Shown here: positions 1 to 64,000 of the stretch, piece after piece
Layout of the letters: every line of letters starts with the position of its first letter
How positions within the stretch are numbered: the stretch's first letter is position 1
Source of the DNA: Ulota crispa
Lineage: Eukaryota > Streptophyta > Bryopsida > Orthotrichales > Orthotrichaceae
Reading direction: 5' to 3'
Assembly (NCBI GenBank): GCA_963920765.1
Contig: OY987250.1
Coordinates: forward strand, 10,160,409-10,224,408
Length of the DNA: 64,000 bases
Program-made: the position numbers and the translations under genes
The notes under the pieces: model-generated
Told to the model about the DNA's origin: nothing
Seen by the model: only the letters and a program-made list of their open reading frames with translations
Database searches by the model: none

Positions 1-675
1 TTCATGCTTGTGTGGTTTTGAATGGTAACGCTTCATGCAAGCTTTGATTGAGAAGAGCATTATATTTCTACAAAGTAGGGTTTCCCGCCTTTCCAATATG
101 GCTAGTTTCACACAAAATAGATAAAAATAGCAATCACAAAGTGTAGCTAAGTGAACAAAAAGGGTCAGAAACCCCACTTTCTTTGCTACCCTAAAATGGT
201 TTTACAAGAAATTTGACAAGTGTTATGGAAAATCCGATTAGTGAAAAAATCAATAATTGACCTTAAATGTAGGATGACAATTTTATAGATGAATTGACAA
301 CACCATTTCAGTAGATTTTCAAATACTACAATTGTACTACTACCATATAAAAAAACAAAACAAGCGTAATTCTTAAGCAACTTGAAATTTTTTTGGATTA
401 TGCAATTGAGGTTTAAAATTTTTCTTGCATATTTAATGTATAGTGTTGTTGCTTTGATTCATCTTTGACAAAAAAAAGATACGTATTTTGAAGCCATGTT
501 GTATATATATCTTTATATGTCAACTCACATATCCATTTCCATTGTTATTTTTTTAGATGGATACAAAATTCTTGTGAATACATAAGTTCTTCAAGATTAA
601 ATTCCAAATTGTTGAGCAATTTCAATCTAAAGGCCAAAAATCACTCCCTGCAACCAAAACATGGTCCTGTGGTCC
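1..675. other. AT-rich non-coding stretch
   Basis: No convincing coding region on either strand; only short chance open frames interrupted by poly-A and poly-T runs. It ends at the TTAA that flanks the first small transposon. Confidence 0.6.
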
Positions 676-679
676 TTAA

Positions 680-1587
680 CCCTAAAGGACCAAACCCCCT
701 TTTTTAGAAACATAGCAATTTTGGGCAGGTACTTGTGATTGGAGCTTTTCATATTTTAGGCTAAATTTTTTATAAAATGTGGGGACAAGGTTTATCTTTC
801 ATATGCACTAACTTTCATGACATTTGGAATTATGAGTAAAAAGTTATGGCCTAATATGTTGTTTTTTATGTTCGTCGGGCAGCCTGAGCAGATTTTTTAA
901 AATCACTTTTAAAAAAAAATTTAAATTGGTTTAGGAGATTTATGTGAATGTAGGAAGCTTTGAATCATTTTTTTTGGATCAATGAGATGAAAGTTATGAG
1001 GATTATTTGTTTGCAGGCATTTATGGATTCCTTACTCCAAAATAAACTTTGAAGTCCTTTATTTTATTCAATTTTCAACATTTTTGAAAAAAATAAAAAC
1101 CAAAGGATGAAGATTGTTTATGACAACATTACAACCATTGGGATTGGCATTTTACATTTCCATAATTAAATTCTTAACAATTTAGTGTTTTGAATCATTC
1201 TCTATTTCTTTTTACTAACTAATTTTTTTCTATATGTTATGCAACTCCAAATGATTTGAAACTTTTTTGACATGTACTTTACTTAAGTAGAATAAGGAAT
1301 TTAGAGAAGCACCACCCACATGGCCCTTTTTCCTTAGGAATTTCACCTTCTAAAGGGTAGCTGCCCGATTTTTCACAAGACGTTTTTGAATATTCAAACC
1401 ATTTTAACTTCCAATCCATGTGGTGGAAAACACTGCAATTTTTTCCACATCTTTTAAAACCATTCTTTTACAAGATCTTATGCTTACACATGTCCAAAAA
1501 TGTTTTTGTTTTCAAATTTGGTTGATGCTTTAGAAATGGCAATTTTGAAGAGTTTTTGGTGAAAAGTAAGCCTTGGTCCTTTAAGGG
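680..1587. mobile_element. TTAA-flanked MITE, copy 1
   Basis: The left end reads TTAA then CCCTAAAGGACCAA. The right end is the inverted counterpart TTGGTCCTTTAAGGG followed by TTAT, so one flank has lost a base of the TTAA duplication. About 0.9 kb, no coding capacity. The interior shares short phrases with the copies at 38054-38975 and 55646-56582, for example a 'gcagcctgagc/gcctgcccga' segment and AAAGTTATGGCC-like words. TTAA target duplication with termini starting CCC is the signature of piggyBac-type transposition. That assignment is inference because no transposase is present. Confidence 0.6.
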
Positions 1588-1631
1588 TTATTGGGGTTTT
1601 AGAGCAACTACCTTAACGGCTCTCTCCAGGT

Positions 1632-1680
1632 CACCTTGCCACCCTTGCCACCCTCGCCACCCTCGCCACCTTCACCACCA
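1632..1680. repeat. 9-bp C-rich tandem repeat
   Basis: About five imperfect copies of a CGCCACCCT-type nonamer. It lies in a short GC-rich island that also carries a duplicated 'aacggctct' word. Confidence 0.6.
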
Positions 1681-1950
1681 TGAGCCTTCCCTAACGGCTC
1701 TTTCCAAAGCTCACTTAGCCACCTTCACCAATTTGCCACCTTTGCCACTTTGGCTTCCATAGAGCCTCATCAACCTTTTAGTCGTGCTGTCTCTCTTGGA
1801 CATTGCCCTCTCTCACCCTTGGATTCTTTTCTTTTGACATTTGCAAATAATTCAGAGGTATGAAGCCGCCCTCCAAGACCTCGGCTTCTTGGAGGGTTGA
1901 TAGGATTTGTGTTAGAGCATTGCCTTCTAAGAAGGCATGGAGAAAGGTGA

Positions 1951-2003
1951 AGGGGAGGGTAAAGGGGAGGGTGGAGAGGGAGGGTGGAGAGGGAGGGTGG
2001 AGT
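1951..2003. repeat. G-rich AGGGTGGAG tandem repeat
   Basis: Runs of AGGG and GGGTGGAGAGGG repeat just upstream of the CCT8 fragment. The G-runs are spaced closely enough to allow G-quadruplex formation. Confidence 0.6.
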
Positions 2004-2064
2004 GGTCATACTACAAAGCTCTTTGCCTCGGAAGAAGTTATCGCTAGAGATACCTGGGAGCGTA

Positions 2065-2709
2065 GATGATTGCGATGGGAATCCCTCCATTGTATTGGAA
2101 GAGGTGATGGCGCGGCAGAAGGAGATCAAGTATGCATGGAATATTATGGAGTCTTTTGGCAGAGAGCTCTTGGGCTGCGCGGACCAGCTCATTTACACAG
2201 AGTTACATCCCAGCAACATCATCTTAGGCTACGCCAAGGCTTTGGAAATTTTAGAATTAGACACCATGGACGTCCGCGACGCCAAGCATGTGATGCAGCA
2301 GATGAAATCCGTGGTTGCAAGCAAATAATACGGCCAGGAAAGCATTCTATGCCCTATGATTGCCAACGCATGCATCCAAGTGTGTTCCAAGAACCTGATG
2401 GATTTTAATGTTGGCCGTGTCCGCATCGTTAAAATCTCTAGCAGAGGAATCCATGACACTCAAGTAGTGAGTGACATGGTTTTAAAGAGCGAGTTTGTTG
2501 GCATGATCAAAACAGCACGCAATGCAAAGGTCGTCGTCTTCAGAGGCGTTATTGACACATTTGTGACCAATATAAGTAGTGGTTTGAAACTTAGGCAGGA
2601 TGTCATTTTCGATGAGGCAAAAGTGGAGGAGCACATTAAGTCCATTGCAGCAGCGAGAGCCATGGTTGTTGTCAGCGGAGGCACAATTAGAAAGATGGCA
2701 TTGTCCTGA
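2065..2709 (+). pseudogene. CCT8: CCT8 (TCP-1 theta) retrocopy fragment, middle part
   Basis: The translation matches the chaperonin-containing TCP-1 theta subunit, a cytosolic ATP-driven folding complex. It covers roughly the second fifth of the protein up to the segment normally reading VSGGSVGEMALHF. Recognisable segments are FGRELLGCADQL, LHPSNIILGY, MDVRDAKHV, ACIQVCSKN, MVLKSE, EAKVEEHIKS and VVVSGGTIRKMAL. A frameshift lies near 2328 after VASK, and similarity stops at about 2703, just before TGA TAG. The region is continuous with no introns, so a processed retrocopy is the simplest reading. The first third and the whole C-terminal half are absent here. A C-terminal piece of the same family lies at 26667-27073, in the same orientation and non-overlapping. 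No expression or function is expected. Confidence 0.88.
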
Positions 2710-2789
2710 TAGATATCTCTCTATCATATAGATACTTGTTTTTATTTATATTTGTGTTGATTTCAATAAATCAACAGTTATGGCAAAAA

Positions 2790-3060
2790 AAATGGTCATA
2801 GTGAGAACCTCGGTTTGGTGACAGCGCAACGGCCATAGATTCCAGTGTGCTGTGCCATCTTGTCATATGCACAATTCAGGGGGTAGATAGCGGGTTTGCT
2901 GGACCAATTTCTTATCTCATTAGCTGCCAAGCCACAGGCCACCGTCACCGCTCCACGAGTTCAATGGGATTTGAACTTGGATCGGCAGGTAGCCGGAGAT
3001 GGCCGCTTCTCCAGCCAATCAAGTCCACGGCTTGGCGAGTGAAGATAATCGTTTGACGCT
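2790..3060 (-). repeat. Possible tRNA-derived SINE (weak)
   Basis: On the minus strand a TGGCTGGAGAAG word (A-box-like) is followed about 33 bases later by AAGTTCAAATCCC (B-box-like), and the sequence ends in a T/A-rich tail near 2790. Box spacing suits a Pol III promoter. No cloverleaf could be drawn and no target duplication was found, so this is tentative. Confidence 0.2.
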
Positions 3061-4486
3061 ATTATATGCTTGCAAGGGCACGTGGCCATTTTATGGTGGT
3101 GTTTATTTTGTAATTTAATCATTTTTATATGTTTATCTAAATGTTTTAGAAGGCTCATATATTTTGCCTTTGTTTGAATAAAAAAGATACTAAAGATTTA
3201 GATGTGAATGAGAAAAGTATGAAAAGAAAAATGGTGAAAGGAAAAGGGGTTTGGCATCTATGGTGAGGTTAGGATAGAAAGGGGCATGGGCTGATGTGCC
3301 CCACCTCTCTATCCTAAATAGAGTTGAAATTAACGGGGAAAGATTCCTTGGTAGTTGAAAGTTAGTAGAGGAGTGTTGGTGAGAAAAGGAAAGAAATCCC
3401 AAAACTTTGATGTGAGAGAATTTTTTGTGTATATATGATTTTAAATTAAAATTTATAGGAGTTGTTTTTTTTGTGATCACCTTTTCAAAATGAGTTTGCA
3501 AATTTGATTTGGAGTTGTGATGCAAAAATCATAAGTGTTTGAATTTTGAAATCAAAAAGTCAAACCATGAAGAAAGGCTGAAACTTTGATAAGCCATAGT
3601 TTATGATTTGTATATTATTTTGCAACAAAATTTGAAAAAAGTGTTCACCTTAGTCTTAGATTTTTAAAAAGTCTTGAAACTTGAGATTTGAAGCTTGGAA
3701 GAAAAAGTTATGGAGGTGTGAAGAATTGGAGGTAGTTGCCCTTTTGTTATGTGAAGGCCAAAACTTTGAAGAGTTATGATTTTTAGATAGTTTGAAATTT
3801 TCTTTTCAAAATTTTAGGAGTGATATTTTATTGTAATAGCTTTTTGAATTGTCTTTAATCATTCCATTTGAAGTCTTATTGAAAAAGTTATAATATATAG
3901 AAGTTGGGGGTTTGGATGCTTTCTAAAAAATGGAGATCTTCACTTTGATTGACTAAAACTTATGGAAAGAATTTTATTTTGAAGTGAAAATTTTAGGAGT
4001 TTTAGCTAGTAATATCATTTTTTTAAATTGCTATTATATTTTTATGGGTGATGTGTAAAACAAAAGTTATAAAGATTTATAGATGCAGTGTTTAGTTCAC
4101 AAGGAGGAAGAAGAACTTTTACTTTGAACTCGTTTAACTTTTGGACAGTAGTTTAGATTGAATTGACATTTAAAGGGATGTTAGAAGGTTAGAAGAGCTT
4201 TCAAATTTGCTGTTACATTTAGCATCTGGATCTTTGAACTATCTGTGGCACTAGATAGAAGGTCAGAGCCTTTCTAGGATTTGTTGTTTGTGATTTTTTC
4301 CATTGTTTTTATTAAAATATGAAGACTTGAAGATATGAAGACTGAAGATCTGAAAAGTGAAGATCTAAACTGAAGAAAAATTTAGTCAGCAACGCACGAT
4401 TGCAGCGAGACATTGTGTGTGTTTCCAATGCGCGCTCCTCTCAACCTAACAACGCTAGCTAGAGAGGCGGTGATGGCTCGCATAGC
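3061..4486. other. AT-rich non-coding stretch with degenerate repeats
   Basis: No gene seen. Words such as AAAATTTTAGGAG and AAAGTTATGGA recur at irregular spacing between about 3660 and 4080. A GAAGATNTGAA-type purine repeat occupies about 4320-4376, directly before the decayed gene. Confidence 0.5.
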
Positions 4487-7400
4487 ATGGATATACAAGG
4501 GAGCCAAGCAAGTCGCAGTACTAGAAGAAAGGAACAAGTATTTGCGTAGGCCGCTCCACCGTCACATCGCAAATCAAGAGGCACTCCTTTCACTACAACA
4601 AGGAAGACTGCAATAAAAGTTTTAGTACTTGTTTCTGCAAAGAGCAATTTCACATCCGCCGTCATCCAAATCTCTAAAGCCGAGGACTCTAAACAGGCAC
4701 CTGACTACAAGAGAGCTGCAAAGGCATACAAAGCATATTGGGCAAATTGCTTGCAAGCGTATATGTATAAGGACATTGATGATAAGCACATCCTGCCCAT
4801 TGATCAGCTGGTGGAGGCACCACCTTACATGAATATCCAAGTTTATGAAGATATGATTGTGAAGGATGTAATGTGGTACTTGGTGAATATGCTCGACAAG
4901 TCTACAAAGCAGACCCTTTGCGTTATACCAATCATGTCAGAGGGACACACGGAGAAGCCCGGCGCTTGGGAGACCATTGAAAACAAGCAGTTCTACATCA
5001 TCAACGGTCAGCATAGCGTGGCTGCAAGCAGGATGATGCAAACCAAACCTAACGTCAAGGAAGACGTGAAGAAGCACTTCCATGTCTGGAATTGCTACAT
5101 AGTTTGGTCGACTGACCACTCTCTGCTACGCATGATATTGGTGTACTACAATAGGGTCAACCACTTCTAAGCAATCAAGCCGTCGTAGGCGACTAGCATC
5201 ATTGGAGCAAGAGCCGGGTGGGAAACCATAGATAGGTTAGAGAACCCAAGCATAGCAAAGGCCGTCGGGACTATGCAGAGCATGCGGCGCACAAATGAAA
5301 ACAAAGCAATAGTCACGCGGTTCAGAATAAGTACTTTAGCTCAATTTGACCTGATATGCAACCGTCTTGAATTCTTGTAATAGTTGTACATAGTTCAATT
5401 CAAGTTGATTTGACCTAAACTGCATTGACTAATTTGCATTCATGTTGTGTACATCAACCAGGTGTTCACAAATGTCATAAACACTCGCTTCTCTCAGCTA
5501 GATGTCGTGAAGACACAAAAAGAAGTAAAGGGCAAAGATACAGAGGAGACGATGAAGATTACAAATGAGCTAAAAAAAATCACCGCCTTTGACAAATTGT
5601 ATGACCTCTAGAGCAAGGTCATCAGCAGTGCAACGCAAGGGAAACTCTTGGACCCAAACACCATGGCAAAGTTCAAGAAAAAAAAGGAATGGCGAGCGGA
5701 GAGCCAAATGATGAATTAGGAGTTCTTCAAGTGGCTTGGTAACCTAACTAGCGAGGACCTTACAAAACTTGCCTAGCACATCCTCAACTTGGATGAGAAC
5801 AGGCCATATCCATACCCGAAGGTGACATTGAGATTGACCTCTACGCTGTTCAGGAGTTGCTACACCTCCAGGGAATGGGCCGAGAGGAGGAAGAGGAAGC
5901 ATCTGGTCAAGAGGGAGCTTCACGAGTTGTATAGGAGTCTGGAACTGATGGATAATGCAGGGGAACTCAACGCGGATAAGTGGAGGGAGTTCAAAGAAAG
6001 CCGCAATATTACAAGTGCGACGATGAATGCACTTCTTCAGCTCCCGGGTGAAGAGTTCTACAGCAAAGCCAAGCAAGTGAAGTGCAGGAACAAGAAGGGC
6101 ACCAAAATCTCCCCTTATGCTGCTGAGTTTTTTTTACTTTTCTTAGAGAGAAAGTCAAATTTTGTGCCTAGTGATTTGTATGGATTCTTTTGGCCTTACA
6201 ACATCCTGAGAAGTAAGCATATGGATTGGCCGCGAGGTACGTGGGTGCCCGACACGGAGAAACATTTTTCCTTTGGGATAATGGACTTTCGGTACTTTCC
6301 AAGTGTGGCAAGGAAGGGAGAGACTGCTCTGGCAGCACCGTTCTTCCTTAAAGTGATGAAGGGGTTGGACAAGAAGAAACAACCCATGCTGCAAGACATT
6401 CCTGCATGGTTGATCATCTACGCGGATGTGTACAAACAGACTATAGCAATGAAACTTCATTGACAACAATAAAGTCTTGAAAGGGTACAAGAGGGACTTT
6501 GCAAACTACTGGCCTGCGAGCAACAAACGCTTGGGGAATTTCACTGTGGGCAGCAATAACGCTAAGCAGAAGGTGCACTTGACGTTCTTGCAGAACTCCA
6601 CAAATGCAGTATTCCAGGTTCCCAAGAACAACTACTTTGCTCCGGACACACTCCAGTACACAAAGTTGCGTTTGTACAACAAATTGGAGGCGATATACAA
6701 CATAGAGCTGCAGATGGAGTTCTATTTGGGGATAACAAAACAATTATGCCCTCCCGAAACGCAACTTCTATCAGTGTTTGCTGGTTTGAAGCTGACGTGC
6801 GCCGCTCTGATAAGTCTATTAAGGTCGATTTGAGCTGAATTACAATATTTGCATATATATTATTAGCGTCATTTTGCTTCTCCTTTTGATGTTCATTTTG
6901 TCAAGTCAATTTAGCTCAATTTGAGTTGAATCACAGTATGTGCATACAAATTCATAATATAATGCTTAAGCATGCCATTCACACTATATGAGGTCATTTC
7001 AAGTTGATTTGAGCTAAAATGCAATAATTTGATATGTAATAAGCCAGAAATTAATAACCGTGATGATTGATTCCCCAGATCATTTTAGCTCAAATTGAGC
7101 TAAAATACAATGTATTATCTAAGACTCATGTATGTGTCTGGATGTATTGTGTTCTAGATGAACAAGACAAATACGTTTGCCATCAGAGTGAAGAAAGAGG
7201 GGAAGCAATGGGAGGACATTACTGTAACGGCCGAGAGACTGGACATGCAAGATTTCTTGCACAAGGTGTACAAAGTGGACGAGCAACGCTTTAGAAGAAA
7301 GGGGGATCCAAAACAATCCACTGGCAAGAAAGCAAAGGAATTGGTTTGGGACTCGGATTACGCACCATCCACCTCAAGTTGCCCTTTGAGGTCAAATGCT

Positions 7401-8350
7401 CCCATCTCATTGTACGTGGAGGTTGACTCCGACATGGATGAAGAAGTCAAGGACTTGGACAGTCTCGACGACGCATCGGAGATGGACTTGCCGGCCAGGA
7501 ATCTGTCCCAGGAGCTTTTGACTTCCTAGATACGTCCGTTGTAAAGGATTCCCGCCCTGCCGTTAATTGCCAGCCGGTCGCAGTCCAGAGACCCGTTCAA
7601 TTCTCCGCCTCGTTCAACACACTCAACAAGGAAGAGGAAAGAAACTGAATCCGAGATGCAGGCGGCAATCAAGGAGTTGCAGAGCCAACGAGAGAGGGAT
7701 CTGGAGAAGGCAGACTTGGAGCACTTGAAAGATTGTGAGGCTTGACTGAAGGAAAGGCAGGCCACAGAGTCCCGACTGGACCAATTGGCCAAATTTCTTG
7801 AGAATGAGTCCATAAAAAATGCGCAGAGGTTCCAAGAGATGATGAATCAGACAGGAGGAGCAGTTCCAATCTAGTCGCTAATGCCCCCACCCGCCCAAGC
7901 TCCACTATTGATTGCTCACACGGCCGGTCCTTCAGTCTTCATTGCCGTCCCAATTGCGGCACACGTTACACCGATGGCTATGGCAATCGGCCCCAGACTT
8001 CAAGAAATGCCTCCCCCTCGAGCAGTGGTGGCTACAATTGCTGTGCCTATATTCCATGATGTTGTCCAGTAGGCACGGCTTGCATTTCCCGGAGGTAGTC
8101 GTCTAACCATTGGATGACTACGCCTTCACAATCCTTCAGCGCTCTCCCCTGCCTGCTACTAAGTCTCCACTTTGACGTTGTTCTCATCGTCTTTGGCGGG
8201 TCAAGGCTACAGCTGCTGAGATTGAAACTACCGACAGCCTCACAAAATCCAATGGCATAGTGGTCAATGAGGACTTTGAGGTCACGGTCGAGGACCTTAG
8301 TGCAGTAGATTGCAATAGTCAGCTGATTGAGAAACCACATTTCTCCTCAG
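4487..8350 (+). pseudogene. Decayed multi-exon gene with N-G-Q-H (ParB/DGQHR-like) domain and coiled coil
   Basis: Family not recognised. The ATG at 4487 follows an in-frame TAG at 4460. The first exon (to about 5325) encodes a basic head, then LPIDQLVEAP, and FYIINGQHSVAASRM with N-G-Q-H at residues 173-176. This resembles the motif of ParB/DndB-type DGQHR proteins. YYNRVNHF and a PS(stop)ATSIIGAR segment follow. Exon 2 (5462 to about 6809) has a charged region and motifs such as DMDWPRGTWVP-like and IPAWLIIYADVYK; a one-base insertion near 6457 shifts the frame. Exon 3 starts at 7158 after TTCTAG. It has an acidic linker, then a KRK-rich and Q/E/K-rich coiled coil (about 7620-7860), then a proline-rich tail, ending at GGTGAATT (8350). 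At least seven nonsense codons and three frameshifts show it is dead. Both early donors read ATAAGT instead of GTAAGT. It may continue into the phosphatase-like region downstream, since the introns share repeats. A transposon-borne or expanded host gene family are both possible. Confidence 0.6.
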
Positions 8351-10057
8351 GTGAATTCATGCTATCACTCAATGTCAGTTTTGTAGTTTTGGGTCAACTT
8401 GAGCTAATATGTATCATACTTTGCACATAATTGTACATAGAGATGGATTTTATAGTTTCAGCTCGACTTGAGCTGATTTGTATCATTTTCTGTACATAGC
8501 TGTATGTAGAGATCAATATCAAGGAATATAGGTTGTAGTATACTAAACCAAAGAGTTTGGAATTTTCAAACATAATTTTGTATTCACTTTACATTACGTG
8601 ACTCTTTAAAAATAATTATTACCTTACAAACCATCTTTGTATGCAATCATGACTGGCAAGGTTTGAGGATGTTGTGTGTGTATCGTCATCCCCTTGTTAT
8701 GCAATTGTAAGAAGTCCTCTGTTGTTGCCCACCTCAATGTCTATTGATGTCACCCTGCCAGTTCCTTACTTGTATGCAACGTCATCACTCCAGTCACCAC
8801 CGCGCTAGAGCTCTTATACTCAACTTCAGGAAAATGCCATTGCAGGTGGCGCAAGTGCATATGTTTGACCTTTCCTTCATATGCGGCATTGCAAGAAGAG
8901 GCTGGACCCTCGAGTGAACCATTGGAGAGCTGGGTAAGACCTCCTTCTTTATTTACCAAGGCTTTCTATTGTATCCTCCCTTATTTTATCTTCCGTCCAA
9001 TTGCGTTTGATTGGTCATGCCTTCCAATTGTGTCGCGATGTTTCCTTTCTTGTGTCTTCTTGAAATGTGCCAGTACAAAAATATAACTGTCTGCACATTT
9101 GCAAATGTTGGTAGCAGAAGTCTCACCCTCCATACACGCATGGAGGAATGTCCAAGGCCACCAATCGCCCATTGAGGGCAACGGCAAACCCAATATGGCT
9201 GATTGTTGTCTTAGATTTGAATGGGGTTTTATGTATCACCAAAGATGCCAAGTCAAAGGGCTGGCTGAATGCATACTATAGCATTGTGAATCCCCCTGCC
9301 ATCTTCCCTGACATTATAGCAGGGCCAAAGGCCGTGTTTATGCGTCCGCGTTGCGTTAAATTCTTGAGACAGCTCTAGAGAATAGCCTACGTAAGTGTGT
9401 GGAGCTTTATGGCGTTGCACAATGCTAAAAACATATGCCATTCCATTTTTTGAGATGTGATGTTTCCTACGCTTTTGGTCAGTCAGGAATCTTGCACCAA
9501 GTTGAAGTGCCAAGATTCTCACAACAAGGTGGCAACTTATAAAGTACTAGGGACTAGCAAGGAATTGTTTCTAAAGAACCTAGATATGTTGTTCAACGAC
9601 TACGTGAGTATATTCAAGTTTTCTAATACGATAATTGTAGATGATAGCCCCATGAAGCACGTCATGAATGCTCCAGAGAATGTTATCCTCACAAATCCAT
9701 GGACTTACAAAGGAGATGGTCGGCTCAACACGTATCTAATGGATGTGCTGCTTCCTTATATTAGGAACCTGCACAAAGTTGGTCAGACTGGGTTTAAGGC
9801 CTTTTGTCAAAATTCCTCGAAAAGTATTGAGCGTAGAATGCTCCATGACAAAGAAGGTCGTCAAAATTACAACAACTTGATGGAGGTCGTGTGGCTATCC
9901 GGTGAGCTTGGACAGAGGCGGGCAGTTTAGATCAACTCGAGCTATTTGGCACAATGCTAAATGAACTCAAGTAATCATCCGTTAGAAGATTGCAACAGCT
10001 GCATTTGTACATAGTCCAACCACAATGTAATTTAGGTCAATTTGAGCTATTCAGCAC
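5341..10057. repeat. Intron-confined repeat motif family (ten copies)
   Basis: A motif near TCAAYTTGAGCTRAWWTGCA occurs at 5341, 5404, 6824, 6911, 7003, 7082, 8393, 8461, 9931 and 10036. All lie in the non-coding gaps of the decayed unit and none in its exons. The copy at 7082-7106 is a perfect palindrome with 12-base arms around one central A. A second word, TTGTACATAG, follows four of them (5384, 8431, 8490, 10005) at 30 to 75 bases. Confidence 0.75.
8846..9901 (+). pseudogene. Decayed FCP1/NIF-like HAD phosphatase domain
   Basis: A short exon (8846-8933) ends PSSEPLESW before GTAAGA. After an intron, a long frame (about 9118-9901) encodes the FCP1/NLI-interacting-factor fold. Motif I is LIVVLDLNGVLC at 9199-9234. 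Then come VFMRPRCVKFLRQL, a VSVWSF segment, and motif III TIIVDDSPMKHVM near 9628. An NPWTY segment and the helix GRLNTYLMDVLLPYI complete it. Family members dephosphorylate serine/threonine using DxDxT; here the second Asp is Asn (DLNG), a variant also known from plant members whose activity is uncertain. Two nonsense codons (9376, about 9454) break one otherwise continuous frame. The likely donor is GTGAGC at 9902. It lies 0.5 kb after the N-G-Q-H gene on the same strand, and its introns carry the same motif, so the two may be one gene. Confidence 0.72.
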
Positions 10058-10345
10058 GTAGGATTGTCATGTAGATTTCTTGAGCGCTAGAGCTTGCATG
10101 CACTTGTTTTCTATATATCATTTTGAATCTCCAATCAAAAATTCCTTATAAAGAACGCCAAATATAAATTGACATACCACTTTTCACCATGTGCATTGGC
10201 GTCTTTGTTTGGGATGTGCTAAATTTTATTTTAGTATGCATGCCTTTGAGTATTGTTTTGCAATATTTTCTTTCTGTAATCCCTTTGTTGCTTCTATGTT
10301 TTAATTTGTGTAATTCAATGTCATGTCACGTGTTGTTGATCTTGC

Positions 10346-10720
10346 AGATTGCTATTTGCAAATGTATCCTTCCTTGCGAAGCATCTGTAGACTCCATCTT
10401 AACTATGGACAGTACAATATCATGAGTACTGGAAATTTCTTTTACTCGGTTGCCACGGCAAATTCTACTATGGACTTCTCTAAGGGGCACATGGATGAAG
10501 GTGTGGTGGACAGTCTACCATACACAAGACTCCCTAAACTCAACACTTCCTTGCCTCCTACTTCAGTTTCCAAGCGTTCCCTCCCTTCTAAATTGTCATT
10601 GCATATTGCTGAGAAATTGCCACAGATTAGGCTGTACAAAGAAATTGAGACAATATTTACTATATGGCCATGAACTCCACCGTGATGGGCGGCAAGCAAA
10701 AACATATGGTTGGTAGTCAT
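10346..10720 (+). pseudogene. Last coding piece of the decayed unit
   Basis: After a pyrimidine-rich tract ending TTGCAG (about 10346), an open frame begins CYLQMYPSLRSICRLH and runs to LYKEIETIF. A frameshift then leads to YGHELHRDGRQAKTYGW and a TAG at about 10714. The frame shift, the intron-like gap from 9902 and the shared repeat motif in that gap tie it to the phosphatase-like region. The sequence is not recognised. It could be the C-terminal exon of the same gene. Confidence 0.4.
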
Positions 10721-11620
10721 CCTCTTTTGACTTCGTTACCAATCAATCGCGCCTCGCCTCAAAATGGGAGAATTAGAACATGTAATGGAAAACCATGTAT
10801 TGTACGCGGTACTTGAAATTTGAAGGCATGCATATTGAAGAACAAGGAGCTGCAATGGTTGAAGATGTAAGAGCAATTGCAAGCGACTGACAATAAACGC
10901 AGTTGAAGTCTAGAGATTTAGAAGGCAATGAAGAAATTGTAGATCACATTGCACAATTGGCACCTATATTTATGTAGATAGAAACACTTCCACAAAATCA
11001 CAATTTATACTATATAGCAAAAAGCAAAGACCAATCATGGACTATTGTCTATTAATAGAAACATTTGTTGTAATAGAAGCACCATGTATTCATTTTCCTC
11101 CAATTTTAGAAGGATCGTATGTGTAATTGCATTCACTTCCATGTATATAAACCGCCCAAATCCCCTTCAATACATGTTTTTGGAGCTCTCATTTAATTGG
11201 AATACTCTCATAACAAATAAGGTGTTATAAGAGCCATTCCTTCATTTCCAACATTTTATATCAACAAAGTTGCTTGCAACATTTTTACCAAAGCTTTCAT
11301 CAGTACATTGACAACAAAGATTTTGAACTCTCTTATGCTGCATATGTACTTGAGGAAACCGTAATTGCTATATACTACTACATGTTTTTAGCTGCTTGTT
11401 AATTTTTATACAAGATTGATATCCCTAAAGCCCACATATTAGCTTATAATACATGTGTGAGACTAGAAATAAGGACGTGCAATATTGAATGCATCCTAGT
11501 TGTTTTTTTAGTATAATATATTGTTTAAAACACTACAATGCCATGTCCATCATTTTACATACAAAATTACATGATGTGAAGCACTTCTTCAGTAAGTCAG
11601 TACCATGTTCACAAACAAAT
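10721..11620. other. AT-rich non-coding stretch
   Basis: No gene seen. CACTACAATGCC at 11531 looks like a CACTA terminus but lacks subterminal repeats and a matching target duplication. Confidence 0.5.
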
Positions 11621-12468
11621 TTATCTCACAAATGATTTTCTAGCCACGGTTGCTGAATCCAACAATTGTGTTAGTTTTTCTTGACAATTGATGTTGTTAT
11701 TCAATGACCCTTGACGGTCGTGTTGAGGCCTTCCCTCCTTACTACCGTAAGAGTCCTGCCCATACAAACAATCTCCAATTTTGTATGGCATGACTCCCTG
11801 CCCTCGCTCCACACTTGAGCACTCCTTTGTTTTACTCTTTTGCCTGTTCATAACTTCATAATTCTTGGGTTTCATAAAGATAGAGTCCGTCGACGGCAGT
11901 GTAGGTTTTACGGGGATTACTGTTGACTTTTGAGAGAGTGTCTGCAAAGGTAGTGAATTTATCCCCCCCTCCAATTCTCTTGCAAATTGATCATGCACAT
12001 GACATTAGCCCTGCTCAAGTGTTACTTGTCCATATAGCATTCACACACAAAAGAATGGTATTTAAAGGAAGGTTGATTCATTCATTTTTCAAAAAATTCT
12101 CAGCAGTATCTTCTAATACTACTGGTAGTAAGTGTACCTTCACGTGCTGTAGTCGTTTCTCTCCCTTCATTGTCAAAACTATGGCCGTTGACAGCAGGTA
12201 GGTGATGTTATAGTAGTCCTTTAGATTGTTGCCCACCGCTTCCACCCAGTTTAATTTTGTTACCGAGCTTCTTTGAAGACTCTCTAGTGTAGACCCCTTT
12301 TATTGTTGCTGTAGCAATTATGGAACTCACATGTGCTGCATTCCGTCCTTGATTCTTTGAAATGGACGTTCCCGTAGAGCCATTTGATTTCTGTTTATTG
12401 GATGAATGATTGGCTGTGCTGCAAATCCTCTTCCCTACTGACTTTGGTAACTTCTTCCAAGTCTCCAT
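11621..12468 (-). pseudogene. Unrecognised basic, low-complexity ORF remnants
   Basis: Two minus-strand frames look more protein-like than chance. The first (12468-12208) starts METWKKLPKSVGKRICS and is Ser/Asn/Lys/Gly-rich. After a single TAA its frame continues through HHLPAVNGHSFDNEGRETTT. The second (11998-11621) starts MHDQFARELEGG and contains KPKNYEVMNRQKSKTKE. I recognise no domain. The pair lies just left of the CACTA transposase on the opposite strand and could be an accessory element gene or an unrelated relic. Confidence 0.25.
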
Positions 12469-15400
12469 GACCTAGAAAATTACAAAGCATAGAAATGATG
12501 CAAGAGAATGGATATTCTCCTGTATTAGTTGAGAAATTATGTAGGTTTGACATACCAATTGCAATTTAGTCAAAACATTTCAAACTAAATCATTTACTTC
12601 TCAATATCCTCCTAAACTACTCCAAGTACAGCAATTGCCGTCTTGTTACATATTCAATATGAAGAAAAGAAGGAATTTAGTATGTGCAAGTTTTTCCTAG
12701 AGGCTAACCTTGTATCAAGTTTTCCCCCTCCACCAGAGAAACCTGACAACACTTTTGAGCATAGTTTCCAGTACAATGCATACTGATCATTACTTTCTAA
12801 GGTTTGAATTAGGCTTACATGAACAAGATCTCAATTTTATTTGGAAAAAATGAATTCAATGAGCAATTAAGTTTACTTGAATGCCTTGCTCATTAAATTC
12901 TTGTACTTTCTTCCTACACGCTCACAAAGGTTCACGTCCTCACATAAGCACAACCCAAACAAGTTATCATGAGTATCCTCCGACGGCTATGCAACAAGTT
13001 GCACAAATTGCTTTGCAAAATCAGAACAGCAATGCCTGCAAAGTCACCAACAACAGACGGAGACAACTGTGGAAAGAAGAACTTCAAGGCACGTCAACCA
13101 ATGAAAATTTCATCCATGCACACATCATTACTTTTCCTCCAATTAGCCCTAATTCTTGTGAATACACCGCCACCTGTCACGGTTGTATTGGTTATTGCTT
13201 CTACTCAAACGTGACCTTACTAAATCAACGCAAGAAGTCGTGCATCTGATGCGCAGAAAGTGAGGAAGAAATGAGAGGCCAATTTTTGTGAGGAAAATGC
13301 TAGTGTAGCCTGAAAATGAAGTTGTTCACCACCATAGCCAAGAGCTTTGTTGCGGATATTAAAGTAGGAAAGACTGATCTGCAAGTGTGAATAAGTGTTA
13401 TGCGCTTCAATTTCTAAAGCATCACTCACGTTCAGGTAAAGAGCTTTCAATTTTTCAAATTTCAAATACTTTATTTTTATCATTAATTACTACTGCAGTG
13501 TCTGCTTGTAAATAGGATTGTGCACATGAATGTGAACAAAGTTCTTCTAAAATGCTTATATGGAGTAGATGAAGGGAAACACTAGATTGAAATTCTTCAA
13601 GTCGTTTTTGTTAGGGTGCACTGCAGATAGTGAAATCCAGTTTCATGTCATTTTGCTAATACATCCTTTGTTGTAGTTTTTACTCTTGCCATTTCAGTAT
13701 CAATAGGAATGGTACTTCCTTGAACCCTAACTTTTAGTAACTTAATATTGGACACATACACAAGAAGTGAGGCTTTTTACTCTGGATTAATTGATAATTG
13801 AATGGTAAAGTGAGAGTGCCATATTGTTTGGTTCACATTTTTTCAAATTTGGTTCAAGCAATTCCAATCACTCCATATGTACTCACCTTTAAATCTTATC
13901 TATGTCAATTTTTAGGGAGTGATATTGTTGTTTCCTTTTAGCAAGTTCAGAAGGTTTTCTAATGTACATGTATAATGTGGTGTGTTGTAGGTATTGCTGA
14001 GCTTGCGGTCATCTGTATTAGAGAAGAATTAGTTATTACACCAGACTACGTAACAAGAGTGTGTCTGTTTCTAGGTACAAAAATTTACACTATCTTTTAT
14101 TGAGCAATGATAATGTCAAATATAAGAGATGTGCAAAAAAATGAAATGCTAGGCTTCTTAAATTGGCGTGATCTATTTTTCTTTGCTATGTAATTACTAA
14201 GTAATTATATTGAATATGGAAGAGTCTAGCAGCAAGCGCTTTGCATTCTCTTTTGCACTTCTATTCTTAATTTTGTTTTATAAGACTAAAGCAAAGCCTT
14301 GCTTTCTTACAAGTGAATGTCATTTGTCAAGTTGTCAATTAGTGAGTGTCACCATTTGCCCACAAAGTAAGTGTACATACATAATTCTATGCATAAATGA
14401 TACCATATATCTATGCTGAGAGTTGCTTAATACCGTACTCAAAGGCAGAGTTGATCTTTAATGGTAGTGACAAAGATGAATAAGATACCATTCTTCATAC
14501 TTCCTAATAACATCTACTCCAACTTCAATACTTTGATTGCATTGCTAGGTTGTTATTTTTTATGATTTCTGATGAGAATATGGAGTCACATAATATGTGA
14601 AGTCCTGTTCAACAACATTAACAACAAACAAATGTTAATAAATAAATTTTAGCCATGTGCACAATGTATTGTATGTTACAACATACTGGTATGTATCTTC
14701 AACAACATTATAACTTCATATTAAGTAAAATTGCAGAAGGAGTGCATGTAGGTGCGTTCTATTCTTTTGCCATTATTCACGTTTTAGCGTTACATAACAA
14801 AACAATTGTGAGTTTTCTATTATAGTATTGAAGTCTTACTAATTGCCTCCACAAACTTGAAGAATTCAAAAATATCAGCAATTTGTATACATATAATATC
14901 CATAGGTGGGACTGAGGTGGAGTACAAAAAGGTAAATCTTTTTTTCCTAATTTATCAAAATTGGTCTTATGTACGCCTTCTTTTGTTTGGAGTTTTCATG
15001 TGCTTCAAAGATGCATGTCAAGTCCTTAGCTACTCTTTTTATTCACTAAGTTTTACGAACTTCTTGTCTTAATTCACAAAGAAGGAAAATTATGTTTATG
15101 ACGGGTTTTATATTTTGAAGCTTCATAATTTAGCCTTGGTCATCACATGCCGGTGTTTAAAATGTTCTCTCATTTTTATTGTAGACATGTCGTTAATGTT
15201 TTCATAATTTATTCAATATTGCAGTTGTGACATGATTGTTCATGCTAAAATGGATGGTTTTGTATATCGAAATCTTGTTAGTGGATTACATTAAATTCTG
15301 CACAAGTGTGTCACACATATGTCATTCTCAATGCTCTTTTAATTGGTACTAGTCGTTCAAATAGTGATTAACATACTCTAAAATAGTACATTATATCTCT

Positions 15401-16204
15401 TCAATGTCTGTTGTGTATTGTATGAATACCAAAAAATATATGCATTTCTGGTGCTAGCATTCTGTTGTCATCAATACATTAATTTATAGCTGCGTCTACA
15501 TGTCAAAATAGTACATGTCAAGTACATGCCTTAATATGGGATGTCAATGAAATGAATCTTATGCCCATGGAGCAGCTATTTTGTGTGCAAAATGTATTGG
15601 TAGACAACTAGATGTAGAGGGTGTGGTAGAGCATTCACATACACTAGTGTCATCTCCAATTAAGTTGATGAGCAAATGCACAACAATGCACTTTGATTCA
15701 GCGCTTCATTGGACTTTCAATGTGACTTAATCTTGGCGTTCCAGCACATATCACTTTTCCAACTGCAGATCAACTACAGATTAGTGCTGAAAGGGCATGT
15801 AAATGAATGCAGTTATGATTGTTAAAGTTTTACGTTCTTTTTCAAACTTATTTATTTAGTATAGATTCTTTTTTTCAACACTTGTATGTGCACAATAACA
15901 ATTTGAGTAGGTATTTCTTTTTAGATGAATAGAGATTAATTTAAAGGAGTACTATATTGACAATGTTGTTATGAAATTAGAATGGCATGTTGATAGCCAA
16001 AATAGTCTCTGTTTTAACTTATGATTTTGCAATACCAAAAATGTGTACATTTGGAATGAAACAATGTGTACAATATGTCACTTATCTTTCAGTCATTCCA
16101 TTTGTGTGGCATTTTTCATCTATACATTGTATTGAGTTTTTCAGACTACATGTTTAATTTCCTTTTCTAACAATATAGATATTGCATGCGCAGGTTTTCC
16201 TAAT
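12469..16204. other. Non-coding stretch, probably 5' part of the CACTA element
   Basis: No supported gene. Frames on both strands around 12.9-13.5 kb are short and lack recognisable motifs. The stretch precedes the first transposase exon. The left end of the element could not be located. Confidence 0.4.
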
Positions 16205-16387
16205 ATGAAATCAGAAGAACTTTCTCACGCATATCACGTAGAGAGAGCAGTTGCGGCAAGTGAGCGCATTCAAAGGTATCCATGTGCATGTGAAAGATGC
16301 CATGGTTTGAGGCAATAGACGATTGATGTTGTTGAAAGTCATCATCAAAAATATGGCAGAGACCAAAGACTCACCAAACCTCTTATA
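16205..16387 (+). pseudogene. Possible transposase-associated N-terminal domain exon
   Basis: The ATG at 16205 opens a frame reading MKSEELSHAYHVERAV. A cysteine/histidine cluster YPCACERCHG follows, then one TAG, then VVESHHQKYGRDQRLTKPLI before the donor GTAAGT at 16388. The C-x-C-x-x-C-H arrangement resembles the transposase-associated domain that precedes tnp2 in plant CACTA elements. Its position immediately upstream of tnp2 supports this. Confidence 0.5.
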
Positions 16388-16563
16388 GTAAGTCACGTTC
16401 CGCATGTACTTCCTATACAAAGGAGAGCTCTCTTCAAATTTGGTAGACAATACATGTGTGTGAATTACAATCCAAGAAGATGCTTTCTTATTTCTGGGCA
16501 TTACATATTTTCAGTGGTTATCTTTGTACACAATGTTGATGGGCTGTTTCAAAAATCAAAGAA

Positions 16564-19500
16564 GTGCTTTGCAGAAGGTCTAATTCACGTGATTCCTTCC
16601 ATGGACAGAGTTTTGGAATGGAAGACATGGCAGATGCTGAGTCTTTGGATTTTGACATACCATCCGATGAAGACGTAGATGTCGAAGAAGAGTTTACTGA
16701 TGCACAAGAGCATGTCGACCCAATAAACATGCCGGAAGGAGCAGAGGTTAACTTAATGGATATGGCTGAAAACTTTTTCAACTGTGTGGATGACATCCAC
16801 CAGCACGATACAGATAGCGAGGAAAAAGGCATTGACTTGGACAAAGATTTTAGTGGAGATAAGGATGATGACTAGACAGATCTATGCAACAATTTAATAG
16901 AGGAAGCCTCAAGTCCCCTCTTTCCAGGCTCTCGCGGAGTAGCAGGTTATAATTCAATATCATACTTATGTCGTTGTGCACGCTCTTCTGCATTAGCAAT
17001 TGTTGTCTAGACAAAATCTTGTCATTTCTTAAAAATGATGTCCTTCTAGTGGGTAATAGCTGTCCATTGAACTCTTACAAAATTAAGCGTTTTGTCTTCA
17101 AGCTTGGTCTCTCTCATGAGAATATGCATTGTTGCAAGTGTGGGCAAACATTGTATTGGAAAGATAATTCCATGTTGGATAGATGTCCGGCTTGCCAAAA
17201 GTCTAGATATGTCCCTGGATCTACATTAGTGCCCACTCATATATTAAGGTACTTTTCTATCATTAAGAGGTTAAAAAGAATGTTCAAATGCCCTGAGATA
17301 TTGAGACATATGAGGTAGCACTCTGAGAACCACTCAACTGATAGGAAGCTCAGATCTGTTGTAGATAGTGAGCAGTGGAAATTTATAAATCAGAGTTTTC
17401 CAAGCTTTAGTCAAGACCCAAGACATGTGAGAATGGGGCTTGCATTTGATGGGATAAATCCCTACAGCCTTCAATCCTCACGTCACTCAGTATGGCCGAT
17501 CATGATTACTTTTTATAATCTACCACCATACCTTTTGACTAAAAGGTTTTTTATTAGCCTAAGTATGATTATACCAGGGCCAAACTCACCATTGGAGGAC
17601 ACCATAGATGTTTTTTTACAGCCCCTGATACTGGAGCTCCAAAAGCTATGGAAGGGCGTATTTGCAATCAACATGTTCAAGACTGAAGACAGAAAGCAAT
17701 ATTTCATATTTTGTAGAATATTAATGTGGACAATTAACAAATTTCCGGCTTACACTCACATAGCTAGACAAGTGGGCAAAGGAATTGCAGCTTGCCATGT
17801 GTGTGGAGAGGGCACAGGAGGTAAGCATTCAAAAGAAGCCGACAAGACCATATACCTTGGGCATTGCCAATGGCTAGACAGTGATCATCCTTAGAGAGAA
17901 GCTAGAGCTGCTTTTGATGGTGATAGAGAACATTGTGCAGCCCCTCCACGCCATAAGGGTGCAGATGTTGTTTGTCTTGGAGAATTGAGAGAAGCGTACC
18001 TTCAATCTGGTGGTTGTTGAGGTGGAGAGCACGATCCTGTAAAATGTACAAGGGTTAAGAGAGTGAGCATCTTGTTTTGACTGCCTTACTGGGAGGTACA
18101 CCCTAAACCTTTGTTATGCACTTACTTTTGATAATGTGGATCACAATTCATGTGAGAGAATACTAGAATAGAATGTAAGCTATTATGCAACATGATGCTT
18201 ATGTGTCATTGCATGCTTCATTAAAGTAAATGTGGAAATGTGGTTAATACGTGAGCAGAGAAAACATCACAAAGCTCATTAGCTATTTCAGGAAAGGTCA
18301 AGGCAAGTGAGAATATTTTCCAAATGCTCTTATCATTTAGAACTACTTTTTAGTAATAATGGATAATAATTCTTGTTACATTTTTTGCATGATGTACTTT
18401 TAGTCATTCAAATTAAAGATTCCCATATTGTTAATGAAATAATGAGATTCATTAGCACATGCTGTCTATTAACTATAAAGAGTAGGAACTACTTATGCGG
18501 GTCAAGTGTGACAAGGGACAAAATAAAGCAGCAACTGTAATGTTTCGGATTATTTAGAAGGTTGTAACATTAAAAATAAACTACTGTAAGTGTAAGTTTT
18601 TTTTAAATGAAACTTGAGAAGTACAGAGCAATTGTTGGTGGGTAGTTACTTAAGGTTAGGATGTCAAGATAGTAGTTGATATTTCACCTGAAATGATAGA
18701 GTCAGAATCAATTCAGTTGTGATTACAAAAAATCGGGACATGAATGAGTATAAAGTAGGGTTCACATGATTTCCATAAATTTCACTCTTGAATGAAAAAA
18801 CCTTTTTACTAGAAGCAATAGAGGATTACTTGTTACCATAATGTAGAATGACCAAGAACTACCAATCTTAGTTTGTGTACATAAACTCAAATTTTATGGA
18901 CAGATTGTATTATAAACAAAAGAGTAAGAGCTAAAGTGTTTGGGTGGGTGGGTGGGTGGTTGGGTGGGAGGGGGGGTTTGGAGGGAGGTTGATTAATTCT
19001 TATGCATTGCTGAGAAAAAAAGTAGCAATAATCATTGCTTCAAAGAGCGCTGGTGACAAAGAAATAAGATTCCTACAGACTGTAATAAAATGAATTGAGT
19101 AGTGGTTGCTATGTTTGTGTTCAGTTGGTCAGAAGTAGGTAATGGTCTCAGCACATGCTTAGTCCGAATAAGGACTATTGAATTCAGTACATGAATGCTT
19201 CAAGTTCTTACTAAATAGAGTTTCTAACGGAATTCTCTATCTTAATGTATAAAAAATTAGGAATTTGTAAATTTATAATTCTCTGCAGCAATTCCTTTAA
19301 TCATGTGGTTCTTTATGTGCTTTGTAATGAAGCATCATCATGTTTGTTTTAGTTCATTGCACCTTTTTTTTTCACCCTTATATTTTCAGCATTGTTGTCA
19401 TGTTATACAAAACAATCTATGAAACAATTGCTTGAGAATTTCAGTAATCATTGACGTTGTTTGTTCATTTTGTAGAAACTTTTGTGCATCATCTTTTGGA

Positions 19501-20370
19501 TTCTATGCACATTGAAAAAAATGTGTGCGAGAATTTAATTTAAACGCTATTAGGTGAGACTGATACTATCAAGTCAAGGGAGGATTTGCGCGCTTGAGGT
19601 ATTCATGCACACCTTCACCTCTAGCCTCATGCAGATGATTTAACGTTTTTTAAACCAAATGCTCCGTACATTTTAAGGCGCAGCAAGAAGGATCAATTTT
19701 TTAGCATATTAAGGCAGATCAAATTCCCAACTAATTATGTGGGTTCCATGAAGCAAAAAATTACAAACGGCAGACTCTCTGGTTTGAAAACACATGATTT
19801 CCATGTATTGTTGCAACAAATCTTGCCTATATGTCTAAGGAACATTGGGTCAGCCAATGTTGTGGGGACAATTATGAGGTTTAGCAGGTTATTCCAAAAA
19901 GTATGTGCTAAAACTGTTGAAGCAGAAAGAAAAGAACAGATGCTACAGGAAGTAGCTGAAACTATGTGCAGTCTAGAGAAAGAGTGTCCTCCTTCAATAT
20001 TTGTCATAATGATTCACTTATGTATTCATGTTGTAGAGGAACTTTTCATGTGTGGACTCATCCATTGTAGATGGATGTATCCATTCAAAAGGTACATGAA
20101 AGGTTTAAAAGGGTTTGTAAAAAATAAAAGTAAACTTGAGGGTAGTATGACTAATGGGTACTTGCGTGAAGAGTTTGTGGGATTTATAACAAAATATCTT
20201 TCAAACTACACACCTACAACTACAAGAGTTTGGGATGCTGAGGAGGAGCTGTTAGTGACTGATGAAGTTTTGGAAGGTGGAGGAAGAAGCCATTTCATGT
20301 CCAATGATTCTTTGAGCTTGGCCCACAGTTTTGTGCTAGACAACGACAAGAATATGAAAAGCTATAGTAG
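16564..20370 (+). pseudogene. CACTA tnp2-type transposase with DUF4218-like region, broken
   Basis: An acidic D/E-rich segment (16.62-16.87 kb) leads into the zinc-binding CCKCGQTLYWKD and CPACQKSRY. The tnp2 core follows: GLAFDGINPYS, YNLPPYLLTK, ISLSMIIPGP, DVFLQPLI and WTINKFPAYTHIARQ. ACHVCGEGTGG and YLGHCQWL come next. Two TAG codons (17316, 17892) sit where family members have Trp, and a TGA breaks the LPYWE segment near 18078. After a long intron-like gap the exon at 19476 carries the family hallmark DSMHIEKNVCENLI. The DUF4218-like part follows: LKTHDFHVLLQQILP, PPSIFVIMIHL and CRWMYPFKRYMKGLKGFV. This exon ends at GTAAGT (20371). The protein would excise and insert CACTA elements in the nucleus; this copy cannot be made. 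A frameshift lies near 16.97 kb. Confidence 0.9.
18091..19475. other. Non-coding gap (intron-like) inside the transposase
   Basis: Lies between the LPYWE exon end and the TTTTGTAG acceptor before 19476. It contains a strong G-run tract at 18942-18988 (about ten runs of three or more G). No coding potential seen. Confidence 0.6.
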
Positions 20371-20807
20371 GTAAGTAGTATACTCAAGGATGTGGTGTGA
20401 TTGTATATGGGCAATTACCAAGCAAAATTACGTACAGCAATTTTTCTTTTAGGGGAATTTTCATCTGAACGAGTTGGGCTTGATGGGCTAGTTCTTTTGT
20501 ATGTAGGCAAATGCTATTAGTATCATTGAATAAGTGGCATTCTCAGCATATTATTAGTTGTATTGAGGCTTTTTAATTTATGACAATGCCTTCACTTTCA
20601 CACAATTGCGCATTAATTATTGTAGGTAGTGTAGGTTCACTTGCATTTCAGTTTATATTGTTATGATTTAGGGAAGTGTGAGAATTAAATATAATATGGT
20701 AATACAGTACTAATATTTTTGAAATTCAAGAATAACTCTACCAAATACTGCGGAAAAGATACAACTATAATCTACCAAAGGGCATAATTAATTTTGTATG
20801 ATGTTTC

Positions 20808-22043
20808 AGGAGATATGAATAGGCAGTGCATCATCAAAGCAAATAGAGATTGAGTTTTCAGCATGAATATTGTCAAAGATGTAATCAAAGAAACTTGGTT
20901 TATCCCCTTGAGTTACATTTGCTGCCAAACTTTTCAATTTGGTCATTGGAGGAAGTATGACGTGAACAGCAAGCAGGTAATATAGTGTAAGAAGATGTAG
21001 TGGATCTTGCAAGGGGACCCTTGCAAATGGCAACTACGTATAAATTGATGTATGCATATGGTAACCTCTTTAGAGCACTAAATTCAGAAGTGTCCTTAAA
21101 AACCTCAGATAGCGGGGTTGCAGTCAACTTTACCCAATTGTGCAAAAATGGTGTGCGTGATGCTAATCCAATTGAAGCATTTATTGAGTATATTGGACAT
21201 ATAGTAGAGATTTTGAAATTGAACTACAAGCGACACGATGTAAAGGTTTTGGTATGCGATTTTGTGAAGGCCAACTATAGGGGAGAGAACTTGACAATAA
21301 AAAAAGATAAGTGGGGTTTCACTTTAGCAAATTATGGATGACGACTTGGAGTTCATTCTTGTGATAGCTTTGCATTTCCTAAGCATTGTGAGTAAGTTTT
21401 TTTCTGTGATGCTATCAAAGCACCTGCCTGGAGAGTGGTATTACAAAAAGATGTTAGGGCAAGAAGAGTGTTGCCTGAGCAGGACATAGATGCGTCAATT
21501 TTCAATATGGGAGAAGATGATGAATTTTAGGGACTAAGGCCGGATAGAGACGTTGGAGAAGAAGCTACAACTCCAATCCAAACAAGTGACATTGTAAACT
21601 GCTGTGGGTTCTTTGTGACAAGAAGGGCCGTGGGCACTCCTACTATGACACATAGAAACAAACGTTCAGATGTACAAGGACGTGCAGCATGCGGTGGCCG
21701 TGGAAGAGGTGGAAGTTTAAGACAGACATCAGTGGGGACGTCTCAATTGCCAGATGCAATGCCAATGAGTGATGCCATTAGGGCAAGCAGTGAATTTCAC
21801 AGCAAAGGGGAAGAGCAAGAAGATACGGTGGACTTACTCAATATGGAAGGTGATGAAATGGGGAATATGAATTTCAAAAGCAGGTTTGAAAGAAATGTCA
21901 ACAAAAGGAGGCGGGGACACCATCATTCAAGGTTGTTAAAGCGCAATTGGGAAGGTAATGAACAATTATCTAAAGACAAAGAGAGTGAGAGAGTCTTGTT
22001 GTCTACCGCACCATCATCATTGGCTTCTGCAGGAGAGGAATAG
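20808..22043 (+). pseudogene. C-terminal transposase region with DUF4216-like domain, broken
   Basis: After TTTCAG (20808) a decayed tail of the DUF4218-like region carries several stops. From about 20994 one frame runs to the TAG-free end at 22043 with only three stops (about 21339, 21393, 21528). It encodes a DUF4216-like order: YIGHIVEILKLNY, VKVLVCDFVKANYRG, KDKWGFTLANYG, CDSFAFPKHCE, VFFCDAIKAPAWRVVL. A basic, Gly/Arg-rich tail (GRGRGGSLRQTSVG) and a KRRRGHHHS patch follow, typical of DNA-binding tails. It belongs to the same element as the tnp2 core. Whether one or two proteins were made is unclear. Confidence 0.75.
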
Positions 22044-25000
22044 GTCTTTAGTGTATGATTTACAAGAACAACTTTGATGAGTTAAGAAACCGTATGTTTC
22101 AAACCTTTCCTTGAAAATTTTAAGCAATATGCTATGTATTGTGGAAAAGTATTGGTTGTTCTGCTGCTGACAAGTGCAGGAGAAGTAGAAAATGTATATT
22201 GAAGAGAATGATAACATTATTGTGCAACAGCTGAGTGGATGTTGCATGTGAAAGCGTTGTAGTAGATAATTGTGTAGCGTTTGGACTATGATATTTTCTA
22301 AGGGGAGAGTATGCAACATTTTAATGTCAATGAAATGCTTGTCTTGTTCAAAGTTGTTGAAGTTTAGAGTACGGTATTCAATCAAATGTATTTCAAGACA
22401 ACCAATTTTAGAGATCATATTCTTGTCCTATTACAAGCAAACATGTATACTATTTAAGGAGATGCACTCTGGCGTTGAAGAGAGTATGTCTGTGGTTCTG
22501 GAATACAACGTGAGTGTAGTTTGAAAGATGTATGGTTTGAGTCATGAAAGTGATTTATGTGAAGCTGCTTTTAAAATCCAAAATGGGATAAGTTAGGTAG
22601 GAGTAGCCATAAGCATTAGTTAGAGGGTGTTCAGCATGAATTGAATTAATGAACACCTGCCAAAGTTCAAAATCATATGAGGAATAGGAAAACATTTAGT
22701 TTGCACTTTCTAATCTATTATTTGGATACCATTATTATAGGAAGTTGTTGATTTTGAAGGATTGAAGTTCCAACTCATCAATAAGGAACATTAAGGTTTC
22801 ATGCTCACATGTTTTACGTCCTTGTATTTAAACGTATTTGTTGTCTTGGTTTTTTGAATAATTCAAAGGTGACGGTTACAGGATTTGTGACAATCAAGCC
22901 TGTTACTTTGTTAAAGTCAATAATTTGGTGGATGACATGTGTGTCACAAAGAAAATGATGTAGTTTGTTAGATAATGGTGAAGAAAGTATGCTACGGTAT
23001 TAGTTAGATTGATGTTAGTGTTGGAATTTGGCAGGAATAGTTGGAAGCATGTTATTTGGTGTATTTGAATTTTAATGCATTTTTGGGGCTTCTAGATGCC
23101 ATAAGTGGTGAATAAAAGCTGGATTTTTGTATTAATTTCTGAATACTATACATGGAGAATGACAAATGTTCAAAGATTGAATGAATCCTTGAATCCAATT
23201 CAATAATTCATTGTACAAGAAGCATAGTGTAAGGGACCTGAAAATGCTGTATTAGAAAACTATGTTTGTAATTGACAAGTTTGTTTTCTGCATAGTTTGT
23301 AGTAAGTTTTTTAGTCGTCAAGAATCTTGTAATGCATTGCATACATATCATAACTAAACATTTTCTTTGGATTAGGTAGGGAAGTATAGTGACTCCACTT
23401 TACAAGGGCACTAAAGTATTTCTCCTAATTGTTCCAAATAAATGCTTAGAAGAGGATGAAGGTTGCATGAATACAAGAAAATGTAACGGAGGTCTTGGAA
23501 TTGAGAACGGAATTCTGCAGCCAAGAGGTAGGTGGTGAACATGCTGAAGTTTGCATTATATACTACATGTGTTAGTGGTAAGAGTTTCTCTTTTGTTCTA
23601 TTGAGATTCAAAGGGAAATGCAGGTATTCAAAGCACAAATGAGGTGTTCTTGTTTTTTTGTAGGTGCAAATTTTCCGCACTCTTGCGCTGTACCTCTAGG
23701 GGTTATGTATTTATTTTTTTCTTTTTCTTTTCGGTATGTGTATTAATGTTGTTTGGTGTTATGTTTTAGTTAATTTTGGGCACTAGCAAAGGCGTTCGCA
23801 ATTTATGTTAGTATGTATGCGACGTGGACTCGGATAGCCTAGTGGGTGATGTAAAACAAAGTGTGCAAGGTAATACAAAGATGTGATGACTGGTAAGTGA
23901 TGTAGTGTATTGTTTATCCTTGTCATTAGTTTGGAAAGTTGTTTGTGAAAGTGCTAAAGTAGGAGGTTCATGAATGGACCATCTAAGGGCTAAAACTGAA
24001 TTTTGGGGAGGTGAAACTTCTTGAACTACTTTTCAGTAATTTTCCTTGAAAGACAAGAAGACTTGACATGTAACCTAATTTGTTTCAAATTTTTTGGAAC
24101 TCTGTGGAATTAGTTATAAAATTTTGAAGTGAGAAGGCTATAGGGCTCTATAACAATTCACCTTCTCAAATGTACAGTGCTTGTACTTTTTTGAAACCTA
24201 TAAAAATAGCATGTATACATGAAATACAGCTAAGAAGATGGATTGTTTTTTAGGCTAAGCTGAATATGAGCCTCCTACCTTAGTGAAGAAAAATGCCTGC
24301 AGACTGTGGAGTGTTAGGAAAATGCGTGATGTGCATGTTCATTGCTTGCACTGGCGTGTTCTTTGTATGGTTTTAGTATTGAGCAATTGAAATTCTAGCG
24401 TATGCTGTTTATGCGGTTGCCGTATAGACCTAGATACTATGATGTACAGTATGTATTCACTGAAATTGGTAGCAATTTACGTAGGAATATTTGTTGTTTA
24501 AGGATATGATGTTCTCCATGAATGCCCATTGTATTGTCCACAATTTAGGTGGTGCTAAGGTCTATTGGTAAAAGATTGTGAGGACAAATGTCATGAAGTA
24601 ATGAGTAGGTTGATGATTGGGCTACAAAACATTACGTTATAGCAAATTGTGTGAGTAATTGTTGTAATGCTTCATGCATGCAAGAATGTGCTATGTAGGG
24701 AAATCTAGGGTACTGTGGATGAAGCAAGTCTTGAATGCTTATATATTTGGCATTCTTGTCATTTAATTTGTACTTGTGTGTAATTTGTTTTCTTAGGATG
24801 AAATTTTGTTTTATTATTGGACATTCATGTTGCAGGTGACAATTTGTGAGGAATTTTTAGTAAAGCATACAGTACTGTGATTGGTAGTGGAGGGCGTGCT
24901 AGAAGCATTTGTGGCCACTTCTTGTGGAAGGCTACTCTTGGCAGAAGCAGGAGGGTATAATTCATTTCTGAGTATGAAGCAACCGATAGTGTTGTGATTT

Positions 25001-26540
25001 TAATTATCGACAAATGTTTGTTTTGAAGGTTGGACTCGTTTTGAAATTTAGTAGCATTGTTGTTCTATTCCTATAGGTAAGGGAATTTTAGGTGGGACTG
25101 TGTGTGCAATTTTTACTTATGATAATTGATATTTGAAATGTCTATCCTGCTATGGTTCAATTTCCTAAAACTGTATGAGGTCTTTGGTTTTCTGAATGGC
25201 TTATGTGATTTTTCTAAACCGTTTGCAGATGTTTGAAGTTCCCGAAATAGTTTTTGCATAGTCCTAGACAGTGGAGTATTGCAAATGTTATGGTAAGAGT
25301 TGTTCACACTCGTTGAACTCAAGTAGTATCTTATAGCTGTAGTCGTGTTGAAAAAGTACATGTACCAAAATTGCCTTTGAAAATATTTTTTTCAAATTGT
25401 GAAGGTTTATGAATTGAAAATGATGTATCAATTTCAGGAGGGTGTAGTGTTTGTTGTTAGTTGATGCATTTTGGAAGGTCCTACAATATTTAGCGACGGC
25501 TGTCTAGGATTAGTTTCATTTTTCATGCCTTTCTAAAATTGAATTTGATGGCATGATTTTGTGACTTTCAGGTTAAATCAACCAGAGAATGCAAGTAACA
25601 AGACCCTCTAGAGTGAAGGTAGGAGAATATCAGATGTTACTTGCTTTGTTGATCTGTTGCGTTTTGTAAGTCAGCAGAGTTCAAAGAAAGAAGGTCAGGC
25701 ATAGTCTGTGTCTTTGTAGATCTTTACATTATGTTTAGAATTGGCAATGTGATAATTCCAAATGTACCAAGAGTGTCCACGTTTTCTGACATAATTTTAT
25801 GAGAATGGTATTTGTTATAGGTTTCTAAATTGGAGATGTGTGTGGCAAAGATATGCAAGAATATTTGAAGAGTGTATGACTATTTAGTGTGGGTTTTTTC
25901 ACTTTTGGAAAGCATTGGGACTGGCGAGAATCATAATTTTGAAGTGTGGAAGCTGCCAAAGTTTTCTAATTGGAAACGATCTTTGTTGTCATGTAGAGTA
26001 GTTTGCAATGGCGTATTCTTTATAGAAGTACGTTGTGCTTTTATGTATGGGCTTGCCATAGCATGCCCTAGACAAAGGAATTGAGGCCAAGTGAACTAAA
26101 TATACAAGACTTTAGAAGGAAGTGATGAATATTAGTGCTACATTTGAATTGTGATATGTGAAAAAAAAATGTAATTGTCATGTTTTGGATGATAGTTACA
26201 TGCTTTTTTGTTGCCATGTGCTTATCATATGTGTGTAAGGTAAGTGGGAACTGTTGTACCATGCATGTGCTTACAAGTATGACCGAAACTGTTTAATAGA
26301 AATGATTGTTTAAAAATGTGTGTTGGCTTTAAATGCTGTCTAGCTAGCTCAAGTTTAAGTAGCACAGCCTTGGATAGCGTCTAAATTGCAATCACTGCTT
26401 AAACCAAACTGAAATGGTGAATTGAAGCTTGAAAATATGATTTGAGGCATTCATAATATCATTGAATACCGTGTGTTGGCGTCAGGGCCTTGGACTTGGT
26501 CTTTCTACAAAAAAAGTGAAAGTGGACATTGAATTGATAC
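22044..26540. other. Non-coding 3' portion of the CACTA element
   Basis: About 4.5 kb, T/G-rich on this strand, with no supported ORF. It includes a dispersed repeat at 23965-24185 whose inverted relative is at 54828-55045. Confidence 0.5.
23965..24185 (+). repeat. Dispersed repeat, copy A
   Basis: The segment from 'accatctaagggctaaaac' to the 'ttctcaaatgtacagtg' region is the diverged reverse complement of 54828-55045. They share the order 'ccatctaagggct', 'ttgaa..ctacttt', 'gaaagacaagaag' and 'aactctgtgga/caaaactcc'. No ORF or termini recognised. Confidence 0.6.
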
Positions 26541-26544
26541 TAAA

Positions 26545-26666
26545 TTGACACAAACTATTAAACAATTAAAAAATTGACACTATGCACATCTCAAAAGTAT
26601 GGCTGTGTCAATTTGAACAAATGCGTGTCAATTTTGTGTCAATTAGGGCCCATTCCCCTTGTAGTG
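26545..26666. repeat. CACTA right terminus and subterminal repeats
   Basis: TTGACAC at 26545 and 26574, and the inverse GTGTCAA at 26605, 26625 and 26636. They are followed by GGGCCCATTCCCCTTGTAGTG ending at 26666. Clustered short motifs next to CACTA ends are the usual transposase-binding sites. The 3-bp duplication on this side would be ATA. Confidence 0.8.
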
Positions 26667-27073
26667 ATAGCTTGTTCAATGACGTGGAGCAAGCTGTTGA
26701 CGATGGTGTGAACTTGTACAAGGCCATGTGCTGGGACTGTAAGTTGGTACTTAGCAATATTGTTATAGAGACTAAGCTGGCCTAGCGATTGAAGGAGTAT
26801 GGTGCAAAGGAGGCTGATTTGGTCTAGTATGGTATTGATAAGTATGCTAATAGTCTCAAAGTTGTGCCCAAAATTCTTACTTTGAATGCCAATTCTACTG
26901 ACATCATCTTATTGTTGTATGCTGCTCTTGCTGATGGTCGAACCTATATTGGTGTGGACATTGAAGACCATGACATTGGAGTCACTCCAAACTATTGGCC
27001 TTTGAAGTTGACTACTGATGCTGCTTGCAGTGTGCTTATGGTAGATCAATTCATCATGACCAACCAAGCATGA
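26667..27073 (+). pseudogene. CCT8: CCT8 (TCP-1 theta) retrocopy fragment, C-terminal part
   Basis: Encodes the C-terminal equatorial part of CCT theta: DSLFNDVEQAVDDGVN, YKAMCWDCKLV, RLKEYGAKEADLV, VVPKILTLNAN, GVDIEDHDIGV, WPLKLTTDAACSVLMVDQFIM. The end matches the normal C-terminus (..VDQIIMAKPAGG). Two in-frame TAG codons replace likely Lys and Gln codons (near 26784 and 26826). There are no introns, so it is a processed copy. It begins exactly at the CACTA right end, so the element inserted into a longer copy. The first codon even uses the terminal G of the element. The region between the part seen at 2065-2709 and this one (about 80-90 residues) is missing from the window. Confidence 0.9.
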
Positions 27074-27965
27074 AGATCTAGTAGAGATACCAGGGTTCCA
27101 TAGTAGATTCCCATTCCATTGTTTATTATAGTGTGTTGGTTGTAGCAAGGCACTTTAGGCTTTATTATTGTTCCAACCTACAAATGGTATCTGATAGGGG
27201 AGGCTTGGTATGTAAAGGTAATAATTACAAAGAACGTGTTTACACAACCTCTGATATTATGTGGTTTTAGCCTATTTGTGAGAGGGTTTATTAATGCAAG
27301 TTTAGATGTTCACACCAAGATAGAGACTTTGGGGTTCCGGTGGTTGGGATTTTGGGGTTTCAATGGGTCTTTACATGTGACCTATTTGACTTGTACTGTA
27401 CAGTTGGAAATCCAATTGCATATGTGGGAGGGTGGTGTTGTAATTTGAAAAGTCAACTTCAAGCTTTTAGACAATTAAAATATGAGAAATCTTCCTATTC
27501 AAATAATTTTTTTTGGTTTTACAAAGTAAAAAGAAGAAGTTTATCAAAATTATTAATTAAGGAATTTTGCAATTCCTTAAGTAGTTAAAACAGTTAACAA
27601 GAGATTAACGATTTCTTGCCAAACCGGAAATAGTTTCTTGTTCAACCGGAAACATTTGCTCGGAATTATAAACTGGGTTATACAACGTGCCGGTGGGATG
27701 AATTCCGGAAACGGTAAATGCGCCGCCCAGTGACCAAAGGTCATTAATAGAAAAATTAGAAATAATGGCAACAGTTATCTTGTAATTATTATTACAGGAG
27801 CAGTTGCAACAGTTCAGTAGAGGAATCTTGATCATGAGCTTGTGAAAGAGAAGGCAAGTTCATTTCCCAAGCCTCATTCATCTTGCTTCCTAATCCTTGC
27901 TTTTCGCACATTTGTTTTGTGAAAAGAGTGTGGAGGAGCTATGAGCAGTAGGCTATCTTGTGGAG
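27074..27965. other. Non-coding stretch
   Basis: No supported gene. From about 27590 the sequence becomes richer in CCGGA words (for example near 27626, 27648 and 27705), as in the 3' flank of the next ORF. It may be the leader of that element. Confidence 0.45.
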
Positions 27966-27968
27966 TGA

Positions 27969-29761
27969 GTTGTTGGTTATAGGTTTTCTTCACCCACTTC
28001 CGAAGCCATAGGTAGGACGGATAAAGGAGAGGAAGCGCCAATTACGCTTAGGTTGGTAGTTCCAAGAGTTTTTGTAGATTTTGACACAAAAAAGATGTTA
28101 GGGGAGGATTTGAGCAGGATAGGTTGCAAGGGACTCTTTAAGGTTCCTTGGGGTTTAATAGACAAGGAGATGGTCAATGAATTGTTAGGAGATCTGACAA
28201 GTCAGTGGGACAACTCTATACAAGCCCATTTGGATACTTGGTTGGAGGAGGTCTGGACTAGAATATACTCCTTTGCGAGTGAAGGAGGGGGACTCTGCCT
28301 TTGGAGAGAGGAGTATAGCAAGGGGAAGTTTGCAACAGCAACCAACTCTAAGAACGGGTACACAATTGCCAATTGTAAGAAAAATTGGGAGATGTGAGTT
28401 TTGGAATTGCTAGTTCCTATTCTACTTCCAGATAGACCTACCACCCTCACCCGTACCTATGCTAACACCATCTTTGGTGCACTATCCTCGGAGAGAGTGG
28501 TGAGTTGGGGGATAGTTGTCAAGGATGTAGTGTAGAAATTAATGAACTTGATAGAAAACACTAAACCGTTAGGGCTCAGTCCCTTCTTGTTCCATTTGTA
28601 TAAACATCTGGAATTATTGAAGGACAAAGAGAGTAGAGCCTATGAAGCTGCCAAGGTAATGATGAGATTTGTCATCACTCTAGAACTTGAATTGGACCAG
28701 GAACCAAAGCAGGAAGAAGAACCAAAAACAGAGGCAAAAGAGTCCCTCAAACCAAAGAGGCAAGAGCAAGTCAAACGGGAGGGCAAGGAACCTGCTGAGG
28801 CTTCCGGATCTCTGGCAAAGCCGGTCAGAAAAAATCCCAAGGACTACTGGGATAAAGAGCCTTTTTTTGACATTATTAGTCAGATTCAGAGGATCGATGA
28901 GGTAGTCATGTCTAATAGAGATGTTCTTTACAAACTGCTTATATTGATGGACGCTGTCCATCAAAACAAGCTCTTTGATACGGTGAAGGATCTCTATTGG
29001 ACCAGGAAGCAGAGCCGGATGGAGGTGCAGAACCTATCTGGACAAGTGACAACCCTCACTTTACAACTACGACAACAATCAAAGGAGGACAAGTTAGCCC
29101 AAAGCGCCTACCAAGATATGGCTTGGCTCGGGAGTATGGTCACCATTCCAAAGGTTATAGTGGCAAAGTCTAAGCTGTTTGATGAGGAAGTGTTGAAGAT
29201 GGGATTAGGAATGAGTGCCAAGCTTGTGGAGTGTTGGTGGAATATACAGGCAAGATGGAGGAAGCGTTGCAAGAGATGCGGGCGATCCTACATGGTCATA
29301 GCAAGATGCCGGAAAAAAGGGAAGGATCCGAGAGGAAGGGAGCCACATCTGCCCAAAAAACTCCACCTTTGCCGTCTCCTTGTCCTATTGTTAAGGAGGG
29401 ACTAGAGGAAGTGAGGACACCTTGTTCCGTGCAGTTGCCCAGCAAGGTTGACTTTGGACCAGGAAAAGGGTCTACGCCAGGATCACGTACTTGGAGTCAG
29501 ACCCAAGTAATTCTTGACAGTGGAGGTATCGCTCAAGTATCGAGTCCTGTCAAGAAAAAGATTACCCTAAAACGCTCCAGAGAGTCAACGTCCCCAGTCC
29601 CAACAATTGACTTGGATGACGAACCCTCTGCCTCCAGCACGAGTTGTAAAAAGGAGACCAAGACTTCGACGGAATCCTCCGATGACATTGACCCGGAAGC
29701 TGTAAGGCTATCAAAGGCAAAGAGGGCAAAGAAGAAAGAGAAAGTGATAGGGAGTTCCTGA
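27969..29761 (+). pseudogene. Broken gag-like ORF of unknown family
   Basis: One frame runs from about 27969 to 29230 with two nonsense codons (28395 TGA, 28533 TAG), then shifts by one base near 29231 and runs to TGA at 29761. About 590 residues in all. The N-terminal part looks folded: LRLVVPRVFVDFDTKKML, LFKVPWGLIDKEMVNELL, LVPILLPDRPTTLTRTYANT. A K/E/P-rich linker follows (about 28690-28850), then a coiled coil (about 28980-29120), then a Ser/Thr/Lys-rich tail ending KAKRAKKKEKV. No zinc knuckle, protease or polymerase is visible. The order 'folded head, coiled coil, basic tail' recalls retroelement gag or plant mobile-element accessory proteins, but I cannot place it. A poly(A)-like AATAAAG follows at about 29880. 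Confidence 0.5.
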
Positions 29762-31342
29762 GCTCCAAAGCAAAGACCTCAAACACATAAGAGTGCCACC
29801 AAACTGGCAGCACCTGCAACAAAAAAGAAGAAGAATAATTAGCTATCACCTAGTATAAAGTGGTAGTCTTGTAATTTGAAATAAAGATGAGGCTCTTACA
29901 GGGAGTTAGGAATAGCCTTATGTTTTGTTACTTTCTGAGATTGCAGATCCCAAATTTGAGGATCTGAGATCCACCTTTAGGGGTAGCTTGCAGTGGGAGT
30001 TCAGACTCCCTCTTTATGGATCAGAGAATGAAACGTGTCATTCTCTGATTAGTAACTTTACCTTCAGGAAGCTTTTCAATGATTCCTAGAGATTAGTTAT
30101 TAGAGGCAATTGTACCATTGTTGCCTCAAGCAATTTTATATTTTTGATTTTCTTTGTGCACAACAAGTTCCGGATTTCCACTTCAAAGTCTTGAGTTGAT
30201 GATTTGGTGCGATGTTGGTATGCTGATAGTGCTAGAACCATTGTTTTGTGCGGATAGCCGGACATTGAGTGTGAAGGAAACAAAGATAGTCCCCGGATCT
30301 TGTCTGATCAAGTTTTTGTAGCATTATTAAGGTGGTTAGAAAACTACGTGTTCTAAGAGGCAGTTCTTGTTTGGGTTTATGATCCGGATACTCTTGTGAG
30401 GGATAACCAGTTTTAGGTTAGGTGCATCCGGATAGCAATCCTAGCGTATGCTAGCTAATGGTTGAAAGATTCCACTACTACCAAGAGTGGTTGTGAGCAT
30501 GGTAATAGGGATCCTTTAGTTATTTGGTTACCATCTTAGTACAGGAATTAAGTCAAGAGGGGTCTGTTGTTGTAGTAATTTGAGGTTGTAAGGGTTTCTT
30601 AAGTAACCTGTCCGTTTGGAATCACTTCTAGATTGGTTGTGAGGAAGTAATTGCATCCTATTATCCTTGTGCTCTTTGTTTTTGTTTTGTTTAGTGATAC
30701 TTCATTCACCATAAATTGTCGAAGGGTAGGAACTAACGCTGCCTTCCTTAATCAAATAGCAGAACCTTATGTTATAGAGGCTGAACTTCTCTCGTCATAG
30801 TTAAGTGTCCTGCCGGAGCCAAATCTTAGCAAAGATCCTGATAATCATCCGGATGTTCCAATTAGTCTATGTGTGTGTATTTGTCTTGATGTATTGTTGC
30901 AAATTCTAAACAGGGTTCCTATCCTGTTTTGGTCATCTTAAGAATCTACAAACTAAATTTTTGTGGGAATGATAAACAAGTCACCTTATTGGCATTTTAA
31001 CACTTTTGAATGCTAATAAGAGGATAAGTACTTTCTTATGCTACGACTGGTGGTATTTGTGATGTTCTTATTTCCAAAAGAGTGAGAATATGTGAAGGAG
31101 GTTCTTGAATTTTGAGTGGTTTTGTCTTAGCTTGTCAAATTAAAAGAGCACATCCTTGCATGGTGTGAAGGAAATTTCAATTGCTGCCTTTCAGCAAGTC
31201 AAAATTGTTGTCATTGATGAATTTGTGAGTTCTTGTTTTCTTGCTTACCTCTTTGCAAAGTGGTGGTTTTGTTGTATGCCGTGTTGCTGCAGAGGATGAT
31301 GACATAGGCATAGTCCAACACAATTCATTTTGAACACCATAT
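29762..31342. other. Non-coding stretch with CCGGA words
   Basis: No ORF supported. CCGGA occurs repeatedly (for example near 30169, 30257, 30293, 30382, 30427, 30813, 30848), well above what this AT-rich sequence suggests. It is probably the 3' part of the element that carried the preceding ORF. No long terminal repeats were recognised. Confidence 0.45.
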
Positions 31343-31567
31343 TTGTTAAATTGGGAAAAATGATACATTTTGGGACTTCTAAATTTTGCATTTGTGAGAG
31401 TATTTCAACAATATAAAGTGAATTTTATGATGGTTTCTCCAAGATCTTGCATCAATGATGTAGGTTCTTGAAGGAATTATAATAAGACTCACTTTAAATT
31501 GCCAAAATACTCTCACAAATGCAATATTTAGAAGTCCCAAAATGTATCACTTTTCCCAATTTAACAA
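31343..31567. mobile_element. Foldback MITE-like hairpin
   Basis: Arms of about 90 bases pair imperfectly. The left arm starts TTGTTAAATTGGGAAAAATG and the right arm ends CACTTTTCCCAATTTAACAA, with TGGGACTTCTAAA and GCATTTGTGAGAGTATT matched in both. No coding capacity and no clear target duplication. Confidence 0.7.
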
Positions 31568-33825
31568 TTGTAACAAATTGTCATTTGGAATTTGTAATGT
31601 GGGCGGCCAATTCTTGTTGGAATTGCACACAAAGTCCACCCTTGAGAATTTAGAATTTCTGCCAGTTTTTGAGCTGTTTCTGTTTGATTGCTTGATCTCA
31701 AGTAGTAGTTTTGTACAATTGCTTGTGCAATGTTGTTTTTACTTTGGCTCTAGGGATGCATTTCTGGCTCAAGACGATGAGAGGGTTTCTTTCTTTAGGC
31801 AAGCATGGCGAAGTAGTTTTGGTTAGTTTTTGGAAGGCAGTTAGTATTTCAAGCATTGTCTATAGCATTGGTGCTAAGATGTAATTGACAAGGGGTTTGT
31901 TGCTTTTGCGTGTACATAAAAGCCTTTCTAAGCATCAGAATAAAAAACATTAGGTTCTCTAATTTTGCGCAAATGCATGGATTTTGGTTTTCCACTTGAT
32001 TTCAGGCCGGTGGATGCTCTGCTACATATGAATTTGTGTTGAGATTATCTCTAATTGTACCAACTATGGAGGATTACATTCAAAATTTGGTCTCTCTTTG
32101 GCAAAAGAAGAAATCTCAACTTCGTTAATTATACCATTAGAGATATCAGCTTTTCATTTTTGGCTAATTTTATTGGCCCACCCCGGAGTATTTGCTAACC
32201 AACTAATTCTAAACCTGGATGGGGCCGTGAGCAACTTATATTTGGACCTATCTTTGAATTCTCTCTAAAAGATTTTTGAAGAAGCCAACAACTCTAAGAA
32301 TGATTCATCAATTTTTTTGCTCAAATTTCTAATAGAAGCTTTTCATCCATTCAAATTAGGAACACTTTACATTAGGGCCCAGTTTCTAAATGCCCAATTT
32401 ATGAACCAAAGAAGATGATCCAAAGGGGTTGCCCAAATCCTTGAATTGCTTGACTGGGGCTGTCCACTGGCCCCAAAGCTTTTTATTGAGGGTTGGCGTA
32501 ATTGTCTTGTTGATGACATTGCATATGTAATTGTTCTTTGAAGCTAAAAAAAAAATTGGCTTATCACAATACATCCAATCCAAGAACTTGCCAATTGGGT
32601 CCAAGGGTTTTATAATAGGGCTCCATCAAAAACTTTGACTTAATTGACAGGCTAATAGATGTAAATTGGACTAACTTGCAAATTGGGCTTGAACCCCCAT
32701 GTATAGTGACCCTCCATGTATAGTGTGACCCTTAGCATGTTGAGGTTGCTAAAAGCTTTAGTAATGAAAAGCCTCTTAGACAACTAAGCGGGCATGCAGC
32801 AAATGTGCACTTGTAACCAATGATGATTTACTTTTTGCACAGTGATGGACCTTCAATTGGGTTCAAGGTATCAAGCTGAATTAGTGTAACCCACCATCTA
32901 AATCCAATCTCCATTTTTCTGGTGTTGATGTTTTTCTATATAATAAGAATTTCTTCAAAGAAATTAGAACTTATTCATATCTAAGCTAATTTGTTTCTTG
33001 ATTAGTTGGAAAGGATGTTTAAAAGCACTTTTAATAGTATGACAAATTATGGGTTTCACTTTTTTTTGTAAATCTGAAAAACATATAGATAAGAATTTTA
33101 AAATGGAAATTAAGGAGCAATTAAATTCAAAGTCTTAATCCAAAATGCCAATTTAATGACGCTTTTTAAAAACTTTGACACTATAAATTGAAGTAGTCCC
33201 TTACATACATGAAGACAAAACATCATGAAATTCTTGTGTTTTTTATTCAAGCAAAGCCTATACAAGTGTATTACAACATCTTAACATTCTCATTCAACAA
33301 CCTCTAAAGCATACTTTTATGTTGCAATTAAATACATGGACTAAAATATATATTACCAAGGAGCTAGACAATGGACACTAGTAGAAAACAGGAGATATAC
33401 AACTCTAAAAGCAAATCCTTTTTCAGTAGTAAATGACACAAACAACTAGAAAACAACTTCATTACTTGTAGTTGGCTCCCAATTATTGTGAACGTGTTGG
33501 AATTTGGATGTCAGACAGTAATGGCGTTTGTGCAAAATTCATCCTTTTGACATGCATTTGCTTCATCAGTGTCAGTGTTTTTTTGGGGGCTGGGCAAGTC
33601 TAGCAAGTGCCCAAAATTTTCTTACGAGCCTTAAGTTTTTTTGAGGTGCCCAAAAGTGACACTCAGCTGCAACTATTATACAACTTGAAGTGGTTCTAGG
33701 TTTTGGCAAGTGTTGGACCCCCATTTGTTGAGATTCTATTTATAAATTTATTTATTATATTATTATTGCCTGCATGCAAGTCCCTCTGGCTCTTCACGTT
33801 TCCAGGACAATTCATGTTTAGTTGT
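31568..33825. other. Non-coding stretch
   Basis: Nothing supported. Short open frames on both strands have no recognisable motifs. Confidence 0.45.
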
Positions 33826-33920
33826 ACCATAGTTGATTTGGAGTTGTATATGGTAACTGAACCATAGTTGATTTGGAATTATATATTGCACCATAGTTGA
33901 TTTGGAGTTGTATATGGTAT
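33826..33920. repeat. About 30-35-bp tandem repeat, three units
   Basis: Three units starting ACCATAGTTGATTTGGA at 33826, 33861 and 33890. Confidence 0.8.
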
Positions 33921-34159
33921 GCTAGAGTGTTGTTCTTTTCTATTGAAGCTAATAGTACTACTAATTAAATAGTTTATCTTCAATAGAGTTGCAGTTGTGA
34001 TTAAGGTATAAGGAACTGTGTAGCTGCAATACACAATGCAATTCGTCCTTCATTGCCCTTCTTGTGTACTTTGGTGGGTGTGACTATTGCGTTGTTGGGT
34101 ACCTACTCCAAAGTTTCAAAAATTGTAGTTAGTATTGGCAGAGTCAATTGGATTCTTCA

Positions 34160-34450
34160 ATCGTATGACAAAACAAGTAGCCCACAACTAGTGACAACTA
34201 CAATACGACTGCTTAGTACAAAAACCAACTAAACCATGAGTGGAAACAACTGAAACACAACTATTGAGTAGAATGAGCAACTACATCTTCACAGGAAACT
34301 ACTACAATACAACCACTGAGTACAATAAACAACTACATTGTAAATGGTGACAATTGTAATACAACTGCTGCAAAGGGATTCACCATTGCCAAAGTAATGG
34401 TGATAACTATGAAAGAACTATTAAAAAGCATAAACAACTCAACCATGAAT
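34160..34450. repeat. Degenerate ACAACTAC-rich tandem repeat
   Basis: About four to five diverged units of roughly 60 bases, each with an 'acaactac..atacaac' core and 'gagta.aata.acaact' (for example 34185, 34240, 34300, 34350). Confidence 0.6.
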
Positions 34451-34462
34451 CACGTGATTGTC

Positions 34463-34522
34463 GTAGAAAGAAGGTGACTCCCATAGAAGGGAGATGACTC
34501 CCGTAGAAGGGAGGTGACTCCC
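34463..34522. repeat. 20-bp tandem repeat, three units
   Basis: Three units of GTAGAAGGGAGGTGACTCCC with few mismatches, at 34463, 34483 and 34503. Confidence 0.85.
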
Positions 34523-34605
34523 AAAGATGCATCCCATGCATTGGAAGCACAAGAGAGATTATCGACAATTACATGTTTTTAGTGTAGATAATCTTACTTG
34601 GTGCA

Positions 34606-35095
34606 ATGTTGCGGAAATCTCTTTCGGAGTTGTCGGACAATTCTAAGCTTGAGTCCACCATTGGCATCTTCTCTGGCAATGCAGCACCTGCCAAATTATG
34701 CACGCCCCCTCCTGCAAAACAAAGTGTTCCCTTGTTGAATGTTGTGTGTGAACCAAAGAGGCCCTCTAGAGCTCCAATCCCTGCTTCTACCATGGAGTCT
34801 CCTTCACCAACGAACGCGGTTGTTCTCACCTCCTTTGAAAAACTTGCACAAAAATCAATGGACAAAGATGCGGACCCTAATGCCTTAGTGCTTTTCAATT
34901 GCAAGCTTCTTTGTTGAGGTAGTGGTGGAAGCTTTGATTTAGCTATAACTACCATTGATGCAACGCAAGCTCTTGCGCCACTCCTTCACCTGCAAGTAAT
35001 GAAGAGCTTGATACTATCAGCAATGGATTTGACATGCTAAACCCTAACTCCAGGGAAGGTGCGGTGGGTGTACCAAAGGAAGTGATTGAGTTCTA
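34606..35095 (+). other. Possible coding remnant, unknown
   Basis: An open frame of 103 codons (34606-34917) starts MLRKSLSELSDNSKLES and is Pro/Ser/Ala-rich. A different frame shortly after reads EELDTISNGFDMLNPNSREG and ends in TAG at about 35095. Local GC is higher than in the flanks. The minus strand is also open over 128 codons. No domain recognised, and the coding strand is uncertain. Confidence 0.2.
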
Positions 35096-35623
35096 GAGTC
35101 CAATCTTATAGTTACTTCTACGCGCCTCTTTATGCAAATCCAAGTGACGAAGGCGGAAAGTCGGCTATAGGTTTAGGGTTTCCCAAGACACGTTTTTTCC
35201 AGAAGTTTGTATGGTTAATTTTTTACGATAAAGTTTGGTGTTCTCTTATCTGCAATTGAATTATCTGCAGAAGATGATTTACTAGCTAATGCAAGATTTT
35301 AGAGTGTACTAAATGGTGGCTAGCTCAAGAAATGCACATTTTATGTAATCTATACTTCTAGTCATGAAATGTATGTGGTTTTTGCTACCATGGTTGACGT
35401 CCTCCTACAAGTAGACTTAATCCAAAATCAAATCTTTGTCATTGCAAATGAGAATGTTGGTGTACATCTTATAAAATTGCAGCTCAACTGTGTAATGCCT
35501 CTATGAAAAGTTTGAAGTTATTTATAAATCCTTCATGAACAACTTGTAAACAATAGCTACACTACTACTTCAAGTGGATGCATTCACACTAAAAGTGAAT
35601 AGAGGGAAATTGATGACTGTCAA

Positions 35624-36000
35624 GGCATCACAATGGGCAGCTGAAATAACCAGGTCCTTGAAATTTTCTAGAAAACTTTGTCACAATGCTTTTTGAGTTG
35701 TTCTTGAGTAGCAATGGAGTAAATGTAGCCCACTAGTTGTAAAGAACCTCAACTCTCTTACAACTAGCTGACTTAGCTGTTAGAGGAATGTCAGAATTGC
35801 AGCATAGGGGCATCATGACGGGCAGCTAAAATAACAAGGTCCTTGAAATTTTCTAGAAAACTTGACCATAGTGCTTTTTGAGTTGTTCTTGAGTAGCATT
35901 GGAGTAATGGTAGCCTACTAGTTGTAAAGAACCTCAACTCCCTTACAACTAGGCAACTAGCTGGCACAATTGTCAGAGGAATGTCATAATTGCAGCATAT
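35624..36000. repeat. 185-bp tandem duplication
   Basis: Two copies beginning GGCATCA at 35624 and 35809. Both contain AAATTTTCTAGAAAACTT, TTTTTGAGTTGTTCTTGAGTAG and AGTTGTAAAGAACCTCAACTC (each split over variable bases). Confidence 0.85.
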
Positions 36001-38049
36001 TCATCCGCTAGTGGATCTAAAATAGGTAACAAAAACCAACTCCAACTATTTGAAACAAATTTCATCTGTGACAGAGAATCATACTACTACACTACATCTC
36101 CCTTGACTCCACCCTTTTTCATAATTGTTTTGCAATTGCAGTGCAGTTGTTTTGGACATGGAGTTGTATACTAGTCAATTAGATTTGACCCCTTTTTCTA
36201 CTAGTGGGAGAAGAAGAAACATTGAATATCAAAATGTCAACCATTGAGCATTTTTTGTGTTGTCTGTTGCACAAAGCATAATTCCATGTTTTTGAATAAC
36301 AAAACATGCCATATACAAGTTAGAAATAAAGTGATCTACATCAAGCATTTGACAAAGAGTTTCAAGTTAGATCAATGAAATAAAAAATGACAACACCACA
36401 TTTTTCAACAACAACAAATCCAAGGCAATGTCAATCATAATTGAATCAAAACACACAAGCAAAGATGATGCATCATATCCAAACAAAAAAATTGGAAGAA
36501 GCTATGTAGCAAAGCTAAAACCACATTACAACATTATGAATGATTCCTATACAAGTAGCAAGTCAGTTTCATGTTAACTTCAAAATTGAACAAATCCAAA
36601 AACAACAAGCAATACTACACTTCAAACTTCTTTGTCATTTTAAAGTTTTATAATTCCAAGCACAGAAGATGACCTCTTAAAGCCCTATACACAATTGGGG
36701 CTGCATGTTTGATTTCTAAAAATTTCCTTTTTCTAGACGGGTGTTCATCTACTTGTCAAAATTTGTCAACCTTGCTTTTGTTTTTATGAATACAAAATGT
36801 GAAAATATCACACTAGGGCTAATGTAGAAGCACCCAAATGTGACACTTTTGTTAAATCAATTCACTGGAAGTGTGCATCAAGATTCTCACATTGTAGGAG
36901 GGTTAGGAAACCAACAAAGACTGCAAAAAATTTGTTTTTGGGATTTTTTGAGATTGTATGAATAAAATACAAATTGTTGGAGGCAAGTCTCTAGACCCAC
37001 CTATTGTGGACACTAGTCCCTCATTGAACTGCTTGTATTGAAATGCAAATGCAACACAAAAAGGACAGTTTGGGACCTAACACCATGTTTTTGAATCTTC
37101 TCACAATTTGGGTTATCAAAAAAATTGAGTGAATTAGTTGAGTTTATTTTTTGCCTTCCATGATGCACCATGTCTATATGATCACTTCTACAAAAAATTC
37201 AGGTGAAAAACAACCTTTTTTTGTAGTAAAAAGTGTTTTTCAGTGGGCAAAAGACAATTTTTGTCTCCTTCAACTGGCGTTTAACCCCTGAAGGACCAAA
37301 GAGCCCAATATGGCCAAAGGAGGTGCTTGGAGGTGTGAAACTATAAAAGAGGCATTTTTAGTTCAAATTTTGGTCTGCCATTCAAGTCCAAATGGAGTTG
37401 CTAGTTCAAGAAAAAATTTTGGTTGGCTTGTTTATCCTTAATGCGCCTCCTTTGCTCTAAATTCTACATGGAATATGGAAAATATTCTCTTTTTTCAACA
37501 ATTAGGAGAAGAATGTCTTTGGGCAAACAAAGGGAGCACTTTAGAGAGCGGATGGGATGGGTGCTCTCATGTCTCGTATTGTATAAGGGAGAAGTTTGGA
37601 GATGTGTCACTTTTTTTTTCTTGATTTGGGGAAGGTTTGTATAACTCTAAAGTAAGGAACTAGTGAAATCTAGCTACTTTGAGTGACCATATTTTTTGGA
37701 GTATTTTTCCATTTGTAGAGTTTTTTTTCCATCAAGTATAGCAAGACACAATCTCATGGGATCAACCATTAGGTAAATCTTTTTTTGGAGAAAATATTAT
37801 AGGAAAGTCCAAAATCCATATTTTGAATTGTTGCCCAAATTGGAAAACATGAGATTCTCAACGGTGGGGATTTTGCAGATTTACTTAGATTTGAAATCAA
37901 ATTGGGTTGAAACATTTGATTTATAGTTGGGTATAAAATGACCGGTTTGGATTATGTGATTACTCGTTCAACTTTGCAAAAACTAGAGGAATGTGTTGAA
38001 GGTTTCATGTTGGAGTTACGTTGAATTTTCTTAGCAAGATGCTTAGGGG
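36001..38049. other. Non-coding stretch with possible further TTAA elements
   Basis: No gene seen. The block at about 37060-37260 is related to 39390-39640 (inverted) and 63690-63900. TTAACCCCTGAAGGACC at 37281 and AGGGGTTAA ending at 38053 could bound another TTAA element of about 0.77 kb, but only CCCCT is shared by the two ends. Confidence 0.4.
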
Positions 38050-38053
38050 TTAA

Positions 38054-38975
38054 CCCTAAATCCCTGAGTGTCCCCTCGGGGGACAAATGAGATTTTCAGG
38101 CAGGCACTTACAACCTCAATTTTTGTCTTGATATTTTGAAACTTTTTCCAGAAGATAGGAAAACACATTAGCTTTTGGGAAATATAATTTTTATTCCAAT
38201 CCATGCCCAAAAGCAAAAGTTATGCCTAGATAAGCAAAAATTTATGGTGATCAAGCAGCAAAAAAAATTACAAAAATTAATTTTTATTTTTATTATTTTT
38301 TCTTCTCAAATGCTATAGTTTTGTATACATCTGAAGCTTTGATTCATTTCATTTGGACTAGTTATGAGAAAATTAAGGATAATCTTGTTTTTTGGGCAAT
38401 TCAAGCATCTTCTTGAAAAAATAACTTATAAACTTCATTTTTGAATGCAAGTTTAACATTTTTTCAAAAAACGTTGTTGAAGAGGGTAAAGTTTGCTTTT
38501 TAGAACAATTTTGTCATTGGAATTATTGCATTTCAATTCCATTGCAGGGTTATTAACAATTTAAGTTTTTGTTCAATCTCAGACTTTCATCCACCTAATG
38601 ATTTTTTTAAGAATGAAAATTAGGAATTTTTGGTTTTCATTTTTTTCAAAGATTCTTAACTCAATTTTCCACCATAAAAAAATAAACCTCAAAACTTTGC
38701 AATGCAAAAAAATTAAGTTAAAAAAGCTCAAAGTTAAATAATCTAATCATGCAAGGTGCAAAAAAGCTTGTTTTTTACAATTCCATTGCAAACATCTTGC
38801 GATCAATGTGGTCAAAATTTATGGATTTTTGTGTGCACATTCTTATACAAGTCTAGTACAAGATCCTATGGCTAGATATACAAAAAGACCCATTTTCAAA
38901 CTTTTTTACTCTTCGCAACAGAGATCGCAGTTTTGGGTGTCTTTTGACAAAATAAAGGCCCCAGGGATTTAGGGG
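38054..38975. mobile_element. TTAA-flanked MITE, copy 2
   Basis: TTAA (38050) then CCCTAAATCCCTG; right end CAGGGATTTAGGGG then TTAA (38976). The ends are near-perfect inverted repeats with intact target duplication. 922 bp, non-coding. Confidence 0.8.
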
Positions 38976-39377
38976 TTAACCTTTTAAGGACCGTGGTTGA
39001 TTTGGGAGGTGGGCAATCCTTTGTATGGCCATTTGGGGGAAATTTTCAAACTTTTGAATACAAATGTCTACAACAGATCTGACCGTACAAATGGAAGTAT
39101 CTTGCAAAGTTTAGTGTTATGCATCATGAATTATGCTCACTCTTTAGTTGTTATGACCATCTTTTTACATTTACAGGTCTATTTTCAGCCGGTACTCTTT
39201 TAGTTTTTTCAACCCTCTAGCCACATGCCACCTTGGATTGGCCTGGTTATTGTCCTAAACTCTTCACTTTCCAATTCCCCAAATCTGTCCCCTTTGCCAA
39301 ATCATCAAATTCCTTGACATCTCTCTATAAACTGAAAAGAGTCAAAATTGACCACAAACAGTTCGACCGGTCCTTAA

Positions 39378-39735
39378 CCCCTAAATGTCGGCACGGATGA
39401 AAAATGTCCGTTGCCTCCGAAAAAAAACTCTGTATTCCAAAAAAAGACCAATTTTGATCTGGTTTTTTTAGAAGTGATCATAAAAGCGTAGTGCATCATG
39501 GAAGGCAAAAATTTGCCTCTTGAGATACATTCATTTTATTTTGTAACCCAAATCGTGATACATGGTGCTAGCTCTTGAGCTGCCCTTCTTGCAATTTTCA
39601 TGAGGACACCATGCACTGTTGACTTTTCCAATTTTTTAAAGCAATACTACTACTGATGCACATGTACAAAACACTGTAGAATGCTACAGGCAGGGCAAGC
39701 CACGCCACGGTGATCCATCCGTCCTTTAACCCGGG
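39378..39735. mobile_element. TTAA-type element, divergent copy
   Basis: TTAA (39374) then CCCCTAAATGTC; the right end CCCGGG is followed by TTAA (39736). The interior matches, in inverse order, the block at 37060-37260 and the one at 63582-64000. The terminal inverted repeat is weak, so the right boundary is provisional. Confidence 0.45.
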
Positions 39736-40142
39736 TTAATTTTCATTCTCGGAGAAGATGTGACGTAACCCTACGTGACTCATCAGAAAATCATGAAGAA
39801 TGTGCCTCTCCTCAGTCCTCAATCCTCAATTCCTCATCGAGCGTCACTCACCCTCCTCGTGGAGCTGGTGTTATCACAATCGCCTCTTCACCGGGGTTTT
39901 ACGTTGCGAATTCCCTCCTCGTCAGGCATTCGTCACTTAACACAACTCTCGATATTGCCTCCCTTCAAATTTTCTCCCAAACCCGAATACAATCACTCGC
40001 AATTTCCCGGATTCAAAGGCAATGCACGACGAGATTGCACGCTCACGCTCGCCTCGCAACGCCGGTATCCATCTCCTCTGCGCAACATGAGCGTACACCC
40101 ATGTAGATTAACTCTCCGTCCACACAACGTGGCGTCGAGCTG

Positions 40143-40359
40143 TCGCCGCACATTCAATTCACCTTAGCCTTGCCTCGAAGCCTGAATTATTCTTCCTGAG
40201 CGTGCCGCTTTGGATTTGAACCCGGTTGGTCTTACCGAGGGTTTAGGGTTTTAGCTCGCCGCACATTCAATTCACCTCAGCCTTGCCTCGAAGCCTGAAT
40301 TATTCTTCTTGAGTGTACCGCTTTGTATTTGAACATGGTCGAGGGTTTAGGGTTTTAGC
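40143..40359 (+). promoter_or_regulatory. Duplicated ADC leader with telo-boxes and uORFs
   Basis: Two direct copies (40143-40255 and 40256-40359) share TCGCCGCACATTCAATTCAC at their start and GAGGGTTTAGGGTTTTAGC at their end. The latter is a reverse-strand telo-box (AAACCCTAAA), common in promoters of plant growth genes. Copy 2 alone has a point change creating ATG at 40335, giving a 7-codon uORF (MVEGLGF, stop 40356). Another ATG at 40371 opens out of frame across the main start. They act only if transcription begins upstream, which cannot be seen here. Confidence 0.6.
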
Positions 40360-40380
40360 TCATCCGCTGCATGCACTGCC

Positions 40381-43300
40381 ATGGCGTTGCTGCGAGGATT
40401 CGGCATCGAATTCAGAGCAGGGATATCGCCATTGGAATTGCAGATAAACCATGGATTCAGGACCCACGTGGTGCAATTGGGAGAACGCCCTTGTACGAGA
40501 ACTGAGTGGGTGAATGCGAAGCCATTGCGGCGTCGGAGGAGGGCGATTGCAAGGGTGCGGAGCATCGGGAGTCAAGGCGGTGGTGGTGGTGGTGGTGAGG
40601 AATGGACAGTGCAGGAGAGTGATTCCTTGTACCGCTTGCACGCTTGGGGTGCTCCTTATTTCGCCATCAACTCCGCCGGGCATCTTTGCGTTCGGCCTTC
40701 GGGATGCACGGAAGGTAAGTTAGCTGGCAGTCTGTGCACATACTTTTATAGTGTTTTGGTTTTTGTACTAAACGTTCTACACTGATTCATACGATAAACA
40801 CCACCTTAAATCTTTACTGGAGCATATTTGCTCATATCAGAATGTTCCGGTTTTAGAGAAGGATTTTAACGAATGCATTCTTTGGATATCGTATGCAGAA
40901 GTTATGAGGTTTAGGGTTTATTGAATAGAGCCCGTGCACATGCTTTTCTAGTGATTTGGTTTCTGAACTAAACGTCCAACACTGATTCATACGATAAACA
41001 CCACCTATAAGTCTTGCAGCTAGGTCTTTCTACTTTAAAAGTTTTGGGGTTGGGCAATCAATTTGCTCAGGTGTAGAGTATCAATGGGGATGATGCAGGT
41101 AGGGACGAGGTGGATGTGATTGAAGTCATCAGTTCATTGATTGCCCAGCAATTGCAACTGCCCGTTATTCTTCGCTTCCCGGATATGCTACAACATCGCA
41201 TGCGTGAGCTCCAAGGCTGCTTTTCCTCTGCCGTTGCCAGATTCGGCTACCAGGTTTGTCTTATCCGCTTTGCTCTTGTTATTTATTTTATTTTTTGCCT
41301 TGATTATGAGTTTTTTTAGTGTGATTTAGGAGCTCTTCAGAGCACGTTGATGGTATGGTTGCATGTGTAAAGCTCGCCCTTTTGTGAATCAAGAATAACC
41401 TAATAGGACATCAGATTACAGTGTTAAGGTAATATCAAGTTTCTGTTGACTGAATGTCGACTTCAATAGTTACCGAATCTGATATCTAGTTAATGCTAAT
41501 GATTCTAATATCACGTTTACATTTATTCAGCTTCATTTGCACAGCATTAATACAATCTAAACATGAGGACTACACGAATCTAATGCTTATGGATGTACCT
41601 TTGTCAACTTTATGAATAGGACAGTGTTTTATTTAACAGGAGGAAGTGTACTGTTTTTAGACGAGATCATGTTCTAAAAGTATTATTTGGTGATAATCTT
41701 CAGAACTTGGTGTAGTAGGAGATCTGATCAACGGTTTTGGGAGAGGGGGTGGCAGCGCCATTTCGAAGGGGTGTTTCCAATCAAATGCAATCCAGAGTGC
41801 CATCTACTGGACCGGTTTGTGGAATTCGGGTTTGGCCTGGAAGTGGGATCCAAACCAGAGCTGCTGATCGCGTTGTCCAAGCTGAGTAGTAGAGATGGAG
41901 CGCTGCTCATCTGCAATGGATACAAGGCATGCTGCTCACTTGCTGCACCTGTTGTTGTGTCAATTCTGTGAAAGCTTCCTTGTAGAATCGTCTTGCCTTG
42001 TTGTCTAGACGCATGTTACATTGTTGAAACATGTACCGATTGTGCGTACTGAGATTTTGTATATCTGGCAGGATTCAATGTACGTGGAGAATGTGGTTCT
42101 TGCCACAAGACTGGGTATTCGAGCTGTACTTGTACTGGAGCAGGTGCGTGACTTTCTTAAAGACTTTCAGACACCACGATATTTTTCTTGATGGGATTGG
42201 CATGGTGAGACTACGTATCACTTTTTTGGTGAAAAGTATCTTTTTGGTTGAGCAGATAGAGGAGCTGGAGGAGGTGGTTACTTGCAGCATGCGCTTAGGT
42301 ATTCGTCCTATCATAGGAGTACGAGCTAAGCTCAGCACTAAGCATAATGGGCATTGGGGGGCAACTTCTGGTGACAAGGCCAAATTCGGACTTACTGTCC
42401 CAGAAATAGTTTCAGTTGTATACCGGCTAAGGCAGGTGAGTAGCACGTAAATTGCGTTGTTATTATTATGTCCAGCGTTTTTTTGCTTCCTGGTATTTAA
42501 ATGCTACATAGTGTCTTCTAGCTCTTCGGTTGCTAATATATACCAGTCTCGTGGTGATTTCGAAGTTCTTCTAACGTACTTTTGGACTGTGACACAATAT
42601 TTACTTAAGATGCTGATCGTGATCTTTGTTTGTTGATACAGGAAGGCATGCTGGATTGCCTTGAGCTTTTACATTTTCACGTAGGTTCTCAGATCTCTTC
42701 CATTCAAGCCATTAAAGAGGCTATGCGTGAAGCAAGCCACACCTACTGCGAGCTAGCTCGAATGGGCGCGCCCATGGTATCGACTTTACTGGTGCACAAA
42801 AATCCGACTTTTGAGCGAAAATCATGTTTTTATTGCAGCAAATTCTACCAAGCTTTGATCGAAAATATTTTCTTTGCAGGGCTATATTGACGTGGGGGGA
42901 GGATTGGGTATCGACTACGATGGTTCCAAGGGACAGTCGAGTGCGTCTGTGAATTATACTATGCAGGTAATTTCTCTCTTACCAAGTACCTGCCTGACCA
43001 ATTTCTGTTTATACCATTTTTGAGTTTCATTTTCACAATCTCTATGCATAGTTTTTCAAAGTTTTAATAGACCAGTTTCTGATGTCAAGTGCAGAGTTAC
43101 GCAAATGACGTTGTTGCCGCACTTATGGATGCTTGCGTGCTGAAAGGTGTCGCTGAGCCTGTGATCATTTCAGAGAGCGGTCGTGCTTTAGCCTCCCATT
43201 CTTCAGTACTGGTCTTTGATGTAACCCATGCTCCTCATCACACAATGAAACCTGGACGTGTGGACGATGCTGCAGAGGTTGAATCTGTTCTTTTAAGAAC

Positions 43301-45499
43301 TGTCCAAACTAGTACGCCTCAAGCTCAAGATGCTGGAGAGTACTTACTGTCCACGTTCTATCAGGTTCGAGATTTTTGAATGCTCTTTTCATCGTCAAAG
43401 ACAGATTATATTGTGGAAAGTGTTGGTAAAAGCGGAGTTTGATGGCAGTTTTTTAATGCTTTTTTGCAGGTGTATGCAACACTAGAGTTAAGCAACGCAC
43501 AAGAGGCTTTCAATGACGCAAAACAGCTGAGGCAGGAAGCAGGTAGTTTGTTCAAACTGGGCTGCCTGAGTTTGGAGCAGCGTGCTCAAGCAGATGTTTT
43601 ATATGAGAAGGTGTGTCAGCAGGTGATTCAGTTTGGACCTCACCTTCCCAAGGAGTTCAAGCTGTCCTTTCCAAGCATCTACACTTGCAATGTGTCTGTT
43701 TTCCGGTCTGCGCCGGATTCATGGGCTATCAGTCAGATATTTCCTGTGATGCCTTTGCACCGTTTGAACGAGAAGCCCACTGTGGAGGCCATCCTTGCGG
43801 ACTTAACCTGTGACAGTGACGGCAAGATCGACCGATTTCTGGGTCCTTCAGGCGAGGTTAGCAAAGTGCTGGCGTTGCATACTCTACAGAAGGCAGAGCC
43901 TTATTTCCTGGGATTGTTCCTTGGGGGTGTATACCAGGTATGTTGTATAGAATATGTCACAATATCTATCTTTCTCAAACACAAAACATGAAGAAAAGAA
44001 AAAAACTCCACGTACAACGAACTCTCCCTTGAAAGTTCAGCATAGTGGAATTTTTGGACTGCAAAATAAGTTTTACGTAGTTGGTGCAAGGTATTTGAAA
44101 AAATAGTTAGTGATTTTATACATCGTCTGTACTTGTGATATATGAGTAGAGTAACTACACCTACTGTTGATTCTTACCTAAAAGCTACTCCTCTAGATTC
44201 TTGCCTGAATTTTTACATCTCGTGAACATGAAAGCATACGGGCGTACCCCTTAAATCAACACTCTGAAAATTCGTAGTTTTCTCATAGGGAATTGATATG
44301 CGTACCACACCTTCTTGACTATCCCACCACACCCCGGGGTAAATTTTAGATTTCTACCACCAAAAAGCTGAATTTGAGAATTTGGAATTCAGATTTGGAC
44401 TTGGAGACAGTAATTTTGTCTAGAATCACAAAAAAATTCTAATTGAACAACACCCAATGAAAAAGCTTATCTTTTTTACAAACAAAAGTAAAAGTAATAC
44501 TTTTCCCCAGAGCTAAGCTTTTTCATTGGGTGTTGTTCAATTAGAATTTTTTTGTGATTCTAGACAAAACTACTGTCTCTAAGTCCAAATCTGAATTCCA
44601 AATTCTCACGTTCAGCTTTTTGATGGTAGAAATCTAAAATTTACCCCGAGGTGTGGTGGGATAGTCAAAGTGTGGTACGCATATCAATTCCCTTTCTCAT
44701 ATAGGGCTCAAAAAATATGCAAAGATGCATCTCTTTTGACGCTCAACAAATATTAGCATAGTCTGTCTTGTTTTGTCATTTTTTGAGTGTAGTTACTCAA
44801 CAGAAGCCCTTGGTTTTTTTGAACACTCATTATCTGCAGGAATGGAGTTCTCTCATATATAGGGCTCAAAAAATATGCAAGATGCATCTCTTTCAACGCT
44901 CAACAAATATTAGCATAACCTGTCTTGTTTATTGTCGTTTTTTGAGTGTAGTTACTCAACAGAAGTCCTTGGTTTTTTTAAACACTCCATATTTGCTAGA
45001 ATGGGGTTTTTCTCATATAGGGCTCAAAAAATATGCAAAGATGTATCTCTTTCAACGCTCAACAAATGTTAGCATAGTTTGTTTTGTTTGGACGTTTTTT
45101 GAGTGTAGTTACTCAATAGAAATCCTTAGTTTTTTTTTAAACTCCTTATTTGTGCAGGAGATGTTGGGAAGTGCGCACAATCTGTTTGGTGGTGTACACA
45201 TTGTGCACCTGCGAGCATCCGGAGACGGTGGCTTTGGTGTAGACCATGTCCTGCCTGGCCAGACTGCAGGGCAGGTGCTGAGTGGCACGTATCATTGTCG
45301 AACGGAGTTGCTGAGGGAGCTGGTTACGCAGGTCACGTCCGCCGTGGACGCCGGGAAATTGTCACAAAAAGAAGCCAATCAGTTGCGTGACAATTACCAA
45401 CGTTGCTTGGATTCTTATACTTACTTCAGCATGCCATTAGATTGCTCACATGAGAAAAATCCGAGTCAGACTCTGCGTTTGTACACGTCACTGCTTTGA
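40381..45499 (+). CDS. ADC: Arginine decarboxylase (ten exons)
   Basis: Converts arginine to agmatine and CO2 with pyridoxal phosphate, the plant route to putrescine. Exons: 40381-40714, 41099-41253, 41756-41926, 42072-42143, 42256-42435, 42642-42776, 42880-42966, 43095-43364, 43470-43937, 45158-45499. They join in phase to 737 residues, near the family's usual 700-720. A basic, Arg-rich head with a seven-Gly run (plastid targeting possible) precedes LYRLHAWGAPYFAINSAG. The PLP lysine is in VFPIKCNPE (about K173); the phosphate-binding loop is DVGGGLGIDY; SESGRALASHSSV and catalytic LTCDSDGKID (Cys about 582) are intact; FLGLFLGGVYQ and SAHNLFGG lie at the C-terminal side. The start is GCCATGG, a strong context. 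Intron 3 starts with GC. Intron 1 holds a 200-bp duplication. Intron 9 (1220 bp) holds a hairpin transposon and a triplicated 3' segment. All active-site motifs are kept, so it is probably functional. Confidence 0.96.
44288..44692. mobile_element. Long-hairpin MITE with 9-bp target duplication in ADC intron 9
   Basis: 405 bp, almost entirely a palindrome: the arms (44288-44470 and 44515-44692, about 180 bases) pair with few mismatches around a 44-base loop. The termini GGGAATTGATATGCGTACC are exact inverts. The perfect direct duplication TTTCTCATA flanks it at 44279-44287 and 44693-44701. Nine-base duplications with long terminal inverted repeats are typical of Mutator-like elements. Transcription through the intron would make a long double-stranded hairpin. 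Confidence 0.88.
44695..45157. repeat. Tandem triplication at the 3' end of ADC intron 9
   Basis: Three units of about 147-160 bp start TCTCATATAGGGCTCAAAAA at 44695, 44851 and 45011. Each ends in an acceptor-like segment: CTGCAGGAATGG (about 44839), TTGCTAGAATGG (about 44994) and the real acceptor TGTGCAG before 45158. A frame open across the units is in phase with exon 10. Confidence 0.88.
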
Positions 45500-47679
45500 G
45501 GGCAAGTGGGTAGATACACAACGGGAATATTTGAAATGGTTATCCTTTCTTATTCATTTGTTTCAATTCTACTACGCTTTTGATATCTAGCATAAATCTC
45601 TTGCACTTGTCTCTTTATGTTTGTGACGGCTCTTGAGAGACTTGGGCTAGGACTCATGTGTACACATTGTTACCAGCTTGTTGTGTTAATGAAGATTGCC
45701 ATACACAACTCATTAAGAAGCGAACTTCGACATCAAACATAAAAAGAAAAATCTGATCTAGGGTGCATCACAAATATACTCTCAATGGTTAGATATAAAA
45801 TGGAGGTACTCCAAGAAGGCAAGCTAGCTCTCATTTTGTTCACAAGAGAATCCAAGAGTGTAAGGCTTAAAAGAAATAGAATTTACAACAAAAACTATAA
45901 TTATAAACAAGAACAAACCTCTCTCTTAAACCCTCACAAGCCTTGACTTGGCATGCCATGGCATGCCATGCATGCCAAGTCTACGAAAGAATTTCTATTG
46001 TCAACAAAACCCTAACTGGACTAAAAAGGAGATGCCATCTCAAGTGACATTTGCCAATGGCTTCAAATCCTTTTAACTCAACTACAACACATATCATCCA
46101 TGCAAACAAATTACATTCATGTAAGATGAACTGCATCTAATTTGACATAGCGCACGATGTCACGCCATGTGACAACCCAAGACTCAATACTCTCCTCATA
46201 TACAAGTGAACATTTTGGAATACAAATGTGTTTTGCTGCTGACATGAGATCGGAATTGTTGAAATGGATTGTCGTAGGTATACATTTTTTAATCCTAGAA
46301 TGTCCAAGTGACTCACTTTAAGTCCTTTCATCCTCACAAATGTTCATGTGCTATTGCTTCTTATGATGTCATAGTTTTTATCCATTTAATTCTTCGAAGA
46401 TTCTTGTGCTACTTTGCGAACAGTTGTATGGTGCAAGTTCTTATATTTTCTTTCATTGCAAGTATTTTAGAGCTAACCATGCAAGTATGTTTCATCTCAG
46501 TAATAATCTTCCTTAGTTTATAAATATGGCAAAAATGAACAAAACCTCTTACCGAAGCTTTATATCTAAATAAAAAAATCGGGTATTTTCCCTTCGTGAT
46601 TTTTCTCTGTCCACGTGACCGAGACTGCGTCTTGATTCAATCCCAGCCATGGACACACTCTCACAGCTCGCAACTCTTTTCTATAAACAAAGGTGCGGGA
46701 TTTAACGAGTAAAGTTTCTACCGATGGGTTTTGCGACATGTTTCCTTCATCAACAAAAGGAATTCTGAAAACCTTAATATTAAGTTCAAACTTTTAGCAT
46801 ACGTAGCAGCATTTTTAGCCTCTACAGCTAATTATGCAACTCGATTTGGGGGATCACATTTGGCAATCTGTGTTAAGTTCTGCTTCCCTTATGTCACAAA
46901 ATAGGGAATTCCTCAATAGCATTGGAGAAATAGAATTCGAGTATACAACTGGGTTTGCAAAGTGGCAACTAATCTAGGGAGATATACTCATTTTGTTTCT
47001 AAAACAACTTCGAAAGTTTCATTAACTCACTATTAACGTCAACATCTAAATCTTTTATTCCATGTCTCCCATGTTTGAATTGGTTGAAATTTTGAGTTTA
47101 GAGGGCTCCATTTCGTCAAGATGGGCGGAGTGTACTCCATAGAAAAACTAATAGGAAGGTGCCCACTCAGGGTTTGAAAATTTGAACCCTTGATTACCAA
47201 GAGCTATTCGCATCAATAACACCTTATGCCTCAGCGAAGGGATCAGAGGAAGGTCATGTTTACAGGCAGAACAAATTTTGAAACGAACAAAATTTGAAAC
47301 GCTTCTGGTGGCAAAATTTCAATTCAAACCGTCACAAGTTCCTGGTTTGTACACAATTCTCAATGCTTTCTTAAGTAAGAACTTACGGCAACAAATACAG
47401 TCACTTTGAACAAGATCCAACCAAATGAAAATACAAGCACAGAATCACCCGCACTAAATACTACTCACTCAAGTCAAGACTTCAGTCTCTTTACTTGTGG
47501 TGCAACAGGAGAACAATACAATCATGTGACTAGAGAATGTTCCTAACCACTAAAAATCAAAATTTTCATCAAATGAAAAAATAGGAAAGTTGCAAATGTT
47601 TTCATGATAATTAAAACAGGGGTTGAACTAACTACCCGATTGTAATAACCTACAGATTTACAAGAATCTATCGAAATGT
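45500..47679. other. Intergenic region between tail-to-tail genes
   Basis: No gene supported. It contains an imperfect palindrome at 45944-45981 (outer arms GACTTGGCATGC/GCATGCCAAGTC). It also holds a G-box-like CCACGTGA near 46611 with a TATA-like CTATAAAC near 46680 but no convincing downstream coding sequence. Confidence 0.5.
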
Positions 47680-50600
47680 TTAAGGTCTAGTATAGTACAG
47701 AGAGTTTGGAAGCTTAAAGACACGTTTGCCGGTTGCCTCACCAGTAAGGTCACTCCATTGATCTCCAATTCCAGCCCAAATACGGAAGCCCTTGTTTTCA
47801 AGCTCCAGCCTGGCCTTTGTCTTAAACTCCACTACTGGTCCTGGTTCCGACCTGGTTGTAGAGTAATCACCACAATCTTAGCACATGAGTCAATCTCCAA
47901 AATGAAAACTCAGTTCTACTATTTCAAGGTGGAATAATATCAAGGTAGCCATGCCCCAGGCGACAACAAGGACAAGTTACAGCAAAGTATTTGGCCCAGA
48001 ACTCACTAACCTTAGAATAAGAATATAGTCTTCGTATCCCACATTATTCAAATTTTTTACAGTTACATGCCGTTGATGTTCTACTCTATCAGAAACGACG
48101 GCAAAGCTCCAGTTCAGGGCTTTCAGCTCCTGGTACAAGGACAACATTGGTCCCAAGGGAGGCATTTTTGCAAGTTCCACATAGCTATCCCAGACGTCCT
48201 GCTTGAATAGATCCGCCCTGCACAGAAGCAAACAGAAACAGCATTAGTCAAGGAAAATCCATTTCTTCCATCCACCTGGTATCCAGCCTAATCCACTGCA
48301 TGAGTGAAACTTATCAAAAACATCAGCAACCAGCAAAAGCGGTCCTGCTTCAAAAATTCTTTCGGTTAAACCTCGGCAGATAATAGAACCAAAGTTTCTG
48401 CTGCAAAAAAGCTATAAAAAAACATGATCACAATGAACACATCGACATCAAAAACAAGTAATCTAGCAGAGAAGGTCCATGGCACTCATGAGCAAAGAGT
48501 ACTACCAGCAATGCCTCTCGCAGCGTCTCTGTAACTTTAGAGATGAAAACCATTGTACCACAGGCTGGCATTTCGAGATGAAACATCCTAAAACTTCCTC
48601 ACTAGCTTTTGTTAATGCAAGGTCTCCTCTAGAAATATGCATTTAAGCCCGAAGTGCTTCTATGTGCATATATTTTGAAAAGTGCTTTTAGGAGAAGTTT
48701 CCATTATGTACCAAGTCTTCACTCACTTAGACAATACCTACAGAGCAACACCTTTTGAGTATTTTGGTGCTTACTTTGCTCCAACAGTTGGTTTAGTAAA
48801 AACAAAAATCCAACTAGAGAACCTAAGTCTCGACAAAAAAAGTGCACATATTATTCAAGCACTTTTATGATGTACTCCCTCTGTCCCTCTGAAAACGTCC
48901 AAAAAGCTTCCTTGCAAAGGATTAACTGTGTTTTTAGTCTTTGTGCTAGTGACACATGCACTCTAAAATCAATATACCATCCACCAAATGTATGCAAACT
49001 CTCCAGTTTTGATATCATTGTTTAGGGACCCAAATTCCATGCAAAAAGTACCATATTTGTGCATGTAAAGATTAATAGCAATGGTACCTTATATGGGCAA
49101 GGCCAAGCTTGCTAGGAGAGGTATGCTCCCTAATCGCTTAACTTGCCCCCATGAGATCATTGAACATGGCAAACGCTTTCTTAGCTTTTGAAATCAGCAA
49201 AAGGAAGCTTTTTAGTGGTACAAGAAATGTGTCTGATTTGGACGTTTTTAGAGGGACAGAGGGAGTATCTTTTTGTCCTTTTGGGAATGCTCACCCAAAA
49301 TGGTGGCGCCTGAGTAAAGGAAGGCTGGACAACATGGTGTCGTCCAGGTCAAGGATGACCATGTCTTGACCATCAGACGACGCAACCACTGCCGCTCTCA
49401 AGAACGTTCTTGCTGCGTCGACGGCGCTTGCAAAGTCCAGATAATACTGCCCCGAGTCCACATAAATTTGTGCGTTTATAATGCAGTCCTGTGGCAGAGT
49501 CCAGTTCTGGAAATTGTTCAACTCTGCATTCAGAGCGAAGCTGGCACACTGGTTGGGAGTCTGCAAAATGATGGGCTTGTCTTGGCATTGCCCCAACAGA
49601 ATGGACAGTGTCACCACCACGGTGAACAGCAGGATCCCTAACGTTGCCAAGGCGGACAAAACGATGGTCACCGCCAGAGACGATAAGTAAATCCCGGAGT
49701 CGTCTATTTGAACATACGTGCTGCCAAATCCGTACCTGCTTCCATATACTGCACACAACCGACCAAGTCTGGTGTTTCTCAAAAATTGTCCAAAACATGA
49801 GCACCACTAGATTTGCAAGCAAAATCAACTCGGAAAGGAAGGACACATCAAATCCAAAAGTGCCACTTCATCAGGTGTTTCTCAAAGCTTTGTTAAACTA
49901 GTGTACTGTACTTTCCCTTGATCGCTTACTGTACCTATTTGTTGTAGATGAGGTTTTAAAACCTCTACCAGTATGACTTTCAGCTTTCATAACTTCTATA
50001 TAACCTTCCCATTTGGTTGTGTAATGGATTGATAAAATCTTTCAGAGATTGTCCAAAACATGAGCACCACTAGAATTGCAAGCAAAGTCAACTCGGAAAG
50101 GAAGGACACATCAAATCCAAAAGTGCCACTTCATCAGGTGTTTCTTTCTCAAAGCTTTGTTAAGCTAGTGTACTGTACTTTCCCTTGATCGCTTACTGTA
50201 CCTCTTTGTTGAAGATGAGATTTTAAAACCTCTACCAGTAAAACTTTGAGCTTTCATAACTTCTTATATATAACCTTCCCATTTGGTTATGTAATGGAAC
50301 GATAAAACCTCTTTCACTTCTCAACAAGAAAATGAAACAATTTAGATCAGTCAAACAGTAAGAACTAGGCTCAACAACAATAGTGACATTTTTAAGTGTC
50401 CCACCCTTATAAGTAGTTCTCTTGAAGCATCACTGAAACTGCAGGCAAAGTCAGATTCTAAAATAGGGACACTACGATTCCCAAAAGCGGTACTTTATCT
50501 ATTGCTCTATCGCCAAAGATCAGCAGCAATTCTAGAACATTTGCAAAAAAAACTTTGAGGCTCGGTAATTTTTGTATCAAGAATCCAAATAATGTATGAT

Positions 50601-51394
50601 TTTATGCGTTGGAATCCTCTTTTACTTGCCAATAACAAGAGCAACAAACAAAACTCCACTAAAAGATTTGGCCCTTCTAATAAGAGAACTCAATTAACGA
50701 TTTCAAGTGTACCTACCTTTCCCACGAGATCGCCAAAATCCAAAAGAGATACTTTATCTATTGCTCTATCGCCAAAGACCAGCAATTCTAGAGCATTTGC
50801 GAAAAATACTTTGAGGCTCGGTAACTTTTGTATCAGGAATCCAAATGGTGCATTCTTTTGTGCGTTGGAATCCTCTGTCACTTGCCAACAACAAGAGCAT
50901 CAAGCCAAAACTCCACTAAAAAATTTGGCCATTCTAATAAGAGGACCCAATTGACGACTTCGGGTGTCTTTACCTTTCCCACGACATCGCCAAAATCCAA
51001 CGTGGACAGTTCATCTATTCCCAATCGAGGACGCAGATTTTTACGGTTTCAAAGCAAACAAGTACTAACCCTAATTCGGAAAATGGCGAAACACCATCAA
51101 GATTCCAGCACCGTACTACAAATCAAACGCATTCCTCAGAATTGAACTGAATCGCGAACACAATTGCAAACTTCTGGAGCTATTATTACCTAAGCCACGT
51201 CGGCTTCCCAAGAGCGAGTCCGTGGAGTAACGCCGGCTGCTGAACGAGGAGCTGGAGCTCGACCGCCGGCTCCCGAGAGAAAGATCGCTTCCCGAATCCA
51301 GGCGGTAACTGAACGACCTCGGCACAACAACACTGGATGCCGGCAACAGCAATTCTCGATGATGCTCCCCGATCAACGGGGCGGCCTCCGCCAT
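47680..51394 (-). CDS. Membrane-anchored HAD subfamily IIIB acid phosphatase (four exons)
   Basis: Related to plant acid phosphatases and vegetative storage proteins. Exons in transcript order: 51394-51190, 49748-49295, 48217-48011, 47851-47680. They join in phase to 345 residues. A cytosolic Ser/Arg-rich head (SSSSSSFSSRRYSTDS) precedes one membrane helix (about residues 88-120). A luminal or extracellular phosphatase domain follows. Motif I is VILDLDDTMLS (nucleophile about D202); motif II is FAVVSDRVEHQR, with Ser where many relatives have Thr. The later lysine region VEFKTKARLELENKGFRIW and GDQWSDLTG (metal-binding Asp) are intact. This family hydrolyses phosphate esters; the substrate is unknown. 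The type II anchor distinguishes it from the soluble secreted members. Intron 1 contains two tandem arrays of about 260-bp units, and intron 2 a Stowaway-like element. The start is the first ATG of a GC-rich first exon. Confidence 0.92.
48875..49265. mobile_element. Stowaway-like MITE in phosphatase intron 2
   Basis: 391 bp flanked by TA (48873 and 49266). The termini CTCCCTCTGTCCCTCT match as inverted repeats for 28 of 29 bases and fit the plant Stowaway (Tc1/mariner) consensus CTCCCTCCGTCCC. Non-coding. Confidence 0.92.
49785..50312. repeat. 263-bp tandem duplication in phosphatase intron 1
   Basis: Two copies starting ATTGTCCAAAACATGAGCAC at 49785 and 50048, highly similar throughout, including TGTACTGTACTTTCCCTTG and CATTTGGTT.TGTAATGGA. 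Confidence 0.92.
50491..51025. repeat. About 259-bp tandem array in phosphatase intron 1
   Basis: Two full units starting TACTTTATCTATTGCTCTAT at 50491 and 50750. A truncated third begins near 51006. Units share TTTGAGGCTCGGTAA and CGTTGGAATCCTCT. Confidence 0.88.
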
Positions 51395-51947
51395 CGACCC
51401 GAATTCTCTTAACCCTCCCTCGGCCCCTCCTAGTGGGCAGGTACTGTAGTCATCGATCGAAGCGCCATGGTCACCACCAAACCATCGTGGCAGAGAAACC
51501 CAGGCGGAGGCGCTGCAGCAAGGATGATGAGGGGATTAGGAAAGCAGCAGCAGCAGCAGCCATGGCTGCGTCGACAGCGGCAATGATCAGACAGGCGATG
51601 GTGCGCAGGCTCCGCATCGACGGAGGAGACGGAGTTATCCCACGCTGATCAGCGGAACCAGCTCGCACGGCTTTCCTTCCGGTCTACAGTGGAAAGCATT
51701 TCGGTTTTGCCAAGCTAGTCTTCCTTCGCTAGGCTCAAAAGTCCATTCACATGCAAAGCTTTGTAAGTAAGGGGGCGGTTCACACTAGGCCTAGGGGTAA
51801 GGTAGGTAGGTTGACAAGCGACACTTAAAAGGAGCTGATCTGCCCTTTCATAGGCATTTTGAGGCAAGAAGATTTTTGTGTCTAATTTTTAGACAAAGAG
51901 AAATGGATGTCAAATGTAACACAAATTTTTTCATATATTTTGAAGCA
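51395..51947. other. Upstream region of the phosphatase gene
   Basis: A GC-rich island with a short GCA/CAG trinucleotide run near 51547 and several minus-strand ATGs upstream of 51394, which would be uORFs if transcribed. Plus-strand frames here look like chance products of GC richness. Confidence 0.5.
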
Positions 51948-51951
51948 TTAA

Positions 51952-52706
51952 CCCCTGAGCACCCCAGCAACCAGATTCTGGCCGTTGCCTATTTCAAAGG
52001 TTAGTTTGAGGTCTTGGATTTAACTTTTTGATCTTGCTATAAACTACAATTATGAAGGTTTTCAAGTTATCCATGCCAATGGAGTATTGGTGAGGAAAGC
52101 CAATTGTTGCATAAGTGCTGCAAGAGATTTGATTGGATAAACCACCATACGGGGCATGGTGGCAAGCAACTTTTTACAAGCTACAACTTGTCAATATCCC
52201 TTGCAAGCTTCCTTGCGTGTGCTTTGTGGTAAAGGGAAATTTGTTGGCAAGGGTTCAAGCATGTTCTAAACCCTTATTATGGCAATCATCACTAACTGTG
52301 CCGGTCATTGTTTTCCGTGCAATAGGGATTTGAAGCCCTAAAACTTGACATTAAAAAAGGTGCAATCTTCAATAATTTACAAGTGTGTGCATTCACATCT
52401 AATCTTGTTGCTCACAGAATTTTAGATGAATTTGGGGCTTATGGAATTTTGTAAAAATCATCAAATAGCAAATATCTATCAAAAAATGAGGTTTTTGACA
52501 TCACATGTTATTTAATCAAATGTTATAATCTCCCATCTCCCATAGTCAATTGTTCCCAAAACTTGCAAGCCATTATCTAAGTACATGTTCCACTATTTTC
52601 AATGGTCACTTTTTGTGAATCATGTGATTGAATGAGATACAATGCATCAAAGTTGTTGGTCTCCAAAAACCCTGATTTTGGTGAAAACGGCATGGGCACT
52701 CAGGGG
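51952..52706. mobile_element. TTAA-flanked MITE, copy 3
   Basis: TTAA (51948) then CCCCTGAGCACCC; right end GGGCACTCAGGGG then TTAA (52707). The ends are inverted repeats with one or two mismatches and intact target duplication. 755 bp, non-coding. Confidence 0.8.
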
Positions 52707-53066
52707 TTAAGATAGGAGCACCTATAGGCTTGAAACTAAGGGTTTTGTAGTAGGAAAATCAGTTGATGAAATTTTGAAAAAATATATTGTTAAGTTAGGA
52801 AGAGGAAATCAAAAATATTGGCATCAATTTGAAAGTTTCAATTATAAGCTTTTGTTCACAAAGATTTTTCAAAGTCCTAAATCACTCAAAATGTATAGTT
52901 GTGTGTAGGAGATGTTTTTGGTGTGCTCACATGCTCATAATACCATCTTGAGGAGTTTCTTAAATAGTGAGATGGGGCACTCAAAATTGTCATGCCAATC
53001 ACCCAAAACCATCACTTTGTCACTCATAACCAATTTCTTCTTTATAATTGTTAGTCACTAACATCA

Positions 53067-53583
53067 CTAACACAAGTAGGTACCAGGGATGGGGACACTA
53101 ACAGTAAGGGGTGCTCCTACCTTATTGTACTGTTGATGAATTTTCAAAGTTTTTTGTAGTAGGCACCTATTTGTAATTCTAGGTCTTCCATAAACCGTTC
53201 CCCTGTACTTGTACTTGTGAAGAGATGAGGTAAAATCAAGGTGAGTATGATTGGCTCTTGCAGTAGAATACACCTTTTCTTTTATGATTAAGAAGGGTCC
53301 ATTCAAAAACCTCCTCATACCCATTCTTGAGCTACCTATGGGATGCTTTTCAAGAGAGGGATCGCTATTTGAGCTACCTACCTTAGTCACACCTTCTTCA
53401 CTCTTCATAGAGTGGGGTGTGGCACTCTCTCCTTGATTTGTGGAAACCCCATTCTGTGAAGATTGAGAAGTTTTTTTCTTCACCTTTGGAGGAGAGGAAT
53501 GGGCATGAAGAAGTTTTAGCACGTAAAGTTTTTACTAATGCAAGTCTCTTTTTCATCTTGTTCTTCTTGCTTTCACCTTCCAC
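53067..53583 (-). pseudogene. Unrecognised ORF fragments
   Basis: Two overlapping minus-strand frames join plausibly with a frameshift. One reads MEGESKKNKMKKRLALVKT (53583-53527); the other reads LLHAHSSPPKVKKKTSQS and on through SRMGMRRFLNGPFLIIKEK to 53067. The product is Lys/Ser-rich with a short hydrophobic stretch. No domain recognised. It may be a decayed transposon-related or host gene piece. Confidence 0.3.
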
Positions 53584-53599
53584 ATAGTTGAAGACCTTG

Positions 53600-55641
53600 G
53601 TTGAGTGTGTAAATGTAACTTGCTTTCATACCACATCACCATTTTCTAAGTAAACTCATTCTTCATTCTCTATTGCCTACAAAAGGAGAGTCATAATGTA
53701 CCTTCTTCATGGAGAAGTTCTCCCATTGACTCTTATTTCCATTTTACAACTTCTCATTCTTTGAAAAATTTTTCATTCTTGGATAAGGCATGACTACCCC
53801 TACTATGTCTCACGTTCCATTAAAATTTGAGAAGTTGGATTCATTGATTTAAAGCTAAAAACTAGGATTTAGAGCTTCACACTATGTCCCAAATCTTACG
53901 TCCCAGTTGCTTACATGGCAACACTTTTTGCAAAAAATCGGCACCAGTAAAGATCAAATTTCACCAAAGGTTTGGATCCACCATCTAACTAGACCGGTCT
54001 AGGATAAAAATATGTCCTAAAAAATGGGTTCTCGACTACAAATGTCCTAAACAATTATAATTGAGGCTTTGTACTATTATTTAGGACATTTGCAGCTGTT
54101 GTGAACTAGTTGTTTAGGACACAGTTTTCTTATAGTGACCCAACTTTTAGCCCAAGTCCCAGCAACATATTTGCATAATATATTCATGGCTTTCTTTGGT
54201 AATATTCCTTTTGCCCATAATAACTCATCAAAAAATGGGATCTCACATTGAGGTGGGACTTACAAAGATGGGATGTGGGGGCATAGTGTAAATCATCCCT
54301 AAGTTGGAAAGATGATAATATATAGTTTAACAATGTTGTACTATACAAAATCTTAAAATCACACAAAAATTTAAAAACCATAACATAATGTTTAACATCT
54401 AGTGCTGCCATTGTTTTCTAACATATATTTGCTTACATTCTCTCAAGCAAGTGTATTATTATTATTCAAGGCATGGGGTTGCTTTAGAGATATTGTACTT
54501 CATATTGATTGCCATGATTTGAGCATCTTCCTCTTTTCTTGGTCTGCAACAATGCCACATCAAATCTTTAACAGCCTTCTACAGATTCTCTGTACAATTC
54601 AAGTTTGGAGAGTTTGCAGGTTAGATTAGCTTTGTCACACCGTGAGCTTTTTCTCCATTGCAACGGAAATAAGCTAAGTTATAATGGAGTGGAGCGCCAT
54701 CTTCCATCTATTGCAAAAGTTTAAGGTAGAAGGCTCAAAAATTGTCCAGGCTCAAAAATTGCTCACCATCCAAAATGTTCTCATTCTGTACATGTAATTT
54801 TTCATAGATTTATATAATGTATAGCAGATGTACATTTGTGGAGGTGCACCATTTTAGAGTCCTATTATCTTTTCATTTCAAAATTTCACAACTAATTTTA
54901 CAAAACTCCAAAAAATATGAAACAACTTGAATTAGATGTCAATTCCTCTTGTCTTTCAAAAAAATTTACTAAAAATTATTTCAAGAAGTTCTACCTCCCA
55001 AAATTCAATTTCAGCCCTTAGATGGTCGGTTTTCGAGCCTCTTACCTTAAAATAGTTCACGTGGGATAGTTGTGCAGTTCTAAGTAAAACTTGCTTGATA
55101 TTTGTTTATCAACAATAATGACTAAATTACATATTGTCTTTTTGTCTTGAAGTAATATTATAAGAGGGCATTTACTAAAGCCACCCCATGCACTTCGAAG
55201 CATCATCAAATATTACCCACGCTCAAAAGTCAATCCTGTACAATTCCATGTATGTCTTTTCTATGATTTTTGCTATGTCCTAATTTGCATTGAAGTCTTT
55301 CCAATTTTGGATGACAATTAACACCAAAATCCATGCATTTCATTCCACTTGATGTGTTCTCACAATAAGGCTCCTTTCCTCATTATTCAACATTCTAAAT
55401 GTCATCAGGCCCAATCCAATTTTGCAATAATCAATTAATTGATCTCATTGTCAAAATCTTGGTTGTGCAAAGACAAGTACGCCAATAGCAACAACAATTT
55501 TTTAGTATGCTAGTCACCTTCTTCAAATGTTGCACACTCTATTGCAATGAATTTAATTCCCACAATTGTGATCTTTAAACATTATGAAGTTTAATGAGCA
55601 ACTGCCGTCAAGGTATTGCAATGGCTCAAAGAGCTCGATAG
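53600..55641. other. Non-coding stretch
   Basis: No gene supported. It includes dispersed repeat copy B at 54828-55045. A GTCCTAAAAAATGGG / TTTAGGACATTTGCAGC inverted pair lies at about 54014-54120. Confidence 0.45.
54828..55045 (-). repeat. Dispersed repeat, copy B
   Basis: Diverged reverse complement of 23965-24185. Shared in order: CTTGTCTTTCAA, ACTAAAAATTATTTCAAGAAG and CAGCCCTTAGATGGTC (with small differences). Confidence 0.6.
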
Positions 55642-55645
55642 TTAA

Positions 55646-56582
55646 CCCCTAAAATTCTTTTTTGTTTAGAGGCCCAAAACTGCTTCAAAATACTAGTCCC
55701 CAAGCTAGGGTCAAAATATTCATTGAAATTTACTATTTCACAAATCCAAGTGTAGGATCTTCTAGTTGACTTGCACAACTACATTATCCCACAACTAAAT
55801 TATCCCAAAATTTTAGAATGAATATCCCCACCAATTGCAAGATCAGAATGCCTAAATTTCAAAATGTAGGTTTTTCTAATCCTTCCAGAAGGTGAAGTTT
55901 TGATTTCAAACTTTTTAGAAAAAAACACATATGTTGTATTTCTTGTGCAATTTTTGCAATATGTTGAAAAATGGGTTGAAAGCATATATAACAAAACTTA
56001 ACCAAAAAATCGTTGGATTCATTTTTACAAAAGTTGTAAAGTAAAAGGTATTGATGAATGAAAGATATAACTAATATGCTAATAAGTTTTGGAAGAATTT
56101 GAAAATTGTTAATCCCAATGGTGAGAATGCTCTAACAGACGATTAGTAATTTTATTTTTCATTTTCATTTGTAATTTTTCAAAATTGAGAGTAAAAGATA
56201 ACTTTATATGTTTTTTCTACCCTCTTCCTACCTTCATTGCCCGCAAAAGAAAACTCCTTGTAACTCTTACCTCATTATTTGGAATTGAGTGATTCAATTT
56301 TTTTTGAGTAGGTATCATTCAATACAATTATATAAAAATATAAAAATAAAATTTAGAATATATTTTTTGTTGCCCGGTCTGACATTGAAATTGAAAAAAC
56401 CTTATAACTTTTGCACTACTTATTGGACTAACATGAAATAAAGCTTTACATGTAGATTATGATGAGTAGCGTCCATCCTAAAAATTTCATGAAAAATTTC
56501 CAAAATATGAAGTCAATAGAGCCTGCCCGAGTTTCTCATAAAACCCAAAGTGCCCAAAGTGGGCTCCTTGGGCCTTTAGGGG
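55646..56582. mobile_element. TTAA-flanked MITE, copy 4
   Basis: TTAA (55642) then CCCCTAAA; right end TTTAGGGG then TTAA (56583). 937 bp, the same size class as copies 1 and 2. The inner inverted repeat resumes after a short insertion in the left arm (GAGGCCCAA versus TTGGGCC). Confidence 0.75.
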
Positions 56583-56586
56583 TTAA

Positions 56587-59155
56587 AGATCGATTTCTAA
56601 ACTTGTGAAACCACATTTTCCTTAATTTGGTCAAACCCTGTAACTCCTGATAATTTTCCAAAAAAAAATGGTGGAGGTTGAAGACTACTCACAAGTTGAT
56701 AAAAAGGCAATTAATTTGATGGGAAAAAAATTCAGATCAAGGCATCTAGATTTAGATGAATGGATTGCTTCTCGTAAACAACAAAGCCATCACATCAAAA
56801 ATTCAAATTATTTTTTGGGGCCGGTTGTAATTTAGGCAGTGAATGAGCTATAGCAATTTCTAAGCTCTATAGTACTTATATCCCGGCCTCTTTAACACTA
56901 AACTTTGTTCATGTAGAAATTTCTTATAACTGTTCATTTTGAAATACCAATTTTTTCTTAAATTTTGAATATTAACTTTAGGTTTCAGATTACATTCAAA
57001 GAAATTAAACTTTCTACTTCTATTACCAATGTTTATATTTAGATTTTAGATTTTAAAAGTCAAAATTCAAAATTTCTCCCACAACTCATTACAGCCAAAA
57101 TGCCAAGGAATTTAGAGTATTGTTGTTTGTAATAGTTTTTTCATTGCTAAATTAAACAAGATTCTGTTTTTTTTAAGCTGGTTTCATCATATTAGGCCTT
57201 GCAATGGGCACTCGAAGTTTCGCAAACACACTTTATCGGAAATTATTTCACCCATTCTGCAAATAACGTTTAGGGAATTGCTAATGCAACACCTCCATGT
57301 TGTTAATCCATCACCCTAAGGTAGATAAATGATTTTTGTAAATCTTGCCACCATAGCATGAACATTGATGTTTGGTCTTTCAACCAAAAATGCACAAAAG
57401 TTAAACAAATAGTACAAGACTGGAAAAGTCTCATTTGGACAATTTCATCAAATCAAAATCTTGTAAAAACCAAACAAGCAATATAGTGTGGCTTGTTTGG
57501 TACCAATTTTAAAAAAACAAGCATACTTCAACCATGATTTGGGACTCCTTTTTTGATATAAAGCCCTCATCCTTGATCTTTATGCCACCTAAATGACGTA
57601 TGGCAGCAAACTTCAGGTTTTGCATTAATAATATGAAAGTGTTACTTTAACAATTCTGCAACATTTATGGACAACAAGTCACATAGGAAGTCATTGTTGA
57701 GTTACACAAAAACATGCTCTTATCATACTACTAAAATCACAATGACCTTTGTAACATCACATATGACTTCTACAATATCCTTGGAGGGTCACACCCCTTT
57801 ACAATTGGATACCACCTGCAATAATGGGGTAATTAAATGGGGGGTATTTATATTTTTTAAGGTAATTTTTTCCTCCCTTTCTTTAAATAAAAAGCTACTT
57901 TAGTCTATTTTAGGGCACCCTGCGCTTATTTCTAAATGGTTATATGATCTAATTTTTCAAACTCTATTTTTTTACAAACACAAAAGTATCATAAAAAAAA
58001 TTGTGTATATAATGAGATTATAGAAGACTTTGGCCCTTACAAGCATTCGAATTACAAAAAGCACCTTTGAAAGAGAAAACGTAGCAAAGAACATGAAGTT
58101 GAAGCAAAAAACTAATCAATCCCACACCGCAAACAATCTTATGCAAACAACCAATTACAATCCCCCACCACACAGAACCGTAAGCAAATTAAGAAATCCA
58201 GCCCTAAACATGCCAACAAGGAAAACAAATCCAACCCTAAATGCAAACTCCACTAAGCTCAAACTCTCGCACTTGCAAGTACAACGTTGTGAGGAAAATT
58301 ATGTAAGGAGGATGAGAAGCTTCAATTGCACAACACCCTCGCCGCCACTTTCAGTGCGCTCAGCTAATCTAGGGAGAGAAAAATCGCAAATAGCAAGAAA
58401 GCAATTCCAAATATGAGAATCCTAAGTGCTAGCAAGAGCAATGAAAAGCTTAGCATAACATCGTGTAAAGAATCCAATGTGCTTGCCAGCACAAACCCTA
58501 GCCTACTCTCGATATTCCACAACAATGTCAGCCTTTGCCAACACGCTTGACCCTTCTTCAATTACCCTACAGCCTGCTGGTAAACCCTAAACCGTTACAA
58601 CCCAAAATCTAGACAGAAAAATCCATTTTTCATCCATATTTCTCATGAACTCTAAACCTTACACTCATCCTAACTCATCCTAACTCATCCTAGTAAATTC
58701 TTTTAGGGTAATCCTATAATTCCCACCCTTTTTTTTTCTACAATATTCTAAAATAAAGAATTATACACCAATACACCACCATATTTTACATATAACAAAG
58801 CAAGAAATATTTTTCCAATGCTATGGTAAATCTAAAAAATATATAACATTTATCTCCAATGAATAAAACTGACCCTATTTTTATCAAACACAGTTTACTA
58901 AAAATTGGAGAGTGACCCCGAGACAATATCACATCTTCAGTCAATTTTGAATTTTTCAACAATTCTAATGGTGAATGCGTTGCAAGCGCGCTAGTAAGTT
59001 ATGTGTGTAAAATTTTACTAAAGAAACCCAATTCAAATAAAGGACCAACCATCCTTACATTCAACAGTAAGTGACGACGAACGCGTCTCATCCATCCCAA
59101 AAGCTTCACAGAAAACAGGCAAATTATCGTAAAACTGAAGATAATACATCTATTT
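56587..59155. other. AT-rich non-coding stretch
   Basis: No gene supported. A 128-codon frame at 58030-58416 is Asn/Thr/Lys-rich without motifs. A TAACTCATCC triplet repeat sits near 58672. Confidence 0.5.
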
Positions 59156-59163
59156 CCACGTGG
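59156..59163. promoter_or_regulatory. G-box (CCACGTGG)
   Basis: A perfect palindromic G-box 340 bases upstream of the start of the ABM-like gene. Such sites bind bZIP and bHLH factors, often in light-responsive genes. Function here is inferred from position. Confidence 0.5.
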
Positions 59164-59502
59164 CGGCCACGGATTGAATCTCCACCAGCTTGTGGATAGT
59201 GCCTTCCCGACCTATGTCGGTTCTCCTCCAACAATCCATTCAATTTCCAAGATTTGATTGCCCAAATCTACCAAACTCGTATCCTGATTCGTCCAAATCT
59301 ACACCTTCGCCCTGATTTTGGGGCTTGAGCTTCTTCATCGAAGATCAAAGGTGTTCCTCCTCGGCAACCCATTCCATCCCGAGCAAATTTCGTTTGTGGC
59401 GCAACTCCCATTGCAGATTGTTGGTTGGTTTTACCGATTGCATAGCCGCATTTGAGGTTTTTGGGGTTTTTTGCGGTTTTTTGGGATCTTTCTGTGGGAA
59501 AG

Positions 59503-62500
59503 ATGGCGGCCTGTTGCTCGCAAGCGCAAGCGATGTGGGCTGCTGCAGAGACGAGCTCGTTCGCTGCCACAGCGGCGAGCACTGCAAGTTCAAGCACCAC
59601 CAGATGGAGTGCTAGAAGACATGCCGGGGGAGTGCAGCAGAAGAATCTGATGAAGGGTGGTCACTTGGGCACCCGGCTTGTGGTGGTAGAGACAGGCTTG
59701 ACGGCGGTGTCGTCGAAGCGGAAATCCGGAGGGTTGGTAGTGGAGGCGGCGAAGCGGATCTCGACGGGACGGAGCTATGCCTTGAGCTCCACATTGAAGA
59801 TTGAGGAAGGCAAGGAAGAGGAGGCCACCGCTCTGTGCAAGAGCATTCTGGTGTGGGCGCACGAGAAAATGGTAAGTCACACGCACATTTTAGGGTAACT
59901 ATTCTCTCTTGGGAAAATTTCATGGATGTTTGCAATATTTTCATAGATTCCCCTGCTTTTTCAGAAATATCACAAAAACCCTTGGACCAAAAGTTTTAGG
60001 AGTTTGTTTTGTTATGCATGTCACTTCTTTGTCCCTTTGTACGCACACTACTTCTTTCTTGTTATGTGTGTGCTCAAAGGAAGAAGGGAAGTGGTATGCG
60101 CAACAAAACATACACCTAAATTTTTTGGTTCAAAGGTATTTGTGATATTTCTGAGAAAGGAGGGGTATCTATGAAAATATTGCAAATTTCAGGGGTATCC
60201 ATAGAATTATTTCTGCTCTCTTTCCATTCAAAGCTTGTCTGTCAATCAGATTTCTGAGAACCCTCGGCAGGAGCTATTGCATTGGCTATGGCAGAGAATT
60301 TTGATTCCCGTATCTTTTACTCGGTCTGTCTATCTAAGAACGTCCAAAAAGCTTCCTTGCGAAGGATTAACTGTGTGCTAGTGACACATGCATTCTAGAA
60401 TCAATATGCCATCTATCAAATGTATGCAAAATCTTCACATTTGATGTTGTCATTTAGGCACCCAAATTCCATGCAAAAAGTACCATATTTGTGCATAGTT
60501 TGTGAAGGCTGCAAGCTCCTCTTTATTTTAGTCTTTGTGCTAGTGACACATGCATTCTAGAATGCAATAGGGTAGATGTATGCAAAATCTCCACATTTGA
60601 TGTTGCCGTTTGGGCAACTCGAATTCCATGCAGAAAGTACCATACTAATGCATGTTGCTGTCAGCTCCTCATTATTGATGATTTAAAGAGTAGTAGCAAC
60701 AATGGTACCTCATTTGGGCAAGGCCAAGCTTGTTAGGAGAGGAATGCTCTCTAATTGCTTAACTTAACTTGCCCCCATGAGATCATTGAACATCATGGCA
60801 AATGCTTTCTCAGCGTTTGAAATCAGCAAAAGGGAGCTTTTTAGTGGTATAAGAAATGTGTCTGATTTGGAGCTTTTTAGAGGGACAGAGGTAGTAGCTT
60901 CTCCAAGTGCTATGTTTTTGAAAAATCTCTTTCTTCAGTATTTTTGAGAGGACGTGAAAACACCCCTTATTTGGATCCCTTATGAATTGCCGAAGTCTTG
61001 CATTTTATCGTATTTTTTCTTCCATGTGAACCGTCTCTGCCAATTTGATGTCGATCGCATATGGAAGGATTTCTGCAATTACTTTTTTGAGGTTTTTGCA
61101 TTAGCTAAGGCAAGTGATTGTCTTGTAGCTTTTCATCTATTTGGAGTGATTCTCTCATTATTAGAGTGAAACCTTTCCTATAGTTCTTGTCCCCATTTTT
61201 GAGAGGATTACAACTTATTAACAGGTATATAATCTGGATAACTTACAAACGTGTTTTGAATTGTCGAAGTTTGAAGTAGCTGGTTTATAATTCTGGCCCT
61301 TTATCCTACCCTGAGTATCGCGTCTGCTTTGTGATCTTATGAAAGCATCTTTGACTGTGACAATACCTAAAAAGTATAGCATTTTCAACTGGTCTCAGGT
61401 TTTCATGGAACCTGCTTTGGATAGATTTTAACCACGGTTTTAAGGGATCCTTATGGAAATAGGTTTCCTTCCTTAGCTTATTCTGTTAAAGCATTTTGGT
61501 TTTTGGATGGTGCAGAAAGACAGGAGGTCTGGAATGCAAGGCTTCGAGTGCAATGCGGATGCCTTCGAGAAAAACACTGTGCATTTTTGGGAGATCTACG
61601 AAAGCTTCCCCACCATGAATGACGTGCGAGCCTCGCCTGAGCACACCAAGTTCGTGATGGATGTACGTTTGCTTTACCCTTCTCCGGGTTCGTAGAGGCA
61701 GTTTTTTATTATTGACAATCAATAAGTTTTAGTCCAATTCATTTATGGTAGTTAACCCTCTTTTTTTACTATTGAGGTCTGACTGTACATGGCATGCACA
61801 GGTGAGACCTCTGCTGACGGATCCAATTGGTCTTGCTGCTTACGAATACAAGGATGGTCAAATTGGCCATATGATGAACCCCATTGGTACGAACCTTTCT
61901 CTCGACTCTCTTCCACTTGCAAGTGGGTGCGCAACATTTCAGAAAGCGTGTACGGGTTTGAGAAAAATATTTGAGCCATCCAATACACACTTCCTTTTTT
62001 GTTGCTATTTTAGAGCCTCTAGGACTTTTGCTACAACCCAAGGTCTTTTTTTTGTATGTCCGGAGTTGGAGAGGTTTCCTGAGAAACCTATGCAGCTTCT
62101 TCACAGCATGTCTTCGATTTGTGTTTACGTGGATTCTCTGTGGACGATGTCGAGAGCATAGCAAGATCGTTATCTGGAGTTCTCTACACGAATTGTTAAA
62201 GTATTGTTGTTGTTTTACTAATAGTATACATAAGTTTTTCCTTGTTATCGTATAGACTGTCCTCGGTTAACCCCTAAACGTCTGAAAGGCCCTTTGCGGC
62301 CAGTACACTATACAAAGGTATTTTTCTTGTATTTGGAATGGATCTACACCTTTACTACATTTGAAATCAACAAAGAAGTTGGAATATAGATCAATGCAAT
62401 TCTAGTGAGCTACTTGAGATCTCAAATTAAAACTTCTTGTTGGTCGTCAATTATATAGCAACGTATCTACTATCCCTATGAGACGTTTAGGGGTTAAGCA

Positions 62501-62768
62501 ATGTGCAAAACTTTATTGGCACTGAAACCGGAGGGGTATTACAGGACCAAAAGGAGAGGGCGGACTTGACGATGCAACAGGACAGTCTGGTACGAAGCAG
62601 CAGTCGATGGTGATCAACCAGGGTCTTGGGGAATCCGACGAACGATCAACCTTCGATCTGGACACCATGTTGAAAAAGATGTCGTTGAAGGACAAGTCGG
62701 ATAAGTCCGATCAAGGCAAGGCAGAAAAAGGTTTCAGCTTGAAGACTCTCTTCGGTATTAAGAAATGA
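59503..62768 (+). CDS. Probable plastid ABM-like (dimeric alpha-beta barrel) protein (four exons)
   Basis: Exons 59503-59871, 61516-61662, 61802-61886 and 62545-62768 join in phase to 274 residues. The first ~85 residues are Ala/Ser/Thr/Arg-rich with few acidic residues, like a chloroplast transit peptide. Residues ~86-195 (YALSSTLKIEEGKEEEATAL, MQGFECNADAFEKNTVHFW, SFPTMNDVRASPEHTKFVMD, LAAYEYKDGQIGHM) look like an ABM/stress-responsive barrel of about 100 residues. The hydrophobic/acidic strand, W-E-x-Y helix and a second helix containing H-x-x-S/F fit. A charged tail ends in a basic SLKTLFGIKK. ABM proteins include monooxygenases without cofactor and non-enzymatic dimers, so no reaction can be named. 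The start has a good context (AAGATGGCG). Introns contain a foldback, a Stowaway-like and a TTAA element. Confidence 0.78.
59914..60212. mobile_element. Foldback element, copy 1 (ABM gene intron 1)
   Basis: Imperfect inverted arms of about 110 bases: the left arm has TTTGCAATATTTTCATAGAT and TCAGAAATATCACAAA, with their complements in the right arm. Related to 63248-63545. Confidence 0.75.
60320..60894. mobile_element. Stowaway-like MITE, second copy (ABM gene intron 1)
   Basis: Flanked by TA (60318 and 60895). Its ends and interior match the copy at 48875-49265 (AACGTCCAAAAAGCTTCCTTG, GTGACACATGCATTCTAGAA, GGTACCTCATTTGGGCAAGG in pieces). It is longer (575 bp) because an internal segment is duplicated. 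The termini are more worn, so it is probably older. Confidence 0.88.
62271..62493. mobile_element. TTAA-flanked MITE, copy 5 (ABM gene intron 3)
   Basis: TTAA (62267) then CCCCTAAACGTCT; right end AGACGTTTAGGGG then TTAA (62494). The 13-base terminal inverted repeat is perfect and the target duplication intact. 223 bp, the shortest and best-preserved member. Confidence 0.9.
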
Positions 62769-63247
62769 AATGAAAGGAGAGAGAGAGAGACCTTAATTTG
62801 ATGACCATACTATGGAAAAGATGACCAATGGCTGGGTCGTAGTGCATTGTGGGAACAAAATATTTAGTTTTAGAAATGCATTGGTTTTAGAGTTCCCGGA
62901 CGTGAGTGTCACGCTAGAACGATGGGAAGTTTGGTCTTCTTGTAGTACCCAAGCTCAGGTTCTCGAGGGTATAGCAGATGTTGTCATCCGGGTACTCGTT
63001 GAGAGCCAAGCGCTTGCTTTGTATGATAGAGCTATTCGTTGCTTTTATGGCGTTAAATATTTGGCTTCATACCCAATTTTTACAACTGGTCGTTTGCAGA
63101 AAATACCCTTTGGTTTGGTTTTCTGCGTTCACTTGTGACTATCTTGCCGATGTTCATAATCCTCGTGTGAAAAGCCCTTGGAATTAGCAAATACTAGAAT
63201 ATCAACCTGGTAGGAAAAAAGAATCTCTGTGCTCACCCAATTTTTTC
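62769..63247. other. 3' flank of the ABM-like gene
   Basis: No further gene. A GA-repeat lies directly after the stop (about 62775-62792). An open frame of 108 codons at 62812-63138 has no recognisable motif and is probably 3' UTR or chance. Confidence 0.45.
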
Positions 63248-63545
63248 GAGGGAAAACTTTATAAATACCCTTGATTTTTCAGAAATTGCACAAATACCCT
63301 TTGGACCATAATTTTTAGGCTTTTGTTCTATTTTGCATGTCACTTCGTTCTCCCCAGTACGCACATTGCTTTTTTTTGGTTCTATTGCACTCCTTGCATT
63401 AACATTTGTCATGAAGGAAGTAGTGGCGTAACAAAATGAACACTTCAAAATTATGGTCCACGGGTATGTGTGTAATTTTTGAAAAACCAAGGGTATCTAT
63501 ACAAATATGACAAACTTTGTGGGTATCCATAAAAATTTTCCTTTT
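63248..63545. mobile_element. Foldback element, copy 2
   Basis: Inverted arms with CTTGATTTTTCAGAAATTGCAC on the left and the complement on the right, and the same middle (GCATGTCACTTC) as 59914-60212. The left arm lacks a roughly 30-base segment kept in the right arm. Confidence 0.7.
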
Positions 63546-63581
63546 CTCTATATCTGTCATGAAAGTTGTGTTAATCTTTAA

Positions 63582-64000
63582 CCCTTGAACATTGAGTAAG
63601 TTATTGTGACCAGCCCCACTACAGTATAATGTTCTATAGTGTTTTGGAAAGTGCCTAGCTATCATAACATCATTTCTTAAAATTGCAAAAGTCAACAGTG
63701 CATGGTGCCCTCACAAAAATTATGGCAAGGGTAGCATGTCTCTAAATCTTCTCACAGTTTGAGTTATTTGAGTTACCTAAGAATATGAGTGCATCTCATG
63801 AAGTAATTGTTTGCCTTCTATGATGAATCATGTGTTTGTGATCACTTTTGAAAAAGTAGACAAATGAAAAACGGCTTTTTTGTCATACAAAATGTTTTTT
63901 CAAAGCTCAAGGACACGCCCAAGAGGACATTTTTTGTACCAAGGATAACAAAAAAATCCTTTGTAGGATGGGAAAAAGTTGACTTTCATGTGTATGAACA
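63582..64000. mobile_element. TTAA-type element, truncated by window end
   Basis: TTAA (63578) then CCCTTGAACATTGAG. The interior (GTCAACAGTGCATGGTGCCCTC, TGATCACTTTTGAAAAAGTAG in pieces) matches 39378-39735 in inverse order. The other end is not seen. Confidence 0.45.

Follow-up and report, generated by a model that had tools for sequence, protein, structure and literature searches.

Introduction

Fungal DNA transposons that carry a gene for a TET/JBP dioxygenase have been reported (PMC12730594), as one case in which an enzyme gene travels with a mobile element. As judged from titles and abstract openings among the literature matches listed, no gene or element of the kind considered here has been described.

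The locus to be compared with such systems lies in the window, i.e., the whole stretch of 64,000 nucleotides of Ulota crispa DNA that was analyzed (G000:C9:10160409-10224408), and consists of one broken, spliced, intron-containing gene on the + strand at 4487-10720, which combines a domain with an N-G-Q-H motif and a HAD domain of the FCP1/NIF type. It is very likely that this unit is mobile DNA, and there is a good probability that it represents the 3′ part of a decaying copy belonging to a large DNA transposon family that carries this gene; the gene, from the N-G-Q-H to the HAD domain, is most likely a conserved gene of the transposon family, dead at the window site. The confidence so expressed applies to a mobile-element gene as such and, since the alternative of a passenger gene discussed below is a version of the same reading, the likelihoods of the two overlap.

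The broken gene and its exons

The initial annotation had recognized a series of frames with plausible splice sites on one strand, and these are real, as indicated by the GTAAG donors of the sister copies and by the PF03031 match of the HAD part. As to the extent of the unit, a broken gene does occupy the span from 4487 to 10720 originally assigned to it, but what survives is longer, namely a 5′-truncated element copy with its 3′ end present, covering about 4454-11226 on the + strand, from which a further N-terminal domain is missing. These limits derive from the homology to the sister copies L025, L026, L028 and L033, which starts at ~4454 or later and stops at ~11226; the missing domain, of about 130-170 residues, precedes the N-G-Q-H domain in sister copies. 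The cut 5′ side is adjoined by an unrelated repeat (2699-4452, without assigned strand), of which further occurrences lie within L027 and at the L038 locus.

All of the following features are on the + strand. The exon with the N-G-Q-H domain (4487-5326), identified by its reading frame and by matches in the own genome, is broken by three in-frame stops (4547, 5168 and 5186) and contains the motif YIINGQH, read directly at 4994-5014; INGQH[ST] is found in most of the family rows covering this position and is altered in some. Intron 1 (5327-5461) begins in the window with ATAAG as opposed to the GTAAG of five out of five aligned sisters, and leads to the exon with the middle domain (5462-6460; reading frame and genome matches), which is interrupted by TAG stops at 5609, 5717 and 5774 and by a frameshift near 6453, the remainder of the same exon continuing in the shifted frame (6453-6809; frame and sister alignment). 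Intron 2 (6810-7157), in which four of the palindromes described below are located, has again the donor ATAAG in the window vs. GTAAG in three of five sisters. The linker and coiled-coil part (7158-8350) can be followed as frames in pieces, being interrupted by stops and frame changes, and is separated by the putative intron 3 (8351-9114, approximate limits, three palindromes inside) from the FCP1/NIF-like HAD domain (9115-9924; PF03031 match and frame), which has internal stops at 9376 and 9451. A putative intron 4 (9925-10347, two palindromes inside) precedes the C-terminal exon (10348-10670; STMDFS...DEGVVDS), which is kept in other copies. Introns 3 and 4 are less securely placed than introns 1 and 2, and the TAG at 9928 could be a true stop, in place of an intron at this point. 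The acceptors of introns 1 and 2 are AG in three and four, respectively, of six copies and AA in the remaining ones, a pattern expected from decay. Rfam, at its gathering thresholds, yielded no match in the window.

Copies of the gene in the genome

Searching the own genome (274.8 Mb in 157 contigs) with each part of the gene yielded at least 62 matches for the N-G-Q-H domain, at least 58 for the middle domain and at least 60 for the HAD domain. Upon merging, these form 71 clusters, a count built, like those that follow, from match lists that are lower bounds. All three modules are present in 36 of the 71 clusters, the remaining ones containing N-G-Q-H and middle (8), middle and HAD (3), N-G-Q-H only (10) or HAD only (14). 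The order N-G-Q-H, middle, coiled-coil linker, HAD recurs in dozens of copies and, together with the 36 complete clusters, bears out the earlier supposition that both domains belong to one gene. Because of this recurrence of the three modules, an assembly of unrelated pseudogenes brought together on one strand by chance is to be rejected, its likelihood being negligible; no point was found to support it, and it is further contradicted by the nucleotide alignment of about 6.8 kb with the sister copies.

This alignment emerged from a comparison in which twenty copies were taken, 10 kb each: the nearest sisters align to window positions ~4454-11226 in one or more pieces and are about 75-88% alike, the likeness between the proteins of different subfamilies being only about 35%. 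In a tree of 21 copies six groups can be distinguished, four with members on different chromosomes and two (L030-L036 and L039-L040-L044) wholly on C6. The clusters are also concentrated far above a uniform spread, with 22 of the 71 on the 6.3-Mb contig C11 and 13 on C6 beyond 18.7 Mb. Taken with the two tree groups confined to C6, local duplication may have contributed to this concentration and could explain part of it.

Concerning the clusters in which the N-G-Q-H domain stands by itself, one of the ten represents a 5′ portion separated from the C1 copy. Furthermore, the domain exists outside the transposon family too, as evidenced by a stop-free N-G-Q-H frame of a more distant kind (L048, C7:442300-443249).

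Selection and decay

Within subfamilies the divergence at codon positions 1, 2 and 3 is fairly even (.164,.143 and.185 for L025-L026;.147,.107 and.167 for L031-L034), whereas between subfamilies there is a strong third-position bias (.377,.215 and.561 for window-L029;.237,.187 and.542 for L037-L038). We read this sequence pattern as purifying selection while the elements were active and near-neutral decay after insertion. Among five copies, C>T plus G>A account for 147 of the 198 changes found in the window copy alone, a predominance expected for methylated, silenced repeats; these changes affect 25 of 352 CG, 29 of 396 CHG and 93 of 2095 CHH sites, the site totals being counted in the window copy.

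Functional host paralogues would likewise produce a third-position bias between subfamilies, and one may therefore think of a host gene family with dispersed paralogues and pseudogenes, a miniature transposon having merely inserted 3′ of an ancestor. The ten clusters with the N-G-Q-H domain only, some of which have long open frames (e.g., C7:442465, 394 codons, read in part as L048), would be in keeping with this explanation, which is nonetheless rather unlikely: the frames are broken in the window and in all seven other copies read as translations, the homology between copies stops at the same tail in deeply split subfamilies, and a palindrome is common to the introns and to miniature elements, as detailed in the following sections.

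The 3′ terminus and the miniature elements

The homology between copies ends at a tail whose commonest form is CTCTCATTTCACTGGAATACTCTCATTATAACAAATATGGTGTT and which, in the window, is located by copy comparison at 11186-11226 of the + strand. Out of 21 loci, the tail is recognizable in all 18 copies that were read as far as their 3′ end, that of L031 by eye only; outside this set are L027 and L036, which extend past the fetched stretch, and L038, which is without its 3′ half, the tail of the L027 copy having been seen separately. The final bases are GTT in 13 of the 18 tails, those of L031, L032, L034, L035 and L039 deviating.

A 32-bp core of the tail, allowing up to 3 mismatches, occurs at 181 sites of the genome (89 forward and 92 reverse) as against 0 for the reversed control. 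One of these sites (L045) is a 309-bp element that bears the tail inverted at its opposite end and proved to be representative of a miniature family of ~309 bp: of 946 candidates obtained at first look, 40 were scored and all 40 align over at least 299 of the 309 bases, with 83-100% likeness. At the reporting threshold, 13 of the 40 carry at their 5′ end an inverted copy of the 3′ end, 25-28 bp in length. The 3′ tail of the large element is the terminal inverted repeat of this miniature family. Of the three miniature copies read, two are flanked by 4-bp target duplications (ATTC and TTAG), and three of the four bases agree in the third.

The initial annotation had left it undecided whether the gene is a host family or the cargo of a mobile element, and had asked whether copies are flanked by terminal repeats. 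The shared 3′ terminus, the terminal inverted repeats of the miniatures and the selection pattern now speak strongly for mobility; as to the repeats, the inverted pair is found on the miniatures, and in the parts of the large copies that were read only the 3′ tail was seen. An origin of the tail from an LTR was also considered, since the tail, taken with the adjoining flank in the window, looks like a primer-binding site, and was rejected because the flanks differ between copies and because in the miniature elements an inverted tail is present at the opposite end.

The 5′ side of the large element

Four copies remain 93-94% alike upstream of the gene in the three pieces queried of L046, a 9-kb upstream stretch (6500-9000, from 7226; 4380-6300; 1-3160), so that the likeness runs up to 9 kb further 5′ with no terminus found in this span, and the large element must be long; counting the miniature elements nested in it, the C2 copy has a length of no less than 18.0 kb. 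Position 7226 of L046 had appeared as a seemingly sharp 5′ boundary in four copies and was discarded as such, the homology continuing beyond it; what is found at this point is only a further miniature element present in the C2 copy.

A search of L046 and of the initial 3 kb of 14 copies for an inverted counterpart of the 3′ tail gave none, and no target duplication was seen on a large copy. L046 contains no open frame of 110 codons. Likewise, no known transposase was detected by Pfam in those of the family's own frames that were scanned, and one could lie further 5′ than L046.

The HAD domain

The HAD part of the window matches, in its second half, the NIF profile PF03031 (E = 2.8e-6; 27.5 bits compared to the curated cut-off of 21.8), and so do, at E <= 0.1, 16 of the 16 rows of the HAD alignment, with a best value of 4.5e-15; L013 attains 56.1 bits. 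Among PDB sequences, a CTD small phosphatase-like protein is matched weakly (E = 0.014).

The canonical catalytic loop of the FCP1-type phosphatases is DxDx(T/V). The corresponding loop of the window, read at 9214-9231 (+), is DLNGVL, and DLNG(I/V)L is found in eight of the eight copies read (window, L013, L029, L032, L037, L039, L040 and L043), the place of the second Asp being taken by Asn. This substitution renders phosphatase activity doubtful and, on sequence grounds, the HAD part may perhaps be no phosphatase at all. Thus, of the FCP1-like phosphatase postulated at the outset, the homology stands and the enzymatic role is in question.

The N-G-Q-H and middle domains

The N-G-Q-H domain had been likened to a ParB-type module. 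Its motif fits this idea, as does the order of the elements in a model predicted from 16 family rows with a pLDDT of 54, in which a strand (122-127) and a second strand (148-151) precede the N-G-Q-H motif, followed by a helix (158-165) and another strand (183-186); in this weak model the order fits that of ParB/Srx. A ParB/Srx fold is suggested by the motif and the predicted strand order only; nothing significant emerged from Pfam, PDB, NCBIfam, PHROGs, Foldseek or profile comparison. Specifically, the sequence searches against Pfam, PHROGs, NCBIfam and PDB returned nothing or chance-level matches, Foldseek and VIA, applied to the pLDDT-54 model, listed nothing of ParB/Srx type and, for other proteins, low-scoring matches only, and hhalign against YbdM and seven phage relatives placed NGQH near DGFH with a non-significant P = 0.18. 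No phage relatives of the domain were found, and a single scan of IMG/VR with the distant relative L048 gave no match. For the middle domain the matches are at chance level, including that to the HTH family DUF2089 (E = 0.028, far below its cut-off).

That no nuclease or transposase family is recognized in the protein, that its NIF domain belongs to a known family and that spliceosomal introns are present would all suit an ordinary gene captured long ago by a transposon with terminal inverted repeats, the transposition enzyme being located elsewhere. The protein of such a passenger would take no part in the DNA steps of the element and would help, perhaps, its expression or its escape from silencing. 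This explanation is a real possibility that falls short of being probable; what speaks against it is that every subfamily seen has retained the gene and that there is selection between them, a point to be read bearing in mind that the searches began from the gene, so that large copies without it would escape.

The intron palindromes

When up to 6 mismatches are allowed, a 21-bp palindrome, TTTAGCTCAANTTGAGCTAAA, is present at 11 places in the unit, as against two in the remainder of the window and a mean of 0.53 in 100 shuffles of the unit. All 11 sites fall inside introns as drawn, and in three of the four introns the first palindrome begins no further than about 10 bases from the donor. Each of 15 other copies scanned (of the 20) contains 6 to 17 palindromes, for 179 in 131 kb; three miniature elements have 2 or 3 each, overlapping sites being counted apart, and the L046 upstream stretch has 2. 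With at most 1 mismatch the palindrome is found at 165 places of the genome (control, 0), some of which coincide, among the matches listed, with miniature copies. Since they occur both in the introns of the large element and in the interior of the miniatures, the palindromes are the leading candidates for binding sites employed by the element.

A bolder proposal would have the N-G-Q-H and middle domains load, as a ParB-like transposon protein, on these arrays in introns and miniatures as if on parS, act in synapsis or even in cutting and couple to RNA polymerase II via the catalytically altered FCP1 domain. It is a speculation that has very little chance of being correct.

Possible functions and comparison with known systems

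The complete protein of the family has, in this order, an N-terminal domain (lost in the window), the N-G-Q-H domain, the middle domain, the coiled-coil linker and the FCP1/NIF-like HAD domain. If the gene is, as preferred here, a conserved gene of the transposon family, this protein would be needed for the spread of the element. The N-G-Q-H/middle part would most likely bind the DNA of the element, with the palindromes as candidate sites, and the HAD part would act as a docking module, perhaps for RNA polymerase II, and not as a catalyst. The large copies would end on their 5′ side in the same inverted repeat that forms their 3′ tail, and the cutting and joining of DNA would be the task of this same protein or of an enzyme encoded further 5′ or in trans. 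The copy in the window is decaying and has probably been silenced.

A conserved transposon gene that is no recognized transposase could represent either a new route by which DNA is moved in eukaryotes or a new helper of the element against its host. The palindrome arrays that introns and miniature elements have in common constitute a binding target that can be tested directly, and the family allows a second question to be tested, namely its concentration on a single small contig and at one end of a chromosome.

As to the individual domains, the N-G-Q-H domain resembles the ParB/Srx-type domains (YbdM and phage ParB-like proteins, which were compared here, as well as ParB, Srx and DndB) in its [ND]GxH motif, placed between a predicted strand and a helix, and in its hydrophobic pattern, but differs in having Ser or Thr, not Arg, after the His in the family rows. 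The HAD domain is akin to the NIF/FCP1/SCP family (PF03031) by virtue of a profile match above the curated cut-off, but has DLNG instead of DxD and is joined to unrelated N-terminal domains. Concerning the element as a whole, the fungal TET/JBP transposons (PMC12730594) are comparable in being DNA transposons that contain, in addition to the transposase or in its vicinity, a gene for an enzyme; they differ from the present family in the nature of the gene and in the host group, no transposase having been found here. Finally, compared to the DNA transposons with terminal inverted repeats in general, the family is set apart by copies that contain nested inserts and extend over some 18 kb or longer and by a sole visible gene that is no recognized transposase; on the other hand, it shares with these class II elements and their MITEs the terminal inverted repeats and short target duplications of the miniatures, the dispersal of the copies and their decay after insertion.

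Contig C11 and contig C6 beyond 18.7 Mb hold 35 of the 71 clusters of the probable mobile-element family, these clusters being obtained by merging genome matches (lower bounds) to its N-G-Q-H, middle and HAD parts, and the two stretches together represent ~4% of the genome; the idea that C11 might be a sex chromosome is purely speculative.

The apparent 5′ boundary seen in the family copy on contig C2 was rejected, being an imitation by a common miniature element that is located there (L046:6301-7229, within the ~9-kb upstream stretch of this copy) and is also found in the window at 38071-38979, its termini being TTAACCCCTAAAGGACCA. The right ~730 bases of this element are present with 93–95% identity in 36 of the 40 genome candidates scored, and additional pieces related to it occur both in L046 and in the sister copy L033.

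A distant relative of the family is the frame L048 (G000:C7:442300-443249, - strand), which is stop-free across all 950 bases read and carries an N-G-Q-H domain (WAINGQHTVKAAQ). The genome search with the family HAD part found no HAD part near this frame, which may be a host gene or a member of another element family.

Two other frames of the window are probably ordinary host genes: one at 49294-49806 (- strand) has a Pfam match to acid phosphatase (PF03767; E = 8.5e-14), the other at 43443-43988 (+ strand) to the helical bundle of arginine decarboxylase (PF17810; E = 4.1e-14). Three further open frames of 142, 289 and 191 codons lie at 27969-29758, the first two being devoid of Pfam matches at E ≤ 0.01.

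Immediately 3′ of the conserved tail of the C2 copy lies a tnp2 transposase frame (L025:8885-9979, L025 being this sister copy; PF02992, E = 2.9e-51). In the window, the + strand at 16953-20371 carries the remains of a CACTA-type transposon, with Pfam matches on this strand to the tnp2 transposase (PF02992; 17319-17891; E = 6.6e-53) and to DUF4218 (PF13960; 19625-20371; E = 1.4e-25).
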